From Albidovulum marisflavi (GTDB lineage Bacteria > Pseudomonadota > Alphaproteobacteria > Rhodobacterales > Rhodobacteraceae): a stretch of 64,000 bases of DNA. Of this stretch, positions 1 to 64,000 are shown in pieces (the stretch's first letter is position 1; every line of letters starts with the position of its first letter). The stretch lies in NCBI RefSeq assembly GCF_025751435.1, contig NZ_JAOWKY010000001.1, positions 852,001 through 916,000 of the forward strand. The letters run 5' to 3'. The notes below the pieces were generated by a model. It saw only the letters and a list, made by a program, of their open reading frames with translations, had not been told where the DNA came from and made no database searches. The position numbers and the translations under genes were made by a program.

Positions 1-888
1 GAGGAACCAGATGCCTATGTGCGCCCCGCCGACGTCTTCGAGGAGTTCGCCGTCACCACCTATTTCGGTTACGACATCATCGGCGACCCGGACATTCGGG
101 ATGTCCTGCGGGCGAAGCTGAAGGATTCTTCCCAGCAGGCGGCCGCATGGCTGACGCGGCGCATGCAGGATCCGGATGTGCGCGACTCCATTCCCGGAAC
201 CATGGATTTCCTGGCCCGGCAAAGACAGGTGGCAGATCGGTATGGCTTGCGGCTGACCGCCTACGAGGGCGGACAGCACCTGCACCAACTCTACGCGATC
301 GAGGGGCTGAGCGAACAGGAGGTCGATCAGTTCACCGACTTCATGCGCGACTATGTGCGCAGCGCCGACATGGGGGCGCTGTACGAGGCGCTTTGGAAAG
401 GCTGGGAAAAGGTCGGGCAGGGGCCCTTCATGCAGTTTACGGAAGTGGATGGCGCGTCCAAGTGGGGATCATGGGGGCTTTATGCCTATCTCGGTGACAC
501 CACACCCCGATCGGAAGTGATCCGGAAACTTTCGGCTGACGGCGGATCGTGGTGGGGCGACGGCGGCGGGCCGCAGTTTCAGTACGGCGTGATCCGCTCT
601 GCCGGGGCGTCGGCGGGGCCGCTGATCGGCACGCCGGAAGAGGATTACCTGATCGGAGACGCTGGTGATGACAGGTTCATTCCGGGCGCCGGTTCGGACG
701 GGCTGAACGGCGGCGATGGCGACGACAGGATCGTGCTGTCGGGCGTTGCGCAGGACTACAGCGCGCATCCACATGGAGAGGGCCTGCTGCTGTCCGGACC
801 CGAGGGCGACGACTATCTGGTTGATATCGAAACCGCCGAATTCGCGAACGGGCAGACCCTACCCGTGACCGATCTGATCCGACAGTGA
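1..888 (+). CDS. C-terminal part of secreted RTX-repeat (calcium-binding) protein, 5' truncated by window edge
   Basis: The frame is open from the first base, so the gene starts upstream and only about 295 C-terminal residues are seen. The first two thirds are aromatic- and Gly-rich with a YEGGQH motif, which I associate with cellulose-binding-like secreted proteins of polysaccharide loci (weak family memory). Nucleotides about 631-740 encode three to four degenerate RTX nonapeptides (GDAGDDRF, GAGSDGLNG, GDGDDRIVL), the calcium-binding beta-roll typical of type I secreted proteins. The end DIETAEFANGQTL resembles the C-terminal caps of RTX adhesins and hydrolases. Neighbouring glycosyltransferases suggest a role at the cell surface or in the exopolysaccharide matrix. 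RTX assignment is firm; enzyme class is unknown. Confidence 0.75.
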   Translation, partial: EEPDAYVRPADVFEEFAVTTYFGYDIIGDPDIRDVLRAKLKDSSQQAAAWLTRRMQDPDVRDSIPGTMDFLARQRQVADRYGLRLTAYEGGQHLHQLYAIEGLSEQEVDQFTDFMRDYVRSADMGALYEALWKGWEKVGQGPFMQFTEVDGASKWGSWGLYAYLGDTTPRSEVIRKLSADGGSWWGDGGGPQFQYGVIRSAGASAGPLIGTPEEDYLIGDAGDDRFIPGAGSDGLNGGDGDDRIVLSGVAQDYSAHPHGEGLLLSGPEGDDYLVDIETAEFANGQTLPVTDLIRQ

Positions 889-1057
889 GTCGTTTCGCGT
901 TGCCCGACAATCACGACCCAAACCGGTTTTCGGGCGTGATGGTGACGGTCTTGCCCAGTGCCAGCTCTTGCCGCCGCCGCCAGTCGATGCGGTGCCGTTC
1001 CCATTCCACCACCGTGACGATACGCTGCGGCAGCGCAGCTTGAAGGGCCTCCGCAGC

Positions 1058-1906
1058 ATGACTGGCCAACCCTCGGACGCAACGCTCAGCGTCATCATAT
1101 CTGCCTGTAACGAGGAACGCTACATCGGCGCTTGCCTGGCTTCGTTGCTGGCGCAGGCACCCGTCGCCGCGGAGGTGGAGGTCATCGTTTCCGCCAACGC
1201 CTGTACCGACCGGACAGAGGAGATCGTGGAAAAGCATGTGGCGCGCTTCGCAGCGCGGGGCTGGACGGTGACCTGCCTGTCCAGTCCCCTGCCGGGCAAA
1301 CCGGGCGCGCTGAATCGCGCGGATGCTGCGGCGAATGGAACGATGCGCGCCTATCTGGATGCCGACATCGTCTGCGAGCCGGACCTGTTGCGGCAAGTGG
1401 TTCAGGCGCTGGCGCAAGATCGCCCGCTTTACGCAACCGGGCGCCTGACGGTGGCGCGGGCAAGGTCATGGCTGACGCGGGCCTACGCCCGGCTCTGGTG
1501 CCGCCTTCCCTTCATGAAAAGCGGGGCTGTCGGTGCCGGATTCTTCGCCGTCAACGCAGCAGGCCGCGCCCGGTGGGGCGCCTTTCCCGACATCATATCC
1601 GACGACACCTTCGTCCGGCTTCAGTTCGCGCCCGAAGAGCGCGTTGAGGTCGCTGCACGCTTCCACTGGCCGATGGCCGAGGGGCTGCGCAACCTAGTGC
1701 GCGTCCGACGACGCCAGGATGCCGGCGTGGCCGAGATCGCGCGGCTTTACCCCGCCATCCTCGCGAACGAAGGCAAGGCGGGTCTGGGCGCGGCCGATAC
1801 CTTGAAGCTGGCGATGACCGATCCGATCGCCTTCGCTGTCTATTCCACCGTTCACGTGCTGGTGCGGACGCGTCCGCAGGGCAACGAGTGGAGCCGAGGG
1901 CGATGA
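1058..1906 (+). CDS. Glycosyltransferase family 2
   Basis: About 282 residues with a GT-A fold: N-terminal LSVIISACNEERYI nucleotide-sugar motif, a DxD-type metal site in YLDADIVCEPD, and an acidic acceptor-site motif SDDTFVRLQF. It should transfer a sugar from a nucleotide donor to a lipid-linked or protein acceptor at the cytoplasmic membrane face. The frame is open further upstream, to 968, but that extension (Pro/His/Arg-rich) does not look like GT2 sequence; the ATG at 1058 starts directly before the conserved domain. No strong Shine-Dalgarno is seen. It lies about 170 bases after the RTX gene on the same strand. Donor and acceptor cannot be told from sequence. Confidence 0.85.
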   Translation: MTGQPSDATLSVIISACNEERYIGACLASLLAQAPVAAEVEVIVSANACTDRTEEIVEKHVARFAARGWTVTCLSSPLPGKPGALNRADAAANGTMRAYLDADIVCEPDLLRQVVQALAQDRPLYATGRLTVARARSWLTRAYARLWCRLPFMKSGAVGAGFFAVNAAGRARWGAFPDIISDDTFVRLQFAPEERVEVAARFHWPMAEGLRNLVRVRRRQDAGVAEIARLYPAILANEGKAGLGAADTLKLAMTDPIAFAVYSTVHVLVRTRPQGNEWSRGR

Positions 1907-2001
1907 GTGGGCGCGGGGCATGCGGGGCAGTCCAGATCGACCGCCGCCCGGCCCCGCCCGATTGGAAAAAACGCCGGGAAGCGCGCTTGCCGGAGAGGCC
2001 G

Positions 2002-2035
2002 AAAACACCGAAACTTGGTCCATGGCTGGTGTTTT
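2002..2035. repeat. 8-bp inverted repeat (AAAACACC / GGTGTTTT)
   Basis: Perfect 8-bp arms at 2002-2009 and 2028-2035 with an 18-base spacer; the right arm ends in TTTT. It lies about 95 bases after the GT2 stop and about 160 bases before the WecG-type gene. It could be a weak intrinsic terminator or an operator. The spacer also contains CCATGG. Confidence 0.4.
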
Positions 2036-2165
2036 GAGTCCATCGGAGCGTTGTGCGAGTGCAAGGGGTTGAAATGCATCATCATTCGGTACCACGCGTT
2101 CGACCGCCGTGGATTTCCCAGCCAGACCGGCGGCGCGGCCGACTCGAGAATCAGTGCATTTTGGT

Positions 2166-2197
2166 GAACAGTTTCGTCGAAAAGGGGGAAACTGTTC
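2166..2197 (+). promoter_or_regulatory. 9-bp inverted repeat enclosing the ribosome binding site of the WecG-type gene
   Basis: GAACAGTTT at 2166-2174 and AAACTGTTC at 2189-2197 are perfect reverse complements separated by 14 bases, and the right arm abuts the ATG at 2198. The likely Shine-Dalgarno AAAGGGGG (2181-2188) lies in the loop, with the start codon immediately after the stem. This could be a translational control hairpin or a DNA operator. Geometry is seen directly; function is inferred. Confidence 0.45.
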
Positions 2198-3007
2198 ATG
2201 TATAAGGCGCTGGAGCACGGCCTTTCTCGTGGCGAGTTTCTGGGGGCGCCCTTCCATCTCGTCGACATGGATCGCGCGCTGGCTCTGGCGAACCGCGCCA
2301 TGCGCGACAGGCAGCGCCTTCAGCATTCCGACATCAACGTCGCCAAGATCATCCAGATGCGCGCGGACCCGAACCTGGCCCGTTACGTGCGCGAGAGCGA
2401 CATCGTCTGCATCGATGGCGCGGGCGTCATGCTGGGGTGCCGCCTGCTGGGCATCCCCACCGGCGGGCGCGTGACCGGCGTCGATCTTATGATGCGCACG
2501 TTGGACCTGTGCGAGCGTGCCGGCTTCAGACCCTATTTCCTGGGCGCCCGCCAGGAGGTGGTCGAGACTGTGGCAGAGCGGCTTGGCAAGTCCCATCCGG
2601 GCCTCAAGATCGCCGGATACCGCAACGGATATTTCACCAAGCAGGACGAAGCGGCGATCGTTGCGGAGATCCGGGCCTCGGGGGCGAACTGCCTGTTCGT
2701 CGGCATAACCAGCCCGATCAAGGAACGCTTCCTGTTCGATCACCGCGATGCCCTTGGCGTCCCCTTCCAGATTGGCGTGGGCGGCGCCTTCGACGTGCTG
2801 GCCGGCAAGGTGCGGCGGGCGCCAAGGTTCGTGCAGGTTATCGGCATGGAGTGGTTGTTCCGGGCCCTGCAGGAGCCCCGCCGCCTGTTCTGGCGTTATC
2901 TTTCTACAAACACTCGGTTCGGTATGCTTCTTCTGGGGGCGTTCATGCGCAAGCTGGCACAGCCGTCCCGCAATGATCAAAACGAACAACGGCCGCCTGC
3001 ATCATGA
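2198..3007 (+). CDS. WecG/TagA/CpsF family glycosyltransferase
   Basis: A 269-residue member of the GT26 family, which adds N-acetylmannosamine or a related sugar to undecaprenyl-linked intermediates of surface polysaccharides. Family landmarks: an early HSDINVAKI segment, the IDGAGVML donor-site motif, YFLGARQ, FVGITSPIKE, and the VGVGGAFDVLAGKVRRAP block followed by GMEWLFRALQEPRRLFWRY. The C-terminal basic-amphipathic stretch fits peripheral membrane binding. Its stop overlaps the next start (ATGA), coupling it to a UDP-GlcNAc 2-epimerase, the enzyme that makes UDP-ManNAc. That pairing supports ManNAc transfer. The start ATG is set by a GGGGG Shine-Dalgarno 10-14 bases upstream. Confidence 0.93.
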   Translation: MYKALEHGLSRGEFLGAPFHLVDMDRALALANRAMRDRQRLQHSDINVAKIIQMRADPNLARYVRESDIVCIDGAGVMLGCRLLGIPTGGRVTGVDLMMRTLDLCERAGFRPYFLGARQEVVETVAERLGKSHPGLKIAGYRNGYFTKQDEAAIVAEIRASGANCLFVGITSPIKERFLFDHRDALGVPFQIGVGGAFDVLAGKVRRAPRFVQVIGMEWLFRALQEPRRLFWRYLSTNTRFGMLLLGAFMRKLAQPSRNDQNEQRPPAS

Positions 3008-4155
3008 AAATTCTCGTCGTCTTCGGAACCCGGCCTGAGGCCATCAAGTGCTTTCCCGTCGTCGAGGAACTCAGGACCCGCCGGGGCGTTCAGGTGATCG
3101 CCTGCACGACGGCCCAGCATCGCCACATCCTTGACCAGGTGATGCAACTTGTCGGCCTTGTGCCGGACATCGACCTTCACCTGATGCGCGATAAGCCCAC
3201 GCTGACGGACATCACCACCGACGTCCTTCACCGGATCGGCGAAGTGCTTGAGAAAGAGCGACCCGACCGCGTCCTGGTGCAGGGCGACACGACCACCGCC
3301 ATGGCGACGGCGATGGCCGCCTTCTACCGCGGCATTCCCGTCGGTCACATCGAGGCCGGCCTCAGGACCGACACGATCCTCTCGCCCTGGCCGGAAGAGG
3401 CCAACCGCCGCATCGTCAGCGTCATCGCCGACATGCATTTCGCCCCGACAGCGGCGGCGCGCGACAACCTGCTGCGCGAAAACATCGATCCCCGGACGAT
3501 CCACCTGACGGGGAACACGGTGATCGACGCGCTTCATTCGGTGCGCGACCGGCTTGCAGCGGCCGAGGTGTCGCCGCTGCCGGATCACCCCAAGCTTCGC
3601 GCGCTTCTTGATCAGGGGCGCCGGCTGATCCTGATGACCGCTCACCGGCGTGAAAACTGGGGCGACGGCATCGACGCGATCTGCCGCGCTGCCCGCGAAC
3701 TGGCCGATCGCGGCGACGTCGTCGTCGCACTGCCGGTGCATCCCAACCCGCGCGTGTCCGTGCCGGTGCGTGCGGCCTTGGGCGAGCATCCCGCGATCTG
3801 CCTTCTTGAACCGCTCGATTATGCTGAATTCGTGGCCATGCTGGGCCGGTCCGTGATCGTGCTGACGGACAGTGGCGGCGTGCAGGAAGAAGCTCCGGCC
3901 CTGGGCAAGCCCGTCCTGGTACTGCGCGACACGACCGAACGGCCCGAGGGGGTTGAGGCCGGATGCGCCCGGCTGATCGGCCTGAACAGCGGCCGCATCG
4001 TCGCGGAGGCCGCCCGGCTTCTGGACGACGCCGAGGCCTATCGCGCGATGAGCAGGGTTGCCAATCCTTACGGCGACGGCACGGCAGCCCGGCAGATCGC
4101 GGATGCGATCCTGGCCGGTGCCGTGCAATCAAGATCGCGCGCATTCGGAACCTGA
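3004..4155 (+). CDS. wecB: UDP-N-acetylglucosamine 2-epimerase (non-hydrolysing)
   Basis: 383 residues, normal family length. It interconverts UDP-GlcNAc and UDP-ManNAc in the cytoplasm. Family motifs in order: GTRPEAIKCFPV at the N-terminus, VQGDTTTAMA, GHIEAGLRT, PWPEEANRR, TAHRRENWGDGI, PVHPNP, TDSGGVQEEAPALGKPVLVL and TERPEGVEAG. It starts inside the stop of the WecG-type gene, so both are probably translated together and feed UDP-ManNAc into the same polysaccharide or glycolipid. It is followed immediately by the toroid gene. Confidence 0.95.
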   Translation: MKILVVFGTRPEAIKCFPVVEELRTRRGVQVIACTTAQHRHILDQVMQLVGLVPDIDLHLMRDKPTLTDITTDVLHRIGEVLEKERPDRVLVQGDTTTAMATAMAAFYRGIPVGHIEAGLRTDTILSPWPEEANRRIVSVIADMHFAPTAAARDNLLRENIDPRTIHLTGNTVIDALHSVRDRLAAAEVSPLPDHPKLRALLDQGRRLILMTAHRRENWGDGIDAICRAARELADRGDVVVALPVHPNPRVSVPVRAALGEHPAICLLEPLDYAEFVAMLGRSVIVLTDSGGVQEEAPALGKPVLVLRDTTERPEGVEAGCARLIGLNSGRIVAEAARLLDDAEAYRAMSRVANPYGDGTAARQIADAILAGAVQSRSRAFGT

Positions 4156-5343
4156 GTGGCGGGGGCGGCGGTGATCTTGCATTTTCTGGGCAGGGCTCTG
4201 TCCGACACGGCGTCCGGCCTTCGTCCCATTCTTGCGGCCCGCCCCGAGGACACGGACCATGCCGCGCACCTGACCGCTGGCGCCAACTGGCTCTTGCGGT
4301 CCATCGATGCCTGCGGCGGTGAGGCATCGTCCAAGGGGTATCGCTTCCTGCGGGGCTGGATGCCCCCCTATCCCGAAACCACGGGCTACATCATTCCCAC
4401 GTTGCTGGCGCTTGGTGACCGCTTTGCACAGGCGCGCTATGCTGACGCCGCTGGACGCATGGGACAGTGGCTGACCGGCGTGCAGCGCCCCGACGGCGGA
4501 TTCGCGGGATACGAGCTGGGCCTTCGGGACGAACCGGATGTGTTCGACACGGGGATGATCCTGTTGGGCTTCAACGCGCTGCTGCGGCGTTCGCCCACGC
4601 CCGAAATCCGCGCATCGGCGAAACGGGCGGCGGACTTCCTTCGCGAAGCGCTTGACCAAGAGGGGGCTTTCGCGCGGCACGTCAGTCACCGGATGCTTCA
4701 TGCCTACAATGTGCGCTCTGCCTGGGCGCTCGTGGCCTATGGCCGGATTGCCGGGGATGCGGGGGCCGAGGCCGCGGGTCTTGCCAATGCCGACTGGGTC
4801 CTTGCCCATCAGCAGCCCAACGGGTTCTTCACGCAGAATGCCTTCAAGCCAGGCGGAAACGCCAACACGCACGGTACCGCCTATGTGATGCGCGGGCTGT
4901 TCCAGATTCACCAGCTGACAGGTCGGCGCGACATCCTGGAAAGCGTCGTCCGCGCCGCCGACCCGCTTGCCGATGCCTATGACCGCCACGGCTGGCTTGC
5001 GGCCGAACTGGGCCCCGACTGGGGGTTCAGATCAAGGCACATCTGCCTGACGGGCTGCGCGCAGATCGCCATCGTCTTTCTGCGCCTTGCCGCCGCGACC
5101 GGCAACGAACGTTACGTTCCCCTGGCCGAGCGTCTGATCGCGCAAGTCGCAGCCACCCAGGCGCTGAAGGGCACGATGCGCCACAGCGGCGCGATCGCGG
5201 GATCCTATCCGATCCAGGGCGCCTACGCGCCGCTTCAGTATCCGAACTGGGCGACCAAGTTCTTCGTCGATGCGCTGCTTGAAAGGGAGCGCTGGCACAA
5301 GGGCGACCGGGCACTGCCGGAAGCAGAGCTTTTCGCGGGTTAG
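4156..5343 (+). CDS. Alpha/alpha-toroid protein (squalene-cyclase / six-hairpin glycosidase-like), polysaccharide locus
   Basis: 395 residues with repeated Trp/Gly-rich helical hairpins (GQWLTGVQRPDGGFAGYE, ADWVLAHQQPNGFF, an NTHGTAYVMRGLFQ segment and a final YPNWATKFFVDALL), which is the pattern of prenyltransferase/squalene-cyclase toroids and of six-hairpin glycosidases. No signal peptide or membrane segment is visible. The start is a GTG directly after the wecB stop, or the in-frame GTG at 4171. The tight linkage with wecB suggests a part in polysaccharide synthesis or trimming. I do not recognise a catalytic motif, so function is unknown. Confidence 0.75.
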   Translation: MAGAAVILHFLGRALSDTASGLRPILAARPEDTDHAAHLTAGANWLLRSIDACGGEASSKGYRFLRGWMPPYPETTGYIIPTLLALGDRFAQARYADAAGRMGQWLTGVQRPDGGFAGYELGLRDEPDVFDTGMILLGFNALLRRSPTPEIRASAKRAADFLREALDQEGAFARHVSHRMLHAYNVRSAWALVAYGRIAGDAGAEAAGLANADWVLAHQQPNGFFTQNAFKPGGNANTHGTAYVMRGLFQIHQLTGRRDILESVVRAADPLADAYDRHGWLAAELGPDWGFRSRHICLTGCAQIAIVFLRLAAATGNERYVPLAERLIAQVAATQALKGTMRHSGAIAGSYPIQGAYAPLQYPNWATKFFVDALLERERWHKGDRALPEAELFAG

Positions 5344-5395
5344 CCTTGCGGTATCAAGTCCGGAGCTTTCCCCGTCCAGCTGTCGGCGGGATCGA

Positions 5396-6394
5396 TCACT
5401 TGTATTCCATGATGCGGCTGGTTTTCCCGCGAAGTCGGCGCAGGTGATAGGTCAGCGCGCCCTGCAAGTTGCAGAACTTCGAAAGCGTAAGAAGCAGGCC
5501 CGCCTTGAACGCATTCACGGGCGCGTAGCCAATGCGGGCGAACCGCAGTGTCGCGCGGCCCCAGGACGCCGCGTAGAGAGCGGCGACCAGCAGGACAACT
5601 GGCGGGAGCCACAGCGCCCCCGCCATGGCCGCAACAGGCAAGACTGCGCCCCAGAAGACCATGCGCCGCCGCGCGGCCGAGTAAAGACCGGGGTGGAGCC
5701 CTCCGACCTGAGCAAAGGCATGGCCGGCCCGCACGTTTCGCCGCCACCATTGCCCGAAGCGGTGGATCGCCGCGTCGTGGAAGCCCATCGGTGCGTCGAT
5801 CCGCCAGATTTCCCCGCCTTCGGAAATCAGGCGCTGGCATAGGTCCGGTTCTTCGCCGGCGATCAGGTCCTCGCGAAAGCCGCCCACCGCGGCCAGGCTT
5901 CGGGCGCGCATCATGGCGATGCCCCCGCAAGCCTCGGCGCGTCCAACGGGCGTGTCCCATTCCCAGTCGCACAGCCGGTTGTAGATCGAGGCCTCGACGT
6001 CGATTTCGTGCAGCCGACCGCATACGGCGACCGCTTCGGGGGTTGCGGCGAAGAACCCGACCGCCCGGTCGATCCAGCCTGAGGCAAGGCGGCAGTCACC
6101 GTCGACGAATTGCACGAGGTCGACGCCGGGCCCAAGCGCGGCAAGGCCCGCGTTACGTGCGCGCGCCGCCGTGAAGGGGCGCGACATGTCCAGCTCGACC
6201 ACCAGGGCGCCTGCGCGGCGGGCCTCGCTGACACTCCCATCGGTCGATCCGGAATCGACGTAGACGAAGCGCGAGACATTCGTGGAAACCGACGCGAGGC
6301 AGGCCACCAGCCGTGCGCCTTCGTTCCGCCCGATCACGACGGCGGCAACAGTGGGTTGCCCGGCCCCCGATTCGATGGACTCGGTGCTGGTCAT
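5396..6394 (-). CDS. Glycosyltransferase family 2 with C-terminal membrane segments
   Basis: About 332 residues. The GT2 core shows AAVVIGRNEGARL near the N-terminus, YVDSGSTDGS, a metal-binding VDGDC and an acceptor motif EEPDLCQRL. After it come two hydrophobic segments (around FWGAVLPVAAMAGALWLPPV) and a basic C-terminus, so it is probably anchored in the inner membrane. The start is taken at the ATG at 6394 (MTSTES); the open frame continues to 6490 but that part is not GT-like. It is convergent with the toroid gene and divergent from the PKS, so it may share the 6395-6796 control region with the PKS. Confidence 0.87.
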   Translation of the reverse strand: MTSTESIESGAGQPTVAAVVIGRNEGARLVACLASVSTNVSRFVYVDSGSTDGSVSEARRAGALVVELDMSRPFTAARARNAGLAALGPGVDLVQFVDGDCRLASGWIDRAVGFFAATPEAVAVCGRLHEIDVEASIYNRLCDWEWDTPVGRAEACGGIAMMRARSLAAVGGFREDLIAGEEPDLCQRLISEGGEIWRIDAPMGFHDAAIHRFGQWWRRNVRAGHAFAQVGGLHPGLYSAARRRMVFWGAVLPVAAMAGALWLPPVVLLVAALYAASWGRATLRFARIGYAPVNAFKAGLLLTLSKFCNLQGALTYHLRRLRGKTSRIMEYK

Positions 6395-6796
6395 GGCCGC
6401 TATCGTTTCCCCTCTGGCGCCGTTCGATCTGGCGCAGTGAAGAGGCCCATGAAGGGCGCTGTCCAGCGATTTTTCCCATATGAAAAGCACTTGGCGTCAG
6501 GGCCGCCCGAATTGTCAGGCCCGCGATGGCATTGCCGCAGTGAGTCGGACCGTCGCGCTGCTGGCCTTTCGTTTCTTGCTGGGCCACAATTTGTTGTCCG
6601 CGCGGCACTGTCGGTCGGACGTCGACAACCTGACGCAGCCACAAGCAGGAAGTCCCCATGCGCCACTGCCATCGATCCAATGGAATCATGGCCTTCCGCC
6701 GAAATCCATGCGGCCGGATCCGGCATCTCCGCGCCAAAGACTTGGAGCCGATCGCCCAGATGCTAAGATTTCAACCTGAGTGGGAAGTACGAGTGA
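6395..6796. other. Divergent intergenic control region between GT2 gene and PKS
   Basis: 402 bases without a convincing gene. It should hold promoters for the minus-strand glycosyltransferase and the plus-strand biosynthetic genes. Apart from the candidate PKS promoter I see no clear lux-box, riboswitch or strong hairpin. Short frames in it lack recognisable protein features. Confidence 0.5.
6742..6769 (+). promoter_or_regulatory. Candidate sigma70-type promoter of the PKS gene
   Basis: TTGGAG (6742-6747), a 16-base spacer and TAAGAT (6764-6769) lie 28 bases before the PKS ATG. This would give a leader of about 20 bases containing GGGAAG as Shine-Dalgarno. It is a pattern match by eye only. 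Confidence 0.35.
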
Positions 6797-9700
6797 ATGG
6801 CGAATATGTCGGAAGACCCCGTGATCGGCGAGAATGACATCGCCATCGTCGGAATGGCCGCGCATCTGCCGGGTGCGGCCTCGATCGACGACTACTGGCG
6901 GAACCTGAGGGATGGCGTCGAATCCATTCGCCGCCTGACCGAAGCGGAACTTCTGGCCGCGGGCGAAAACCCTGCACGGATGCGCGCGCCGAACTATGTC
7001 CCCGCCGCCGCCACGCTCGAGGGCTTCGAACGCTTCGACGCCGACTTTTTCGGCCTGTCGCCGAAGGAAGCGGCGATCATGGACCCGCAGCACCGCCAGT
7101 TCCTGGAAACCGCCTGGGAGGCAATGGAGAATGCCGGCCACATGCCCGAGGGTTTCGAGGGCCCGATCGGCGTCTACGCAGGCTGCGGGATGGGCAGCTA
7201 TTTCTATTTCAACCTCTGCTCGAACCCGGATCTGGTCAGATCCACGGGCATGTTCCTGTTGCGGCACACCGGAAACGACAAGGATTTCCTGTCCACCCGC
7301 GTCAGCCACATCTTCAACCTGACCGGGCCCAGCCTGTCGGTGCAGACTGCATGTTCGACCTCTCTGGTGGCGGTGCACATGGCGTCGCAGGCTCTGCTGA
7401 ACGGCGAATGCGACATGGCGCTGGCCGGCGGTGTGACGATCGAGATCCCCCATGCCCGCGGCTACCTTCATGCCGAGGGCGAGGTGCTGTCGCCCGATGG
7501 GCATTGCCATGCCTTCGACCACCGCGCGCAGGGAACCGTTTTCGGCTCGGGCGCGGGCTGTGTCGTGCTGCGCCGGCTCAAGGATGCGGTCGCGGACGGA
7601 GATCACGTCTGGGCAGTGATCAAGGCCAGCGCGATCAACAACGACGGCTCCGACAAGGCGGGATACCTGGCGCCCTCGGTCGATGGACAGGCCCGCGCCG
7701 TGGCCGAGGCTCATGCCGTCGCCGGTGTCGGCGCGGACACGATCGGCTATGTGGAGTGTCACGGCACCGGCACCTATCTGGGTGACCCGATCGAGGTCGC
7801 GGCCTTGACCCAAGCCTTCCGCAATACGACCGACAAGGCCGGATATTGCCGCATCGGGTCGGTCAAGACCAACATCGGCCACCTGGACACCGCTGCGGGC
7901 GTTGCCAGCCTGATCAAGACGTCGCTTGCGCTGCACCATCGGCAGCTTCCGCCCTCGCTTGGGTATGAAAAGCCCAATCCGGCCATAGACTTCGAAACCT
8001 CGCCCTTCCGCGTGAACGACCGGCTCAGCGATTTCCCGGCACTGGGCGCGCCGCGCCGGGCCGGCGTCAACAGCCTGGGCGTCGGCGGCACCAACGCCCA
8101 TGCCGTGCTGGAAGAGGCACCCATCCGCCCCGCCTCCGAAGACAGCGACTGGCCGTTCCATCTGCTGGTGCTGTCCGCCCGGTCCCGGTCCGCGCTTGAC
8201 GAGGCCAGCCAAAACCTTGCCGCGCACCTGCGGGCGCATCCCGAACAGCCGCTGGCTGACATCGCCTGGACGCTGAAGGAAGGCCGCCGCGCGTTCGACC
8301 GACGCCGCGTTGTCGTGGCCGAGACGCATGAGGAAGCCGTCAAACTGTTGGAAAGCGGCGAGCCGCGGCGCGTCTTCACCCATGCGCATATTGGCGACAA
8401 TCCCGAGATCGTGTTCATGTTCCCGGGTGGCGGCGCGCAATACGCCGGCATGGCGCGCGACCTTTATGAAACCGAACCGGTCTTCCGCGAATGGATGGAC
8501 AGGGGCATCGACCACCTGCAGCCCAAGCTTGACTACGACCTGCGCGCGCTTTGGCTGCCCACGGCCGATGGCCACGACGAGGCGGCCGAGCGATTGAAGC
8601 GCCCCTCGGTGCAATTGCCGTTGATCATGATCACCGAATACGCGCTGGCGCAGCTGTGGATCAGCTGGGGCGTCGAACCTGCGGTTCTTGTCGGCCATTC
8701 CATGGGGGAAAACACCGCCGCCTGCCTGGCGGGCGTCATGTCGTTCGAAGACTGCATCGGTCTTGTCCATCTGCGCGGCCAGCTGTTCGACACCATCGCG
8801 CCGGGCGGAATGCTGTCGGTGCCCATGAGCGCGGCACAGCTTGCGCCGATGCTGGGGCCCGATCTGGACATGGCCTCGGTCAATGCGCCGGATCTGTGCG
8901 TGGTTTCCGGCCCCCAGGCCGCCCTTGACGAGCTGGAAAAGACCCTGCGCGCGCACGAGTTTGAGCCGCAGCGGGTTCAGATCGACATCGCCGCCCATTC
9001 GCGGATGCTTGCGCCGATCCTTGAGCGGTTCGGCGACTACCTGCGCGCGATCCGGCTTTCCGAGCCGCGGCTTCCGATCATTTCGAACCGTAGCGGCAAG
9101 CTGCTGAGCGCGGTCGAGGCAACGGACCCCGGCTATTGGGTTCAGCACCTGCGCAACACCGTCATGTTCGCCGATTGCGCGGTAACGCTGATGGAAAAGC
9201 CGGGCCGGGTCTACCTTGAGGTCGGGCCGGGCCGCGCGCTGTCGTCGCTGATCCAGGCGAACGGCGTGCCGGCGAACCAGGTCCTGTCGTCGCTGCGCCA
9301 CCCCGACCACGAGCTTGCCGACGACATCTGGTTCATGACCACCATTGGCCGTCTGTGGGCGCTTGGCGTCCCCGTCGACTGGGCGCCGATCTGGGGCGAG
9401 GCCCGGCGCAATCGCCTGCCGCTTCCGACCTATCCCTTCCAGCGCCAACCCTACTTCATCGAGCCCGGCCATGCGGAACCGGTCGCGGAAGAAGCCTGGC
9501 CGGAACGGATCAAGGACATCGTCGACTGGGGCTGGAAGCCGCACTGGCGCCCGCGCGCCGCCGATTGCGAGGCGGAAGCCGACCAGCTTGCCGAGGCCAC
9601 CCGCCACGACTGGCTTGTCTTTGCCGACGACGTCGGGCTTTCTGACAGGATCGTGGCGCGGCTGCGCGGGGCAGGTCACAGGGCGGTCGAGGTCCGGGTG

Positions 9701-12700
9701 GGCTTTTCCTTTGCGAAGCTCGGGCAGGACAGCTACAGCATCTCGCCCGAGCGCGGACGCGTGGACTATGACCGCCTGCTGCAGGTGCTGGCGGCCGAAG
9801 GCTTCAAGCCCGACCGCATCGCGCACCTGTGGCTCGTGACAGACAGGCCAACCTTCCGGCTGGGCTCCAACTTCTTCATGCGCAACCAGGAGCAGGGCTT
9901 CCAGGCCTTGCTGTCGCTGGCACTGGCGATGGCGGAAGCCGATCTGCCGCAGCCGCTGCACCTGACCTGCGTTTCGACAGGCGCACAGCAGGTGCGTTCC
10001 GAGAAACTGCCCGATCCCGAAAAGGCCACGGCATTCGGACCCCTGCGCGTGATCCCGAGAGAGTTTCCGGGCGTCACCTGTGCCGCGCTTGACGTTGCCT
10101 TGCCGACCGGCCCGGCGCGGGAGTCCGGTTTGGACAGGCTGGCCGATCAGGTGATCGAGGATCTGATCGCAGCGCCAGCGAACCTGACCGCCGCGCTGCG
10201 CGACGGCCGCAGGTACGAACTGACTTGGCGGCCCGTCGCCCTTGACCCCGTCCAGACGCCGATCCCAGAGGGCGCGGTCTGCCTGATCACGGGCGGCTTC
10301 GGCGGGATCGGCCAGACCATGGCGGAACGTCTGGTCGGTGAACGGGGCGCAAGGGTCGCGCTTCTGACCCGGACCGCGTTGCCGCCCCGCGACACCTGGG
10401 AAGCCTATCTGCGCTCGGCCCCGCCGAAGGACGCCGCCGCCCGGCGGATCAGGGCGGTGCAGAAGCTCGAGGCGCTGGGAGCCAAGCCGCTGATCGTCGC
10501 CGGCGACGTGTGCAACCTGGAACACATGAAGGCCGTCAGGCACGAGGTCGAGCAGGCATTCGGACGGATCGATGTCCTGATCCACGCAGCCGGCGTCGTC
10601 GACGACGCGCCCATGCTGGCCAAGACGATCGAAAGCGTGGACGACGTCTTTGCGCCTAAGGTTCATGGCACACTGGTTCTGGACCAGGTCTTTCCGGACG
10701 GCAGTCTTGACCTGATGGTGCTCTTCGCTTCGACGTCGACGATCATCGCTCCGCCGGGCCAGGTCGATTACGTCGCCGCGAACGAATTCCTGAATGCCTA
10801 TGCCAGGTCGCGTTCGGGCGGCAAGACGCGGGTCAGCGCGATCAACTGGGGCATCTGGTCGGACGTGGGCATGGCGGCCGAGGCGCTGGCCGGTCCGGTC
10901 GACGCGCCAGTAGAGCCGGTCGACGCGCCGATGCTTGACGCGCGCACGCTTGACGGGGACGGCAACCGGGTTTTCACCGCGGCCTGGGACGAGTCACGCT
11001 GGTTCCTGGATGGTCACCGCACGAGGGACGGGCGGGCGATCCTGCCGGGTACGGGCTACCTGGACCTTGCGGCGCAGTCCTTGATGCTGCAGGGCGAGGC
11101 CGGGCCGTTCGAGATCCGCGACCTTTCCTTCCTCAGCCCGCTGGTGGTGCAGGATGGAAAGCCCCGAGAGGTGCGGGTCACGCTGGCGCCGGATGCCGAA
11201 GGCTATCGCTTCGAGGTTCGCAGCGACGTCGAGGTCGACGGCCGACGTGGATACGGACTGAATGCCGAGGGGCGCCTGTCCAGGGCGTCCAGGGCGCCCG
11301 CGCAGGTCGATGTGCAGCCGATCCTTGCGCGATGCACCACGAAGGCCGAAACCGGCAAGGGGCTGAGGTCGCCGCAGGAAGAGCATCTGGCGTTCGGACC
11401 GCGCTGGCGCGTGCTGGACCGGCGCGCCTACGGCAAGGATGAAGGCATCGCGCACCTGGCGCTGCCGCCTTCCTTCCGCTCGGACATGGAAAAGGGACAC
11501 CTTATCCATCCCGCGCTGATGGACCTTGCGACCGGCTGGGCGATGGACCTGATCGATGGGTATGAGCCGACCCATCTGTGGGTCCCGATGTCCTACGCTT
11601 CGATCTCGGTCTTCCGCCCGCTGCCGTCCGACATCGCGAGCTGGGTGCGCAATGCGGGCGACAATCGCGCCGACGCGCCTGCCGCGCTTTTCGACGTGGA
11701 CATCCTGGATGCCGAGGGCAACATCTGCATCAGCGTCCGGGGCTTTGCGATCCGCAGGCTTGAGCATGGCTTCGGATTGTCGCCAGCGACTCCGTCGCGC
11801 GACGTGGAGTTCCCGGATGGTGGCGACGGCGCGGCGCATCCCGTCTCTGCCGCCGAAGCGCGGCTACGCCACAACCTGACGCAAGGCATTCCCGCACGCG
11901 AAGGCGCCGAGGCGTTCGGCCGAGCGCTTGCCCTGGGGCTGCCGCAGGTCGTCGTTTCGTCGATGGACCTGCCGACGCTTGTCGCGCAGGCTGGCCAGTC
12001 GCCGGACACCGAGGGCGCGGCGGGGCCAGGCTTTGAGCGTCCCGAACTCGACAGCGCCTATGTCGAGCCGCGCACCGATATCGAGCGGACGCTGGTCGGG
12101 TTCTGGCAGGACCTGCTTGGCGTCGGACAGGTCGGCGTCGAGGACAGTTTCTTTGACCTCGGTGGCCACTCCCTGATCGCGGTACGGCTGTTCGCGATGA
12201 TCCGAAAGACCTACGCGGTCGATTTCCCCATATCCGTCCTGTTCGAGGCGCCGACGATCGCCACCTGTGCCGCGCTCATCGAAGAGCGCGTCGGACCGCA
12301 AAAGGGGGGCGCGGGAACTGCGGTCGCGCAGGCACCGTCCCGGCGCTTCACGCACATCGTGCCCATGAACCAGCATGAAGGCGGAACAAGGCCGCCGCTT
12401 TTCCTGGTGGCGGGCATGTCCGGCAACATCCTGAATCTGCGCGGCACGGCCAAGCTTCTGGGCGATGAATGGAAGTGCTACGGCCTGCAAGCGCGGGGCC
12501 TTTACGACGAGGACGCGCCGCACGAAAGCCTGGTCGACGCGGCACGGGACTGCCTTGCGGAAATCCGGCAGGTCCAGCCGCAGGGCCCCTACGTCCTGGG
12601 CGGCTACTCGGGTGGCGGACTGACCGCTTGGGAGATCGCGCGCCAGATCGAGGCCGAGGGCGACGAGGTGTCGCTTCTGGTTCTGCTTGATACCCCGCTT

Positions 12701-13192
12701 CCGGTGCGTCCGGAGCTAAGCCGCGCCGACCGGGTCATGATCAAGCTGAACCAGCTGATTGAAGGCGGACCCGCCTATCTTCTGCAATGGTACCGAGAGC
12801 GCAAAGCCTGGAAAGCGGCAGAGCGCGCCCGCGCTGCCGCCGGACCCGGAACCGGCCCGGAGGCGCTGTTGACCGCAGTCGAAAAGGCGTTCCTCAGGGC
12901 GGTGGTCAAGCTTGAACTGGCGCCACGGACGGGCAAGACGGTTCTGTTGCGGACGGGCAATGTCAAGCGCTGGAAGGCTTTGGGCGGGCGTTGGGTCGAT
13001 GCCGAAAGGTGTTATGTCCTGGACGACAACGGCATCGGGCGCCACGCCTCTGACCTGACTGTGATCGAAGTGCCGGGTGACCACGACACGATGGTTCTGG
13101 AACCCAATGTCAGGGTTCTGGTCCAGAAGCTGCGGGAGGTGCTGGACCACGCCCAGCCAGATGAGCGCCAGTGGCGCGCAGCGGCGGAGTAG
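6797..13192 (+). CDS. Type I polyketide synthase, KS-AT-KR-DH-ACP-TE
   Basis: 2131 residues. KS about 14-435 with complete Cys-His-His triad (TACSTS Cys186, ECHGTGT His322, KTNIGHLD His362). AT about 535-840 with GHSMGE Ser635 and His734 in IAAHSRM, most like malonyl-type but not the canonical HAFH. KR with GGFGGIG near 1165 and Tyr1325/Asn1329. DH about 1390-1650 with His1407 and Asp1576 (HPALMD). ACP with GGHSL Ser1792, and a type I thioesterase with GYSGG Ser1938, Asp1965, His2096. KR precedes DH, unlike the common KS-AT-DH-KR order. One module plus TE implies it finishes a chain, probably receiving a starter from the NRPS encoded downstream. ATG 6797 is used; 6806 is an alternative. Confidence 0.93.
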   Translation: MANMSEDPVIGENDIAIVGMAAHLPGAASIDDYWRNLRDGVESIRRLTEAELLAAGENPARMRAPNYVPAAATLEGFERFDADFFGLSPKEAAIMDPQHRQFLETAWEAMENAGHMPEGFEGPIGVYAGCGMGSYFYFNLCSNPDLVRSTGMFLLRHTGNDKDFLSTRVSHIFNLTGPSLSVQTACSTSLVAVHMASQALLNGECDMALAGGVTIEIPHARGYLHAEGEVLSPDGHCHAFDHRAQGTVFGSGAGCVVLRRLKDAVADGDHVWAVIKASAINNDGSDKAGYLAPSVDGQARAVAEAHAVAGVGADTIGYVECHGTGTYLGDPIEVAALTQAFRNTTDKAGYCRIGSVKTNIGHLDTAAGVASLIKTSLALHHRQLPPSLGYEKPNPAIDFETSPFRVNDRLSDFPALGAPRRAGVNSLGVGGTNAHAVLEEAPIRPASEDSDWPFHLLVLSARSRSALDEASQNLAAHLRAHPEQPLADIAWTLKEGRRAFDRRRVVVAETHEEAVKLLESGEPRRVFTHAHIGDNPEIVFMFPGGGAQYAGMARDLYETEPVFREWMDRGIDHLQPKLDYDLRALWLPTADGHDEAAERLKRPSVQLPLIMITEYALAQLWISWGVEPAVLVGHSMGENTAACLAGVMSFEDCIGLVHLRGQLFDTIAPGGMLSVPMSAAQLAPMLGPDLDMASVNAPDLCVVSGPQAALDELEKTLRAHEFEPQRVQIDIAAHSRMLAPILERFGDYLRAIRLSEPRLPIISNRSGKLLSAVEATDPGYWVQHLRNTVMFADCAVTLMEKPGRVYLEVGPGRALSSLIQANGVPANQVLSSLRHPDHELADDIWFMTTIGRLWALGVPVDWAPIWGEARRNRLPLPTYPFQRQPYFIEPGHAEPVAEEAWPERIKDIVDWGWKPHWRPRAADCEAEADQLAEATRHDWLVFADDVGLSDRIVARLRGAGHRAVEVRVGFSFAKLGQDSYSISPERGRVDYDRLLQVLAAEGFKPDRIAHLWLVTDRPTFRLGSNFFMRNQEQGFQALLSLALAMAEADLPQPLHLTCVSTGAQQVRSEKLPDPEKATAFGPLRVIPREFPGVTCAALDVALPTGPARESGLDRLADQVIEDLIAAPANLTAALRDGRRYELTWRPVALDPVQTPIPEGAVCLITGGFGGIGQTMAERLVGERGARVALLTRTALPPRDTWEAYLRSAPPKDAAARRIRAVQKLEALGAKPLIVAGDVCNLEHMKAVRHEVEQAFGRIDVLIHAAGVVDDAPMLAKTIESVDDVFAPKVHGTLVLDQVFPDGSLDLMVLFASTSTIIAPPGQVDYVAANEFLNAYARSRSGGKTRVSAINWGIWSDVGMAAEALAGPVDAPVEPVDAPMLDARTLDGDGNRVFTAAWDESRWFLDGHRTRDGRAILPGTGYLDLAAQSLMLQGEAGPFEIRDLSFLSPLVVQDGKPREVRVTLAPDAEGYRFEVRSDVEVDGRRGYGLNAEGRLSRASRAPAQVDVQPILARCTTKAETGKGLRSPQEEHLAFGPRWRVLDRRAYGKDEGIAHLALPPSFRSDMEKGHLIHPALMDLATGWAMDLIDGYEPTHLWVPMSYASISVFRPLPSDIASWVRNAGDNRADAPAALFDVDILDAEGNICISVRGFAIRRLEHGFGLSPATPSRDVEFPDGGDGAAHPVSAAEARLRHNLTQGIPAREGAEAFGRALALGLPQVVVSSMDLPTLVAQAGQSPDTEGAAGPGFERPELDSAYVEPRTDIERTLVGFWQDLLGVGQVGVEDSFFDLGGHSLIAVRLFAMIRKTYAVDFPISVLFEAPTIATCAALIEERVGPQKGGAGTAVAQAPSRRFTHIVPMNQHEGGTRPPLFLVAGMSGNILNLRGTAKLLGDEWKCYGLQARGLYDEDAPHESLVDAARDCLAEIRQVQPQGPYVLGGYSGGGLTAWEIARQIEAEGDEVSLLVLLDTPLPVRPELSRADRVMIKLNQLIEGGPAYLLQWYRERKAWKAAERARAAAGPGTGPEALLTAVEKAFLRAVVKLELAPRTGKTVLLRTGNVKRWKALGGRWVDAERCYVLDDNGIGRHASDLTVIEVPGDHDTMVLEPNVRVLVQKLREVLDHAQPDERQWRAAAE

Positions 13193-13196
13193 GGCT

Positions 13197-14192
13197 ATGG
13201 CAAGCGTTCTTGTGATCATCGTGAACTGGCGCACCGCCGAGATGACGCTGGCCGCGGCCGAAGCCGCTCTGGCCGCGATGGAGGGGATACCCGGTGCGAT
13301 CACCATCGTCGACAACGATTCGGGCGACGGGTCCGAGGACATTTTGCGCGCCGGTATCGCGCGGCGCGGCTGGAACCGGGTGCGCGTGATCCAGTCCGGA
13401 CGGAACGGCGGCTACGGCGCAGGCAACAACGTCGGCATCCGCGCGGGTCTGCCGGACGGAAGCAAGCCTGACTACGTCCACGTCCTGAACCCGGATGCGT
13501 TCCCCGCGCCCGGCGCCATCCGTGCGCTGGTGGCCCACATGGAGCGCCACCCCGAAGCAGGCGTCGCCGGCAGCTACGTCCATGGGCCCGACGGGGTCCC
13601 GCACGCCTCTGCCTTCCGGTTCTTCAGCATCGGATCCGAGTTCGAGGACGCGGCCAAGACGGGGCCGATATCCCGGCTTCTGGCCAACCGGATCGTGCCG
13701 TTGCCGACGCCGACAGAAGCCACGCGCGTGGACTGGGTCACGGGCGCCTCAATGATGCTGAGGCAGTCGGTGCTGGATCGCATCGGCCTGTTTGACGAAG
13801 CGTATTTCCTGTATTTCGAGGAAACCGACCTGTGCCTTCGCTTTGCGCGGGCGGGCTACGCGACGGACCATGTCCGGCGCAGCGAGGTGACCCACATCGG
13901 ATCGGTCTCGACGGGGATGAAATCGCTGGCGCGGGTTCCGGCCTATTGGTTCGACAGCCGCTGGCGCTATTTCGCCAAGAACCACGGCCGGGCCTATGCC
14001 TTCGCGGCGACGGGCGCGCGCGTGGCGGGGGGGCTTCTTCTAGGGCTGAGGCGTCTGGTCGGCAGATGCGCCCAGCAAAATCCGCCGTACTTCCTGCGCG
14101 ACCTGTTGGCGCATGGGATGAAGGCGGGCTGCAGGGCGGTCGCGCCCGAACGGGGAACCAGGACGCAAACGCCAGTTGGGAGCAAGACATGA
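13197..14192 (+). CDS. Glycosyltransferase family 2 (rhamnosyltransferase-like) between PKS and NRPS
   Basis: 331 residues. GT2 landmarks: VLVIIVNWRTAEMT at the start, IVDNDSGDGS, NGGYGAGNN, HVLNPDAFPAP as the metal-site region, and a VTGASMMLRQ segment followed by YFEETDLCLRFARAGY, typical of the rhamnosyl/WcaA-like subgroup. The start ATG at 13197 lies four bases after the PKS stop; upstream in-frame sequence overlaps the PKS and is rejected. Its stop overlaps the NRPS start in an ATGA, so it is translated as part of the biosynthetic operon. This strongly suggests the product, or the carrier it ends on, is glycosylated. Sugar and acceptor are unknown. Confidence 0.88.
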   Translation: MASVLVIIVNWRTAEMTLAAAEAALAAMEGIPGAITIVDNDSGDGSEDILRAGIARRGWNRVRVIQSGRNGGYGAGNNVGIRAGLPDGSKPDYVHVLNPDAFPAPGAIRALVAHMERHPEAGVAGSYVHGPDGVPHASAFRFFSIGSEFEDAAKTGPISRLLANRIVPLPTPTEATRVDWVTGASMMLRQSVLDRIGLFDEAYFLYFEETDLCLRFARAGYATDHVRRSEVTHIGSVSTGMKSLARVPAYWFDSRWRYFAKNHGRAYAFAATGARVAGGLLLGLRRLVGRCAQQNPPYFLRDLLAHGMKAGCRAVAPERGTRTQTPVGSKT

Positions 14193-17100
14193 CGCGGTTT
14201 TCCGGCCTGTTCGTCGGCAACGAATCCCTGTTGATCCAGTGCTCCGAAACCTGGCTGGCCGCGGGACACGGGATCGCGGCGATCGTCACGCGAAATCCCG
14301 AGATCGCCCGCTGGGCGAATGATCGCGGGCTTCGGGTCGAGGCGCAGGATGCAGGGCTGGCGGAGCGAAGCGCCGACCTGTCCTGCGACTGGTTGTTTTC
14401 GGTCGCGAACCTGCACGTCCTGCCCGAGCCTCTGATCCAGACCGCGAAACGCGGGGCAATCAACTTTCACGATGGACCCCTGCCACGGCACGCAGGTCTG
14501 AACGCCCCGGTCTGGGCAATCCTGGAAGGCGAAAAGCGCCACGGGGTCGCCTGGCATCTGATCGAAGGCGGCATCGACGAAGGCGCGATCCTGGAGACGC
14601 GCGAATTCGACATTGCGGACGCGGAAACCGCGCTGACGCTGAACGCGAAGTGCTTCGAGGCGGCGATAGATAGCTTTGGCACGCTGGTCGCCGCGATCGG
14701 CGCGGACGATCTTCACCCGCGCGACCAGGACCTTGCGCTGCGCAGCTGGCATGCCCGCGCCGACCGGCCGCGCGCCGCGGCGCGCCTGGATTTCTCACAT
14801 TCCGGCGAAGATGTCGTGCGTCTTGTCCATGCGCTTGACCATGGCGGCTACTGGAATCCGCTGGCGCTCCCCAAGATCGTAGCAGCGGGGCGGGTCCTGG
14901 CCGTCGGCTCTGCCGAAACGGCGCCGGGCGACGCCAGCCCGGCCGGCACCGTCCTGGCGGCGGATCGGGCGGGGCTTACAGTTGCCTGTGGTCGCGGGGC
15001 GGTCACCATCGGGGCGCTGAGGGACATGGACGGGAACGCGGTCTGCCCGATTTCTCTTGCCGCTGTGGGGCAGACGCTTCCCGCGCTGCAACCGGACGAG
15101 GCAGACCATCTGAGCGCGGCCATGGCCGCGATTGCCTCCGGCGACGGCCATTGGCGCGAACGGTTGCGCGCGCTTCGTCCTGCCGCGCTGCCCTTGGCGG
15201 CCGAGCCGGAACATGCCCCCGACTGGCAGCGGATCGGGTGCGACATCGCGGATGGCGACCCGGCGCGGGGCGCGGCGGCGCTGGCGCTTTTCGCCCGAGC
15301 CTACGGCGGAGATGAGCCTGTCGACGTGGCGCTGCGCCTTGCCGGAGCGCCTGCCGCCGACGGATACCTTTCGCACTGGGTCCCCCTTCGCGCGGGGCAA
15401 AAAGCGACGGCTGGCTCTTTCCTGGACGCGTTCAAGCGTGATCTTGCCCGCGCGATGAGGTGGCCCGCATTCGCGACCGATCTGCCGCTGCGCGACCCGG
15501 ACATGGGCCGGGTGACGCAGCCAGACATCGCGCTGAGCCTTGGGGCGGACGCGCCGTTGACAGGTAGCGTCCTGACGCTGGCGATTTCGGGCGACGGTGC
15601 GGCCCTGCATTTCGATGCGACGCGGCTTGACGCCGGCTGCGCGGAAATCCTGGCGGCGCGCATCGCGCATCTGGCAGACGCCCTGGGTGCGGCACATGGC
15701 GACCCGGTCCTGACGACCCTGTCCGCGATGCCCGAAAGCGAACGCACCCTGCTTACCAAGGACTGGAACCGCACCGCAGCCGGCTACGACGCCGCCCTTT
15801 GCGTGCACGAGGCATTCGAGGCGCAGGCCGCGCGCACGCCGGATGCCGTCGCCCTTATCCACGAAGACAAGAAGCTGAGCTATGGCGACCTGAACGCGCG
15901 CGCCAACCAGGTCGCGCATGTGCTGATGGACATGGGCGTCGGGCCGGGAACGCTGGTCGGCCTTTGCACGGGACGTTCGCCTTTGCTGATGGTCGGCGCG
16001 CTGGCGATCCAGAAGGCCGGAGGGGCCTATGTGCCGCTGGACCCATCCTATCCCGCCGACCGTCTCGCGCTTTATGTCGAGGATTCCGCCTGTCCTGTCA
16101 TCGTGACCGAACGCGCGCTTTCGCAAACGCTTCCGCATAGCGCCGCCGCCATCCTGCGGCTGGACGACGACCCGCGCATCGCAAAGGCATCGGGCGACAA
16201 TCCCGGCAGCGGGGTCACGGGCGATGACCTGGCTTACATGATCTACACCTCGGGCTCTACCGGACGGCCCAAGGGCGTGATGATCGAACATCGCAACGTC
16301 CAGAACTTCTTCACCGGCATGGATGCGCATATCCGCTGCGATCCCCCGGGCACATGGCTTGCCGTGACCTCGCTCTCCTTCGACATCTCGGTGCTTGAGC
16401 TGTTCTGGACGCTTGCGCGCGGGTTCCGCGTGGTGATCATGGGGGACGCGGACCGGGCGCTGGTGTCGGGGGGAAGAACGCCGGTGTCCGCCAAGGGCAT
16501 GGACTTCAGCCTTTACTACTGGGGCAATGACGACGGGGCGGGGCCTGCAAAGTACGACCTTCTGCTTGAGGGCGCGAAATTCGCGGACCGGCACGGCTTC
16601 TGCGCGGTCTGGACGCCCGAGCGGCACTTCCACGCCTTCGGGGGCCCCTATCCCAACCCCTCGGTCACGGGCGCGGCAGTGGCGGCGGTCACGCGCAACC
16701 TTGCGGTGCGGGCAGGGTCCTGCGTCGCGCCGCTGCATCACCCGGCCAGGATCGCCGAGGAATGGGCGGTCATCGACAACCTGACCAACGGGCGCGCCGG
16801 GCTGGCCATCGCCTCGGGCTGGCAGCCCGACGATTTCGTGCTCAGGCCCGAAAACACGCCCCCCGAGAACAAGCCCGCGATGTTCGACGCGATCGACAAG
16901 GTCCGCCGTCTGTGGCGCGGCGAGGCGGTCGAGTTCCCGACGGCCTCGGGCAAGCCCTTTGCCGTCGTGACCCAGCCCCGGCCCGTGTCGAAAGAAGTGC
17001 CGATTTGGGTCACGACCGCGGGCAATCCCGAAACTTGGCGCGAGGCCGGGGCGGCGGGCGCGAACATCCTCACCCATCTGCTTGGCCAGTCGGTCGACGA

Positions 17101-18784
17101 GGTGGGGGGCAAGATCAAGCTGTACCACCAAGCCCTGCGCGAAGCCGGACACGATCCGGCCGATCACACCGTCACCCTCATGCTGCACACCTACGTTGCG
17201 GCGAATCGCGATCACGCGCGCGAAACGGCGCGGGGACCGATGAAGGATTACCTGCGCTCGGCGGCGGGGCTGATCAAGCAATACGCCTGGGCCTTTCCGG
17301 CCTTCAAGAAGCCGCAGGGCATGACCAACCCGATGGAGATCGACCTGCGCTCGTTGACCGAGGAGGAAATGGAGGGTGTGCTGGACTTCGCCTTCCAACG
17401 CTATTTCGAGGATTCCGGCCTGTTCGGCACGGTCGAGGACTGCGTGGCAAGAGTCGAGGAACTGAAGCGCATCGGCGTGGGCGAGGTCGCCTGTCTGATC
17501 GACTACGGCATTCCCGTTCAGACGGTGCTTGAGGGGCTGGTGCCGCTGGCAGAGGTTCTTCGTCGGACCAACGCGGCCGCGACCGAAACGGAAAAGGACT
17601 TCTCGATCGCCGCCCAGATCGCGCGCCACGGGGTCACCCATCTGCAATGCACCCCATCCATGGCACGAATGCTGGCCATGAACCCGGAGTCGCGGTCGGC
17701 GCTTGCGTCGCTCAAGGAGCTGATGATCGGGGGCGAGGCCCTGCCCGGCGCGCTGGTCGCCGACCTTGCCACCGCGACGGAGGCGCGCATCCTGAACATG
17801 TACGGCCCGACGGAAACCACGATCTGGTCGGCGGTCGACCTGGCCGAGCCGGGCATGGCGGTCTCTCCGGTCGGGCACCCGATCGCCAACACGCAGTTCT
17901 ACGTCCTCGACGCCTCTGGCGATCCTGCACCGATGGGCGTCGCAGGCGAGCTGTGGATCGGCGGCGATGGCGTGGCGCGCGGCTATTGGAGGCAAACCGG
18001 GCTGACTGACGACCGCTTCCGCCCCGATCCCTTCACGGGCGGGCGGATGTATCGCACCGGTGACCTGGTGCGGCAGCGATCCGATGGGCGCTTCGATTTC
18101 CTCGGCCGCATCGACCACCAGGTCAAGATCCGCGGCTACCGGATCGAGTTGGGCGAGATCGAGGCCGCCGCGGTCGAGATGCAGGGCGTGCGGCAGGCTG
18201 TCGTCCTGGCGCGCGAAGACGTGCCGGGTGACGTGCGGCTGGTGGCCTATGTGACCACGGAGCCGGGCCTTTCGCCCGAGGCGCTTGGGGCGCATCTGAA
18301 GGTGCGCCTGCCGGCGCACATGGTCCCCGCCCATGTCGTGCCGCTGGACGAAATGCCGCTGACGCCGAATGGCAAGGTCGACCGCAAGGCACTGCCCGCG
18401 CCCGCCGCCGTCACCGCGCCGAAGGTTGCCGAAGCCATCCGCGTGGCACCGTCTTCCGGTGCGGAGGAGACGATCGCGGGCATATGGCGCCGCATTCTCA
18501 ATCTTCCGGCTGTGGGCGCGGAGGACAATTTCTTTGCCCTCGGTGGGCATTCGCTTCTGGCGGTGCAGGCGCATCGCGAAATCAGGGATGCGATGGGGGC
18601 GTCGACACTGTCGATCACCGACATCTTTCGGTTCCCCACGCTTTCGGCCCTGGCGCGGCACCTGGAAACGCCGCAAGCCTTCGAGCCGCGCATCCACATT
18701 GCCGGGGGCGCGAACGATCGCGCGGCGCAGAGGTCCGACGCGATGTCAAAGCGCCGCGCGCTTCGCGCGAACCGGGGGGCATGA
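14189..18784 (+). CDS. NRPS: formyltransferase - partial C - A (with inserted luciferase-like monooxygenase) - PCP
   Basis: 1531 residues. Residues 1-200 are a formyl-THF transferase domain with the Asn92-x-His94 ... Asp130 triad (INFHDGPLP, GGIDEGAIL), spaced as in methionyl-tRNA formyltransferase. About 350-520 looks like only the C-terminal half of a condensation domain; no HHxxxDG is seen. The A domain starts near 537 (YTSGSTGRPKG near 681, FDISVLELFW near 730), is interrupted at about 770-1125 by a MupA/Atu3671-type FMN monooxygenase, and resumes with CTPSM, MYGPTETT and NGKVDRK. The hand-read specificity code D-I-L-Q-M-G-M-I-W-K is close to the glycine code DILQLGLIWK. PCP Ser1455 lies in GGHSL. 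There is no TE. It looks like an initiation module. ATG 14189 has GGGAG upstream. Confidence 0.93.
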   Translation: MTRFSGLFVGNESLLIQCSETWLAAGHGIAAIVTRNPEIARWANDRGLRVEAQDAGLAERSADLSCDWLFSVANLHVLPEPLIQTAKRGAINFHDGPLPRHAGLNAPVWAILEGEKRHGVAWHLIEGGIDEGAILETREFDIADAETALTLNAKCFEAAIDSFGTLVAAIGADDLHPRDQDLALRSWHARADRPRAAARLDFSHSGEDVVRLVHALDHGGYWNPLALPKIVAAGRVLAVGSAETAPGDASPAGTVLAADRAGLTVACGRGAVTIGALRDMDGNAVCPISLAAVGQTLPALQPDEADHLSAAMAAIASGDGHWRERLRALRPAALPLAAEPEHAPDWQRIGCDIADGDPARGAAALALFARAYGGDEPVDVALRLAGAPAADGYLSHWVPLRAGQKATAGSFLDAFKRDLARAMRWPAFATDLPLRDPDMGRVTQPDIALSLGADAPLTGSVLTLAISGDGAALHFDATRLDAGCAEILAARIAHLADALGAAHGDPVLTTLSAMPESERTLLTKDWNRTAAGYDAALCVHEAFEAQAARTPDAVALIHEDKKLSYGDLNARANQVAHVLMDMGVGPGTLVGLCTGRSPLLMVGALAIQKAGGAYVPLDPSYPADRLALYVEDSACPVIVTERALSQTLPHSAAAILRLDDDPRIAKASGDNPGSGVTGDDLAYMIYTSGSTGRPKGVMIEHRNVQNFFTGMDAHIRCDPPGTWLAVTSLSFDISVLELFWTLARGFRVVIMGDADRALVSGGRTPVSAKGMDFSLYYWGNDDGAGPAKYDLLLEGAKFADRHGFCAVWTPERHFHAFGGPYPNPSVTGAAVAAVTRNLAVRAGSCVAPLHHPARIAEEWAVIDNLTNGRAGLAIASGWQPDDFVLRPENTPPENKPAMFDAIDKVRRLWRGEAVEFPTASGKPFAVVTQPRPVSKEVPIWVTTAGNPETWREAGAAGANILTHLLGQSVDEVGGKIKLYHQALREAGHDPADHTVTLMLHTYVAANRDHARETARGPMKDYLRSAAGLIKQYAWAFPAFKKPQGMTNPMEIDLRSLTEEEMEGVLDFAFQRYFEDSGLFGTVEDCVARVEELKRIGVGEVACLIDYGIPVQTVLEGLVPLAEVLRRTNAAATETEKDFSIAAQIARHGVTHLQCTPSMARMLAMNPESRSALASLKELMIGGEALPGALVADLATATEARILNMYGPTETTIWSAVDLAEPGMAVSPVGHPIANTQFYVLDASGDPAPMGVAGELWIGGDGVARGYWRQTGLTDDRFRPDPFTGGRMYRTGDLVRQRSDGRFDFLGRIDHQVKIRGYRIELGEIEAAAVEMQGVRQAVVLAREDVPGDVRLVAYVTTEPGLSPEALGAHLKVRLPAHMVPAHVVPLDEMPLTPNGKVDRKALPAPAAVTAPKVAEAIRVAPSSGAEETIAGIWRRILNLPAVGAEDNFFALGGHSLLAVQAHREIRDAMGASTLSITDIFRFPTLSALARHLETPQAFEPRIHIAGGANDRAAQRSDAMSKRRALRANRGA

Positions 18785-19458
18785 TGCCGGCCGCGCAGGC
18801 AGAGATGGTCGAGTTGACACGCGGGTTGCTTCCGGGCCCGGTCGCCGTCTGCGCCAGCCGCATCGGTCCCGATGATGCCGGGCTCTGGCCGGTCGAGGCC
18901 GACGCGATGCGACGCGCGGTTCCACGCAGGCGCGCCGAATTCGCGGCGGGCAGGTTGGCCGCGCGCAGGGCGATGGCCGAGCTTGGCCAGACGCCCGGCG
19001 CCATACCGATGCGACACGACCGGTCGCCCGAATGGCCTGCGCGGCTGACCGGATCGATCACGCATGCCGGTGGCCTGGCGCTGGCCGCCGTGGCACGCAC
19101 CGACCAGGTGGCGGCGATCGGCATCGACGCCGAGCCTGATGAACCGCTTCCCGAAGGGCTTCTTGGGCTCATCTGCAGAGCGGAAGAGCGCGCTTGGTGC
19201 GCCACGACACCGGATCCCGGGCGCGCGGCACGGCTGATCTTCGCGGCCAAGGAAGCCGCCTACAAGTGCCAGTACCCGCTGTCCGGCAAGCTTTTCGGCC
19301 ATGAGGCTCTGCGCATCACGGTTGGGGGTGCCGGCCGCTTGACAGCCTGCTTCATGCAGCCCGCCGGCCCATTCGCCGCGGGCGAGACGATGGCGGGCCA
19401 GGCCGGCTGGCGCCACGGCATGATCATCGCGGCCTTTTCAGTGCCGCTTGGGCACTGA
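18781..19458 (+). CDS. 4'-phosphopantetheinyl transferase (EntD/Sfp superfamily)
   Basis: 225 residues. It moves phosphopantetheine from CoA onto carrier-protein serines. The magnesium-binding GIDAEP motif (Asp116, Glu118) and FAAKEAAYK (Lys157, Glu158, Lys162) are the family signatures; the WPVEADAMRR and RRRAEFAAGRLAAR regions match the EntD group. The ATG overlaps the NRPS stop (ATGA), with a second ATG three bases on. It is the obvious activator of Ser1792 in the PKS and Ser1455 in the NRPS, making the operon self-sufficient for carrier modification. Confidence 0.93.
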   Translation: MMPAAQAEMVELTRGLLPGPVAVCASRIGPDDAGLWPVEADAMRRAVPRRRAEFAAGRLAARRAMAELGQTPGAIPMRHDRSPEWPARLTGSITHAGGLALAAVARTDQVAAIGIDAEPDEPLPEGLLGLICRAEERAWCATTPDPGRAARLIFAAKEAAYKCQYPLSGKLFGHEALRITVGGAGRLTACFMQPAGPFAAGETMAGQAGWRHGMIIAAFSVPLGH

Positions 19459-19470
19459 GAGGGCAGGCAC

Positions 19471-20448
19471 ATGCGTAGAAACCTGATCCTTTTCGGTCTT
19501 GCCGCCGCCGGTGCGCTTGTCGCCGGCGGTTTGGCCTGGCATCGGCTGCGCCGCGATCCGACGCTGCCCCCGGCGCGCCGGCCAATGCCCCGGTCCGAGT
19601 TCCAAGGCCTTTACGACCGCCCGCTTGCGCCGCCCAGCGGGCCGCTACGCGTGTTTCACCTGGGGCATAGCCTGGTGGGCCACGACATGCCCGCCATGCT
19701 TGCCCAGCTCGCCGGGCCGGGCCATCGCTACGAAAGCCAGATAGGGCGCGGCACCACGCTGCGCGCGCACTGGGAAGATGACATTCCCATCGAGGGATAT
19801 GCCGAAGACAATGCCCATGGCCGCTTCCGCCCCGCCAAGGAGGCGCTTGAAAGCAGCGACTACGACGCGTTCATCATGACCGAACGAGTGGATATCCGGA
19901 CCTCGATCCGGGAAGAGGGCAGTGCCGCTTATGTCGCGCTGTGGGCAGAGCTTGCCCGCCGGGGAAATCCCGACACGCGGGTCTACCTCTACGAGACCTG
20001 GAATTGGCTGAGCGTCGAGGATGGTTGGCTGGAGCGTATGGACGGCGACCTTCCGCGCTACTGGATCGATGACATCCTGCGCGGCGCGGCAGCCTATCTG
20101 GGCGGCGCTCCGATCTACGTGATCCCGGCTGGCCAGGTCCTGGGTCGCGTGACCCGCGCCGCCGAAGCCGGACAGGTCGCTGGCATCGCGAGCCGCGAGG
20201 ATTTCTTTGCCAGGACCGCGACGGGGGAACTGGACAGGATCCACATCGGGGACCTGGGGGCATTCGTGGTGGCGCTTGCGCATCATGCGGTTCTTTACCG
20301 GACAAGGCCCCCGGGACTTGACGCGGAAATGCGCAGGGCCGATGGCACGCCTGCCGATCTGCCCGACGAACTGGATCGCGCGGCACTATGGTCGATGATC
20401 GAAGAGGTCGTCGGCGGCTTGCCGGAAACAGGAGTTGGACGGGTTTGA
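19471..20448 (+). CDS. Membrane-anchored SGNH/GDSL-hydrolase-like protein
   Basis: 325 residues. Residues about 5-22 are a hydrophobic segment after MRRN, an uncleaved anchor or signal, so the bulk is periplasmic. VFHLGHSLVGHD puts a candidate nucleophile at Ser67, and DRIH near the C-terminus (Asp255, His258) matches the DxxH block V of SGNH esterases. Such enzymes add or remove acyl groups on polysaccharides. It is 12 bases after the PPTase on the same strand, suggesting a late tailoring step on an exported product, such as acyl transfer or hydrolysis on the glycan. Substrate unknown. Confidence 0.7.
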   Translation: MRRNLILFGLAAAGALVAGGLAWHRLRRDPTLPPARRPMPRSEFQGLYDRPLAPPSGPLRVFHLGHSLVGHDMPAMLAQLAGPGHRYESQIGRGTTLRAHWEDDIPIEGYAEDNAHGRFRPAKEALESSDYDAFIMTERVDIRTSIREEGSAAYVALWAELARRGNPDTRVYLYETWNWLSVEDGWLERMDGDLPRYWIDDILRGAAAYLGGAPIYVIPAGQVLGRVTRAAEAGQVAGIASREDFFARTATGELDRIHIGDLGAFVVALAHHAVLYRTRPPGLDAEMRRADGTPADLPDELDRAALWSMIEEVVGGLPETGVGRV

Positions 20449-20521
20449 CCGGCGATAGCAGCCACAGACGTCAGCCCCTCGATAGGCGGAACGACGAAGC
20501 GGATCGAAAGGCAGAGTTCTG

Positions 20522-22195
20522 ATGCCCAACACCTTCGCCTTCCTCGTGCTTTATTGCTGGCCGGTGGTAATCATCTTCCTGTTCGCCGCCCTGCCCAGAT
20601 CCTTCGCCATCGCGATCTCGATCATCGGGGGATACCTGATCCTGCCGGTTCAGACGGGGATCAACCTGCCGATGCTGCCGACGCTGGACAAGTCCCTGCT
20701 GCCGTCGCTGTTCACGGGCATCATGTGCCTGCTGATGGTGGATGGCCGCGCGAACAACGCCCGCCGCATGCCGGAAAGGCGCATCGAACCGGAGGCGGCC
20801 CAGATCGCCGAAACGGGGGACATGCCGCCGCGGGCGTCGCCGATGTTTTCCCGCCAACCCGTCCGCGCCAGGGTTCAAGGGTCAACCGCAGGGCCGGACA
20901 ACGACGCAGCCCTTCCCGCGACCCTTTCGGCCCCGCCCTTTGGGACAGCCCCCCTGTCGAGCCCATCCGGGACGGCGCAGTCCAGCGCGGCCCTGCGCGC
21001 CGTCCTTCTGGCGCTTCTGGCTCTGACGATGATCTCGCCCGTCGCGACCGTGCTTTCGAACCCCGAACCCCTGTTCTTCGGTCCCACGATGCTGCCGGGG
21101 CTCCGGTTGTACGATGCCGCCTCGATGGCGATGACGGTCGGGGTCCACATGCTGCCCTTCGTCATCGGATGGCGCTATCTGGGCGGGACGCGGGAACTTG
21201 GCCACCTTGTTCTCGTCCTGGCGATTGCCGGGCTGTTCTATTCTCTTCCCGCCCTGTTCGAGGTCAGGATGAGCCCGCAGCTGAACACCTGGATCTATGG
21301 CTTCTTCCAGCACTCGTTCCTTCAGCACATTCGCCAAAGCGGTTACCGTCCGATCGTCTTTCTTGGGCACGGCCTGGCGCTGTCGATCTTCCTGGCCCAG
21401 ACCTTTTTGGCCGCGATCGCCCTATGGCGCGCACGCCAAGACGTGCGAAACTCCGGCGTGCATTGGCTGCTTGGCTCCGCCTGGCTTTTCCTTGCGCTGG
21501 TCCTTTCCAAGTCGCTTGGCGCGCTTGCCATCGCGACCGTGTTCGGACTGATCCTGATGATTGCAGGCAAGCGGTCGGTCGTCCTCTTCGCGGCGGTCGC
21601 CATCGCGTTCGTGACGATCTATCCGGTTCTGCGTGGCAGCGGCCTTGCCCCCGTGCAAGGTGTGTACGACTTCGCCAAGGCAGTCGATGTCGATCGCGCG
21701 GAATCCTTCAAGTTCCGGCTGGACAACGAAGATGCGTTGCTGGACCGCGCCAACCTCAAGCCGATGTTCGGTTGGGGAAGCTGGGGGCGCAACCGGATCT
21801 TCGACCCCGACACCGGAGAGGACAGGAGCGTCACCGATGGCGACTGGATCATCACGATCGGCGTCTATGGATGGGTCGGCTATCTCAGCAAGTACGGGCT
21901 CTTCGCCCTTCCCGTCATGGCGCTGGCGTGGCGGCGCAGGGCCACGCAGTTGACCTTCGCGGCCTGCGGCCTGTGCATGATACAGGCCGCCAACATCCTT
22001 GACGCGATCCCGAACGCCACGATCGTGCCGGTGACCTGGCTGATCGCCGGAGCGCTCGCCGGGTTCGCTTGCCGTGGCGCGGCGGGCGTCGGGCCTGCGC
22101 CGGCGCAGCCGCCGCGGCATCGACAAGCGCGACACGCCGGCGTCGGGCAAGGCCGAACCCAGCCGGCGGCGCGCTTGACGAGAACGCGCGACTGA
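20522..22195 (+). CDS. Multi-spanning membrane protein, Wzy/WaaL (O-antigen polymerase/ligase)-like
   Basis: 557 residues with many hydrophobic segments: two at about 5-70, then a polar Pro/Ser/Ala-rich stretch at about 75-155, then eight or more to about residue 525, and a basic Pro/Arg-rich tail. A long polar loop with FKFRLDNEDALLDRA, MFGWGSWGRNRIFD and TDGDWIITIGVYGWVGY resembles the periplasmic loop of O-antigen polymerases and ligases (a motif such as GWGxG...D.....GxxG). It would polymerise or ligate lipid-linked glycans. Position at the end of the glycan/PKS/NRPS run fits. The hydrophilic insert after the second segment is unusual for the family. Confidence 0.72.
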   Translation: MPNTFAFLVLYCWPVVIIFLFAALPRSFAIAISIIGGYLILPVQTGINLPMLPTLDKSLLPSLFTGIMCLLMVDGRANNARRMPERRIEPEAAQIAETGDMPPRASPMFSRQPVRARVQGSTAGPDNDAALPATLSAPPFGTAPLSSPSGTAQSSAALRAVLLALLALTMISPVATVLSNPEPLFFGPTMLPGLRLYDAASMAMTVGVHMLPFVIGWRYLGGTRELGHLVLVLAIAGLFYSLPALFEVRMSPQLNTWIYGFFQHSFLQHIRQSGYRPIVFLGHGLALSIFLAQTFLAAIALWRARQDVRNSGVHWLLGSAWLFLALVLSKSLGALAIATVFGLILMIAGKRSVVLFAAVAIAFVTIYPVLRGSGLAPVQGVYDFAKAVDVDRAESFKFRLDNEDALLDRANLKPMFGWGSWGRNRIFDPDTGEDRSVTDGDWIITIGVYGWVGYLSKYGLFALPVMALAWRRRATQLTFAACGLCMIQAANILDAIPNATIVPVTWLIAGALAGFACRGAAGVGPAPAQPPRHRQARHAGVGQGRTQPAARLTRTRD

Positions 22196-22287
22196 TCGCC
22201 CGGATCCAAGCTGCTGATGGGCCTTGACGAAGCGGCCCGCAGCCCGCGAAACTTCGCGCGGGTGGGGCAACGGGGCAGGGCCGCTGG

Positions 22288-23589
22288 ATGAAGGCTAACG
22301 GTCTTTTCTCGTCCGATTTCAAGGCCGCGCCCTATTGGTGGGACCGCACGCCGCGCCCCGACCTTCCGCAGGCTGCCCCGCCATCCGCTGCGGATGTCGT
22401 GATCATAGGGTCCGGCTACACCGGCCTTCATGCCGCCGTGCAGACGGCGAGGGCGGGGCTGTCGACCGTCGTCCTGGATGCCGAAGCGGCGGGCTGGGGA
22501 TGTTCCACGCGCAACGGCGGGCAGATATCGACCAGCGTCAAGCCGGGCTTCGCGGCGCTGGCCCGGCACCACGGCGCGGATACCGCCAGGGCGATCCTGC
22601 ACGATGGCCAGGCTTCGCTGGCCTTCGTCGGCGACTTTGTCAGGGCCGAGCGCATCGACTGCGATTTCCGGGTCGTCGGCCGTTTCCACGGGGCGCACCT
22701 GCCCCGATCCTACGCTGCCCTCGCGCGCGATTGCGCGGCCGGGAACCCCGTCTTTCAAACCGACGCCTTCATGGTGCAGCCGGACGACATGGCCGCTGAG
22801 CTTGGCACTGCCGCCTATTCCGGGGGATGCGTCTTCCCCCATCATGCCAGCATCGACCCGGCGCGCTATCACGCCGGCCTGCTGCGTGTCGCCCAGTCGT
22901 CCGGAGCCGCAATCGTCCCCCATTGCCCCGCGACCTCGATTGAGAGAGAGACCGGGGTGATCTCGATCCGCACGCCACGCGGCAGCATACGCACCGGACG
23001 CGCGATCATCGCCACGAACGGATATACCGGTGCGCTGTCGCCCTGGCACCAGCGACGGATCATTCCGATCGGGTCCTACATGATCGCGACCGAACCCATC
23101 GCGCCTGACCTGATGGACCGCCTGTTTCCGACAGACCGGGTGGTGACCGACACCCGCAAGCTTGTCTACTACTACCGCCCCTCGCCGGATCGGAGCCGCA
23201 TCCTGTTCGGAGGGCGCGTTTCGGTTTCCGAGACCGACCCGCGCAAAAGCGCGTATCCCCTTCACGCCGAACTGACCCGGCTTTTCCCAGAACTTTCGCA
23301 AACCCGCGTCAGCCATTCCTGGATGGGCTTTGTCGGATACACATTCGACACGCTCGCGCATGTGGGCGAAACCGACGGCATCATGCACGCGATGGGCTAC
23401 TGCGGCTCGGGCGTCGGCATGGCCAGCTACCTGGGCATGAAGCTGGGGCGCCGCGCAGCCGGGCTGGCCGAGGCGGACTGCGGCCACGAAGGCCCCGGTT
23501 TCCCGACGCGGCCTCTCTATTCCGGGCGCCCCTGGTTTCTTGCGCCGATGGTCGCCGCCTACCGTTTGCGCGACAGGTTCGGCCTGTAG
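22288..23589 (+). CDS. DAO-family FAD-dependent oxidoreductase (PuuB-like amine oxidase)
   Basis: 433 residues. The Rossmann motif VVIIGSGYTGLHAA at about 37-50 binds FAD, and GWGCSTRNGGQ is close to the GWGASGRNGGQ hallmark of gamma-glutamylputrescine oxidases. The C-terminal MGYCGSGVGMASYLG closes the FAD site. It likely oxidises a small amine or amino acid with hydrogen peroxide release, in the cytoplasm. The ATG at 22288 is preceded by GGGGCAG. It lies 92 bases after the polysaccharide polymerase, with no sign of coupling, so it probably marks the start of the core chromosome rather than the biosynthetic locus. Exact substrate unknown. Confidence 0.85.
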   Translation: MKANGLFSSDFKAAPYWWDRTPRPDLPQAAPPSAADVVIIGSGYTGLHAAVQTARAGLSTVVLDAEAAGWGCSTRNGGQISTSVKPGFAALARHHGADTARAILHDGQASLAFVGDFVRAERIDCDFRVVGRFHGAHLPRSYAALARDCAAGNPVFQTDAFMVQPDDMAAELGTAAYSGGCVFPHHASIDPARYHAGLLRVAQSSGAAIVPHCPATSIERETGVISIRTPRGSIRTGRAIIATNGYTGALSPWHQRRIIPIGSYMIATEPIAPDLMDRLFPTDRVVTDTRKLVYYYRPSPDRSRILFGGRVSVSETDPRKSAYPLHAELTRLFPELSQTRVSHSWMGFVGYTFDTLAHVGETDGIMHAMGYCGSGVGMASYLGMKLGRRAAGLAEADCGHEGPGFPTRPLYSGRPWFLAPMVAAYRLRDRFGL

Positions 23590-23615
23590 GCGTCATCGCC
23601 TCATGACCTGTCCGA

Positions 23616-23644
23616 TTGCATTTCGCCCCTGACCGGACTATCTG
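23616..23644 (+). promoter_or_regulatory. Candidate promoter of accD
   Basis: TTGCAT (23616-23621), a 17-base spacer and TATCTG (23639-23644) lie 35 bases before the accD ATG in the 89-base gap after the oxidase gene. Pattern match by eye only. Confidence 0.35.
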
Positions 23645-23678
23645 GAACGCCTGAAAAGGAAGAGCGGGATCACAAGAG

Positions 23679-24605
23679 ATGAACTGGATCACCAACTACG
23701 TCCGCCCGAAGATCAACTCGCTCTTCTCGCGTCGCGAGGTGCCGGAGAACCTTTGGACCAAGTGTTCCGAATGCGGAACCATGCTTTTCCACCGCGAGCT
23801 CAGCGACAACCTGAACGTCTGCACCAATTGCGATCATCACATGGCGATCACGCCGCGCGCCCGTTTCGCGGCCCTGTTCGACGGCGGCATCTTTTCCGAG
23901 GTCAAGGTGCCCGATCCTGTCGCAGACCCGCTGCATTTCCGCGATCAGAAGAAATACCCCGACCGCATGAAGGCCGCACAGAAGAGCACTGGCGAAAAGG
24001 AGGCGATGCTGGTCGCCGAGGGAGAGATTTCCCGCACCCCGATCATCGCCGTGGGCCAGGACTTTTCCTTCATGGGTGGCTCGATGGGCATGTATGTCGG
24101 CAATGCGATCATTGCCGCGGCCGAACGCGCGGTCAAACTCAAGCGCCCGCTCGTGCTGTTCTCCGCCGCGGGCGGCGCACGGATGCAAGAGGGCATTCTG
24201 TCGCTCATGCAGATGCCGCGCACGACGGTCGCGGTCGAAATGCTCAAGGAAGCCGGGCTTCCCTATATCGTCGTGCTGACCCACCCGACGACGGGCGGTG
24301 TCACCGCGTCCTACGCCATGCTGGGCGACGTTCACATCGCCGAACCCAACGCGCTTATCTGCTTCGCCGGCCCGCGCGTGATCGAACAGACGATCCGGGA
24401 AAAGCTTCCCGAAGGGTTCCAGCGCGCGGAGTACCTGCTTGACCACGGGATGCTCGACCGCGTCACGCACCGCAAGAAACTGCGCGAAGAGCTGGTGACG
24501 ATCCTAAGGTTGCTGACCCGCCAGTCCCCGGCGGTGAAGGGCGACCTGCCGGCGCCCAAGTCCGAGGCGCCCAAGGCCGAAGGTCCCAAGGCGGACACCA
24601 AGTAA
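23679..24605 (+). CDS. accD: Acetyl-CoA carboxylase carboxyltransferase subunit beta
   Basis: 308 residues. With AccA it transfers the carboxyl group from biotin to acetyl-CoA to make malonyl-CoA. An N-terminal C4 zinc ribbon (Cys29, Cys32, Cys48, Cys51) is followed by the crotonase-like carboxyltransferase fold with [26 protein letters not shown] and [17 protein letters not shown]. The tail after about 280 is a low-complexity Lys/Ala/Pro run. ATG 23679 follows a GGAAGAG-like ribosome site. Malonyl-CoA from this enzyme would also supply the PKS, though accD is a housekeeping gene. Confidence 0.97.
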
Positions 24606-24634
24606 GTTCTTCTTTTCCCAAATATCCTCGGGGG

Positions 24635-24661
24635 GGCCGGGGGGCAGACGGCCCCCCGGCC
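24635..24661. terminator. Strong GC hairpin between accD and folC
   Basis: Perfect 11-bp stem (24635-24645 with 24651-24661) and a 5-base loop, preceded by CCCAAATATCCTCGGGGG. No run of T follows. From memory, similar strings before GGGGG-rich hairpins recur between genes in Rhodobacterales. Likely a terminator or mRNA-stabilising hairpin after accD. Confidence 0.6.
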
Positions 24662-24690
24662 TTACCCCGGCCAAGCGCTACGAGGCTGAC

Positions 24691-25962
24691 ATGTCGCAGG
24701 GTTCCGACCTCATCCTTTCGCGGATGATGGAGCTTCATCCCAAGATCATCGACCTGACGCTCGATCGGGTCTGGCGGCTTCTCGATGCGCTCGGCCATCC
24801 CGAACGCAAGCTGCCCCCGGTGATCCACATCGCGGGCACCAATGGCAAGGGTTCGACCCAGGCGATGATCCGCGCCGGGCTTGAGGCGATGGGGGGACGG
24901 GTGCACGCCTATACCTCTCCGCATCTCGCCCGGTTCCACGAACGCATCCGCCTGGCGGGCGAGCTGATCTCCGAAGACCACCTGACCGAAATCCTGGAAG
25001 AATGTGAAACCGCGAACGGCGGGATTCCGATCACCTATTTCGAGATCACGACTTGCGCCGCGATCCTGGCCTTTGCGCGCACGCCCGCCGACTGGACGCT
25101 GCTTGAGGTCGGTCTTGGCGGCCGGCTGGATGCCACGAACGTGGTGGACGAACCCCGGCTCACGATCATCACGCCGGTGTCGATCGATCACCAGCAGTAT
25201 CTTGGCGACACCCTGCCCGAGATCGCAGGCGAAAAGGCGGGTATCCTGAAGCGCGGCATTCCCTGCGTGGTCGGACCGCAGGAGGACGCGGGGCTTGAGG
25301 TGATCGAGGCGAAGGCCGCCCGTCTTGGCTGTCCGCTCATTGTCCACGGCCAGCACTGGAACGTCTGGGAAGAGCGCGGGCGGCTGATCTTCCAGGACGA
25401 GAACGGCCTGCTGGACCTGCCCTTGCCGAACCTTCCGGGACCGCACCAGATCGACAATGCCGGCGCCGCGCTGGCCGCGCTTCGGCATCTGGGAGCCGAT
25501 GAGGCAGCCTGCGAGGCAGCGGTGACCCAGGCTTACTGGCCCGCGCGGATGCAGCGTCTGGCCTACGGTCCCCTGGTCGAGGCCGCGGGTTCCAGCGAGC
25601 TTTGGCTAGACGGCGGCCACAACCCGGCCGGCGGTCAGGCGGTGGCGGCGACGCTGTCCCGGTTGCCGGCAAAACCCACGCACCTGATCCTTGGCATGCT
25701 GAACACCAAGGATATCGCGGGCTATCTTCGCCCCGTCGCGGCACAGGCGAAATCACTGACGGCGGTGTCGATCCCAGGCGAGGCGAACACGCTTTCGGCC
25801 GAGGATACCCAGGCCGCCGCCGCCAGAGCGGGCATCTTGGCAGGCACCGCCGAGAGCGTCCTTGCGGCGGTGCGGACCATCGCCGCCGCGGATCCCGGCG
25901 CCCGCATCCTGATCTGCGGCTCGCTCTATCTTGCCGGCGGCGTGCTGAGAGAGAACGGCTAG
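24691..25962 (+). CDS. folC: Bifunctional folylpolyglutamate synthase / dihydrofolate synthase
   Basis: 423 residues. Adds glutamate to dihydropteroate and to folates in the cytoplasm. The Mur-ligase-type P-loop GTNGKGST is at about 49-56, followed by YTSPHLARFHERIR, FEITTCAAILAFA, EVGLGGRLDATNVV, SIDHQQYLGDTL, EKAGI and DGGHNPAG, all family landmarks. Length is normal. The accD-folC order is common in proteobacteria. Formyl-folate metabolism also feeds the formyltransferase domain of the NRPS, but that is coincidental linkage. Confidence 0.96.
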   Translation: MSQGSDLILSRMMELHPKIIDLTLDRVWRLLDALGHPERKLPPVIHIAGTNGKGSTQAMIRAGLEAMGGRVHAYTSPHLARFHERIRLAGELISEDHLTEILEECETANGGIPITYFEITTCAAILAFARTPADWTLLEVGLGGRLDATNVVDEPRLTIITPVSIDHQQYLGDTLPEIAGEKAGILKRGIPCVVGPQEDAGLEVIEAKAARLGCPLIVHGQHWNVWEERGRLIFQDENGLLDLPLPNLPGPHQIDNAGAALAALRHLGADEAACEAAVTQAYWPARMQRLAYGPLVEAAGSSELWLDGGHNPAGGQAVAATLSRLPAKPTHLILGMLNTKDIAGYLRPVAAQAKSLTAVSIPGEANTLSAEDTQAAAARAGILAGTAESVLAAVRTIAAADPGARILICGSLYLAGGVLRENG

Positions 25963-25990
25963 GCTGAACCGCGGGCGCAAGGCGGCCCCC

Positions 25991-26022
25991 TGCGCGGACC
26001 TGCCTGTGCGTCCGCGCACTTT
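25991..26022 (+). terminator. Candidate rho-independent terminator of folC
   Basis: Perfect 9-bp stem TGCGCGGAC (25991-25999) with GTCCGCGCA (26010-26018), a 10-base loop, then CTTT. It starts 28 bases after the folC stop and ends about 50 bases before the next gene. Confidence 0.55.
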
Positions 26023-26075
26023 CGTCAGCCCGCGCCACCGGTTATCCCTTGGTCCAGACCAACGGAGTGACCGAC

Positions 26076-27098
26076 ATGACCCTTGAACTGGCCCTCGACA
26101 CTTTCGGCGATGTGACGCTGGGCCCTGACGGGGCGCTGAAACCGCAGGATCAGGTCATCCGCGACGTGATCGAAGAGGCGGTTCTGGCTGATCAGGTCGG
26201 GGTCGACTTCTTCGGTCTGGGCGAACACCATCGCGACGATTTCGCCATCTCGGCGCCCGAGGTCGTGCTGGGCGCGATCGCAGCGCGCACGAGCCGGATC
26301 AAGCTTGGCAGCGCGGTGACGGTTCTGTCCTCGGACGATCCGATCCGCGTGTTCCAGCGGTTCTCGACGCTTCAGGCAGTGTCGCAGGGCCGGGCCGAGG
26401 TGATTCTGGGCCGCGGCTCCTTCACCGAAAGCTTCCCGCTTTTCGGACTGGACCTTGCGGATTACGAAACGCTGTTCAACGAAAAGCTGGACCTTTTCGC
26501 GCGGCTGCTGCGCAGCTCCAAGGTGACCTGGTCGGGCACCACGCGCGCGCCGCTCAGGTCGCACCCCGTCCATCCCCAACCGGCGCAGCCCCTGCGTGCC
26601 TGGATCGGGGTGGGTGGCACCCCGGAGTCGGTGATGCGCGCCGTCCACTACGACATGCCGATGATGCTCGCGATCATCGGCGGATCGCCGCAGCGCTTCC
26701 GTCCTTATTTCGAACTTTACCGCAGCGCGCTGGCCGAGGCGGGGCGCCCGCCGCTGCCGGTCGGCGTCCATTCGCCCGGCTTCGTGGCCCAGACCGATCA
26801 GGCCGCGCGTGAAGGCATCTGGCCGGGCTACAAGGCGCTGCACGACCGCATCGGGCGCGAACGCGGCTGGCCCCCCACGACGCGCGACCAGTTCGAACGC
26901 GAAATCGCCCACGGATCGCTTTATGTCGGCGCGCCCGAAACCGTGGCGCGAAAGATTGCTGCGACGGTCCGTGCCCTTGGGCTTGAAAGGTTCGAGATGA
27001 AATATTCCTCGGGCCCGATCCCGCATGACCTGCTGATGAAGTCGGTCGAGCTTTACGGCGCGCAGGTCGCGCCCCTGGTGCGGGACATGATTAGCTGA
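26076..27098 (+). CDS. LLM-class flavin-dependent oxidoreductase (Atu2307/SP_0267-like)
   Basis: 340 residues of luciferase-like TIM barrel. Landmarks: LALDTFGD at the N-terminus, an EAVLADQVGVDFFGLGEHH core with the usual GEHH, RIKLGSAVTVLSSDDP, GRAEVILGRGSFTESF and APETVARKI. It is probably a reduced-FMN-dependent monooxygenase or oxidoreductase; substrate unknown. The ATG at 26076 follows GGAG and is preferred over an in-frame start at 26049. Its 3' end overlaps the bestrophin gene's 3' end by 8 bases on the opposite strand. It is separate from the luciferase-like domain inside the NRPS and belongs to a different subfamily. Confidence 0.88.
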   Translation: MTLELALDTFGDVTLGPDGALKPQDQVIRDVIEEAVLADQVGVDFFGLGEHHRDDFAISAPEVVLGAIAARTSRIKLGSAVTVLSSDDPIRVFQRFSTLQAVSQGRAEVILGRGSFTESFPLFGLDLADYETLFNEKLDLFARLLRSSKVTWSGTTRAPLRSHPVHPQPAQPLRAWIGVGGTPESVMRAVHYDMPMMLAIIGGSPQRFRPYFELYRSALAEAGRPPLPVGVHSPGFVAQTDQAAREGIWPGYKALHDRIGRERGWPPTTRDQFEREIAHGSLYVGAPETVARKIAATVRALGLERFEMKYSSGPIPHDLLMKSVELYGAQVAPLVRDMIS

Positions 27099-27990
27099 GG
27101 ACGCCGTCGACCGGCCGCATCGGTTCCGCTGCGGCTTCGCCAAGCGCCTCGGCCACGGAAATTTCGATCACCCGGCACATGGCGTCCAGCGGCAGGCCGT
27201 TCACGACGTCGCGGAACGGGTGCTCCAGTTCATCCGTCACGGCGGAAAGGCCGAAGAAGACATAGGCGACGATGGCCGAAACGACCGGCGCGAACCAGCC
27301 CGCCGTTTCGATCAGCGCAAAGGGCAGCAGCGTGCAGTACAGATAGCTCGTCCTCAGCACCAGAAGCGAGTAGACGAAGGGCAGGGGCGATCCGGCGATC
27401 CGTTCGCATCCCGCCTGCGCCAGCGTCAGCGAGGCCAGCCGTTCGGCCAACGTCCTGCGGCCCATATCCGAAAGCCGCCCGGCCGCCGCTTCGGCTTCCA
27501 GCACAAGCATCAGCTCGCGCAAGGCAGCGTCGGGCGGATTGCGCCGCGCGGCATAGTCGCCGGCAGCGGGATCGGTGCGCCGTGCCTCGGCCACCGTGTC
27601 GCTCTGGCGTAGCCAGCCGCGGTGCAGATGCGCGAAGGCGACGGTTGTCTTCAGAATCTTCGCGCGGGCCGGGCCTTCACCAAGGAACAACAGCAGTTCC
27701 CGCCCGAGGCTGCGGACGTCGGCGATCATGCCGCCCCAAAGCTTGCGCGCCTCCCACCAGCGGTCATAGGCCGCGTTGTTGCGAAACCCCAGGAACAGCG
27801 ACAGCGCGACACCGAAGATGCCCATCGCCGCGATCGAGACATGCGGCAGCGGATAGAGCGACCGGTCGATGCCGAGGACAGCCGCCGTGTAGAGCGCGAA
27901 GAACAGCATCCTGGGTGCGATCTGGATGATGATCGACCCCTTGATCGCGAAAAGAAGCTGCGGAAGGCTTGGTGCGTCGCGGACGATCAT
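27091..27990 (-). CDS. Bestrophin-family (UPF0187) membrane protein
   Basis: 299 residues. Four hydrophobic segments in two pairs: about 15-75 (IIIQIAPRMLFFALYTAAVLG and MGIFGVALSLFLGF) and about 205-255 (TLLPFALIETAGWF...VAYVFFGL). FLGFRNNAAYDRWWEARKLWG and a late LSAVTDELEHPFRD with the acidic calcium-clasp-like region are typical of bacterial bestrophin homologues. It likely forms an ion channel in the inner membrane. The start is the ATG at 27990; the open frame runs further upstream but that part is Arg-rich and non-homologous. Confidence 0.92.
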   Translation of the reverse strand: MIVRDAPSLPQLLFAIKGSIIIQIAPRMLFFALYTAAVLGIDRSLYPLPHVSIAAMGIFGVALSLFLGFRNNAAYDRWWEARKLWGGMIADVRSLGRELLLFLGEGPARAKILKTTVAFAHLHRGWLRQSDTVAEARRTDPAAGDYAARRNPPDAALRELMLVLEAEAAAGRLSDMGRRTLAERLASLTLAQAGCERIAGSPLPFVYSLLVLRTSYLYCTLLPFALIETAGWFAPVVSAIVAYVFFGLSAVTDELEHPFRDVVNGLPLDAMCRVIEISVAEALGEAAAEPMRPVDGVLS

Positions 27991-28130
27991 CTGGGCGGTC
28001 CCTGGTTGCGGTCGCCCTTGTTCTGCGCCCTTCTGGGCGGCGGCACGCGATGAAAGGCGACGGTTGGCGCGCCTTTTGCGCGCGGCGCCCCCGGTCGGAG
28101 TGGGCGGACTGGTGCCACAGGATCGCGGCC

Positions 28131-29216
28131 CTACGCTGTGCCCCAGTCGGCGGCCTGCATTTCGCGCAGGCGGCTGGCCGTGCGCTCGAACTCGAACGAG
28201 CCTTCGCCCTCCATGTAAAGCCTTTCGGGCACGTCCGCGGCCGAACACACAAGGCGTGTCCTTGATTCGTAGAGCGCGTCGATCAGGGTCACGAAACGCT
28301 TGGCCTGATTGTAGTTTTCCGAGGAGAGCCGCGGGATGTCCTCAAGGATCAGGACCCTGACCGCGTCCGCGATCGCCAGGTAGTCGGCGGGGCCCAGCGG
28401 TCGACCGCAGAGATCCCAGAAGGACGCCCGCGCGACGCCCGCGTGATAATCCTGGATCACGACCTCCCGCCCCTTGACGATCAGCCGAAGCTCGGCGTCG
28501 GCGCCGCCGCCGGTCAGTTCTGACCATATCTGTTCAAGCGCCGCCTTCGCATCCCGGTCGGCGGGTGCGAAATAAACCTTCGCACCTTCAAGCCGGTGCT
28601 GGCGGTAATCGGTTTCGCTTTCGATCTCGCGCACCTCCATCCGCTCTTTCAGAAGCTGGATGAAGGGCAGGAAAAGCGGGCGGTTCAGGCCGTCCTTGTA
28701 AAGATCGTCCGGCGTACGGTTCGATGTCGTCACGACCGTCACGCCGCGGTCGAACAGCATCTGGAAGAGCCGCCCCACGATCATCGCGTCCGCGATGTCC
28801 GTGATCTGCATCTCGTCGAACGACAGCAGCTTGAGCTTGCCTGCAATCTCATCGGCCACCGGGCGGATGGCGTCGTCCACACCGGTCTTGCGCGCGGCGT
28901 GGAGCGCGGTCTGAACCTCTTGCATGAAGGCGTGGAAATGGACCCTGCGCTTGGCTTCGATCGCGACATGCGAATGGAAAAGATCCATCAGCATCGACTT
29001 GCCGCGCCCGACCCCGCCCCACAGGTAAAGCCCGCGCACCGCCTCGGGCGCCTTGCCGAACAGGCCGCCAAGAAGTCCCTTCTTTCGTGTCGGGGTCGCT
29101 TCCAGCGCGGCGCGGATGCGTTCAAGTTCCGGCATGAGCGCACGCTGAGCCGCATCCTGACGCAGCGCGCCCTCATGCGTCATCCGGTCGTAGATCTGGG
29201 TCAGCGTTTCGCGCAT
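28131..29216 (-). CDS. zapE: Cell division protein ZapE / AFG1-like ATPase
   Basis: 361 residues. Walker A in LYLWGGVGRGKSMLMD (Gly67-Ser74), a HFHAFMQEVQ box, and Walker B LLSFDEMQITD, then the arginine-rich sensor region with TSNRTPDDLYKDGLNR and the late SSENYNQAKRFVTLIDALYE segment. Members are AAA-like ATPases that act on the Z-ring or, as AFG1 in mitochondria, in membrane protein quality control. ATG 29216 is chosen because the extension upstream to 29411 has no family similarity. It is divergent from the MFS gene. Confidence 0.94.
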   Translation of the reverse strand: MRETLTQIYDRMTHEGALRQDAAQRALMPELERIRAALEATPTRKKGLLGGLFGKAPEAVRGLYLWGGVGRGKSMLMDLFHSHVAIEAKRRVHFHAFMQEVQTALHAARKTGVDDAIRPVADEIAGKLKLLSFDEMQITDIADAMIVGRLFQMLFDRGVTVVTTSNRTPDDLYKDGLNRPLFLPFIQLLKERMEVREIESETDYRQHRLEGAKVYFAPADRDAKAALEQIWSELTGGGADAELRLIVKGREVVIQDYHAGVARASFWDLCGRPLGPADYLAIADAVRVLILEDIPRLSSENYNQAKRFVTLIDALYESRTRLVCSAADVPERLYMEGEGSFEFERTASRLREMQAADWGTA

Positions 29217-29395
29217 GCCTTCCGATAACCCGCGCTGGGCCAAGTGAAAAGGGGCGACGGCCGCATCTTGTCGGCAAGCGCGCGTGCGTGCCCGAGGCAA
29301 CGCATTCCAAGTCTGAATTGTTTGCATCACAATTGAAAATTTGACCATTCCGCCAACGCGGGACAGTGTCGCGCCGCTTGAACGCTGGAGATCGC

Positions 29396-30634
29396 ATGCA
29401 CGCCCGCGCACCCCTTGTCACCCCGGTCCTGATCGCCGGGTGCATCATCATCATGATCGGCTTCTCGATCCGCGCCAGCTTCGGCGTGTTCCAGATCCCC
29501 ATCGCGTCCGAATTCGGATGGATGCGCGCCGATTTCTCGCTTGCGATCGCGGTCCAGAACCTTGCCTGGGGCATCGGCCAGCCGCTGTTCGGCGCGGTCG
29601 CCGAACGCTTCGGCGACCGCCGCGCGATCGTGTTGGGCGCGCTGTGCTACGCGGCCGGGCTGGTCCTGTCTTCCTACGCGGTGACGCCGGGCCAGCACCA
29701 GATGCTTGAGATCCTGGTCGGCTTCGGCATCGCGGGCACCGGGTTTGGCGTGATCCTGGCCGTGGTGGGCCGCGCGGCCCATCCCGAAAACCGCTCGATC
29801 GCGCTTGGCATCGCCACGGCGGCTGGATCCGCGGGCCAGGTTTTCGGCGCGCCGGTGGCAGAGCTGCTTCTGGGGCACTTTCCCTGGCAGACGGTTTTCC
29901 TGATCTTTGCAGGTGCGGTTCTGGCCAGCCTGTTCGCATTGCCGATGATGCGCGCCCCGCAACCGGCAAGCCGGGCGGAGCTTGAGGAAAGCATGGGCGA
30001 GGTCCTTTCGAGGGCCTTCCGAGATCCGTCCTATTCGATGATCTTCCTCGGCTTCTTTTCCTGTGGCTATCAGTTAGCCTTCGTCACCGCGCATTTCCCC
30101 GCGATGGTGACCGAGATGTGCGGCGCGATCGCCCCGAACGGCGTGCTTGCCGGACTGGGCATCACCACGACCTCGGCGTTGGGGGCGATCGCCATATCGG
30201 TGATCGGGATGGCGAACATCGTGGGCACGATCACGGCTGGGTGGCTGGGCAAGCGTTACAGCAAGAAGAACCTTCTGGCCGGGATCTACCTTGCGCGCAC
30301 CGTTGTCGCCGCGGGCTTCATCTCGCTTCCGATCACGCCGGCGACCGTGCTGATATTCTCGGTCCTCATGGGGGCGCTCTGGCTTGCGACTGTGCCGCTG
30401 ACCTCGGGCCTGGTCGCGCATCTTTACGGGCTGCGCTACATGGGCACGCTTTACGGGATCGTGTTCCTGAGCCACCAGTTGGGCGGGTTCCTTGGCGTCT
30501 GGCTCGGCGGGCGCATGTACGACGTCTATGGCTCTTACACCGCGGTGTGGTGGATCGGGGTGGGCGTCGGGGCGTTTTCGGCGCTGGTCCACCTGCCGAT
30601 CCGGGAAAGGTTACCGTCGGCCCAACCCGCCTGA
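29396..30634 (+). CDS. Major facilitator superfamily transporter
   Basis: About 412 residues and 12 predicted membrane segments, beginning at residue 8 (VLIAGCIIIMIGFSIRASFG). The inter-helix motif RFGDRRA and a central loop around residue 200 (AELEESMGEVLSRAF) fit the MFS layout, and the sequence resembles monocarboxylate/oxalate-type carriers of the OFA/MCT kind. ATG 29396 has CTGGAG six bases upstream; a start at 29366 is possible. No neighbouring gene indicates a substrate. Confidence 0.9.
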   Translation: MHARAPLVTPVLIAGCIIIMIGFSIRASFGVFQIPIASEFGWMRADFSLAIAVQNLAWGIGQPLFGAVAERFGDRRAIVLGALCYAAGLVLSSYAVTPGQHQMLEILVGFGIAGTGFGVILAVVGRAAHPENRSIALGIATAAGSAGQVFGAPVAELLLGHFPWQTVFLIFAGAVLASLFALPMMRAPQPASRAELEESMGEVLSRAFRDPSYSMIFLGFFSCGYQLAFVTAHFPAMVTEMCGAIAPNGVLAGLGITTTSALGAIAISVIGMANIVGTITAGWLGKRYSKKNLLAGIYLARTVVAAGFISLPITPATVLIFSVLMGALWLATVPLTSGLVAHLYGLRYMGTLYGIVFLSHQLGGFLGVWLGGRMYDVYGSYTAVWWIGVGVGAFSALVHLPIRERLPSAQPA

Positions 30635-30637
30635 GGC

Positions 30638-30658
30638 GCCGGGGCAACCTGCCCCGGC
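30638..30658. terminator. Hairpin in convergent gap (MFS / OCD genes)
   Basis: GCCGGGGCA (30638-30646) and TGCCCCGGC (30650-30658) pair perfectly around a 3-base loop, in the 37-base gap between two converging stops. Likely works in both directions. No T-run. Confidence 0.55.
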
Positions 30659-30671
30659 CACGGCCAGGCCG

Positions 30672-31586
30672 TCAGGCGCCCTTGCAGGCATCCAGAATGT
30701 AGCGCGCCGTCATCAGGTCCAGATGGGCGCCGCCGCCATTCTTGCAAAGCGTGATCTCGTCATCGGACCTGCGCTCGAAGGCGCCCGAGGCCAAGTCGTA
30801 GAAATCGCCAAGGATATCCGCTTCGGTCAGCGCACCGGACGCGATCGGGTCCATGATCTCGCCGATGTGGTGGATGGTCGTCGCGCGCGAATCGACGAAG
30901 ACGCGGGCGCGGCGCATCACCTCGTCGTCGCATTCGCGCATGTCCTTGCGGTAGGCGCCGATCAGGTCGAGATGCGTGCCGGGCTTCAGCCATTCGCCCC
31001 GTATCAGCGGCGCGGTGGCCATTGTCGCGGTGGCGATCACGTCCGCCTTGCGCACGGCGGTTTCAAGGTCGGTCTCGGCCGTGGCGCCGGTTTCCTCGGC
31101 GAGGGCGCGTGCCGTTTCCGCCCAGCGGGTCCAGACATGGAACCGGGCGTTGGGGAACACCGCCGAATAGGCGTCGACCATGGACCGGGCGACGGTGCCG
31201 GCACCGACCAGCAGGAAACTTTCGGCATCCTTGCGCGCCAGGTGGCGCGCAGCAAGCAGGCTGTCCGCCGCCGTCTTCCACTTCGTCACCAGAGCGAAGT
31301 CGATATAGGCCTCGGGGATGCCCTTGACGTCCTCGAACAATGCCACCGCACCGTGAAGGTTCGGCACCCCGTATTGCCCGTTGCCCGGAAAGATCGTCGC
31401 CGCCTTCACCGCCAGCCCCATGCCGTCGATCCAGGCGGAGCGGGTCAAAAGCGTGTCGGGCCCGCGGCGCAGGAAGGTGTCACCCACCTCGGCGCGGGGC
31501 AGGCTGTGTCCGGCCTCCAGCGCCTTGGTCAACGCGACCCAGTCAAGCTTGGCCTCGGCTTCCGGGCCGATGATGTCGATCGTCAT
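30672..31586 (-). CDS. Ornithine cyclodeaminase / mu-crystallin family NAD(P)-dependent enzyme
   Basis: 304 residues. A dinucleotide-binding LLVGAGTVARSMVDAY sits mid-protein, with AVKAATIFPGN and the later LDLIGAYRKDMRECDDE, which are family landmarks. Members reduce or oxidise imino acids (ornithine cyclodeaminase, alanine dehydrogenase, ketimine reductase). GAY in place of the more usual GA/SN motif leaves substrate open. Its ATG overlaps the stop of the HAD hydrolase upstream (ATGA), so they are co-translated. Confidence 0.88.
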   Translation of the reverse strand: MTIDIIGPEAEAKLDWVALTKALEAGHSLPRAEVGDTFLRRGPDTLLTRSAWIDGMGLAVKAATIFPGNGQYGVPNLHGAVALFEDVKGIPEAYIDFALVTKWKTAADSLLAARHLARKDAESFLLVGAGTVARSMVDAYSAVFPNARFHVWTRWAETARALAEETGATAETDLETAVRKADVIATATMATAPLIRGEWLKPGTHLDLIGAYRKDMRECDDEVMRRARVFVDSRATTIHHIGEIMDPIASGALTEADILGDFYDLASGAFERRSDDEITLCKNGGGAHLDLMTARYILDACKGA

Positions 31587-32206
31587 TGCGCAATGTCCTC
31601 CGGTTTCAGCAATCCCTCCGCCAGCAGCCGTGCAGCCCAGCCTTCGGGCCCGTCGAAACGGTGCACCTTCCAACCGCGGAGCGCGGCGGCGGCGATGTTG
31701 TCGTGCCGGTCGTCGGTGAACAGCAGCCGCTCCGGCGCGATGCCGCTGTCCTCCTCGACCATCTCATAGATCCGCGGTTCGGGTTTGATCACGCCCATGT
31801 GGCCCGAGACATAGGCTCGGTCGAATTCGGACAGGAAATCGTACCGCGTCTTGGCTTGGGCAAAGCTGCCGATCCCGAAGTTGGTCAGCGCAAAGACGGG
31901 CACGCCCCGCGCGCGAAGCCGTCGCAGCATCGTGACCGAATGGGGAATCTCCGGGGACGCCATTTCGATCCAGCTGTCGTGCCAGTGGCGGATCGGACCG
32001 CGCCAGCGGGGGTGCCGCTCGGCCCAGGCATAGACCGTGTCCCGGAAATCCGCGCCCCTGTCGATCTGGTCGTTCATGCCGTGCAGGTCGATCTCGGCGA
32101 ACATCGCCTTCCGATCCTCGCGTGGCATGATCGTGTCGTAGAAGCGTTCCGGCTGCCATTCGATCAGCACGTTGCCGATGTCGAAAATCACCGCCTCGAT
32201 CGTCAT
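31583..32206 (-). CDS. HAD-superfamily hydrolase (subfamily IA, YihX-like)
   Basis: 207 residues. Motif I is FDIGNVLIEW, with the nucleophile Asp but Gly in place of the second Asp as in YihX-type enzymes; motif II ALTNFG; motif III Lys in GVIKPEPRIY; motif IV LFTDDRHDN. Likely a small-molecule phosphatase or dehalogenase-like enzyme of the cytoplasm. It is coupled to the OCD-family gene by a 4-base overlap, hinting at shared metabolism, but no substrate can be named. Confidence 0.9.
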   Translation of the reverse strand: MTIEAVIFDIGNVLIEWQPERFYDTIMPREDRKAMFAEIDLHGMNDQIDRGADFRDTVYAWAERHPRWRGPIRHWHDSWIEMASPEIPHSVTMLRRLRARGVPVFALTNFGIGSFAQAKTRYDFLSEFDRAYVSGHMGVIKPEPRIYEMVEEDSGIAPERLLFTDDRHDNIAAAALRGWKVHRFDGPEGWAARLLAEGLLKPEDIAQ

Positions 32207-32263
32207 GGCGCCTCCCTGCTCGAGCGCGATCTGATCACAGGGGACGGCGGGATGAAACCCCGC

Positions 32264-33241
32264 TTAGCGGCGGTAGCGCGGAGTTTCGGGAATCTTTTGC
32301 CGGCGGGCCCGAGCCTCACGCCAGACCAGCGTCAGGCCTGAAACGATGATCAGCAGGATGCCCATAAGCGCTATGGCATCCGGCCAGTCGCCAAAGACGA
32401 CGACTCCCCAGACGACGGCCAGCGGCATGGCGGCGTATTCGAACGGCGCGACGACCGCGGCCTCGGCCACGCGGTAGGCCTGGCTGATGAAGAACCCCCC
32501 GAAAGCCGAGGTGGCGCCCACGGTGGCAAGAACCAGCCAGTCCGATCCGGACGGCACGGACCACGCGCGCAGGAAGAAATCAAGCGAGGGATCCCCGGTC
32601 CCGGCGAAACGGCCGTCCCCTATCGCAAGCCCCGTCAGCGAGGAAACCAGGATGAAAGTCAGCTGGATGTAGAAAGACATCGAAAGCGCGCTTTCGGTCC
32701 GGCCGATGTAGCGGGTCAGCATGTGCAAGGTGGCATAGCCGAAGGCCGCGACCACCGGCAGGAGTGCCGCGGGCTGGAACACGGAAGTTCCCGGACGGAG
32801 CACGATCAGCACACCCACGAAGCCCATGGCCAGCGCGGCCCAACGTCTGGGTCCCACCCTTTCGCGCAGGAAGATGACGGAGAAGACCGTGATGATCAGT
32901 GGCGAGACAAAAAAGATCGCCACGCCGTCGGCCAGGGGAAGCGAGGCGAGCCCGAGAAAGAAGGTCATGTTCGCGAAGACAACGCAGGCGCCGCGCGCCA
33001 GGTGCATTCCCAGGCGCCGTGTCTTCAATGCCGTGAAGCCGCCGGAAAAGGGCAGCAGCACCGCGACCAGCACCGTGATGCCGATCAGCGACCGGACCAG
33101 GACCACCTCGTGCAGCGCGTAGCTGTCAGACAGGAACTTGATCGCCATGTCGTTGATGGAAAAGCAGAAGACCGCGCCAAGGGCGCTAAGCGCCCCAAGC
33201 AGTGACGGATTGTCTGAAAGAGGCGTCCGCATGGGTGGCAT
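32264..33241 (-). CDS. DMT-superfamily (EamA) transporter
   Basis: About 325 residues with ten hydrophobic segments in two EamA repeats (first with INDMAIKFLS and LVRSLIGITVLV, then LRERVGPRRWAALAMGFVGVLIVL ending repeat one, and the second ending at FGDWPDAIALMGILLIIVSG). Metabolite efflux or uptake across the inner membrane; substrate unknown. Start is ATG 33241 or 33232; neither has a clear ribosome site. It lies in the long minus-strand run between yaiI and the HAD gene. Confidence 0.88.
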   Translation of the reverse strand: MPPMRTPLSDNPSLLGALSALGAVFCFSINDMAIKFLSDSYALHEVVLVRSLIGITVLVAVLLPFSGGFTALKTRRLGMHLARGACVVFANMTFFLGLASLPLADGVAIFFVSPLIITVFSVIFLRERVGPRRWAALAMGFVGVLIVLRPGTSVFQPAALLPVVAAFGYATLHMLTRYIGRTESALSMSFYIQLTFILVSSLTGLAIGDGRFAGTGDPSLDFFLRAWSVPSGSDWLVLATVGATSAFGGFFISQAYRVAEAAVVAPFEYAAMPLAVVWGVVVFGDWPDAIALMGILLIIVSGLTLVWREARARRQKIPETPRYRR

Positions 33242-33296
33242 GAGACAGGGAACATCGCGCCGACGCAAGCGGCGCGTTCCCGAAATACGCCCGGTC

Positions 33297-33743
33297 CTAA
33301 CGCGCCGCCGCGCGCAGGAGCCTGTCCAGGGCAGAGGCGAACCGCGCCCGGTCCTGTTTCGAAAACGCCCGCCCGCCGCCCTGGCGGAACGGATCGGCCG
33401 AGCGCAGGTCGGCCATGAGGTCGCGTGTGGCCAGGACCACGCCGATGTTGCCCTCGTGCAGCGCCTCGCCGGTGTGCTTCAGGACCCTGGCCCCGGCGGC
33501 CACGCATTTCGCCGCCAGGGGAATGTCCCCGGTGATGACCACATCGCCCCCACCGGCCCGCTCGGCGATCCATTTGTCCGCCTCGTCCGGCCCTTCGGTA
33601 ACAAAGACAGTCTCGACCAGGGGGTTGGGGTAGGGGCGGATGCCGCCGTTGCAGACCATCTTCACCGGCACGCCCAGCCGTTCGGCGGCCCGGATGCATT
33701 CCTCCTTGACCGGGCAGGCGTCGGCGTCGACGTAGAGGGTCAT
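33297..33743 (-). CDS. YaiI/YqxD family protein (DUF188, PIN-like)
   Basis: 148 residues, standard length. N-terminal YVDADACPVKEE and the later DVVITGDIPLAAKCV, ARVLKHTGE and FSKQDRARFASALDRLL are signatures of this uncharacterised family, whose fold is related to PIN nucleases. The ATG overlaps the sthA stop by four bases, so it is translated with the transhydrogenase. Role unknown. Confidence 0.92.
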   Translation of the reverse strand: MTLYVDADACPVKEECIRAAERLGVPVKMVCNGGIRPYPNPLVETVFVTEGPDEADKWIAERAGGGDVVITGDIPLAAKCVAAGARVLKHTGEALHEGNIGVVLATRDLMADLRSADPFRQGGGRAFSKQDRARFASALDRLLRAAAR

Positions 33744-35164
33744 GTCTTGCCCTTGCGCGACACCTTGTAGGCCTCCGGGATCGGCATGCGGTTGAATGCG
33801 TCAAGCCCGGCGATGCGATAGGCCTCGGCAAGCGTCGGGTAGTTGAAGGTGTTTTCGACGAAGTAGTCGACCGTACCCTTCAGGTTCAGCACCGCCTGCG
33901 CGATGTGGATCAATTCGGTCGCGCCCTCACCCACGATCTGCACGCCCAGAAGGCGGCGGGTCTTGAGGCTGACCAGCATCTTCAGCATGCCATGCTCGAT
34001 CCCCATGATGTGCCCGCGCGAGGTTTCGCGGAACCGCGCGATGCCGACCTCGTACCGGATGCCGCGGGCCTGCACCTCTTCCTCGGACATGCCGCAGGTC
34101 GAGATTTCGGGAACCGAATAGATGCCGTAGGGGAACCAGGGGCTTTCCGGAAGCGTCGGGGTTTCAAGCGCATGGCAGGCCGCAACCCGCCCCTGCTGAA
34201 GCGAAGTCGAGGCCAGCGAGGGGTGGCCGATCACGTCGCCTGCCGCGTAGATGTGCGCCACCTTGGTCTGGTAGGTCTTGCGGTCGACCTCAAGCCGGCC
34301 GCGATGGTCAGTCTCAAGCCCGACGGCGGCAAGGTTCAGCGCGTCTGTCGCGCCCATCCTGCCCGCCGCGTAAAGCAGCATCTCGCTGCGCACGTGGCGG
34401 CCGTTTTTCAGGCTGACCTCTACGTGATTGCCTTCGTCCTCGATCTTTTCGATCGTGGAGCCGAGCCGAAGGTCAAGGCCGTTTTCGCGGATCTGGTGGG
34501 TGAATTCCTCGATCGTGTGGCGGTCGATGAAATCAAGGAAGCTTTCGCGCGGTTCGATCAGGGTCACATGGACGTCCAGGGCGGTGAACATCGTTGCGTA
34601 TTCCACGCCGATGACGCCCGCGCCCACCACGCAAAGGCTGCGGGGCAGCTGGCCCAGTTCCAGGAATTCGTCGCTGTCCACGACGGTCTTGCCGTTGAAG
34701 GGCACGTCCTTGGGCCGGTAGGTGCGGGTCCCGGTCGCGATCAGGAATTTCCTGGCGGTTAGGCGCACGGTTTCGCCCGAATGGGTCGCAACCTCGACTT
34801 CGTTTTCCCCGGTGAAGCGCGCGCTGCCAAGCAGGGTTTCCACGTGGTTGCGGTTGAACTGGTGCTCAAGAATGTCGACCTCGTAGTCGAGCGTCTTGTG
34901 CAGGCGCGTCTTGAGGTCCTTGGAACTGATGTCTTCCTTGGCCCTGTAGGAACGGCCGTAGAACGACCTTTCCCGCCAACCCGAAAGGTTCAGCACTGTC
35001 TCGCGCAGCGTCTTTGACGGGATCGTTCCGGTGTGAACGGAAACGCCGCCAAGCCGGTCCTTGCGGTCGACGACCAGGACCTTGCGCTTGAGCTTGCCGG
35101 CCTGGATCGCCGCGGCCTTGCCCGCAGGCCCCGAGCCGATGATGATGAGGTCATACGCGCTCAT
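33740..35164 (-). CDS. sthA: Soluble pyridine nucleotide transhydrogenase-like flavoprotein
   Basis: 474 residues of the pyridine nucleotide-disulphide oxidoreductase fold. FAD site [18 protein letters not shown] at about 6-23, NAD(P) site [15 protein letters not shown] mid-protein, FAD motif [13 protein letters not shown], and a dimerisation domain from about 340. The position of the usual redox-active Cys pair reads [17 protein letters not shown] with no Cys at all, consistent with a transhydrogenase rather than a disulphide reductase. It would move hydride between NADH and NADPH. It lies 6 bases after fghA and overlaps yaiI. Confidence 0.9.
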
Positions 35165-35170
35165 GGTGGA

Positions 35171-36004
35171 TCAGTCCTGGAACAGCGCTTCGGCGTGAAA
35201 GCCGATATGGTCGCGCATGAAGGTCGAGACGAAGAAGTAGCTGTGATCGTAACCAGCCTGCATGCGGAACTGGCCGTTCTGCCGCCGCTCCATCATCGCA
35301 TGGGCCAGCGCTTCGGGCTTGAGAAGGTCCAGGAACTGGTCCTTGGATCCCTGGTCGATCAGGATCGGACCGTCGAAGCCCAGGCGCTGCATCAAAAGCG
35401 TCGAATCATGCTGGGCCCAGCGGCTTTCATCCGCGCCAAGGTAGGCGCCAAGCTGCTTGCGCCCCCAGTCCGACTGGGTGGGATTGGCGATCGGCGCGAA
35501 GGCGGAAGCCGACCGGAACCGGCCGGGCAGTCGCATCGCCATGGTCAAGGCACCGTGGCCGCCCATGGAGTGGCCGGTGATGCCCTGCCGGTCCTCGGCG
35601 ACGGCGAAGTTCGCGGTGATGATCGCCGGCAACTCTTCCGTCACGTAGTCCCACATGCGGAAATGCGGCGCCCAGGGTTCCTCGGTCGCGTTGACGTAGA
35701 AGCCCGCACCCTGGCCGAGGTCATAGGCTTCGTCGTTGGCCACGCCTTCGCCGCGCGGGCTGGTGTCGGGAAAGACTAGCGCGATGCCCGCCTCGGCCGC
35801 CCATTCCTGGGCCCCGGCCTTGACCATCGCGTTTTCGTGGGTGCAGGTCAGACCCGAGAGGTACCACAGAACCGGGACGGGACCATGGGCCGCTTCGCCC
35901 GGCAGGAACAGGCCAAAGGTCATGTCGCAGCCGCAAGCCTCGGACGCGTGCCTGTAGACGCCCTGGATGCCGCCAAAGCACTTGTTTTCCGATACGGTCT
36001 GCAT
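35171..36004 (-). CDS. fghA: S-formylglutathione hydrolase
   Basis: 277 residues. Esterase-D family: CTHENAMVKAG near residue 60, nucleophile Ser in GHSMGGHGALT, Asp in IDQGSKDQFL and His in YDHSYFF. It hydrolyses S-formylglutathione to formate and glutathione, the second step of glutathione-dependent formaldehyde removal. ATG 36004 has AGGAAG just upstream and gives the usual N-terminus; an extension to 36022 is unlikely. No alcohol dehydrogenase AdhC gene is adjacent. Confidence 0.95.
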   Translation of the reverse strand: MQTVSENKCFGGIQGVYRHASEACGCDMTFGLFLPGEAAHGPVPVLWYLSGLTCTHENAMVKAGAQEWAAEAGIALVFPDTSPRGEGVANDEAYDLGQGAGFYVNATEEPWAPHFRMWDYVTEELPAIITANFAVAEDRQGITGHSMGGHGALTMAMRLPGRFRSASAFAPIANPTQSDWGRKQLGAYLGADESRWAQHDSTLLMQRLGFDGPILIDQGSKDQFLDLLKPEALAHAMMERRQNGQFRMQAGYDHSYFFVSTFMRDHIGFHAEALFQD

Positions 36005-36018
36005 GGGTCTTCCTTTCA

Positions 36019-36948
36019 TCAAGCTCCGGTGATCCAGCCGACCACCAAGGATACGGTCACGATGCTGAACATCGTGGAAATCAGGATCGAGGCCGACACG
36101 CGCTGCGGCGCGACCCCGTAGTTGCGGGCCAGGATGTAGACGTTTCCGGCCACGGGCAACGCGGCTGCCGCGATCATCACGCCCGCCGCGAAAGGCTCTA
36201 CGTCAAAAACCAACAGCGCGGCAACGGCAACGGCTGTCGGATGCAATACCAGCTTGGAGAACGACAGCCACAGCGCAACCGACAGCCGTTCGGCCGTTTT
36301 CGACGCCAGCGATGCGCCTATGGCGAAAAGCGCGCAGGGGGTCGCTGCCGCGCCAAGAATGGCCGTGAACTCTTCGACCGGGGCGGGCAGGGCAAGCCCC
36401 GCGGCCGAAAGGGTCAGCCCCGCGGCCATCGACACGATCATCGGGTTCTTGATCAGCCCCACGAACAGAACCTTCAAGATGCGCGGCGACAGATGCCCCT
36501 CGCGGGCGCCGGTGATGATCAGCGTGATGAGGCTTGAGAAGACGATCAGGTCGATGGCCAGCACCATCAGGATCGGACCGGCGGCCGCGGGTCCAAGCAG
36601 GACCGTCAGCAGCGGCACGCCCAGAAATCCGGTGTTCCCGATGACCGCGCACTGGGCCTCGACCGCGGCCTCGGTCGCGGGGACCTTGCGCAGCCGTGCG
36701 ACGATCGTGGCTGTCAGGTACACGACGAAGCAGCCCGCCAGGTAGGCGGCCGCGAACCTTGCGTCGAAGATCTCGGCCAGCGACAGGTTGGCCGCGAAGC
36801 GGAACAGCATCGCCGACAGCGCGAAGTAGAACACGAAGCGCGTGAGGTATTCGGTGGCCGCATCGGGAAAGAAGCGCACGCGTCCCGCACCCCAGCCAAG
36901 ACCGATCAGCGCGAAGAACGGCAAGGTTTTGAGAAAGATCTCGAGCAT
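36019..36948 (-). CDS. AEC-family (auxin efflux carrier) transporter
   Basis: 309 residues and about ten hydrophobic segments in two five-helix halves. The family regions AQCAVIGNTGFLGVPLL in the first half and ALFAIGASLA and LPVAGNVYILA in the second are present. Members move malonate, malate or other organic acids. First gene of a minus-strand run, 14 bases before fghA. Confidence 0.9.
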   Translation of the reverse strand: MLEIFLKTLPFFALIGLGWGAGRVRFFPDAATEYLTRFVFYFALSAMLFRFAANLSLAEIFDARFAAAYLAGCFVVYLTATIVARLRKVPATEAAVEAQCAVIGNTGFLGVPLLTVLLGPAAAGPILMVLAIDLIVFSSLITLIITGAREGHLSPRILKVLFVGLIKNPMIVSMAAGLTLSAAGLALPAPVEEFTAILGAAATPCALFAIGASLASKTAERLSVALWLSFSKLVLHPTAVAVAALLVFDVEPFAAGVMIAAAALPVAGNVYILARNYGVAPQRVSASILISTMFSIVTVSLVVGWITGA

Positions 36949-37035
36949 CTAAATCCATTGCAAGGCCGACGGGCCCCAAGTCCTGTCCGCGCTGTCAGGG
37001 CTGACTAGCACGCCGGCGCGACGCGGGGCCAGCAT

Positions 37036-37731
37036 TCATCCCCGGTGAAGCGTCAGAATTTCGGAAAGCGGCTTCTTGATCTTGGCTGCCGCCGGCACCG
37101 TCGCATCGTCATAGGGGTGTCCCACGGCCAGGATCATCACCGGCTTTTCGCTGTCTGGCCGCGCACAAAGCGCGTTGAGGAACTTCATGGGATTGGGCGT
37201 ATGCGTCAGCGTCGAAAGCCCGGCATGGTGCAGCGCCGCGATCAGAAGGCCCGTAGCGATGCCCACGCTTTCAGGGACGTAGTAGTTCTTGTACCGGTGC
37301 CCGTCCTTCGTCATGCCGTAACGCTGCGCGAAAATGACGATCAGCCAGGGCGCGATGTCCAGATGCGGTTTCGACGCGCCCGTCCCGATCGGCTCAAGCG
37401 CGCTCAGCCATTCGTCGCCCGCGCCGCCCTCGTAGAACGCGCGCTCCTCCTCTTCGGCGGCGGCACGTATCTGCGACTTCATGCCTGGATCGGAGATCGC
37501 CACGAAATGCCATGGCTGGTGGTTCGCGCCGGACGGTGCGGTTCCCGCGGCCTCGACGCAGGCCGCGATGATATCGGAAGGAACCGGGTCGGGGCGGAAA
37601 TCGCGCACGCTGTGGCGCTTCTTCATGTAGTCGCGAAACCGCTCGGCCTGATCCAGCGCCGCATCATCGGACAGGCTGACGCGGTCGGGAAGGGGCAGGG
37701 GCTGATAGCTGACCTTGTCGCGGAAATACAT
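37036..37731 (-). CDS. Nitroreductase-family protein
   Basis: 231 residues. FMN-binding RHSVRDFRPDPVP at about 39-51, APSGANHQPWHFV at about 65-77, and PESVGIATGLLIAALHHAG, LAVGHP toward the C-terminus. An FMN-dependent NAD(P)H oxidoreductase; members reduce nitro groups, quinones or iodotyrosine (the N-terminal layout resembles the BluB/iodotyrosine-deiodinase branch). Substrate unknown. It follows mbfA's end by a short gap on the same strand but with its own start. Confidence 0.88.
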   Translation of the reverse strand: MYFRDKVSYQPLPLPDRVSLSDDAALDQAERFRDYMKKRHSVRDFRPDPVPSDIIAACVEAAGTAPSGANHQPWHFVAISDPGMKSQIRAAAEEEERAFYEGGAGDEWLSALEPIGTGASKPHLDIAPWLIVIFAQRYGMTKDGHRYKNYYVPESVGIATGLLIAALHHAGLSTLTHTPNPMKFLNALCARPDSEKPVMILAVGHPYDDATVPAAAKIKKPLSEILTLHRG

Positions 37732-37767
37732 CTGTCTCCCCTTGGCAAACCGGAAGGTTGGGCCCGT

Positions 37768-38745
37768 CTAGCCGCCCCCGATCAGAACGCCAGCGGCAAA
37801 GACCAGCGCGCCGCCCAGCACGACCTGGAAGGTCGCGCGCAGGAAGGGGGTTTCCATGAAGCGGTTCTGGATCCAGACGATCGCCCACAGCTCGACGAAC
37901 ACGATGGCGATGGCAAGGGTGGTTGCGGTCCAGAAATCAGGGATCAGGTAGGGCATGGCATGGCCAAGCCCCCCGAGCGTGGTCATGACGCCAGAAGCGA
38001 TACCGCGCTTGACCGGAGAGCCGCGCCCGGAAATAACGCCATCGTCATGCGCGGCTTCGGTGAAGCCCATCGAGATCCCGGCGCCGACCGAGGCCGCAAG
38101 CCCGACCAGGAACGTCGTCCAGGGATCATGCGTCGCAAAGGCCGTCGCGAAGATCGGCGCAAGTGTCGACACGGAACCGTCCATCAGCCCCGCCAGCCCC
38201 GGCTGGACCCAGGTCAGGATGAATTGCCGGTGGGCGGCGCGGTCTTCCTCGCCCCGTGCCTCATCATCCAGATGCTTGTCGGCCAGTGCTCCGGCCTTCG
38301 CCTCGTGCTTGGCCTCGGCCGCCGCCAGATCGCCCAGAAGCTTGCGCGTGTCGGCGTCTTCGGTCCGCTGCGCCGCGCGGGTGTAGAACGCGGCGGCGTC
38401 GCGCTCCATCGCCTCGGCCTCGGCGCGGATGCGGTCCAGCGTCAGGTTTTCCACAAGCCAGACCGGCTTGCGCGCATAGAAGCCCGCGACATGTTCACGC
38501 CGGATCAGGGGAATGATTTCGCCAAACCGCGCGCGGTGCCGTTCGATCAGCCAGTGACGGTGGGTGTCCTCTTCCTTGGCCATCGCGTCGAAGATCGCGG
38601 CCGAGGCGGGATAATCCTGCCTCAGGCGTTCGGCGTAACTGCGATAGATCCGCGCGTCGTCTTCCTCGGACGAGATGGCCAGGGCCAGGATTTCCTGTTC
38701 GCTCAGGTCCGAAAAGCGGCGGCGATTGGCTAGACCGGGGATCAT
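37768..38745 (-). CDS. mbfA: Iron exporter MbfA (ferritin-like domain plus VIT1-like membrane domain)
   Basis: 325 residues. The N-terminal 150 residues are a ferritin-like diiron helical bundle with ISSEEDDARIYRSYAE and KEEDTHRHWLIERH, where the E-E-x-x-H pattern supplies iron ligands. From about 195 a VIT/CCC1-type membrane domain begins (LAGLMDGSVSTLAPIF, SVGAGISMGFTEAAHDDG). It exports iron across the inner membrane. Start ATG 38745 follows from the conserved N-terminus. It is divergent from a TetR regulator, 186 bases apart. In alphaproteobacteria mbfA is usually under Irr control; I did not see an obvious ICE box. Confidence 0.92.
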   Translation of the reverse strand: MIPGLANRRRFSDLSEQEILALAISSEEDDARIYRSYAERLRQDYPASAAIFDAMAKEEDTHRHWLIERHRARFGEIIPLIRREHVAGFYARKPVWLVENLTLDRIRAEAEAMERDAAAFYTRAAQRTEDADTRKLLGDLAAAEAKHEAKAGALADKHLDDEARGEEDRAAHRQFILTWVQPGLAGLMDGSVSTLAPIFATAFATHDPWTTFLVGLAASVGAGISMGFTEAAHDDGVISGRGSPVKRGIASGVMTTLGGLGHAMPYLIPDFWTATTLAIAIVFVELWAIVWIQNRFMETPFLRATFQVVLGGALVFAAGVLIGGG

Positions 38746-38931
38746 GTCCGTCTCCGACTGGGAACGGGGCAAGACTAGGCGCGCCCGGTGGGGTGGGCAA
38801 GGGCCGCCAGGCGGTCCGTGCCGCGTCGCGTCGCCGGCACGCCGCGACAAAACGACCCGCGCGGCTTGCCCCTGGGGAAGGCGAGCGGTTATCATCGGCC
38901 AGCCGAAGAGATCGGCGCAAGGGAAGATGAG

Positions 38932-39558
38932 TTGGCAGTCACAGCGATCGCAATCCGCAAGGGGCGCAAGTTCGATCAGGTTCTGGAAGGCGCGCGTGTC
39001 GTATTCCTGCGTGATGGATACGAAGGCGCAAGCGTCGATGACATCGCGCGGGAATCGGGGGTTTCGAAGGCCACGCTCTACAACTACTTCCCCGACAAGC
39101 GTATCCTGTTCGTCGAGGTCGCGACGCGCGAATGCCGCCGCCAGGCTGACGAGGCCGAGGCCGTGGTCGACCTGTCCGACCCGCCAGAGATCGTTTTGCC
39201 AGAGGCCGCGCGGCGCATCATCGCCTTTTCGCTTTCGGATTTCGGCCGCAACGTGTTTCGCATCAGCGTGGCGGAATCAGAGCGGTTTCCTGAACTGGGA
39301 CGTGAATTCTATGAAAACGGTCCGGCGCTTTTGCGTGAACGGCTTGGGTCATATCTGACGGGCGCGGTCGAACGCGGAGAGCTGCGCATCGACGACATCG
39401 ATCTTGCCGCCGACCAGTTCGCGGAACTGTGCAAGGCGGATATCTTTCCCTGCGTCTGCCTTGGCGTGAAACGCGACTTCGATCAGTCCGCGCAGGACCG
39501 GATCGCCCGTGGCGCGGTCGAGATGTTCCTGGCGCGATATGGGACCCGGCGCGTATAG
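38932..39558 (+). CDS. TetR/AcrR-family transcriptional regulator (TTG start)
   Basis: 208 residues. The helix-turn-helix GASVDDIARESGVSKATLYNYFPDK lies at about residues 26-50; the C-terminal ligand domain resembles the AefR-like type. The start is placed at the TTG at 38932 because AAGGGAAG lies about six bases upstream and there is no in-frame ATG near; the upstream in-frame stretch is not TetR-like. Divergent from mbfA, so it may regulate it or itself. Confidence 0.87.
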   Translation: MAVTAIAIRKGRKFDQVLEGARVVFLRDGYEGASVDDIARESGVSKATLYNYFPDKRILFVEVATRECRRQADEAEAVVDLSDPPEIVLPEAARRIIAFSLSDFGRNVFRISVAESERFPELGREFYENGPALLRERLGSYLTGAVERGELRIDDIDLAADQFAELCKADIFPCVCLGVKRDFDQSAQDRIARGAVEMFLARYGTRRV

Positions 39559-39573
39559 GTCGCGGCTTTCGAG

Positions 39574-40827
39574 TCAGGCCGTCAGCCGTCCGTCCGCAAG
39601 GCCGGCGATCCGGGTTTCCACGATCACGCCCTCGGGCTGATCGCACGAAAAGGTGACTTCGGTGAACTGCTCGGTCCGCCCGATGCGCGGAGATTCTGTC
39701 AGGACGCGATGCGTTTGACCGATCTGGCTGGCCAGGTGCCGGTTCAGCGCATCCTCTCCGGCGGCCCGAAGCCGGGCGGCGCGATCGCGGATCGCCGGGC
39801 CCCTGACCTGAGGCATACGCGCCGCGGGTGTGCCGTTTCGCGGGCTGAACGGGAACACGTGCAGGAATGTAAGGCCGCAGTCCCCCACCAGCTTCAGCGT
39901 GTTGTCGAACATCGCCTCGGTCTCGGTCGGGAAGCCGGCGATCAGGTCGGCGCCGAACACGATATCCGGTCGCAGACGCCGCGCCTCTTCGCAGAAACGG
40001 ATAGCGTCGTCGCGCAGGTGGCGGCGCTTCATCCGCTTGAGGATCAGGTCGTCCCCATGCTGAAGCGACAGGTGCAGATGCGGCATCAGCCGCGGCTCGG
40101 ACGCGATGGCCAGCATCAGGTTGTCGTCCGCCTCGATCGAGTCGATCGAGGAGATGCGCAGGCGCTGAAGGTCGGGAACCAGGCGCAGGATCCGCATCAC
40201 CAGGTCGCCCAACCGCGGCTCGCCCGGAAGGTCCGCCCCCCAGGAGGTCAGGTCGACACCGGTCAGCACGACCTCGTGGAAGCCCTTGCCGACAAGCCGC
40301 TTGATCTGCTCGACGACGACGCCCGCCGGGACCGAGCGCGAATTGCCCCTTCCGTAGGGGATGATGCAGAAGGTGCAGCGGTGGTCGCAGCCGTTCTGCA
40401 CCTGCACATAGGCGCGGTGGCGGCCAAAGCCGTCGATCAGGTGGCCCGCGGTTTCGGTGACGCTCATGATGTCGTCGACCATCACGCGCTCGGTTTCGCC
40501 GATCAGGTCGGGGGCGCGCAGTCCGGCCCAGGTCTCGGGCTGCATCTTTTCGTGGTTGCCGATGACGCGCGTCACCTCCGGCATCGCCGCAAAGGTCTCG
40601 GGCTCGGTCTGCGCCGCGCAGCCGGTGACGATGACCGGCGCGCCGGGGTTTTCCCGCGATAGCCTGCGGATCTCCTGCTTGGCCTTGCGCACGGCCTCGG
40701 CCGTGACGGCGCATGTGTTCACGACCACGGCGCCTTCGACCGCGTGCGCCGCGGCAAGCTCTTTCATCGCCTCGGTCTCATAGGCGTTGAGACGGCAGCC
40801 AAGGGTGGAAAACACGGGCGGGCGCAT
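39574..40827 (-). CDS. mtaB: tRNA t6A37 methylthiotransferase
   Basis: 417 residues. It makes ms2t6A in tRNA by a radical-SAM reaction. The N-terminal MTTase domain has STLGCRLNAYE, VVNTCAVT and VTGCAA (three cluster cysteines), the radical-SAM CDHRCTFCIIPYGRG follows at about residue 145, and a short TRAM-like tail ends it. The CRLN form of the first motif is typical of MtaB rather than MiaB. Six bases after dapF on the same strand. Confidence 0.95.
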   Translation of the reverse strand: MRPPVFSTLGCRLNAYETEAMKELAAAHAVEGAVVVNTCAVTAEAVRKAKQEIRRLSRENPGAPVIVTGCAAQTEPETFAAMPEVTRVIGNHEKMQPETWAGLRAPDLIGETERVMVDDIMSVTETAGHLIDGFGRHRAYVQVQNGCDHRCTFCIIPYGRGNSRSVPAGVVVEQIKRLVGKGFHEVVLTGVDLTSWGADLPGEPRLGDLVMRILRLVPDLQRLRISSIDSIEADDNLMLAIASEPRLMPHLHLSLQHGDDLILKRMKRRHLRDDAIRFCEEARRLRPDIVFGADLIAGFPTETEAMFDNTLKLVGDCGLTFLHVFPFSPRNGTPAARMPQVRGPAIRDRAARLRAAGEDALNRHLASQIGQTHRVLTESPRIGRTEQFTEVTFSCDQPEGVIVETRIAGLADGRLTA

Positions 40828-40833
40828 CGGCGG

Positions 40834-41673
40834 CTAGCCCTGTGCCGCGATGAAGGCGGGCGTCAGCCAGCCGTCGAAGACATGCGCGGTCGGTCCCGTC
40901 ATCCAGACACCATCGTCGCGCCAGTCGATCTCAAGCGTCCCGCCGTCCAGGTCGAGCGTGACCTGCCGACCGGTCAGGCCGCGCAGGTTCGCCGCAACCG
41001 CGGTCGCACAGGCGCCCGAGCCGCAGGCCAGCGTTATGCCGGCGCCGCGCTCCCATACCCGCATCCGCAGGCGGTCAGGTCCGGTCAGGCTGGCGAATTC
41101 GACATTGGTTGCCTTGGGAAACAACGGATGATGTTCCATCGCCGCGCCGTCGTTGGGCAGATCCACCGCCTCGGCGTCGGGAACGAAGAAGACGCAATGC
41201 GGATTGCCCATGCCGACGGCCGCCGGATCGCCGACGATGGGCAGGTGCAGAAGGTCGACCTCTTGCGACAGGGGCACGGCCCGCCAGTCGAGAATCGGCG
41301 CCCCCATGTTCACGCTCACCAGCCCGTCGGGCCGGCGAAGAGCCGCAAGCCTGCCGCGTTCGGTGGTGAAGGTCACGCTGTCGCGGCCCAGCCCGGTCAT
41401 GACATGATCCGCCACGCAACGGGAGGCATTGCCGCAGGCCCCTGCGCGGCTGCCGTCCGAGTTCCAGAAATCCAGTGCAAAATCTGCGTCTTCGCCGTCG
41501 CGGATCTCGGCCAGCTGGTCGAAGCCCACGCCGCGGTGGCGGTCGCCCAGGGCCGCTGCCAGCATAGGCGTGGTCACGGCCTGCCGCCCGCGTGAGTCGA
41601 TGATCACGAAGTCATTTCCGGCGCCGTGCATCTTCATGAACGGCAGGGCGTTCTCAGGGCGGGTGTGTCTCAT
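40834..41673 (-). CDS. dapF: Diaminopimelate epimerase
   Basis: 279 residues. Converts LL- to meso-diaminopimelate for lysine and peptidoglycan. [12 protein letters not shown] starts the fold, the two catalytic cysteines are in GACGNASRC and [10 protein letters not shown]. The first motif has Ala where most enzymes have Gly (CGNGxRC), a conservative change. Start ATG 41673 is set just before the conserved region; the in-frame extension upstream is not DapF-like. Forms an operon with mtaB. Confidence 0.96.
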
Positions 41674-41737
41674 GCCCCGCGATATACGCCCAGCACAGGG
41701 AATTTGCCAGTGGACGGATTTTTCTGCGATTTTGCTC

Positions 41738-41766
41738 TTGACCACTTCGGACGGTCCCCATAGAGA
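41738..41766 (+). promoter_or_regulatory. Promoter of tRNA-Lys
   Basis: TTGACC (41738-41743), a 17-base spacer and TAGAGA (41761-41766), placing transcription start near 41773, seven bases before the tRNA. Good match to the housekeeping consensus. Confidence 0.65.
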
Positions 41767-41779
41767 GGCGCCCTGTGAT

Positions 41780-41855
41780 GGGCCCGTAGCTCAGTTGGTA
41801 GAGCAACTGACTTTTAATCAGTGGGTCACAGGTTCGAATCCTGTCGGGCTCACCA
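41780..41855 (+). tRNA. tRNA-Lys (anticodon UUU)
   Basis: 76-nt cloverleaf. Acceptor stem GGGCCCG pairs with CGGGCTC (one G-U), D-loop AGCTCAGTTGGTAGAGC, anticodon stem-loop with CTTTTAA giving UUU, T-arm with GGTTCGAATCC, and an encoded CCA end. Strong by direct folding. Confidence 0.97.
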
Positions 41856-41890
41856 CCTTCAAAAGAAAACCATAGAAATCAACAGATTCC

Positions 41891-41910
41891 AGCCAGCTTG
41901 CAAGCTGGCT
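41891..41910. repeat. Perfect 20-bp palindrome
   Basis: AGCCAGCTTG followed directly by its reverse complement CAAGCTGGCT. Thirty-five bases after the tRNA-Lys. Could be the tRNA terminator stem (no T-run follows), a recombination site or a protein-binding site. Confidence 0.55.
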
Positions 41911-42169
41911 TCGGCGCGTTTGCAGAGTTCCGGTCCGGTTCTGTCCCGATGACGCGCCTTTTGCGGTCCGCTTCTTCGACATGGTGCGCGACCTCGGATA
42001 GGCTCCGATGACACGTCCAGGCGCCGATCTGAAAAGGGATTCGCGCCCGCTTCGGCCAGTGCAACAGCACGAGAGCTTCCCAGCCGATGCACAGCGCGGT
42101 CGAAGTCGGCTTCCTGAACAGCCTTTGCGATCAGAGCTGGTGCGCTGATTGCGACACCGATCAAGGTTG

Positions 42170-42195
42170 CTCCGGGGCCACCAGCGGCCCCGGAG
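42170..42195 (-). terminator. Hairpin downstream of the secreted-protein gene
   Basis: A 10-bp perfect stem CTCCGGGGCC / GGCCCCGGAG with a 6-base loop lies 12 bases past the stop of the minus-strand gene at 42208. No T-run on the minus strand. Confidence 0.5.
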
Positions 42196-42207
42196 GCTGG
42201 TGCATGC

Positions 42208-42771
42208 TCAGAGCTGGCGCACCAGCTGATCCATGGTCATCCCGACGCGCACGGTGTCGTCTTCCTTGGGAAGGCTGTGCAGCATGATGCGAACGACGGG
42301 GGTCCTGGATTTGATCGTTTCAAGCAACCTCACGCTTACGACCGGCCGCCCGTTCGGAGACATCGACGCCGTTTCGACGTAGCCGAGCGCCCGTCCATCA
42401 GAGGTGACGACCATCTTGCCGGGAAGAGAGGCAAGATAGGTTGCGAGGATTGCCGGCGGGATCGTGGCGCCCGGAGTGCCGGCAACGGGCGAAGTTGGGG
42501 TCGTGCCCGGCGTGCTGGGCGTTCCGGTTCCGGGTGTGGTCGAACTGCTCGACCCGACGCTTGCTTCGACGGAGGTTCCGCTTGCGCCAACGTTCACATC
42601 CGCATTGACGCCGCTGGATCCGCCGACGCTGGCGCTTGCATCAACGCCGCCTCCGCCAACATTCACCTCGGCCTTCGCACCGCCCAGGTCGAGGCCAATC
42701 GCCAGAGCAGATGTCGCAAGTGCGGTGTTGATTGCAAAGGCAAAGATGGCGCGCTTGATAACCTTTCTCAT
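42208..42771 (-). CDS. Small secreted Gly/Ser-rich protein with PRC-barrel-like C-terminus
   Basis: 187 residues. Signal peptide MRKVIKRAIFAFAINTALA...ALA, then about residues 27-77 are Gly/Ser/Val-rich with degenerate repeats (VNVGGGGVDASASVGG, VNADVNVGASG, VEASVGSSSS), then a Pro/Thr linker (about 80-105). The C-terminal 75 residues contain GKMVVTSDGRALGYVE and PVVSVRLLE, like a small beta-barrel of the PRC type. Probably periplasmic or surface-exposed. I do not recognise the family. It has its own strong promoter and GGAG ribosome site. Confidence 0.75.
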   Translation of the reverse strand: MRKVIKRAIFAFAINTALATSALAIGLDLGGAKAEVNVGGGGVDASASVGGSSGVNADVNVGASGTSVEASVGSSSSTTPGTGTPSTPGTTPTSPVAGTPGATIPPAILATYLASLPGKMVVTSDGRALGYVETASMSPNGRPVVSVRLLETIKSRTPVVRIMLHSLPKEDDTVRVGMTMDQLVRQL

Positions 42772-43092
42772 GGGGAATCTCCGTTTTGTGCTAACAAGAA
42801 AATGCCAATTCCATTGTCAATTAGGCGCCCCCAATGAGGCGTTTTTGTGGCGGGCTTCGTGAGCCAGCGCAAACAGCAGAGCAGCAAAGAGCTGGTTCAA
42901 AGGGGAAATGCTTGTGAGGCAAGTCAGTCGACAGGACTTGCAAGGGCTTCAAGACGACGAACACGCAGTTGCGGGTGTCCTGCTCATCAACCCATGAAAG
43001 CGGCTCACAGCTAGCGGATGCACCATCCCTGTCGCATCGCGGGATTGCCGAGGTGCTTGCCGTGTTTGTCCGGTGTTTTTTCAGAACAAGAA
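42772..43092. other. Gap with secreted-protein promoter, otherwise no gene seen
   Basis: 321 bases. The first 50 hold the promoter of the minus-strand secreted protein. The rest, between it and the 3' end of the arsenite carrier, has no frame I can support. It contains a TGTTTTTT-type run near 43075 but no clear hairpin. Confidence 0.45.
42792..42820 (-). promoter_or_regulatory. Promoter of the secreted Gly/Ser-rich protein
   Basis: Read on the minus strand: TTGACA (42820-42815), 17-base spacer, TTGTTA (42797-42792), 20 bases before the ATG at 42771. A perfect -35 box. Confidence 0.6.
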
Positions 43093-44121
43093 CTACCGCG
43101 GCTGAGCCGAGCGCCGTGTAAAGCTCGTGCGCGTGCGGTTGGCCAGAGCCACGAGAGACAGCATGACCGGCACCTCGACCAGGACACCGACGACTGTGGC
43201 GAGTGCGGCTCCGGAGTTCAGACCGAAAAGGCTTATCGCCACCGCGACGGCAAGCTCAAAGAAGTTCGATGTTCCGATCAAGGCGCAGGGAGCCGCGATC
43301 TTGTGGGGGACACGCAGCGCCCATGCGGACGCATAGGCAAGCACGAAGATACCGTAGGACTGGATCAATATCGGCACTGCGATCATTGCGATGACCTGTG
43401 GCCGATCGAGGATCACCTTTCCTTGCAGGCCGAACAGGATCACTACCGTGGCAATCAGGCCGACGACAGACCATGGTTTGATCCTTTCGCGGAACGCATC
43501 GATGCGGGCCGCACTTCCGAGCCTCTTCCGCGTCCAGACACCGGCGGCAAGAGGCAGGGCGACAAACATGACCACGGAGAGAACGAGCGTCTCCCACGGC
43601 ACCGCAATATCCGTGACGCCCAGAAGAAACGCTACGATAGGCGCGAAGGCGAAGACCATGACCAGGTCGTTAATCGAGACCTGAAAGAGCGTATAGCTTT
43701 CGTCGCCATGGGTCAGTTGCGACCAGACGAAGACCATGGCTGTGCAGGGTGCAGCGCCAAGCAGGATGAGCCCGGCGATGTATTGCTGCGCATCCTTGGG
43801 CGCGATGAAGTCCGCGAAGACGAATTCGAAAAACAGAACACCGAGCGCGGCCATCGTGAATGGCTTGACCAGCCAATTCACCGTCAACGTGATCGCCAAT
43901 CCCTTCGGCTGCTTCGACACGCCTTTCAGACTGCCCGGATCGACCCCCACCATCATCGGGTAGACCATCGCCCAGATCAGGATCGCCACCACGAGATTGA
44001 CGCTTGCCACCTCTGCCGCAGCAATTGCCGAGATCAGAACTGGCGCGACGCTGCCAAGGAGGATGCCGCCCGCCATGGCCAGCGCGATCCAAAGCGAAAG
44101 ATATCGTTCGAAGATGCTCAT
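43093..44121 (-). CDS. ACR3-family arsenite efflux carrier
   Basis: 342 residues and ten hydrophobic segments. Family regions: [40 protein letters not shown], the conserved Cys in [13 protein letters not shown], and [21 protein letters not shown]. It exports arsenite using the proton gradient. The start is the ATG at 44121; the in-frame extension upstream is the decayed region of another gene. No arsR, arsC or arsH is visible on either side, so it stands alone. Confidence 0.93.
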
Positions 44122-44536
44122 GTGGCGACGAATACGGCTCCCATTGGGCGAAGTCGAGAGGCGGCTTTGACGGGCCACGCTGTGGCGAGCGCTTGGGCAG
44201 TTCGAGGGCTCCGCGCCCCCGGCCGTCTTCGGGGGAGCGCGCGCCTTAGGGGAGGGCAATGGGCCTCGGTCTCGGTCAGGCGCAGGAAATGCGTCAGGCC
44301 GCATCCCCAGCGGCGGGCGTTGCATATCTGCGGCACGAGACACAGGTCGGCCAGCCCGCCCGGTGGCGTCACCAGACCAGAAGGCCTTGCATAAGGTTTA
44401 TGCGGGCTGACGCCAAAGCCGAAGACGCGCAGCGACGCCCTTGAAAACTCTTCTGCAAAGTGTGCAGCCAATCGCGGTCAGAACGGATTTCCGAGACCGC
44501 CGTGGCGGGGACGTTCGTGCTCGCCTACGGACTTGC
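44122..44536. other. Gap between ACR3 and GntR genes
   Basis: 415 bases with no intact gene. It contains a decayed maleylacetoacetate isomerase fragment and otherwise sequence I cannot assign. Confidence 0.5.
44247..44378 (-). pseudogene. Fragment of maleylacetoacetate isomerase (GST zeta-like) C-terminal domain
   Basis: The minus-strand translation [19 protein letters not shown] then [14 protein letters not shown] matches the zeta-class GST/maleylacetoacetate isomerase C-terminal region, whose usual form is LADxCLVPQvyNARRfgxDL. Before it and after it the similarity stops; a one-base frame change after the fragment runs into a stop. It is an orphan piece of about 40 codons, so a remnant of a lost or rearranged tyrosine/phenylacetate-type catabolic gene. 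Confidence 0.65.
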
Positions 44537-45247
44537 CTACCTGCGGAAAATTGCGACCAGATCACTCGGCGGTTCAACCTGCCCGCCCAGTTCGAGATGG
44601 GCCTGGATGTGTTCGAGATGACTCGACATCAACCGTGCGGCACGGTTGCTGTCGCGGGCGCGCAGCGCATCGAGGATTTCCCCATGGTCTTCGTCCCGAC
44701 AGTTCGACACCCCACCGCTGCTGAAGATCCCGATGATAAGAGAGGTTCGTGTCACCAACTCCTTCACCATCCGCAGGGCAACGCTATTGCCTGCAACATC
44801 GGCAAGATGGACGTGGAACTGTCCTGACAGGCGGATCGAATCGCGTCGCCGATTATTGCGGAGCGCCTCTGCCTCAAGCTCGAGGTGCCGCGCCAGAAGC
44901 TCAAGATGGGCAGGCGTGGCGCGTTCCGCAGCCAGGCGCGCCACGTTCGGTTCGATCATGAGGCGGGTCTCGAAAACCTCACGCGCCTGCTCGGCGGAAG
45001 GCGAGGCCACGAATGCGCCGCGGTTTGGCTGAAGGTTCACCACCTCTCGGCTCGACAAAAGCAAAAGACTTTGACGTATGCGCATGCGTCCGACGCCGAA
45101 CGCTTCGCACAGCGCCGCTTCGGATAGCTTCATTCCCGGCGGCAGCCGCTGGTCGATGATGGCTTCGAAGATGCGATCGACGATCTCGTCCTCGCCTAGT
45201 TCGTCTTCCCGTGAATTATGTTCGACGGCAGTGCCGACGGTAGCCAT
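44537..45247 (-). CDS. GntR-family transcriptional regulator with FCD domain
   Basis: 236 residues. The winged helix at about 20-80 shows DRIFEAIIDQRLPPGMKLSEAALCEAFGVGR and MRIRQSLLLLSSREVVNLQPNRGAFV; the FCD ligand domain follows with EVFETRLMIEPNVARLAAE and the metal-binding histidines in FHVHLADVAGN and SHLEHI. Start ATG 45247; an in-frame TTG at 45265 is possible. Divergent from the ABC transporter genes, so very likely their regulator with a ligand drawn from the same pathway. Confidence 0.92.
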   Translation of the reverse strand: MATVGTAVEHNSREDELGEDEIVDRIFEAIIDQRLPPGMKLSEAALCEAFGVGRMRIRQSLLLLSSREVVNLQPNRGAFVASPSAEQAREVFETRLMIEPNVARLAAERATPAHLELLARHLELEAEALRNNRRRDSIRLSGQFHVHLADVAGNSVALRMVKELVTRTSLIIGIFSSGGVSNCRDEDHGEILDALRARDSNRAARLMSSHLEHIQAHLELGGQVEPPSDLVAIFRR

Positions 45248-45343
45248 TCCAGATGTCCGTTTCAAAACTGATCGTTTTTCAGACTACAGGGGAACAACAT
45301 TGACCATCAAGTGGCGCAGTGCAGGCCATGCGAACATTTTTGT

Positions 45344-45357
45344 TGACAATATTGTCA
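45344..45357. promoter_or_regulatory. Candidate GntR operator (14-bp palindrome)
   Basis: TGACAAT/ATTGTCA is a perfect palindrome between the regulator and the ABC genes. It overlaps a TTGACA -35-like box (45343-45348), about 65 bases before the binding-protein ATG. Position and symmetry fit a repressor site of an FCD-type regulator. Confidence 0.6.
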
Positions 45358-45421
45358 GCGCATTCGTCAATGAGCTTGTCGCGGACTCCAGTGCCGCAGA
45401 CCGAAAACAGGGAGCATCACA

Positions 45422-46609
45422 ATGAAGAGACGCGTTTTCCTTGCAACGACGGGGCTGTCCATTGCGCTTGCCGTCACGGCATCCTCTGCGGCATGGGCAG
45501 AGAATGCAAAACTCAAGATCGGCTTCGTCGGGGTAACCTCAGGACCTGCGGCGGCGTGGGGCATTTCGAACCAGCGTTCCATGGAAACGCGGGCGGCCTG
45601 GCTGAATGAACTTGGTGGCGTGACGATCGGCGACACGACCTATGATGTCGAGATCGTTCCTTTCGACGACCAGAAGGACCCCAAGCGCGCCATCGCCGGA
45701 ATGGAAAAGATGGCTCAGGACGGTATCCACTACGTCGTCGGCCCGAACGTCGATGACGGCGCGGCTGCGGTTCGCCCTGTGGCCGAACAGAATGGGATCA
45801 TGTACTTTCCCTATGCCTTCCCCAAGGAGCTTTACACCCCGCCCGCATCGAACGCGATCCTCGGGATGGTCGCCAACTACCAATCGGGTCCGGCCATCTA
45901 CAAGCACCTGATGGACAACGCCGGCGTCAAGAAGGTCGCCTTCGTGGCCGCGAACGAATCCGATCCCCTGTCGCAGCGCGACGGCGGCGTGGAAGCGGCC
46001 AAGGCTCTTGGTCTGGAAGTCGTGTCGGACAGCGTCACCTACCAGGTGGACACGACCGACTTCACCCCCGTGCTGCTTCCCGTCATCCAGTCCGCACCGG
46101 ATCTTCTGGTCCTGTCGGGTGTTTCGCCGGCGAACGCACCGCAGCTGATCCGCTCGGCCCGTGAACTCGGATACACCGGTCTGATCTCGACCGAGACAGC
46201 GCAGGACGCGACGGTGCTGATGGAAGGCGCGGGCGACCTTGCAAACGGGTTCATCTCGGTCGGTGGGGCGTCAACTCCCGAACTCGCCAGCGATGCGATG
46301 CGCGAATTCGTCGATCGCTACACCAATATGTTCGGCGAGTACAACGACGAGTCGAACACCAAGGTCTACGCACTTGAATACATCCTCGAGACGCTGAAGG
46401 CGAACCCGGCCGCGATCGATGACGTGGAGGCGTTCAAGGCGACGATGGACACGTTCGAGGCGCCGAATCCGTTCATGGTGGGCGACGCGAAGTTGACCTA
46501 CGTCGGGACCACATCGTTCGGTCAGAAGCGGCAGGTTTCCGTTCCGCTCGTCGTCAACGAATTCCGGGACGGCAAGTTCGAGACGCTGTTCGTCGCGCAG
46601 GTCGACTGA
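45422..46609 (+). CDS. ABC transporter periplasmic binding protein (LivJ/UrtA/amide-binding type)
   Basis: 395 residues. Signal peptide MKRRVFLATTGLSIALAVTASSAAWA, then the two-lobed type I periplasmic fold with IGFVGVTSGPAAAWG, FDDQKDPKRAIAGMEKM, VVGPNVDDGAAAVRPVAEQNG and VAANESDPLSQRDGG. It captures a solute for the permeases LivH/LivM-like encoded next. The urea/amide or branched-chain amino acid branch is likely; the racemase at the end of the operon suggests hydantoins or related amino-acid derivatives. First gene of the operon. Confidence 0.9.
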   Translation: MKRRVFLATTGLSIALAVTASSAAWAENAKLKIGFVGVTSGPAAAWGISNQRSMETRAAWLNELGGVTIGDTTYDVEIVPFDDQKDPKRAIAGMEKMAQDGIHYVVGPNVDDGAAAVRPVAEQNGIMYFPYAFPKELYTPPASNAILGMVANYQSGPAIYKHLMDNAGVKKVAFVAANESDPLSQRDGGVEAAKALGLEVVSDSVTYQVDTTDFTPVLLPVIQSAPDLLVLSGVSPANAPQLIRSARELGYTGLISTETAQDATVLMEGAGDLANGFISVGGASTPELASDAMREFVDRYTNMFGEYNDESNTKVYALEYILETLKANPAAIDDVEAFKATMDTFEAPNPFMVGDAKLTYVGTTSFGQKRQVSVPLVVNEFRDGKFETLFVAQVD

Positions 46610-46686
46610 CGACCTAAAGCCGCGTGTCAGGGGCCCGCAGCCCTTTCCTTGCTTGCGGGCTCCAGCCTTCTGTGAACGAGGATCCG

Positions 46687-47556
46687 ATGGAACAGATACT
46701 GGCCAATGGCCTCTACCTGGGGGCACAATACGCCCTCATCGCGCTTGGACTGACGCTGATCTTTTCGCTGATGAACGTCCTGAACTTCGCCCATGGCCAG
46801 ATGTATGTCTTTGGCGGCTTTGTAACCTATACGGTGGTTGCACAGTTCGGCCTTCCCTTCATCGTCGGCCTTGTCGCTTCCGCAGCGGTTCTTGCGGTTC
46901 TCGGAGGGTTGATCGAGAAATTCCTGTTCCGTCCGGTCATACGGCGATCGAAACGCGAAGAGTCCACCATGCTCCTTGCAGCGGGGATTGCCTTCTTCCT
47001 CGATGCAGTAATCCTCCTTCTGTTCGGCGAAAAGCAACGAGGCGTGCCCAAAATCGTGAATGGCGTGTTCAACTGGGACATGCGGATCATCATGCCTTAC
47101 GACCGCATCCTGATCGGGATCCTGGCAATCACATTGATCGTCAGCTTCATCCTGTTCATGCAGTATTCCCGCACCGGGCGAGCGATGCGCGCGCTGGCGC
47201 AGGACCGGATGGCGGCGCAACTCATGGGCGTCGATGTCGACCGCTATTCCATGATCGGCTTCGCGCTTGGCGCAATGCTCGCCGGGCTTGTTGGCGGTCT
47301 GCTTGTGACGATCACCGGCATCAACCTGGGGATGGGCGGGCCAACCTCGGTCAAGGCCTTCCTGATGATCATGATCGGCGGTGCGGGTGTGATTTCGGGC
47401 GCCATCGCGGGCGGTTTCATTCTTGGCATGATGGAATCGGTCGGGCTGACCCTCCTGGCGGCATACGGCGACATCACCTACCTCGTGATCTTCGCGACGC
47501 TCATGGTATTCCTCGCCATCCGGCCTCAGGGCCTGATGGGAAAGCCGTGGGGGTGA
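46687..47556 (+). CDS. ABC transporter permease (LivH-type)
   Basis: 289 residues with eight or so membrane segments. NVLNFAHGQMYVFGGF at the N-terminus, RAMRALAQDRMAAQLMGVDVDRYSMIGF in the ATPase-contacting loop and PTSVKAFLMIMIGGAGVISGAIAGGF are family hallmarks. The ATG at 46687 is chosen with GAGG upstream. Couples with the LivM-type partner encoded 5 bases later. Confidence 0.93.
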   Translation: MEQILANGLYLGAQYALIALGLTLIFSLMNVLNFAHGQMYVFGGFVTYTVVAQFGLPFIVGLVASAAVLAVLGGLIEKFLFRPVIRRSKREESTMLLAAGIAFFLDAVILLLFGEKQRGVPKIVNGVFNWDMRIIMPYDRILIGILAITLIVSFILFMQYSRTGRAMRALAQDRMAAQLMGVDVDRYSMIGFALGAMLAGLVGGLLVTITGINLGMGGPTSVKAFLMIMIGGAGVISGAIAGGFILGMMESVGLTLLAAYGDITYLVIFATLMVFLAIRPQGLMGKPWG

Positions 47557-47560
47557 TCGC

Positions 47561-48580
47561 ATGACCGTTCAATCCCCTACAACTGAATCGCAAACGACCA
47601 GGGGTGGGACCATGGCCCTTCGACTGATCGGCATAGGCGCCTTTCTTTTGGGTGTGTTCGTGCTCGTCCCCGTGTTCATCGCGGTGACCGGCCGCTGGGA
47701 CTTCTACTACACGCTCACCTCGGTCGCGCTTCTGTCCGTCGGCGCTGCGGGCGTCTGGCTGACCTTCTACATCGGTCGCATCAATATCGGTCAGGGCGCA
47801 TATGCGCTGGTCGGAGGCTACGTCTCCGCAATCCTGGTGATGAAGGCGGGGTTCAGCTTCTGGGTGACGCTGCCGCTGGCCGGGGTCGCCTGCGCCCTGA
47901 TCTCCGTCGTTATCGGCTTGCCGATACTGCGGCTTCGGGGGGTGTACTTCGCGATGGTCACGCTCGTCTTGACCGAAGTGGCGCGCCTGACTGCCCTTGC
48001 CCTACCCGTGACGAACGGCGCCAAGGGGATCACCTCGATCCCGCTGCCGGGCGAACTGTCGATCCTGGGTCTGACAATCATCCCTGACTTCGCCGGTCTC
48101 GCCAATCCGAAGCTCGCCTTCTACCTCATGGGGGCGGCGCTGATGGCGCTGACCTACCTTGTCCTCTGGCGCATCGTGAACTCGCGCCTGGGCCATCTGT
48201 GCCGCTCGCTCCAGCAGAACGAAGAGCTGGCCGCGTCGATCGGCGTGAACACGGCCATGCTGCGCGTGCTGGCCTATTCGATCTCCTCGTTTTTCGGGGG
48301 GATTGCCGGGGCGATGTTCGTGGCGATATCCCAGTCGATCTACCCGTCGTCCTTCGTCGTCACCGACAGCGTGAACTTCATGCTCTACTGCTTCCTTGGC
48401 GGGCTGGGCTATGTCTTCGGGCCGATGCTGGGAACGCTGCTGCTCTACTTCGGGTGGGATCTGCTATCGGTCGCCAAGCAGTACCAGTTGCTGATCTATT
48501 CCGGGTCGATGATTGCGCTGATGCTGGTTCTACCGAACGGCCTGCTGAGCCTCTTCGACAAGAAGGAGAGCCGCCAATGA
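47561..48580 (+). CDS. ABC transporter permease (LivM-type)
   Basis: 339 residues, about ten membrane segments. INIGQGAYALVGGYVSAIL near residue 70, LRLRGVYFAMVTLVLTEV-like region, and LCRSLQQNEELAASIGVNTAMLRVLAYSISSFFGGIAGA, the contact loop for the ATPase. The N-terminal 17 residues are polar; a start at 47612 (MALRL) is possible. Its stop overlaps the next ATG. Confidence 0.93.
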   Translation: MTVQSPTTESQTTRGGTMALRLIGIGAFLLGVFVLVPVFIAVTGRWDFYYTLTSVALLSVGAAGVWLTFYIGRINIGQGAYALVGGYVSAILVMKAGFSFWVTLPLAGVACALISVVIGLPILRLRGVYFAMVTLVLTEVARLTALALPVTNGAKGITSIPLPGELSILGLTIIPDFAGLANPKLAFYLMGAALMALTYLVLWRIVNSRLGHLCRSLQQNEELAASIGVNTAMLRVLAYSISSFFGGIAGAMFVAISQSIYPSSFVVTDSVNFMLYCFLGGLGYVFGPMLGTLLLYFGWDLLSVAKQYQLLIYSGSMIALMLVLPNGLLSLFDKKESRQ

Positions 48581-49362
48581 CCGCACCCATTCTGCAGATA
48601 AAGGGGGTAACGAAGCGCTTTGGCGGACTGACCGCGAACAGCGAGATCAGCTTCGACGTGGCGCCCCGCGAAATCCTGTCGGTCATCGGGCCGAACGGCG
48701 CGGGCAAATCCACCTTGTTCAAACAGATCGCGGGCTTCATCAACCCGACCTCCGGCGAGGTGCTGTTCAAGGGCAGCCGAATCTCCGGCCTGCCGCCGCA
48801 CAAGGTGGCCAGGCTGGGGGTTGTCCGTACCTTCCAGGAAACGACGATCTTCCGGTCGATGACTGTGCGCGAAAACGTCGTTGTTGCGCATCACTTGCGG
48901 TCCAAGGCATCGCTTCTGGGGTTCTTCTTCGGCAGTGGGCAGGCCCGTACGGACGAAGCGGAGTTTGCGCGCTCTGCCGATGACATCATCGACTTCCTGG
49001 GGCTTCAGTCGATCCGAAACGAAATGGCCTCGAACCTGCCGCAAGGGCACCTTCGGGCGCTTGGCATGGCGATCGGCCTTGCCACCCATCCGGAAGTGAT
49101 CCTGCTGGACGAACCCTTCGCGGGCATGAACCATGACGAGACCATGCGGATGGTCGCGCTTGTCCGGCGGCTGCGCGACGAACGCGGCTTGACCGTTCTT
49201 CTGGTGGAACACGACATGCCGGCGGTCATGAAGATTTCGGACCGGATCGTTTGCATCAACTTCGGCGAGAAGATCGCGGAGGGGACTCCCTCCGAAATTC
49301 AGGCAAACCCGCGCGTCATCGAGGCCTACCTTGGTTCCGAGGACGCCGCGATCGGGATGTGA
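48577..49362 (+). CDS. ABC transporter ATP-binding protein (LivG-type)
   Basis: 261 residues. Walker A GPNGAGKSTLFKQI, Q-loop TFQETTIF, signature region NLPQGHLRALGMAIGLA, which departs from the usual LSxGxxR/Q (LPQGHLR), Walker B VILLDEPFAGMN and the switch His in LLVEHDM. It energises import together with the LivF-type partner. Start overlaps the LivM stop by four bases. Confidence 0.93.
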   Translation: MTAPILQIKGVTKRFGGLTANSEISFDVAPREILSVIGPNGAGKSTLFKQIAGFINPTSGEVLFKGSRISGLPPHKVARLGVVRTFQETTIFRSMTVRENVVVAHHLRSKASLLGFFFGSGQARTDEAEFARSADDIIDFLGLQSIRNEMASNLPQGHLRALGMAIGLATHPEVILLDEPFAGMNHDETMRMVALVRRLRDERGLTVLLVEHDMPAVMKISDRIVCINFGEKIAEGTPSEIQANPRVIEAYLGSEDAAIGM

Positions 49363-49365
49363 GCC

Positions 49366-50124
49366 ATGACCCAAACCGCACCGAACCCCGCCCAGGCATC
49401 GGGCCGCAAGATGCTGAGTTTCGAGAATGTCGAGCTTTATTATGACCATGTCTATGCGCTCAAGGGCGTCTCGATCGAGCTTATGGAAGGCGAAACCGTC
49501 GCGCTGATCGGCGCGAACGGAGCGGGAAAGTCCTCGATCCTTCGAGCCATCACCGGGCTTCGCAAGATCAAGTCCGGCCAGATCACCTACCTTGGCGAAC
49601 GCCTGGATGGCCGGCCCGCGGCCGACATCGTGCGCCGGGGCATTGCCATGGTGCCCGAAGGCCGCCGCGTATTTCCGCTGATGAGCGTGAAGGACAACCT
49701 GCTGATGGGCGCCTTCACGCGGACCGACAAGGCGGGTATCGAACAGACGCTTGAAAGCGTGCTGACCCGTTTCCCACGGCTGCGCGAACGGTTCAACCAG
49801 CAGGCCAGCACGCTTTCGGGCGGCGAACAGCAAATGATGGTGATCGGTCGTGCGCTGATGGCCAAGCCGCGCTTGCTGCTTCTTGACGAACCAAGTCTCG
49901 GGATCGCGCCCAAGCTTGTGCAGGACATCGCGCGCGCCATCGTCGCGATCAGCCGGGACGAGGGCGTCACCGTGCTTCTGGTCGAACAGAACAGCCGCAT
50001 GGCGCTGTCCATCTCCAACCGCGCCTATGCGCTTTCGACAGGACAGGTCGTGCTGTCGGGGCAGTCGGCGGACCTCATGCACGACGAACGTATCAAGGCC
50101 GCCTATCTGGGCGGGGAGCTCTGA
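49366..50124 (+). CDS. ABC transporter ATP-binding protein (LivF-type)
   Basis: 252 residues. Walker A GANGAGKSSILRAI, LSGGEQQMMVIGRALM signature, LLLLDEPSLGIAP Walker B and LLVEQNSRMALSI switch region. MVPEGRRVFPLMSVKDNL is characteristic of LivF. A short polar N-terminal extension precedes the domain. Three bases after the LivG-type gene and one base before the racemase ATG. Confidence 0.94.
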   Translation: MTQTAPNPAQASGRKMLSFENVELYYDHVYALKGVSIELMEGETVALIGANGAGKSSILRAITGLRKIKSGQITYLGERLDGRPAADIVRRGIAMVPEGRRVFPLMSVKDNLLMGAFTRTDKAGIEQTLESVLTRFPRLRERFNQQASTLSGGEQQMMVIGRALMAKPRLLLLDEPSLGIAPKLVQDIARAIVAISRDEGVTVLLVEQNSRMALSISNRAYALSTGQVVLSGQSADLMHDERIKAAYLGGEL

Positions 50125-50125
50125 C

Positions 50126-50836
50126 ATGCGCCTTATGGTAATCAACCCGAACTCCACCGCCTCGATGACCGAAAAGATCGGGGCGGCCGCGCGTGCCGCC
50201 GCCAGCCCGGGGACCGAGGTCGTGGCGGTCAACCCCCTTCGCGGCCCGGTTTCCATTGAGGGCTACTATGACGAGGCGATGAGCGTTCCCGGTGTGCTTC
50301 AGCTTGTTCAGAACGCAGCGGATGCCGACGCTTTCATCATCGCCTGCTTCGACGACACGGGGCTTGACGCTGCGCGCTGTCTTACCGACCGCCCCGTCGT
50401 CGGGATCGGCGAGGCGGCCTATCACTTCGCCTCGTTGGTCGCCAACAAGTTCTCCGTCGTGACGACACTTGCGCGCTCGGTTCCCGCGCTGGAACACAAC
50501 CTGATCCGATATGGTCTCGCGGCGCGCTGCGCCCGGGTGCGCTCGTCGGAGGTGGCTGTTCTCGAGCTGGAACATGCCGGTTCGGCGGCCTGTGACCGGA
50601 TCAGCGAAGAGATTGGCCGCGCAGTCGCCGAGGACCGTGCCGAGGCAATCGTCCTTGGCTGTGCCGGCATGGCCGATCTGGCGGATCGGCTGTCGGATGA
50701 ACACGGGTTGCCGGTTCTCGACGGCGTGTCCTGCGCAGTTCGCCTTGCAGAAGCCATGGTCGGATTGAGGCTGCGCACGTCGCGCCTGGGTGGTTATGCC
50801 CCCCCTCCACTTCAAAAGCTCGCCGCTCTTGCCTGA
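50126..50836 (+). CDS. Hydantoin / Asp-Glu racemase family protein
   Basis: 236 residues. Family motifs: INPNSTASMTEKIG at the start, the first catalytic Cys in FIIACFDDTGLDAAR, VGIGEAAYHFASLVANKFSVVTTL, and the second Cys in AIVLGCAGMADL. The sequence follows the HyuE hydantoin racemase pattern closely; other members racemise allantoin or aspartate. Located one base after the LivF-type gene at the end of the ABC operon, it suggests that the imported solute is a chiral hydantoin or amino-acid derivative. No hydantoinase gene is nearby. ATG 50126. Confidence 0.88.
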   Translation: MRLMVINPNSTASMTEKIGAAARAAASPGTEVVAVNPLRGPVSIEGYYDEAMSVPGVLQLVQNAADADAFIIACFDDTGLDAARCLTDRPVVGIGEAAYHFASLVANKFSVVTTLARSVPALEHNLIRYGLAARCARVRSSEVAVLELEHAGSAACDRISEEIGRAVAEDRAEAIVLGCAGMADLADRLSDEHGLPVLDGVSCAVRLAEAMVGLRLRTSRLGGYAPPPLQKLAALA

Positions 50837-51193
50837 CTTGGCTTTTGGGGCGGAGAGCCGCGCAAATGCATCGAAGCAACCCCGTCAAGATGCACAACGA
50901 AAGAGCATGCGCGGTCCAGTCGCCTTTCTCTGTTCAAGTTTAAGCTGTCAGCCATCTGCAATGCTTTTGCCATTCGCGTGCGGGACCGCAGCTTCGGCAG
51001 CGGGGCGCTGGCCGTCAAGGCGTTTTGCCCATGCGGCCCGCGCCACCGGCCTGTGGTCCTGCTTGGCGCGTGGTTGAACTGATTCCCTGGTCAGCGGCTC
51101 GCTCGAGTTCGATATTCTTTCCCTGGCCACAAAAGCGTGCAGCGCCCGCGTGGATACGGGGCGCTGCATCATTCTCGGGTCAGATGGGCCGGA
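50837..51193. other. Convergent gap, no gene seen
   Basis: 357 bases between the racemase stop and the ilvD stop. Only the ilvD terminator hairpin is supported; short open frames in it lack recognisable features. Confidence 0.5.
51139..51167 (-). terminator. Candidate terminator of the minus-strand ilvD
   Basis: GCAGCGCCC (51139-51147) and GGGCGCTGC (51159-51167) form a perfect 9-bp stem about 27 bases after the ilvD stop. On the minus strand the hairpin is followed by ACGCTTTTG, giving a short T-run. Confidence 0.6.
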
Positions 51194-53032
51194 TCAATCC
51201 GCCGGAAGTTGCCGCACGGCGCCCTTGTCGGCAGATGTCGCGAGCAGGGCGTAGGCTTTCAGCGCCGCCGAAACCTGGCGTTTGCGCGGCGCGGCCGGCT
51301 TCCACCCTTTCGAGTCCTGTTCGGCCCGGCGCGTCGCGAGTTCCGCTTCCGTGACGCGAAGGCTGATCTTGCGGTCGGGAATGTTGATGTCGATCATGTC
51401 GCCGTCGCGCACCAGCCCGATGGTGCCGCCAGCGGCCGCTTCCGGGCTTACGTGACCGATCGACAGACCCGAGGTGCCGCCCGAGAACCGTCCGTCTGTC
51501 AGCAGCGCACAGGCCTTCCCGAGCCCCTTCGATTTCAGATAGCTCGTCGGATACAGCATCTCCTGCATGCCGGGGCCGCCCTTGGGGCCCTCGTAGCGGA
51601 TCACGACGACATCGCCTTCGCTGATCTTGTTGGTCAGGATCGCGGAAACCGCGGCGTCCTGCGATTCAAAGACACGCGCCGGACCGCTGAAGACGAGGAT
51701 CGATTCGTCGACGCCCGCGGTTTTCACGATGCAGCCATCCAAGGCGACGTTGCCCTTCAGAACGGCCAGGCCGCCGTCCTTCGAAAACGGGTGCTTCGCG
51801 CTGCGGATCACCCCGGTTTCGCGGTCGAGATCAAGTTCGTGATACCGCGACGCCTGGCTGAATGCGGTGGCCGAGCGCTGGTTCCCCGGAGCGGCCATGA
51901 AGAAATGGCGCACGTTGTCATGATTCGTGCGGCTGATGTCCCAGTGATCCAGCGCGGCGCCGATCGTGGCGGCATGCACGGTGGTGCAATCGCGGTTCAG
52001 AAGGCCGGCGTTGTCGAGCTGGCCCAGGATCGCCATGATCCCGCCCGCCCGGTGCACGTCTTCCATGTGCACATCCTGCTTGGCCGGCGCGACCTTGCAC
52101 AGGCAGGGCACCTTGCGGCTCAGCGCATCGATGTCGTCCATGCCGAAGTCGATCCCGCCTTCGTGCGCGGCGGCAAGGATGTGCAGCACCGTATTGGTGG
52201 ACCCGCCCATCGCGATGTCGAGCGCCATCGCGTTTTCAAACGCCTTCTTGTTCGCGACGTTGCGCGGCAGGACGCTTGCGTCATCCTGTTCGTAGTAGCG
52301 GCGCGTGATGTCGACGATCAGGTGTCCGGCCTCGACGAACAGGCGCTTGCGGTCGGCATGGGTGGCAAGTGTGGATCCATTGCCCGGCAGGGACAGGCCA
52401 AGCGCCTCGGTCAGGCAGTTCATCGAGTTGGCGGTGAACATGCCCGAACAGGACCCGCAGGTCGGGCAGGCGGCCTTTTCGATCGCCTCGACCTCTTCGT
52501 CGGTGTACTTTTCGTCGGCGGCGGAAACCATCGCATCCACCAGGTCCAGCGCAATCTCCTTGCCCTTGATCACGGCCTTGCCGGCCTCCATCGGCCCACC
52601 CGAGACGAAGACGGCGGGAATGTTCAAGCGCATCGCGGCCATCAGCATGCCCGGAGTGATCTTGTCGCAGTTGGAAATGCAGACCATCGCATCGGCGCAA
52701 TGGGCATTGACCATGTACTCGACGCTGTCGGCGATGAGTTCGCGCGAGGGCAGGCTGTAGAGCATGCCGTCATGGCCCATCGCGATGCCGTCATCCACGG
52801 CGATGGTATTGAATTCCTTCGCGACTCCGCCCGCAGCTTCGACCTCGGCCGCGACAAGCTGGCCCAGGTCCTTCAGGTGAACGTGGCCCGGCACGAACTG
52901 GGTAAAGCTATTGACGATCGCGATGATCGGCTTGCCGAAGTCACCGTCCTTCATGCCGGTGGCGCGCCATAGGCCGCGTGCGCCCGCCATGTTGCGGCCA
53001 TGGGTTGTAGTGCGGGAACGGTAGCTGGGCAT
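51194..53032 (-). CDS. ilvD: Dihydroxy-acid dehydratase (IlvD, E. coli-like)
   Basis: 612 residues, close to the 616 of the E. coli enzyme. It dehydrates 2,3-dihydroxy-acids in valine, leucine and isoleucine synthesis. The start at 53032 gives [20 protein letters not shown], which matches the family N-terminus; longer in-frame starts are possible. Cluster-binding cysteines lie in [13 protein letters not shown] and [27 protein letters not shown] and [11 protein letters not shown] mark the C-terminal domain. Divergent from a second ilvD-type gene. Confidence 0.94.
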
Positions 53033-53262
53033 GTTGAGCGACTCCATCAAGGCCATGCGTCCCGGACCGCGCCGGACTGAATTGGCCGCGACGCAGGTGC
53101 CGAAGACTGACGGACCTTAGTTACGCGGCCATTGGCGCATTTACCAGAGCGGCGTCACATGGACGATGGCAGAGTGTGATCGCCGTGATCCACCCGAACA
53201 TTCTTGCCCCGAGGCCTTCCCGCCAGTAAGCCGGTAGACAGCAGGCCGCGAGGAGTGACCCG

Positions 53263-54996
53263 ATGAACAGCCGCCGCTTCGACAAGTCAAAACTTCCCAG
53301 CCGCCATGTGACCGAGGGTCCGGCCCGCGCGCCGCACCGGTCCTATTTCTACGCGATGGGGATTTCCGAGGCAGAGATCCACCAGCCATGGGTCGGCGTG
53401 GCGACTTGCTGGAACGAGGCCGCGCCCTGCAACATCGCGCTGAACCGGCAGGCGCAGGCGGTGAAAATGGGCGTCAAGGCGGGCGGCGGCACGCCGCGCG
53501 AATTCACCACCATTACCGTCACCGACGGGATCGCGATGGGGCATGAGGGCATGCGCTCGTCTCTCGCGTCGCGTGATGCGATCGCGGACACGGTCGAGCT
53601 GACCATGCGCGGCCACTGCTACGACGCGATCGTGGGCCTTGCTGGCTGCGACAAGTCGCTGCCGGGTATGATGATGGCAATGGTCCGCCTGAACGTGCCC
53701 TCGGTCTTCATCTATGGCGGTTCGATTCTTCCGGGCAAGCTGAACGGGCGCGACGTCGTGGTGCAGGATGTGTTCGAAGCGGTCGGCAAGCACCAGGCGG
53801 GCCAAATGTCCGACGCGGAGCTTGATATTCTCGAACGCGTCGCCTGCCCCTCGGCCGGGGCCTGCGGCGGGCAGTACACCGCCAACACAATGGCCTGCGT
53901 GTCCGAGGCGATCGGCCTTGCGCTGCCGAATTCCTCCGGCGCGCCCGCACCCTATGAAAGCCGCGACCAGTACGGCGAGGCTTCGGGCGTTGCCGTCATG
54001 AACCTGATCGAACGGAACATCCGTGCCCGCGATATCGTGACGCGCAAGGCGCTGGAAAACGCGGCGCGGGTCGTCGCCTGCACCGGCGGATCGACCAACG
54101 GCGGCCTGCACCTGCCTGCGATCGCGCACGAGGCAGGGATCGACTTCGACCTGTTCGACGTCTGCGACATCTTCCGCGACACGCCGTATTTCGTGAACCT
54201 GCGTCCCGGCGGCGAATATGTCGCCAAGGACCTGTATGAGGCCGGGGGCGTTCCGGTCGTTATGCGCGAACTGCGCAAGGCGGGCCTGATCCACGAAGAT
54301 TGCATCACCGCGACGGGGCGAACCATCGGCGAAGAGCTTGACCTTGTGGACCGCGCGGTGGACGGCAAGGTGATCTACCCGGTCGAGGCGCCGATCTCAC
54401 CCACCGGCGGGGTCGTCGGGCTGAAGGGCAACCTGGCGCCGGACGGGGCCATCGTGAAGGTCGCCGGGATGACACCAGAGGAACAGGTCTTCAAGGGTCC
54501 CGCCCGCGTCTTCGAATGCGAGGAAGACGCGTTCGAAGCCGTGAAAGCGCGGAAGTACAAGGAGGGCGAGGTCATCGTCATCCGCAACGAAGGTCCAGCG
54601 GGCGGTCCTGGCATGCGCGAGATGCTGGCGACCACGGCCGCGCTGTCGGGTCAGGGCATGGGCAAGAAGGTGGCGCTGATCACCGACGGCCGGTTCTCAG
54701 GTGCGACCAGGGGCTTCTGCGTGGGCCACGTCGGACCGGAGGCGGCACATGGCGGGCCGATCGCGCTCGTGCGCGATGGCGACGTGATCACGCTGAACGC
54801 CAATACCGGCGAACTGTCGATCGATCTGTCGGACGACGAACTGGACAGGCGCAAGGCCGAATGGCAGGGCCCGCGCAAGACCGATTACGCGTCGGGCGCG
54901 CTGTGGAAATATGCCAAGCTTGTCGGCGGTGCACGCAAGGGGGCAGTGACGCATCCGGGGGCGCGGGCCGAAACCCATGTCTACATGGATCAGTAG
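53263..54996 (+). CDS. Second IlvD/Edd-family dehydratase
   Basis: 577 residues, shorter than the paralogue. [28 protein letters not shown] and [17 protein letters not shown] carry the three iron-sulphur cysteines, and [24 protein letters not shown] closes the active site. These features match the group of dihydroxy-acid and sugar-acid dehydratases typified by shorter IlvD proteins with a [2Fe-2S] cluster. It may serve branched-chain synthesis or a sugar-acid pathway; no neighbour decides. Head to head with ilvD, 230 bases apart. Confidence 0.88.
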
Positions 54997-55600
54997 CTTC
55001 CCCGGCCTGCGGCCTTTCCTGATCGGGGCGGCGGTTTTGCTGGCCGCCGCCGCGTCGGCGCAAGAGTCCGCCCCCCGCAAGGTCGCGGTGTCGGACGGTT
55101 CGGTGGTGATCTCGGGGCCGTCGGGATATTGCGTGGACAGCCGTTCCCTTCGCGACGGGCAGGACAGCGCCTTTGTCCTTTTGGGAACTTGCGCTGCGCT
55201 CAACGGAACGGGCAGGGGGCCGCGATCGCGCGCGATCCTGACCGCGACCGTGCTGCTTGGGGCGCCACCGGGTGAGAACCTGAAGGAAGAGTTCCTCAGG
55301 ATGGCCGATTTCTTCGTCACCGAGGCCGGTCGCAAGGCCCTGTCGCGCAGCGGCGATGCCCGCAGCGTTCGGGTGACCAAGATCGTGGCCGCCGGGGATG
55401 TTCTCTACATCCTTGTCGAGGATCGCTCTCCCTTCGCAGGTTACCCCGTGGAACCGGAATACTGGCGCGCGATCTTTGCCCGCAAGGGCAGGATGATCAG
55501 CCTCTCGGTGCTCGGACTGGCGGATGCGCCCTTGGATCAGGGCGCGAAGCGCGGGCTGCTGAACAAGTTCGTATCCCGTGTCGAGGCGGCGAATTCCTGA
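54977..55600 (+). CDS. Conserved hypothetical secreted protein
   Basis: 207 residues. ATG 54977 lies in the last 20 bases of the dehydratase gene in another frame. Residues about 8-29 form a signal peptide ([20 protein letters not shown], cleavage after ASA). The mature part has [23 protein letters not shown] with two cysteines that could form a disulphide, and later an [15 protein letters not shown] region. No known domain recognised. Probably periplasmic. First of three small genes transcribed toward the FadH-like gene. Confidence 0.75.
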
Positions 55601-55673
55601 GCGGGCGGCGAAGCAGCAGTTGCAATGAGCGCCCGATGGCCCTTAGAAGCGTGCTGACAAGACGCGCAGCGGA

Positions 55674-56456
55674 ATGCGGGGCATGACAGGCAGGCTGACA
55701 GGTTTCATCGGAGAGATACTGCAGCGGCGCCTGGCCGCGCGGTGGCGACGGGCAAGCCTTGTTGCAGAGCGTGCAAACCTTGCGACGCTTCGCGCCATGC
55801 GCGCCTCGGGCCGGCAGCTTCGCGCCGAGATCGATGTGGCGCTCGGCGTCGTGGAGCGGCGGCTGGCGCATGCCGGCGGGCAGCCGGCGCGCATCCTGCG
55901 CCGGGCTGGCATGGACTGGGTCTGGCGTCCGGATCTGTGGAGCGGGCCGGTGCGTCCCTCGGGACTTGCGCCTGCGCCGCGCCACGCGACGTTAAGCCGG
56001 GACTGCAAGTTCTATCACGACTGCGCACTGGGCCAGATCGCGCTGCGCCAGGTGGCGAATGACCGTCCCGGCGACCTGAATCCTCACGGCTACGTCACCG
56101 AGGTGTTCGAGTTCGCCGGAAGCTTCCTTTCCCTCGTGATCGACCTTCCCGACGACGGCATGAAGGGGCTTTGCGCGCGCCATGTCTTGCGTCTGGAAAC
56201 CGTGTTCGAGGCCGAGCGGCCGATGAAGGTCTATGCCAGGCTGAACCTGCGCCACGGCCCGAACACCGCGCAGATCACGCGCGAACTGAATCAGGGCGGC
56301 ACCCCCGCAGAGGTCGAGTTTGACCTGGCCTATGCCGATGTTCCCTCCGATCAGATGGATCGTGCCTGGATCGACCTTTTCTTCGAGGACCCGGCCATGA
56401 ACCGCATCGTGCTGCGCGACCTGACCGTGATGCGGATGATCCGCGCCGAGTACTGA
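55674..56456 (+). CDS. Conserved hypothetical protein (likely DUF6478)
   Basis: 260 residues. An Arg-rich N-terminal half (helical, ARWRRASLVAERANLATLRAMRASGRQLRAEID) precedes a conserved beta-rich part with WRPDLW, CKFYHDC, FYHDCALGQIALRQ, HVLRLETVFE and LNLRHGPNTAQI. I recall this as a Rhodobacterales family, DUF6478, of unknown function. Start 55674 or 55683. Followed 16 bases later by another small conserved gene. Confidence 0.75.
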   Translation: MRGMTGRLTGFIGEILQRRLAARWRRASLVAERANLATLRAMRASGRQLRAEIDVALGVVERRLAHAGGQPARILRRAGMDWVWRPDLWSGPVRPSGLAPAPRHATLSRDCKFYHDCALGQIALRQVANDRPGDLNPHGYVTEVFEFAGSFLSLVIDLPDDGMKGLCARHVLRLETVFEAERPMKVYARLNLRHGPNTAQITRELNQGGTPAEVEFDLAYADVPSDQMDRAWIDLFFEDPAMNRIVLRDLTVMRMIRAEY

Positions 56457-56472
56457 GGAGACAACCTGACCC

Positions 56473-56838
56473 ATGTTCGCAATCACGCAGTCCAGTCTCA
56501 ATGCCGGCGTCTGGGAAGGGCAGATCGAAACCGACGATGACACCGCGCCCGAGATCGAGATCTTTCTTGGCGACAGGGTTCTTGGCGGGCTTGAGGTCCA
56601 GCAGTCCGGGGATCGCAGATGGGCGGCGCGTCTTCCCATCCCCTCGGATTGCATCGCGGACGGGGTGCGGACCTTCGTCGTGCGCACGCGCGGCGGTGGC
56701 TTGCCGCTCTGGCACTTTTCCCTGATCGCGGGGCAACCCGCCGAGTCGGAACTGCGTGCAGAAATCGCGCAGCTGCGGGCGGAACTGGATATCCTGAAGC
56801 AGGCCGTCCGGCGGCACCTTGCCGCGGGTCGGGGATGA
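56473..56838 (+). CDS. Small conserved hypothetical protein
   Basis: 121 residues. The first 85 residues are predicted beta-strand-rich (GVWEGQIETDDDTAPEIEIF and TFVVRTRGGGLPLWHFSL), and the last 30 form an acidic/basic helix (SELRAEIAQLRAELDILKQAV) likely to make a coiled coil. No known family recognised. It follows the DUF6478-like gene with a GAGGAGA ribosome site, so it is probably co-expressed and may be its partner. Confidence 0.7.
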   Translation: MFAITQSSLNAGVWEGQIETDDDTAPEIEIFLGDRVLGGLEVQQSGDRRWAARLPIPSDCIADGVRTFVVRTRGGGLPLWHFSLIAGQPAESELRAEIAQLRAELDILKQAVRRHLAAGRG

Positions 56839-56912
56839 TTGCGGAAGTGACGCCGCGTTCGGGGTGACAGCGATCGTGCGGCGGGGCATTCTGCGCCCGC
56901 CCGGAGGCCCGC

Positions 56913-58934
56913 ATGACCCAGTATCCGCATCTTTTGCGCCCGCTTGACCTGGGCCATGTGATCCTGCCCAACCGGGTCCTTATGGGCTCGATGCACACGA
57001 ACCTTGAGGAGACCAGGGACTGGAATCGGGTGGCCGAGTTCTATGCGGCCCGTGCGCGCGGTGGGGTCGGCCTGATGGTGACGGGGGGCATGGCGCCGAA
57101 CCGCGAAGGCGGTGTGTTCCCAGGTGCGGCGGGTCTTTTCTCCTCCGAGGACATGGCGAACCATCGTGTCGTGACGGAGCGGGTCCATGGTGCGGGCGGG
57201 CGGATCGCGATGCAGATACTGCACGCAGGCCGCTATGCCTATGGACCCGACTGCGTCGCCCCATCACCTATAAAATCCCCGATATCCCCCTACGCGCCGC
57301 GGGAACTGGACGAGGCAGGCATTGAAAAGCAGATCGCCGACATCGCGACCGCCGCAGCCAGGGCACGGGAGGCGGGATATGACGGGGTCGAAGTCATGGG
57401 ATCCGAAGGCTACCTGCTGAACCAGTTCCTGGTCACTCGGACGAACAGGCGGACCGATCAGTGGGGCGGGTCCTACGAAAACCGGATGCGCCTCCCGGTC
57501 GAGGTCCTGCGCCGCGTCCGCGCCGCCGTGGGCCGGGACTTCATCGTCATCTTCAGGCTGTCGATGATCGATCTGCTGCCTGACGGTTCCTCTTGGGAAG
57601 AGGTCGAAACGCTTGCGAAGGCGGCCGAGGCGGCGGGGGCCTCGATCATCAACACCGGAATCGGCTGGCACGAGGCGCGGATTCCGACCATCGCCACCTC
57701 GGTTCCGCGTGCCGCATTCGCGTGGGTGACGCGCAAGCTGATGGGCAAGGTCGCGATTCCCCTGATCGCCTCGAACCGCATCAACACGCCGGAAGTGGCA
57801 GAGCGGGTTCTGGCAGAAGGCTGCGCCGACATGGTGTCCATGGCCCGGCCGTTCCTTGCCGACCCGGACTTCATCCGCAAGGCTGCAAGCGGACGCGCCC
57901 GTGAGATCGCGCCCTGCATCGCGTGCAACCAGGCCTGCCTTGATCACACGTTCGGCGGCAAGATCTCGACCTGCCTGGTCAATCCGCGCGCCTGTTTCGA
58001 GACCGAGCTTGTCCTGAAACCCGCAGGCGAAGTCCGGCGCATCGCCGTTGTCGGCGCGGGGCCCGCTGGACTGGCCTGCGCGCTGGCGGCGGCCGAACGT
58101 GGCCACGACGTAACCCTCTTCGAAGAATCGGATCGGATCGGCGGTCAGCTGAATCTTGCCAGGCGGATTCCGGGCAAGGAGGAGTTCGACGGCCTGCTGG
58201 ACTGGTTCGGCACCATGCTGGAGCGTCGCAGGGTGACGCTGCGGCTGGGTGTCAGGGCAAAACCGGGCCTGCTGGACGGGTTTGATGACGTCGTGATCGC
58301 AACCGGCGTGCGACCGCGCGACCCCGCCATTCCCGCCACCCCGGACGCCCCTGTCTTCAGCTATGTTGACGTTCTGTCGGGAAGGGCGAAGATCGGGCCG
58401 CGGGCCGTTGTCGTCGGGGCTGGCGGGATCGGCTTCGACGTCGCGGAATACCTGGTCGAGGACGCCCCCAGCCCCACGCTTTCGCCGGGTGCATGGCAGG
58501 CGGAATGGGGCGTGATCGACCCGGCCGAGCATCGGGGCGGTGTGCGCGAGCCCGATCCCGCGCCGCCCAGAAGGCAAGTGACCCTGCTGCAACGGAAGCC
58601 GGAACGGCCCGGGCGGAGCTTGGGCAAGACCACCGGCTGGATCCATCGCGCCACTCTGCGCGCCAAGGGGGTCCGGATGTTGGGCGGGGTCAACTACGAA
58701 AGGATCGACGCGGGGGGGCTGCATGTCACATTCGGCCCCGCACGCGAAAATCCGACGCTGATCGAGGCCGACGGCGTAATTCTGTGCGCGGGTCAGTACA
58801 GCGAGACGGACTTGGCGCAGGCGCTGCGGGAAAAGGGGATCGAACCCCACGTGATCGGCGGCGCGGAGCGCGCGGTGGAACTGGATGCGAAGCACGCGAT
58901 TGACCAGGGAACCCGCCTTGGTGCGAGGCTTTAG
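56913..58934 (+). CDS. FadH / old-yellow-enzyme-family NADH:flavin oxidoreductase
   Basis: 673 residues in two parts. The N-terminal TIM barrel (about 1-350) binds FMN (HAGRYAYG, GSEGYLLNQFLVTRTN, RTDQWGGSYENRMR). CIACNQACLDH...CLVNPRA supplies the four cysteines of a [4Fe-4S] cluster. The C-terminal half has two Rossmann motifs (VVGAGPAGLACALAAAERG for FAD, VVVGAGGIGFDVAEYL for NAD(P)). This is the architecture of 2,4-dienoyl-CoA reductase. It would complete oxidation of unsaturated fatty acids or reduce related enones. A LysR gene follows. Confidence 0.9.
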   Translation: MTQYPHLLRPLDLGHVILPNRVLMGSMHTNLEETRDWNRVAEFYAARARGGVGLMVTGGMAPNREGGVFPGAAGLFSSEDMANHRVVTERVHGAGGRIAMQILHAGRYAYGPDCVAPSPIKSPISPYAPRELDEAGIEKQIADIATAAARAREAGYDGVEVMGSEGYLLNQFLVTRTNRRTDQWGGSYENRMRLPVEVLRRVRAAVGRDFIVIFRLSMIDLLPDGSSWEEVETLAKAAEAAGASIINTGIGWHEARIPTIATSVPRAAFAWVTRKLMGKVAIPLIASNRINTPEVAERVLAEGCADMVSMARPFLADPDFIRKAASGRAREIAPCIACNQACLDHTFGGKISTCLVNPRACFETELVLKPAGEVRRIAVVGAGPAGLACALAAAERGHDVTLFEESDRIGGQLNLARRIPGKEEFDGLLDWFGTMLERRRVTLRLGVRAKPGLLDGFDDVVIATGVRPRDPAIPATPDAPVFSYVDVLSGRAKIGPRAVVVGAGGIGFDVAEYLVEDAPSPTLSPGAWQAEWGVIDPAEHRGGVREPDPAPPRRQVTLLQRKPERPGRSLGKTTGWIHRATLRAKGVRMLGGVNYERIDAGGLHVTFGPARENPTLIEADGVILCAGQYSETDLAQALREKGIEPHVIGGAERAVELDAKHAIDQGTRLGARL

Positions 58935-59075
58935 TGGTAAAGCTGTGGCGTTCGTTGGGCGCTTCTTGCGATCGGACAACACAAAACCAAACTCTTGTCT
59001 GCGTCGTACCCAATTCTTGCCTGAATTGGAGCCGATACCTGACCTTGGCGGGCGAATGTCGAGATAGGGTGTACA

Positions 59076-59981
59076 ATGGATCGGCTGACCGAGATGGAGG
59101 CGTTTGCCACAGTTGTCGATCAAGGGGGATTTACCGACGCCGCCAAGAAGATGGGGATCTCCAAATCCGCCGTTTCCAAGCATGTGTCCGCACTTGAGGC
59201 GCGGCTTGGTGCACGGCTGTTGAACCGCACGACCCGTCGAGTTTCGCCGACCGAAATCGGCCTTGCCTATTACGATCGCGCGCGACGCGTGCTCAACGAT
59301 GCCGGAGAGGCGGATGCGCTTGTGACCTCGATGCAGTCCGCGCCCTCGGGTCTTTTGCGCATTTCGGTGGCGACCGACTTTGGCGTGAACCTGCTTTCCC
59401 CGATTCTTGGCGACTTCCTGCTGGAGTACCCCGAGATCACGGTGAACATGGTCCTGAACAACCGCTACGTCGAGCTGATCTCGGAAGGATTCGACATGGC
59501 GATCCGTGTCGGAGAGCTTGAGGATTCGACGCTTCGGGCCCGCAAGCTGACAGACACCGCCAAACGCATGATCGGGTCGCCGTCCTACTTCGAACGATAT
59601 GGGCGTCCGACCAAGATTGATGATCTGAACGAACACAAGCTGCTGCACTATTCGAACCAGGCGTCCGGCAACGTGTGGAAGATCACCGCGCCGTCGGGCG
59701 AAAAGCGTCAGGTGCGGACCGCCGGCTGGTTGACCGTGAATGATGGGCAGTCGCTTTTGAACGCGGCGATTTCCGGACTTGGCATCGCCTATCTCCCTTC
59801 GTTCCTCTACGCCGAAGCGATGCGTCACGGCCTGGTGGAAGAGGCCATCCCCGACCTGCCGGTGGAGACGCTGGGCATCTACGCGGTCTATCCGCCGGGG
59901 CGGTTTACGCAACCCAAGGTGCGTGCCTTCATCGACTTCCTGTCAGCGGCATTCGCCGAAAAGGGCCCCACGAACTGGTGA
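59076..59981 (+). CDS. LysR-family transcriptional regulator
   Basis: 301 residues. The N-terminal helix-turn-helix is at about 15-60 (GGFTDAAKKMGISKSAVSKHVSALE, RLLNRTTRRVSPTEIG), followed by the periplasmic-binding-like effector domain from about 90. The RTTRRVSPTE form is typical of the LysR subgroup next to oxidoreductases. It lies 141 bases after the FadH-like gene on the same strand, and may control it or another target. Confidence 0.93.
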   Translation: MDRLTEMEAFATVVDQGGFTDAAKKMGISKSAVSKHVSALEARLGARLLNRTTRRVSPTEIGLAYYDRARRVLNDAGEADALVTSMQSAPSGLLRISVATDFGVNLLSPILGDFLLEYPEITVNMVLNNRYVELISEGFDMAIRVGELEDSTLRARKLTDTAKRMIGSPSYFERYGRPTKIDDLNEHKLLHYSNQASGNVWKITAPSGEKRQVRTAGWLTVNDGQSLLNAAISGLGIAYLPSFLYAEAMRHGLVEEAIPDLPVETLGIYAVYPPGRFTQPKVRAFIDFLSAAFAEKGPTNW

Positions 59982-59998
59982 GCTGGCCTCCTGCGCGA

Positions 59999-60925
59999 TC
60001 ATCGGGGCGAGGCGAGAACCGCTTCGACCCGACGATTCTTGCGGCGGCCATCCTCGGTCAGATTGGAGGCGCGCGGGGCCAGGTACCCGACTCCGTCCGC
60101 GGCAAGCTGTGCCGGGCTGACGCCGAAATCCCGTATCAGGCGATCGACGACCGATCGGGCGCGTTTTTCCGAAAGCGCGATGTTTGCCGCAAGGCTACCC
60201 TCCGCATCGGTGTGGCCGACCAGGGTCAGCAAGGCCCCTGGATGCGCGACCAGATAATCCGCAAGCAGACTGAGCGAGGCGAAGTCGCCTTCGCCCAACT
60301 GGGAGGAGCCGGTCTGGAACACCAGGTCTTCCAGAGCCACCGCGCCATCCCGTTCCAGAGCCTCGGCAAGCGACGGGGGCTGCCCCTTGGCCGCCGCGGC
60401 GACGGCCCGCGCGATCGCAATCGGTCGGGTTTCTGCCGCGCCGATGCGGCTGAGCTGAACGAATCCCTGCTGGCTTGAGCGGCTGACCAGAAGCGTCACG
60501 AACTCGGGTCCCGTGGCGGCCTGGCGTTCGGCGCTGAGGTAAAGGAAATCGCCAAGATCCACGTGCATCTGCGGCTCGGGCAGGGTGTGGATCGCATAGC
60601 GAAAATCGAACCCGCCGCAGGCACTGGCCTGGCATTCGAAAATCGGTGTGAAGTCCTCTTCCAGCAGTTGCGAACGCAGTGCCGCAAATAGCTGCATCGT
60701 GGTTTCCGTGCCTTCGATCCGCCAGGCGGTCCGCGTCACCTGGCCCTGAACGGCACGGGTGGGCAGCTCGCCGTTCGTCCAGGGTCCTACCGGCAGGGCG
60801 AACCCCTCCATCGGCGCGACGCTGCCGCCGGATTCGACGGCGCCTTCGGGAAGCGACAGTGTCGGCGCGGCATTGCCGGCCAACGGCGCCGCGATCAGGC
60901 AGAGCGCAAGCGCCCCGGCTTTCAC
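59999..60925 (-). CDS. OmpA-family protein (peptidoglycan-associated C-terminus)
   Basis: 308 residues. Signal peptide MKAGALALCLIAAPLAGNAA. A middle part of unknown fold with a ECQASACGGFDFRY cysteine pair, then the OmpA domain from about 190 with LVGHTDAEGSLAANIALSEKRARSVVDRL and the typical RRKNRRVEAVL end, which binds diaminopimelate of peptidoglycan. Likely periplasmic or outer membrane associated. Overlaps the stop of the peroxidase-related gene by four bases. Confidence 0.9.
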   Translation of the reverse strand: MKAGALALCLIAAPLAGNAAPTLSLPEGAVESGGSVAPMEGFALPVGPWTNGELPTRAVQGQVTRTAWRIEGTETTMQLFAALRSQLLEEDFTPIFECQASACGGFDFRYAIHTLPEPQMHVDLGDFLYLSAERQAATGPEFVTLLVSRSSQQGFVQLSRIGAAETRPIAIARAVAAAAKGQPPSLAEALERDGAVALEDLVFQTGSSQLGEGDFASLSLLADYLVAHPGALLTLVGHTDAEGSLAANIALSEKRARSVVDRLIRDFGVSPAQLAADGVGYLAPRASNLTEDGRRKNRRVEAVLASPR

Positions 60926-61497
60926 CGGTGGGCCCCGTGATATTCAGGATTGGGTTCCATCGCGGTCGCCGAGGCCACGCGGTTGGTCATGTTGAAGAAC
61001 CCGGTGACCGAGGCGATGTCCCAGATGTCGCGGTCGCTGAAGCCGGCATCGCGCAGCGCCTGGCGATCCGTCTCCTCGATGCGCGAGGATGCCAAAGTCA
61101 GCTTCTCGGCAAATTCCAGCATCGCGCGCTGCCTCGGGCTCAACGCCGCCACGCGCCAGTTCATCACCAGCGCCTCGCCCAGAACCGGGTCGCCCGAAAG
61201 CTCGCGCACCGCGGCGCCATGGGCGACCTGACAATACCAGCAGCGGTTCAGCGACGATACCGCAACCGCGATCATCTCGCGCTCAAGCTTGGAAAGCCCG
61301 CTGTCGGCCAGCATCAGGCCGTTGTACATCGCCGTGAACGCGTTCAGCTTGCCTATGTCGAAGGCATGGGCCTTGAGCACATTGGGCACGAGCCCGAGCT
61401 TTTCCGCGCAGATGTCGAAATACTTCCGGGTGCCGTCCGGCAGCGGCGTGACCATGGGCAGGTCAAGCGCGGTGGGGCTGTTCTGTTCGTCTTTCAA
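60922..61497 (-). CDS. Peroxidase-related protein of the AhpD/CMD family
   Basis: 191 residues. The redox centre CWYCQVAHGAAVRE near residue 87-100 is the Cys-x-x-Cys-x-x-x-His of alkylhydroperoxidase AhpD-like proteins. The overall length and the N-terminal LGLVPNVLKAHAF match the uncharacterised peroxidase-related (TIGR01926-type) group. Probably cytoplasmic; substrate unknown. It is translated before, and overlaps, the OmpA-family gene. Confidence 0.9.
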   Translation of the reverse strand: MKDEQNSPTALDLPMVTPLPDGTRKYFDICAEKLGLVPNVLKAHAFDIGKLNAFTAMYNGLMLADSGLSKLEREMIAVAVSSLNRCWYCQVAHGAAVRELSGDPVLGEALVMNWRVAALSPRQRAMLEFAEKLTLASSRIEETDRQALRDAGFSDRDIWDIASVTGFFNMTNRVASATAMEPNPEYHGAHR

Positions 61498-61514
61498 CTG
61501 CTCTTCCGACCTGT

Positions 61515-62222
61515 TCAGGTTCTGTGGATACGGTAATGATACTGTCCCACAATCCGCATTCCCAGGGAAGCATAGAGCGCGTTACCGGGCCCATTCGCCG
61601 CAGTCACCAATACGGCAAGGCGCGAAGCCCCGTGATCTTGTGCCCACAGGGCTGCGGCTCGCATCATCTTGACGGCGAGTCCTTGCCGACGCTCCCGTTC
61701 AACCACCACGAGTGCATGGAGCATCGCTGTGTCGCCGTGGATGGCGGCAAAGGCGGCCCCCGCCGCACGGTCGTTCACGCGGCCCAGGATCGCGGTCCTG
61801 GGTCCGGTCGCACGCTCCATCACCGCGATGCGAGCAGGGCCGATCCCGTCCTCGGCCCAGATTTCCCGCTGGATCTCAAGCGGGGGCCAGATCGTGAAGG
61901 TGGACAACGCCGGGGTCTCTGCCGCCAGTTCGGACAGGGGCGCCTCGTGGGCGTTCACCGGATCCTTCAAGCTGTAGCCCCTCGCCTCAAGCGCGGTATC
62001 CAGCGCCTTTTCGTCCGGCCGGATCAGGAACAGCGGCGTCTGGCCAAGCCTGCGATGGCAAGCCTCGGCGCGGTCGATGTCGGCATCGGTCCAGCCGTCC
62101 GCCGCGGTGGCAGAGGACACGCGCTGCCCGCCGCCCTTCCCTTCGCGCACGGTGAACGCCCCCGCCTGATGGCGCGCGGCAGCGGGCCAGGTCGCGTCGG
62201 TAAGGGCCAGGATGTCGGTCAC
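61515..62222 (-). CDS. GNAT-family N-acetyltransferase
   Basis: 235 residues. The acetyl-CoA site is in LVVVERERRQGLAVKMMRAAALWA (R-R-Q-G-L-A), with GNALYASLGMRIVGQYHYR as the closing strand. The N-terminal half is likely a degenerate GNAT-like domain. The substrate cannot be predicted. It overlaps the CinA-like gene's stop by four bases. Confidence 0.9.
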   Translation of the reverse strand: MTDILALTDATWPAAARHQAGAFTVREGKGGGQRVSSATAADGWTDADIDRAEACHRRLGQTPLFLIRPDEKALDTALEARGYSLKDPVNAHEAPLSELAAETPALSTFTIWPPLEIQREIWAEDGIGPARIAVMERATGPRTAILGRVNDRAAGAAFAAIHGDTAMLHALVVVERERRQGLAVKMMRAAALWAQDHGASRLAVLVTAANGPGNALYASLGMRIVGQYHYRIHRT

Positions 62223-62950
62223 CGCGCCTCCTTCGGAAACAGCGTCGACAGCCGGGTCATCGCGGCGTCGATCTGCCTGGCCTCGGTGCCGCGGATCACG
62301 ATGTTGGTGCCATAGGCCCCGTTCTGGATGAAGGGGTAGGAGCCGATAGACAGATCGGGAAATTCAGCTGCCAGACCCGCCAGGCCTTCGGCGATCACGC
62401 CCTCGCCCTGGTCGATGCGCAGCGTCTGGCTGAGCACCGGCCGGCCGCCGGTCAGGCGCGGCAGCACCGAGGCGACCATTGCCTGGAAAATGCTGGGAAC
62501 CCCGGCCAGGACATGAACGTTGCCGATGGAAAAGCCGGGGGCCGCGGAGATCGGGTTTTCGATCAGAACCGCGTCCGCCGGGATTCGCGCCATGCGCAGG
62601 CGAGCGGCATTGAACTCCAGCCCGCTGGCTGCGTAATGCGCGGCCAGAAGCGCCCGTGCGTCTTCGCGCACGTCAAGCGGCACGCCAAGGGCATGGGCCA
62701 CGGCGTCGGCGGTGATATCGTCATGCGTCGGGCCGATCCCGCCCGAGGTGAACACATGGGTATAGGTTCCGCGCAGGGTGTTCAGAGCGTTCGCGATGGC
62801 TGCCACCTCGTCGGCGACGATGCGGATTTCCTTCAGGTCGATGCCCACGCGCGTCAGTTCGCCCGCCAGGAAATGCGCATTGCCCTCGCGCGTGCGGCCG
62901 GACAGGATCTCGTCCCCGATGATCAGGATCGCGGCTGTCGGGTTGGTCAT
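62219..62950 (-). CDS. CinA-like / molybdopterin-binding domain protein
   Basis: 243 residues. AAILIIGDEILSGRTREGN at the N-terminus, FTSGGIGPTHDDIT, and the rest of the MoCF-type fold. It has only the N-terminal half of CinA (no C-terminal deamidase domain), as is common for this family in alphaproteobacteria, where it is suggested to act in NMN/ADP-ribose recycling. First gene of a two-gene unit with the GNAT. Confidence 0.92.
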   Translation of the reverse strand: MTNPTAAILIIGDEILSGRTREGNAHFLAGELTRVGIDLKEIRIVADEVAAIANALNTLRGTYTHVFTSGGIGPTHDDITADAVAHALGVPLDVREDARALLAAHYAASGLEFNAARLRMARIPADAVLIENPISAAPGFSIGNVHVLAGVPSIFQAMVASVLPRLTGGRPVLSQTLRIDQGEGVIAEGLAGLAAEFPDLSIGSYPFIQNGAYGTNIVIRGTEARQIDAAMTRLSTLFPKEAR

Positions 62951-63075
62951 GGGATCCTCCTTGAGGCGGTGCGGAACCGGTATAGGCGGGTGCAGGACGC
63001 CGGAAAAGGGCTGGCTCTGGCCAAGGGTGCATTTCTTTACTATCTAGAGCCCGAAATAAAGAGAGGGGAAAGCCG

Positions 63076-63882
63076 TTGGATGACCCGCGCGGCCGCATGA
63101 CGAAGGATGGCATCAGGATCCATGAAGCGGCGGATTTCGCCGGGATGCACGCGGCAGGCAAGCTTGCGGCGGAGATCCTGGACGAGGTCGCGCCGATGGT
63201 CGCGCCCGGCGTCACCACCGGGGAACTGGACGACTACATCCGAACGAGGATCGAAGGTTCCGGCGCCAAATCGGCCACCATCGGCTATCGCGGCTATGCG
63301 CATGCCTCGTGCATCAGCGTGAACCATGTCGTCTGCCACGGCATTCCGGGTCCGAAGGTGCTTAAGGATGGCGACATCCTGAACATCGACGTCACCGTGA
63401 TCGTGGACGGGTGGTTCGGCGACACCAGCCGGATGTACGTCGCCGGGTCGCTGAGCCGCAAGGCGGAGCGGCTGATCCAGGTCACCCATGACGCGCTGAT
63501 GAAGGGGATCGACGCCGTTCGTCCGGGCGCGACATTCGGCGACATCGGTCACGCGATCCAGAACTACGTCGAGGCGCAGAGGATGAGCGTGGTGCGCGAC
63601 TTCTGCGGGCACGGGTTGGGGCGGGTGTTCCACGCCCCGCCGAATGTCCTGCATTACGGCCGCCCCGGCTCGGGTCCGCGGCTTGAGGAGGGTATGTTCT
63701 TCACGATCGAGCCGATGGTGAACCTCGGACGGCCCGAAACCAAGGTTCTGGCCGACGACTGGACGGCCGTGACGCGGGACAAGTCGCTGTCGGCGCAGTT
63801 CGAACATTCCGTGGGCGTAACCGCCGACGGCTGCGACATCTTCACGCTGTCCCCGGCAGGAATTTTCCACCCCACCTGGTGA
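63076..63882 (+). CDS. map: Type I methionine aminopeptidase (TTG start)
   Basis: 268 residues. It removes N-terminal methionine from new proteins. All five metal ligands are present: Asp105, Asp116, His179, Glu212 and Glu243, with the substrate-site His88 in VVCHGIP. The start is placed at the TTG at 63076 since GAGGGG lies 8-13 bases before it; an ATG at 63097 would lose the usual first turn. Upstream is the CinA-like gene, divergent. Confidence 0.96.
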   Translation: MDDPRGRMTKDGIRIHEAADFAGMHAAGKLAAEILDEVAPMVAPGVTTGELDDYIRTRIEGSGAKSATIGYRGYAHASCISVNHVVCHGIPGPKVLKDGDILNIDVTVIVDGWFGDTSRMYVAGSLSRKAERLIQVTHDALMKGIDAVRPGATFGDIGHAIQNYVEAQRMSVVRDFCGHGLGRVFHAPPNVLHYGRPGSGPRLEEGMFFTIEPMVNLGRPETKVLADDWTAVTRDKSLSAQFEHSVGVTADGCDIFTLSPAGIFHPTW

Positions 63883-63922
63883 CGCCGCAGCGCCCTTGCG
63901 TAGCGTCGGCACAACGCCGAAA

Positions 63923-64000
63923 TCAAAGGCCGAGCAGCGCGGGCAGGTCCGTCATGCGATGGAACGGACGCGCGCCGACCGCCGCCAGCGCCGCGCCGTC
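63923..64000 (-). CDS. 3' end of a likely HAD-type phosphatase gene (5' part outside the window)
   Basis: Only the last 25 codons are present, read on the minus strand. They end ARPFHRMTDLPALLGL before TGA, a tail shape I associate with HAD-IA phosphoglycolate-phosphatase-like proteins. The call rests on this short tail alone. It converges with map, 40 bases apart. Confidence 0.45.
   Translation of the reverse strand, partial: DGAALAAVGARPFHRMTDLPALLGL

Follow-up and report, generated by a model that had tools for sequence, protein, structure and literature searches.

An NRPS-like module with an N-terminal formyltransferase and a monooxygenase inside its adenylation domain, encoded in glycan loci of Rhodobacteraceae and relatives

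What does a giant enzyme that combines formyltransferase, adenylation and monooxygenase domains contribute to a glycan locus? This question is raised by a 64,000-nucleotide stretch of the Albidovulum marisflavi genome, the whole of which was analysed and is called the window here. The gene is one plus-strand open reading frame (ORF) of 1531 aa (14189..18784), with its ATG at 14189 and its TGA at 18782-18784. Pfam and TIGR04020 matches, together with an 80-protein alignment, gave the domain order formyltransferase (FT), C-lobe remnant of a condensation (C) domain, adenylation (A) domain split by a luciferase-like FMN monooxygenase (LLM), and peptidyl carrier domain (PCP). The alignment comprised the window protein and its counterparts from 79 of 80 relatives' loci; locus L088, which has no complete family ORF, was left out. 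Since the same architecture recurs in relatives and the Pfam E values are low, chance is ruled out. An earlier note had read the gene as an NRPS with a formyltransferase start and a monooxygenase inside its A domain, and this reading was confirmed, with TIGR04020 and Formyl_trans_N both placed in a single protein. Mean identity to the window protein was highest in the LLM (0.89 to 0.90 at residues 801-900) and lowest in the C-lobe region (0.31 to 0.40 at residues 301-550). A minus-strand ORF at 14795-18697 was rejected as a high-GC shadow ORF, its GC1 exceeding its GC3, unlike the plus-strand gene.

The FT domain (residues 1-284; 14189..15040, plus strand) matched Formyl_trans_N at residues 52-157 (E = 1e-14) and Formyl_trans_C at residues 197-284 (E = 1e-5), and its fold is like that of Fmt and ArnA. 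The catalytic triad that had been proposed, Asn92, His94 and Asp130, proved exact and is kept in 80/80 aligned proteins. When a model of residues 1-544 was submitted to Foldseek, formyltransferase-fold proteins were among the best 50 matches. The domain is equally near to the sugar-formylating ArnA and to Fmt, which acts on methionyl-tRNA; homology to LgrA is detectable and weaker.

The FT and A domains are not directly joined. Between them lies a remnant of about 180 aa, made up of a condensation C-lobe and C-A linker without the HHxxxDG half (residues ~361-544; 15269..15820, plus strand). Its identity rests on a profile comparison with McyB (E = 6e-16) and on hhalign (97.1%, E = 7e-11), because the best 50 Foldseek matches gave formyltransferase folds; a Pfam search with five single sequences of the stretch returned no match. 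The FT, which precedes A-PCP in a protein that has no working C domain, occupies roughly the position of a C domain's catalytic half. A search for PF00668 (Condensation) gave no Pfam match in the host genome at E 0.001, whereas four of the 14 control genomes gave matches in the identical search. By this genome search, the window set is not a complete NRPS, since no condensation domain to form a peptide bond was found. Relatives with a full C domain, arranged as C-A(LLM)-PCP, occur in Streptomyces and Nostoc, the Nostoc protein having the same A-domain code. The condensation remnant had been overlooked by the first reading.

AMP-binding matched in two pieces, the best at residues 543-756, with E = 1e-87 over the whole protein. 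The first part of the A domain (residues 543-756; 15815..16456, plus strand) holds A4, and the second (residues 1132-1396; 17582..18376, plus strand) holds A5 to A10 and AMP-binding_C (residues 1323-1396). The LLM (residues 773-1123; 16505..17557, plus strand) scored 486.7 bits against TIGR04020, for which the cut-off is 244.45, and matched Bac_luciferase at residues 781-1097 (E = 4.5e-49). It is flanked by FDISVLELFW (731-740) and NMYGPTETT (1203-1211), so the claimed position between the A4 and A5 parts was borne out. The carrier domain (PP-binding, residues 1428-1492; 18470..18664, plus strand) has a serine, S1455, that is invariant in all 80 aligned proteins. Read by motif, the A-domain code is DILSMGMIWK, with S at position 278; nine of its ten positions are kept in at least 79 of the 80 proteins and the fifth (M) in 65. 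We take this code to resemble those for glycine.

Which atom the LLM oxidises can be approached through its relatives. The best PDB match of the LLM was PuwE (6ket, E = 6e-102). Published accounts propose that the PuwE Ox domain alpha-hydroxylates an acyl chain in puwainaphycin; for myxothiazol, melithiazol and solanimycin B, they describe MOx/FMO domains that sit within glycine A domains and hydroxylate the C-alpha of glycine. These LLM/MOx precedents act on carbon, so N-hydroxylation, one of two products suggested before, gained no support and was dropped as first choice. The other, alpha-hydroxylation, is the oxidation that the precedents back, on the glycine C-alpha or, in puwainaphycin, on the acyl alpha-carbon. 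Several database records label this gene just "MupA/Atu3671 family FMN-dependent luciferase-like monooxygenase". A 2022 paper terms SSE37_17955 and ISM_16730 uncharacterised; these are roseobacter genes of the NRPS-like LLM kind, likened to it here by description only.

The gene belongs to a tight plus-strand cassette. A type I PKS of 2131 aa (KS-AT-KR-DH-carrier-TE; 6797..13192) is followed after 4 bp by a family 2 glycosyltransferase (GT2) gene (13197..14192), which shares an ATGA overlap with the NRPS-like gene; a 4'-phosphopantetheinyl transferase (PPTase) gene (18781..19458) overlaps the stop codon of the latter. On the relatives' genome contigs, this order of four genes is kept in 71/80 loci, and the PKS is present in 79/80. 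The ORF that follows in Aliiroseovarius M344 and in genome G144 is a longer one, KS-AT-KR-DH-ACP-C-A-PCP-TE, which indicates that the FT module stands first in line. In the PKS, the DH motif reads H-x4-G-x4-P instead of H-x3-G-x4-P, and GHSMG and AAHSRM are unusual AT motifs; neither the type of ketide nor its oxidation level is fixed by them. The earlier view of one module that activates, oxidises and formylates one residue stood as far as its parts go, with FT triad and carrier serine conserved; it was incomplete, since the module is tied to the PKS, GT2 and PPTase. The PKS upstream and the PPTase downstream had both been missed. A long antisense ORF on the minus strand (6686-10666) failed the GC3 filter and was set aside as a shadow ORF.

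The cassette sits in glycan loci of the Wzx/Wzy type. Upstream in the window are a weak RTX-repeat protein (19..888, plus; E = 0.0013, below cut-off), a family 2 glycosyltransferase (968..1906, plus), a WecG/TagA-type glycosyltransferase (2198..3007, plus), a UDP-GlcNAc 2-epimerase (3004..4155, plus) and a further family 2 glycosyltransferase (5396..6490, minus), as well as a weak GH127-like protein (4156..5343, plus; E = 8e-6). Downstream are a candidate membrane-anchored SGNH-like esterase/acyltransferase with no Pfam match (19471..20448, plus; GHSL at 65-68, D255, H258) and a Wzy/O-antigen-ligase-like membrane protein below the Pfam cut-off (20522..22195, plus). A single PF13440 flippase is encoded in the host genome, about 1.5 kb ahead of the window. 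The position beside glycan genes noted earlier is common: recurrent glycan gene families, named from one representative each, occur in 74/80 loci, and two or more such families in 68/80. Of the six loci with none, four are on contigs shorter than 14 kb and another spans 18.5 kb, but locus L044 has none within its 25 kb. A Wza in the host locus was rejected, since no PF02563 match lies near the window and the two in the host genome lie elsewhere. XrtD adjoins the cluster in Ruegeria conchae and the longer variant in Aliiroseovarius; the host genome has no match to the exosortase family PF09721, so an exosortase link was rejected as a general feature.

The gene set is present in about one-third of the sampled related genera. 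Out of 394 family genomes, 136 combine FT and LLM, and 132 of these have the PKS as well. Of the 142 genomes that have the LLM, 135 also have the PKS, which shares a contig with it in 125; of the 252 that lack the LLM, 3 have the PKS. The label "roseobacter" used before does not reach far enough: Defluviimonas sp. WL0075 (80-81%) was the closest relative found, and Hydrogenophaga and rhizobial relatives also carry the NRPS-like gene. The parts of the module are of known kinds. The suggestion that their combination may be undescribed held in the open-access literature searched, which showed no description of the FT-LLM-A combination or its product, the accessible parts of PMC10127204 and PMC4062626 holding nothing specific. 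In close relatives, the same architecture is widespread, and no characterised product was found.

In our judgement, there is about an even chance that the NRPS-like protein is the initiation module of a short NRPS-PKS line serving a surface polysaccharide. Domain architecture, conservation of the catalytic residues, gene order and the link with glycan genes are observed; the steps that follow are predicted. Read from sequence, the enzyme probably loads glycine, caps it with a formyl group, oxidises it and passes it to the adjacent polyketide enzyme. It may have originated as a C-A(MOx)-PCP elongation module that lost the catalytic half of its C domain and gained a formyltransferase. The PPTase would arm the carriers, and the split A domain, given its glycine-like code, would load glycine onto S1455. 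The architecture suggests that the FT would then N-formylate glycyl-PCP from 10-formyl-THF, standing in for the upstream peptide supplied by a C domain. By homology with relatives that act on N-acylglycyl-PCP, the embedded monooxygenase would hydroxylate the alpha-carbon of N-formylglycyl-PCP. The starter passed to the KS would be N-formyl-alpha-hydroxyglycyl, intact, or glyoxylyl after loss of formamide; the real starter is uncertain, since N-formyl-alpha-hydroxyglycine thioesters could fall apart. The PKS, which the two variant loci place after the FT module, would add at least one ketide, reduce it and perhaps dehydrate it before release by the TE. Gene context suggests that the acyl or glyco-acyl product would join the exported glycan, decorating or priming the polysaccharide; the operon GT2, and perhaps the SGNH-like protein too, would attach or trim this product. 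A fuller version is more tentative: many Rhodobacteraceae, along with some Hydrogenophaga and rhizobia, may carry a polysaccharide in which N-formyl-alpha-hydroxyglycine or glyoxylyl primes the NRPS-PKS acyl group of the repeat unit or anchor, the FT having replaced the C catalytic half and feeding the in-domain oxidase an N-acylglycine.

Other products can be imagined. Hybrid NRPS-PKS lines usually yield small molecules, and the pair might make a secreted pigment, siderophore or signal, with the TE suited to release, the GT2 to glycosylation, and the glycan genes serving as neighbours or glycosylation genes. The longer variant of Aliiroseovarius M344, which adjoins nos genes and XrtD and whose 36-kb stretch has no annotated gene for glycan synthesis, favours such a product. 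We consider it rather unlikely, however, given the glycan families that recur in 74/80 loci and the same pairing beside glycan export genes in Aminobacter and rml genes in Ruegeria; moreover, the scanned representatives of part of the recurrent families included no usual NRPS-cluster transporter or regulator. Quite improbable, in our view, is that the FT formylates an amino sugar, as do ArnA, WbkC and QdtF, while A(LLM)-PCP provides an acyl donor unrelated to it. By fold and by sequence, ArnA and sugar N-formyltransferases rank with the best matches, and the locus makes sugars, with a UDP-GlcNAc 2-epimerase gene among its members; but Fmt scores equally well, the FT lies roughly where a C catalytic half acylating the loaded amino group would be, and the window genes scanned included no amino-sugar aminotransferase.

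The third alternative concerns the starter: the true output may be glyoxylyl-PCP, formyl cap and alpha-hydroxylation merely expelling formamide, as in amide expulsion of the myxothiazol type. Myxothiazol and melithiazol MOx modules are described as cleaving after hydroxylation and leaving T-bound glyoxylate. Solanimycin B, by contrast, is described as retaining alpha-hydroxyglycine, and it would cost less to load a two-carbon acid directly; we regard this outcome as unlikely. If the polysaccharide-serving initiation module is real, a surface glycan would be supplied by assembly-line chemistry in about one-third of the genera sampled from a large family, and a common gene that several records annotate just as a MupA/Atu3671 family monooxygenase would be explained. 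It would also be a natural case of an elongation module turned into a starter by a half-domain swap, and a compact system in which to study an oxidase that sits within an A domain.

Among the closest known systems, RkpA and WcbR are PKSs of rhizobial and Burkholderia capsule loci (PMC3908369), and the window likewise has a type I PKS among polysaccharide genes, the comparison being one of setting and not of KS sequence. The window PKS has an NRPS-like FT/LLM partner; none is named for RkpA/WcbR in the accessible text of PMC3908369. The PuwE Ox domain (6ket), the closest solved relative of the window LLM, is flanked by PKS and NRPS modules and has a fatty acyl chain as its substrate, whereas the window LLM lies inside an A domain. 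In LgrA, the F-A-PCP initiation module of linear gramicidin, a formyltransferase of detectable homology likewise stands at the N-terminus, followed by A and PCP. The F of LgrA is joined directly to A, whereas the window protein has the C-lobe remnant between FT and A, an LLM in A and a glycine-like code; furthermore, its partner is a PKS and its setting a glycan locus. A flavin monooxygenase embedded in the A domain is shared with the glycine modules of MtaG/MelG, SolF and crz-like clusters, the TIGR04020 score given above being that of the window protein alone. Those modules serve elongation or termination and have a C domain, as described for SolF. MtaG also has a C domain, and its monooxygenase is inserted between A4 and A5. 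In contrast to the MtaG/MelG and SolF modules, the window protein has its C domain cut to the C-lobe and an FT added.

The open reading frame (ORF) at 14189-18784 (+) encodes a protein of 1,531 amino acids (aa). Within it, Pfam and NCBIfam models recognise Formyl_trans_N/C, an AMP-binding domain in two parts, a luciferase-like monooxygenase (LLM), AMP-binding_C, and a carrier domain. The LLM matched TIGR04020 with 486.7 bits (cut-off, 244.45) over residues 773 to 1123, between A4 (FDISVLELFW, 731) and A5 (NMYGPTETT, 1203). The earlier note had expected TIGR04020 and Formyl_trans_N in a single protein and had given the LLM about these boundaries, and both claims were borne out. A second, separate luciferase-like monooxygenase gene (26049-27098; Bac_luciferase E, 2e-50) lies near a folC-like gene and scores 75 bits, under the TIGR04020 cut-off. 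The window protein was aligned with those of 79 of 80 loci from relatives' genome contigs; the remaining locus, L088, has no complete ORF of the family and was left out. The formyltransferase (FT) triad of N92, H94, and D130, correctly picked out from the sequence beforehand, was invariant in all 80 proteins, as was S1455. The ten-position adenylation (A)-domain code is DILSMGMIWK, with nine positions conserved in 79 or 80 of the 80 proteins and the fifth occupied by M in 65. Set against known codes, it appears glycine-like, with position numbering assigned from motifs. On average, the proteins are closest to the window protein within the LLM (identity, 0.89 to 0.90; residues 801 to 900) and least close at residues 301 to 550 (0.31 to 0.40).

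This least conserved stretch includes a region, residues about 361 to 544, that gave no Pfam match in any of the five single sequences tried. A profile built from 17 relatives matched the C-terminal end of condensation (C) domains (McyB, E 6e-16; TycB; Txo; PvdL), with LgrA as a weak match. In profile-profile comparison with three C domains (loci L112, L115, and L116), 178 columns aligned to C-domain positions 251 to 475 (97.1%, E 7e-11). Since both kinds of match cover the C-terminal part of C domains, the region is, by sequence, a C-domain C-lobe lacking the HHxxxDG half, a feature absent from the earlier note. Searched with PF00668, the host genome gave no match, while 4 of the 14 control genomes did. 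An AlphaFold2 model of residues 1 to 544 (pLDDT, 85.7) matches Fmt and ArnA over about 310 to 320 columns. Plasmid-borne relatives in Aminobacter, Aliiroseovarius, Ruegeria, and Methylobacterium carry the NHD triad and the code DILSMGMIWK or DILSLGMIWK. Among proteins with a complete C domain, one from Nostoc shares the window protein's code, and one from Streptomyces has DMVSLGMVWK. These data fit descent of the gene from a C-A(LLM)-PCP elongation module.

Upstream lies a polyketide synthase (PKS) gene (6797-13192) with KS, AT, KR, DH, carrier, and TE domains. A GT2 gene (13197-14192) begins 4 bp after it and shares an ATGA overlap with the NRPS-like gene, whose stop is overlapped by a PPTase gene. 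These four genes occur in window order in 71 of the 80 loci; the PKS and GT2 were each found in 79 and a PPTase directly 3' in 73, with part of the missing genes falling at contig ends. The set leans toward close relatives, since it was drawn as the best 80 of 289. Of the PKS ORFs in 79 loci, eight of ≤1,900 aa were left out, and the other 71 were aligned with the window PKS. Invariant across all 72 are the KS cysteine and histidines, the serines of the AT, carrier, and TE domains, and the histidine and aspartate of the DH. The DH motif is longer than usual by one residue, and the motifs of the AT are atypical. In Aliiroseovarius M344 and in genome G144, a single ORF encoding KS-AT-KR-DH-ACP-C-A-PCP-TE comes next after the FT-A(LLM)-PCP gene; this longer variant was seen at 16004-29743 of locus L112 and 4558-18249 of L127. 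The first 1,742 residues of the M344 ORF share 37% identity with the window PKS, and the TE regions partly align. This supports a predicted assembly order of FT module, then PKS, then TE.

We surveyed the family through 394 genomes, close to one for each genus: 142 had the LLM, 141 the FT, and 138 the KR-DH segment of the PKS. FT and LLM co-occurred in 136 (on a single contig in 131 and on separate contigs in 5), and all three were present in 132. Of the 142 genomes with the LLM, 135 have the PKS, which shares the LLM's contig in 125; of the 252 lacking the LLM, 3 have the PKS. Because few PKS candidates were scored per genome, these co-occurrence counts are minimum values, and one genome tallied as PKS negative (G023) does have the PKS. 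The other genome belonging to the window's genus lacked FT, LLM, and PKS alike. In 398 genomes from across the phylum, the FT matched at 1e-20 in 17. Ten of these belong to the family and 4 to the class (frames of 1,491 to 1,558 aa); the other 3 are G586, G731, and G747. In a quick, midpoint-rooted tree, copies from Hydrogenophaga (Betaproteobacteria; L033 to L039 and L092) form one clade among Paracoccaceae sequences, and this placement suggests transfer between classes. A copy in a metagenome-assembled genome titled Exiguobacterium profundum (L105) also groups with Paracoccaceae; that record is probably a mislabelled bin. In genome G097, the copy (L125, 6190-16512) lacks the LLM in an A domain with unchanged code, the alignment shows other residues in place of the whole FT triad and the carrier serine, and the PKS has an in-frame stop. 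This single case looks like joint decay of one system.

Recurrent neighbor families, each named from one representative, are Wzy-like, Wzz, Wzx, GT2, GT4, WecG, ParA-like (BY-kinase-type), sugar transferase, and acyltransferase. Of the 80 loci, 74 contain a recurrent glycan family, and 68 of them contain more than one; the six loci with none comprise four on contigs of <14 kb, one 18.5-kb stretch, and L044 (25 kb). The window holds genes for a UDP-GlcNAc 2-epimerase, WecG, three GT2s (one that of the cassette), and a Wzy-like protein, and the sole PF13440 flippase of the host genome lies about 1.5 kb before it; no Wza was found near the locus. Directly 3' of the Wzy-like gene is an FAD-dependent amino-acid-oxidase-like (DAO) gene (22288-23589). 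The locus is flanked by housekeeping genes: those for a pfkB-type kinase and an endonuclease-III-like protein precede it, and accD- and folC-like genes follow. In Aminobacter, the cassette genes, with the PKS divergently oriented, accompany polysaccharide export, flippase, and O-antigen ligase genes, and rml genes accompany the cassette in Ruegeria conchae. XrtD (VPLPA-CTERM exosortase) is close to the cluster in Aliiroseovarius (L112) and Ruegeria (L113); PF09721 had no match in the window's genome.

An SGNH-like domain occurs near the cassette in two forms, as a membrane-anchored protein (19471-20448) and as part of large proteins. The former carries a helix at its N terminus and the pattern GHSL...DxxH; its structural model (pLDDT, 91.7) shows weak similarity to SGNH-type esterases and to an LPS acetyltransferase domain from Salmonella (6se1), with E about 5e-4 and TM-scores of <0.6. 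Searching the loci with its iterated profile gave 45 ORFs, of which 16 are ≥600 aa. RTX repeats were present in the scanned representative of one family of large neighbors (e.g., L108 and L110).

From architecture, homology, and context we infer, in all six steps of our best explanation, that the protein would be an initiation module making N-formyl-alpha-hydroxyglycyl-PCP for the PKS, whose acyl product would go to a surface polysaccharide. Here the formyl group would replace the upstream peptide, so that the oxidase would receive an N-acylglycyl-PCP. This proposal draws on precedent oxidases that act in glycine A domains and on the nonribosomal peptides formylated by an F domain, counted as three in a 2022 review (PMC8949500). 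In myxothiazol/melithiazol, the monooxygenase in a glycine A domain is described as hydroxylating the glycine alpha-carbon, after which the amide is lost and T-bound glyoxylate is left (PMC11342130). For solanimycin B, the same carbon is reported to be hydroxylated by an A-domain-embedded monooxygenase, with alpha-hydroxyglycine retained (PMC10204066). The closest solved relative of the LLM is PuwE, for which acyl-chain hydroxylation has been proposed (PMC4219810). A 2022 paper called two roseobacter NRPS-like LLM genes uncharacterised (PMC9769649), and type I PKSs in capsule loci are already known (RkpA/WcbR; PMC3908369). No description of the protein's product, and no described counterpart of its whole architecture, was found in the open-access literature searched; the parts joined in it are of known kinds.
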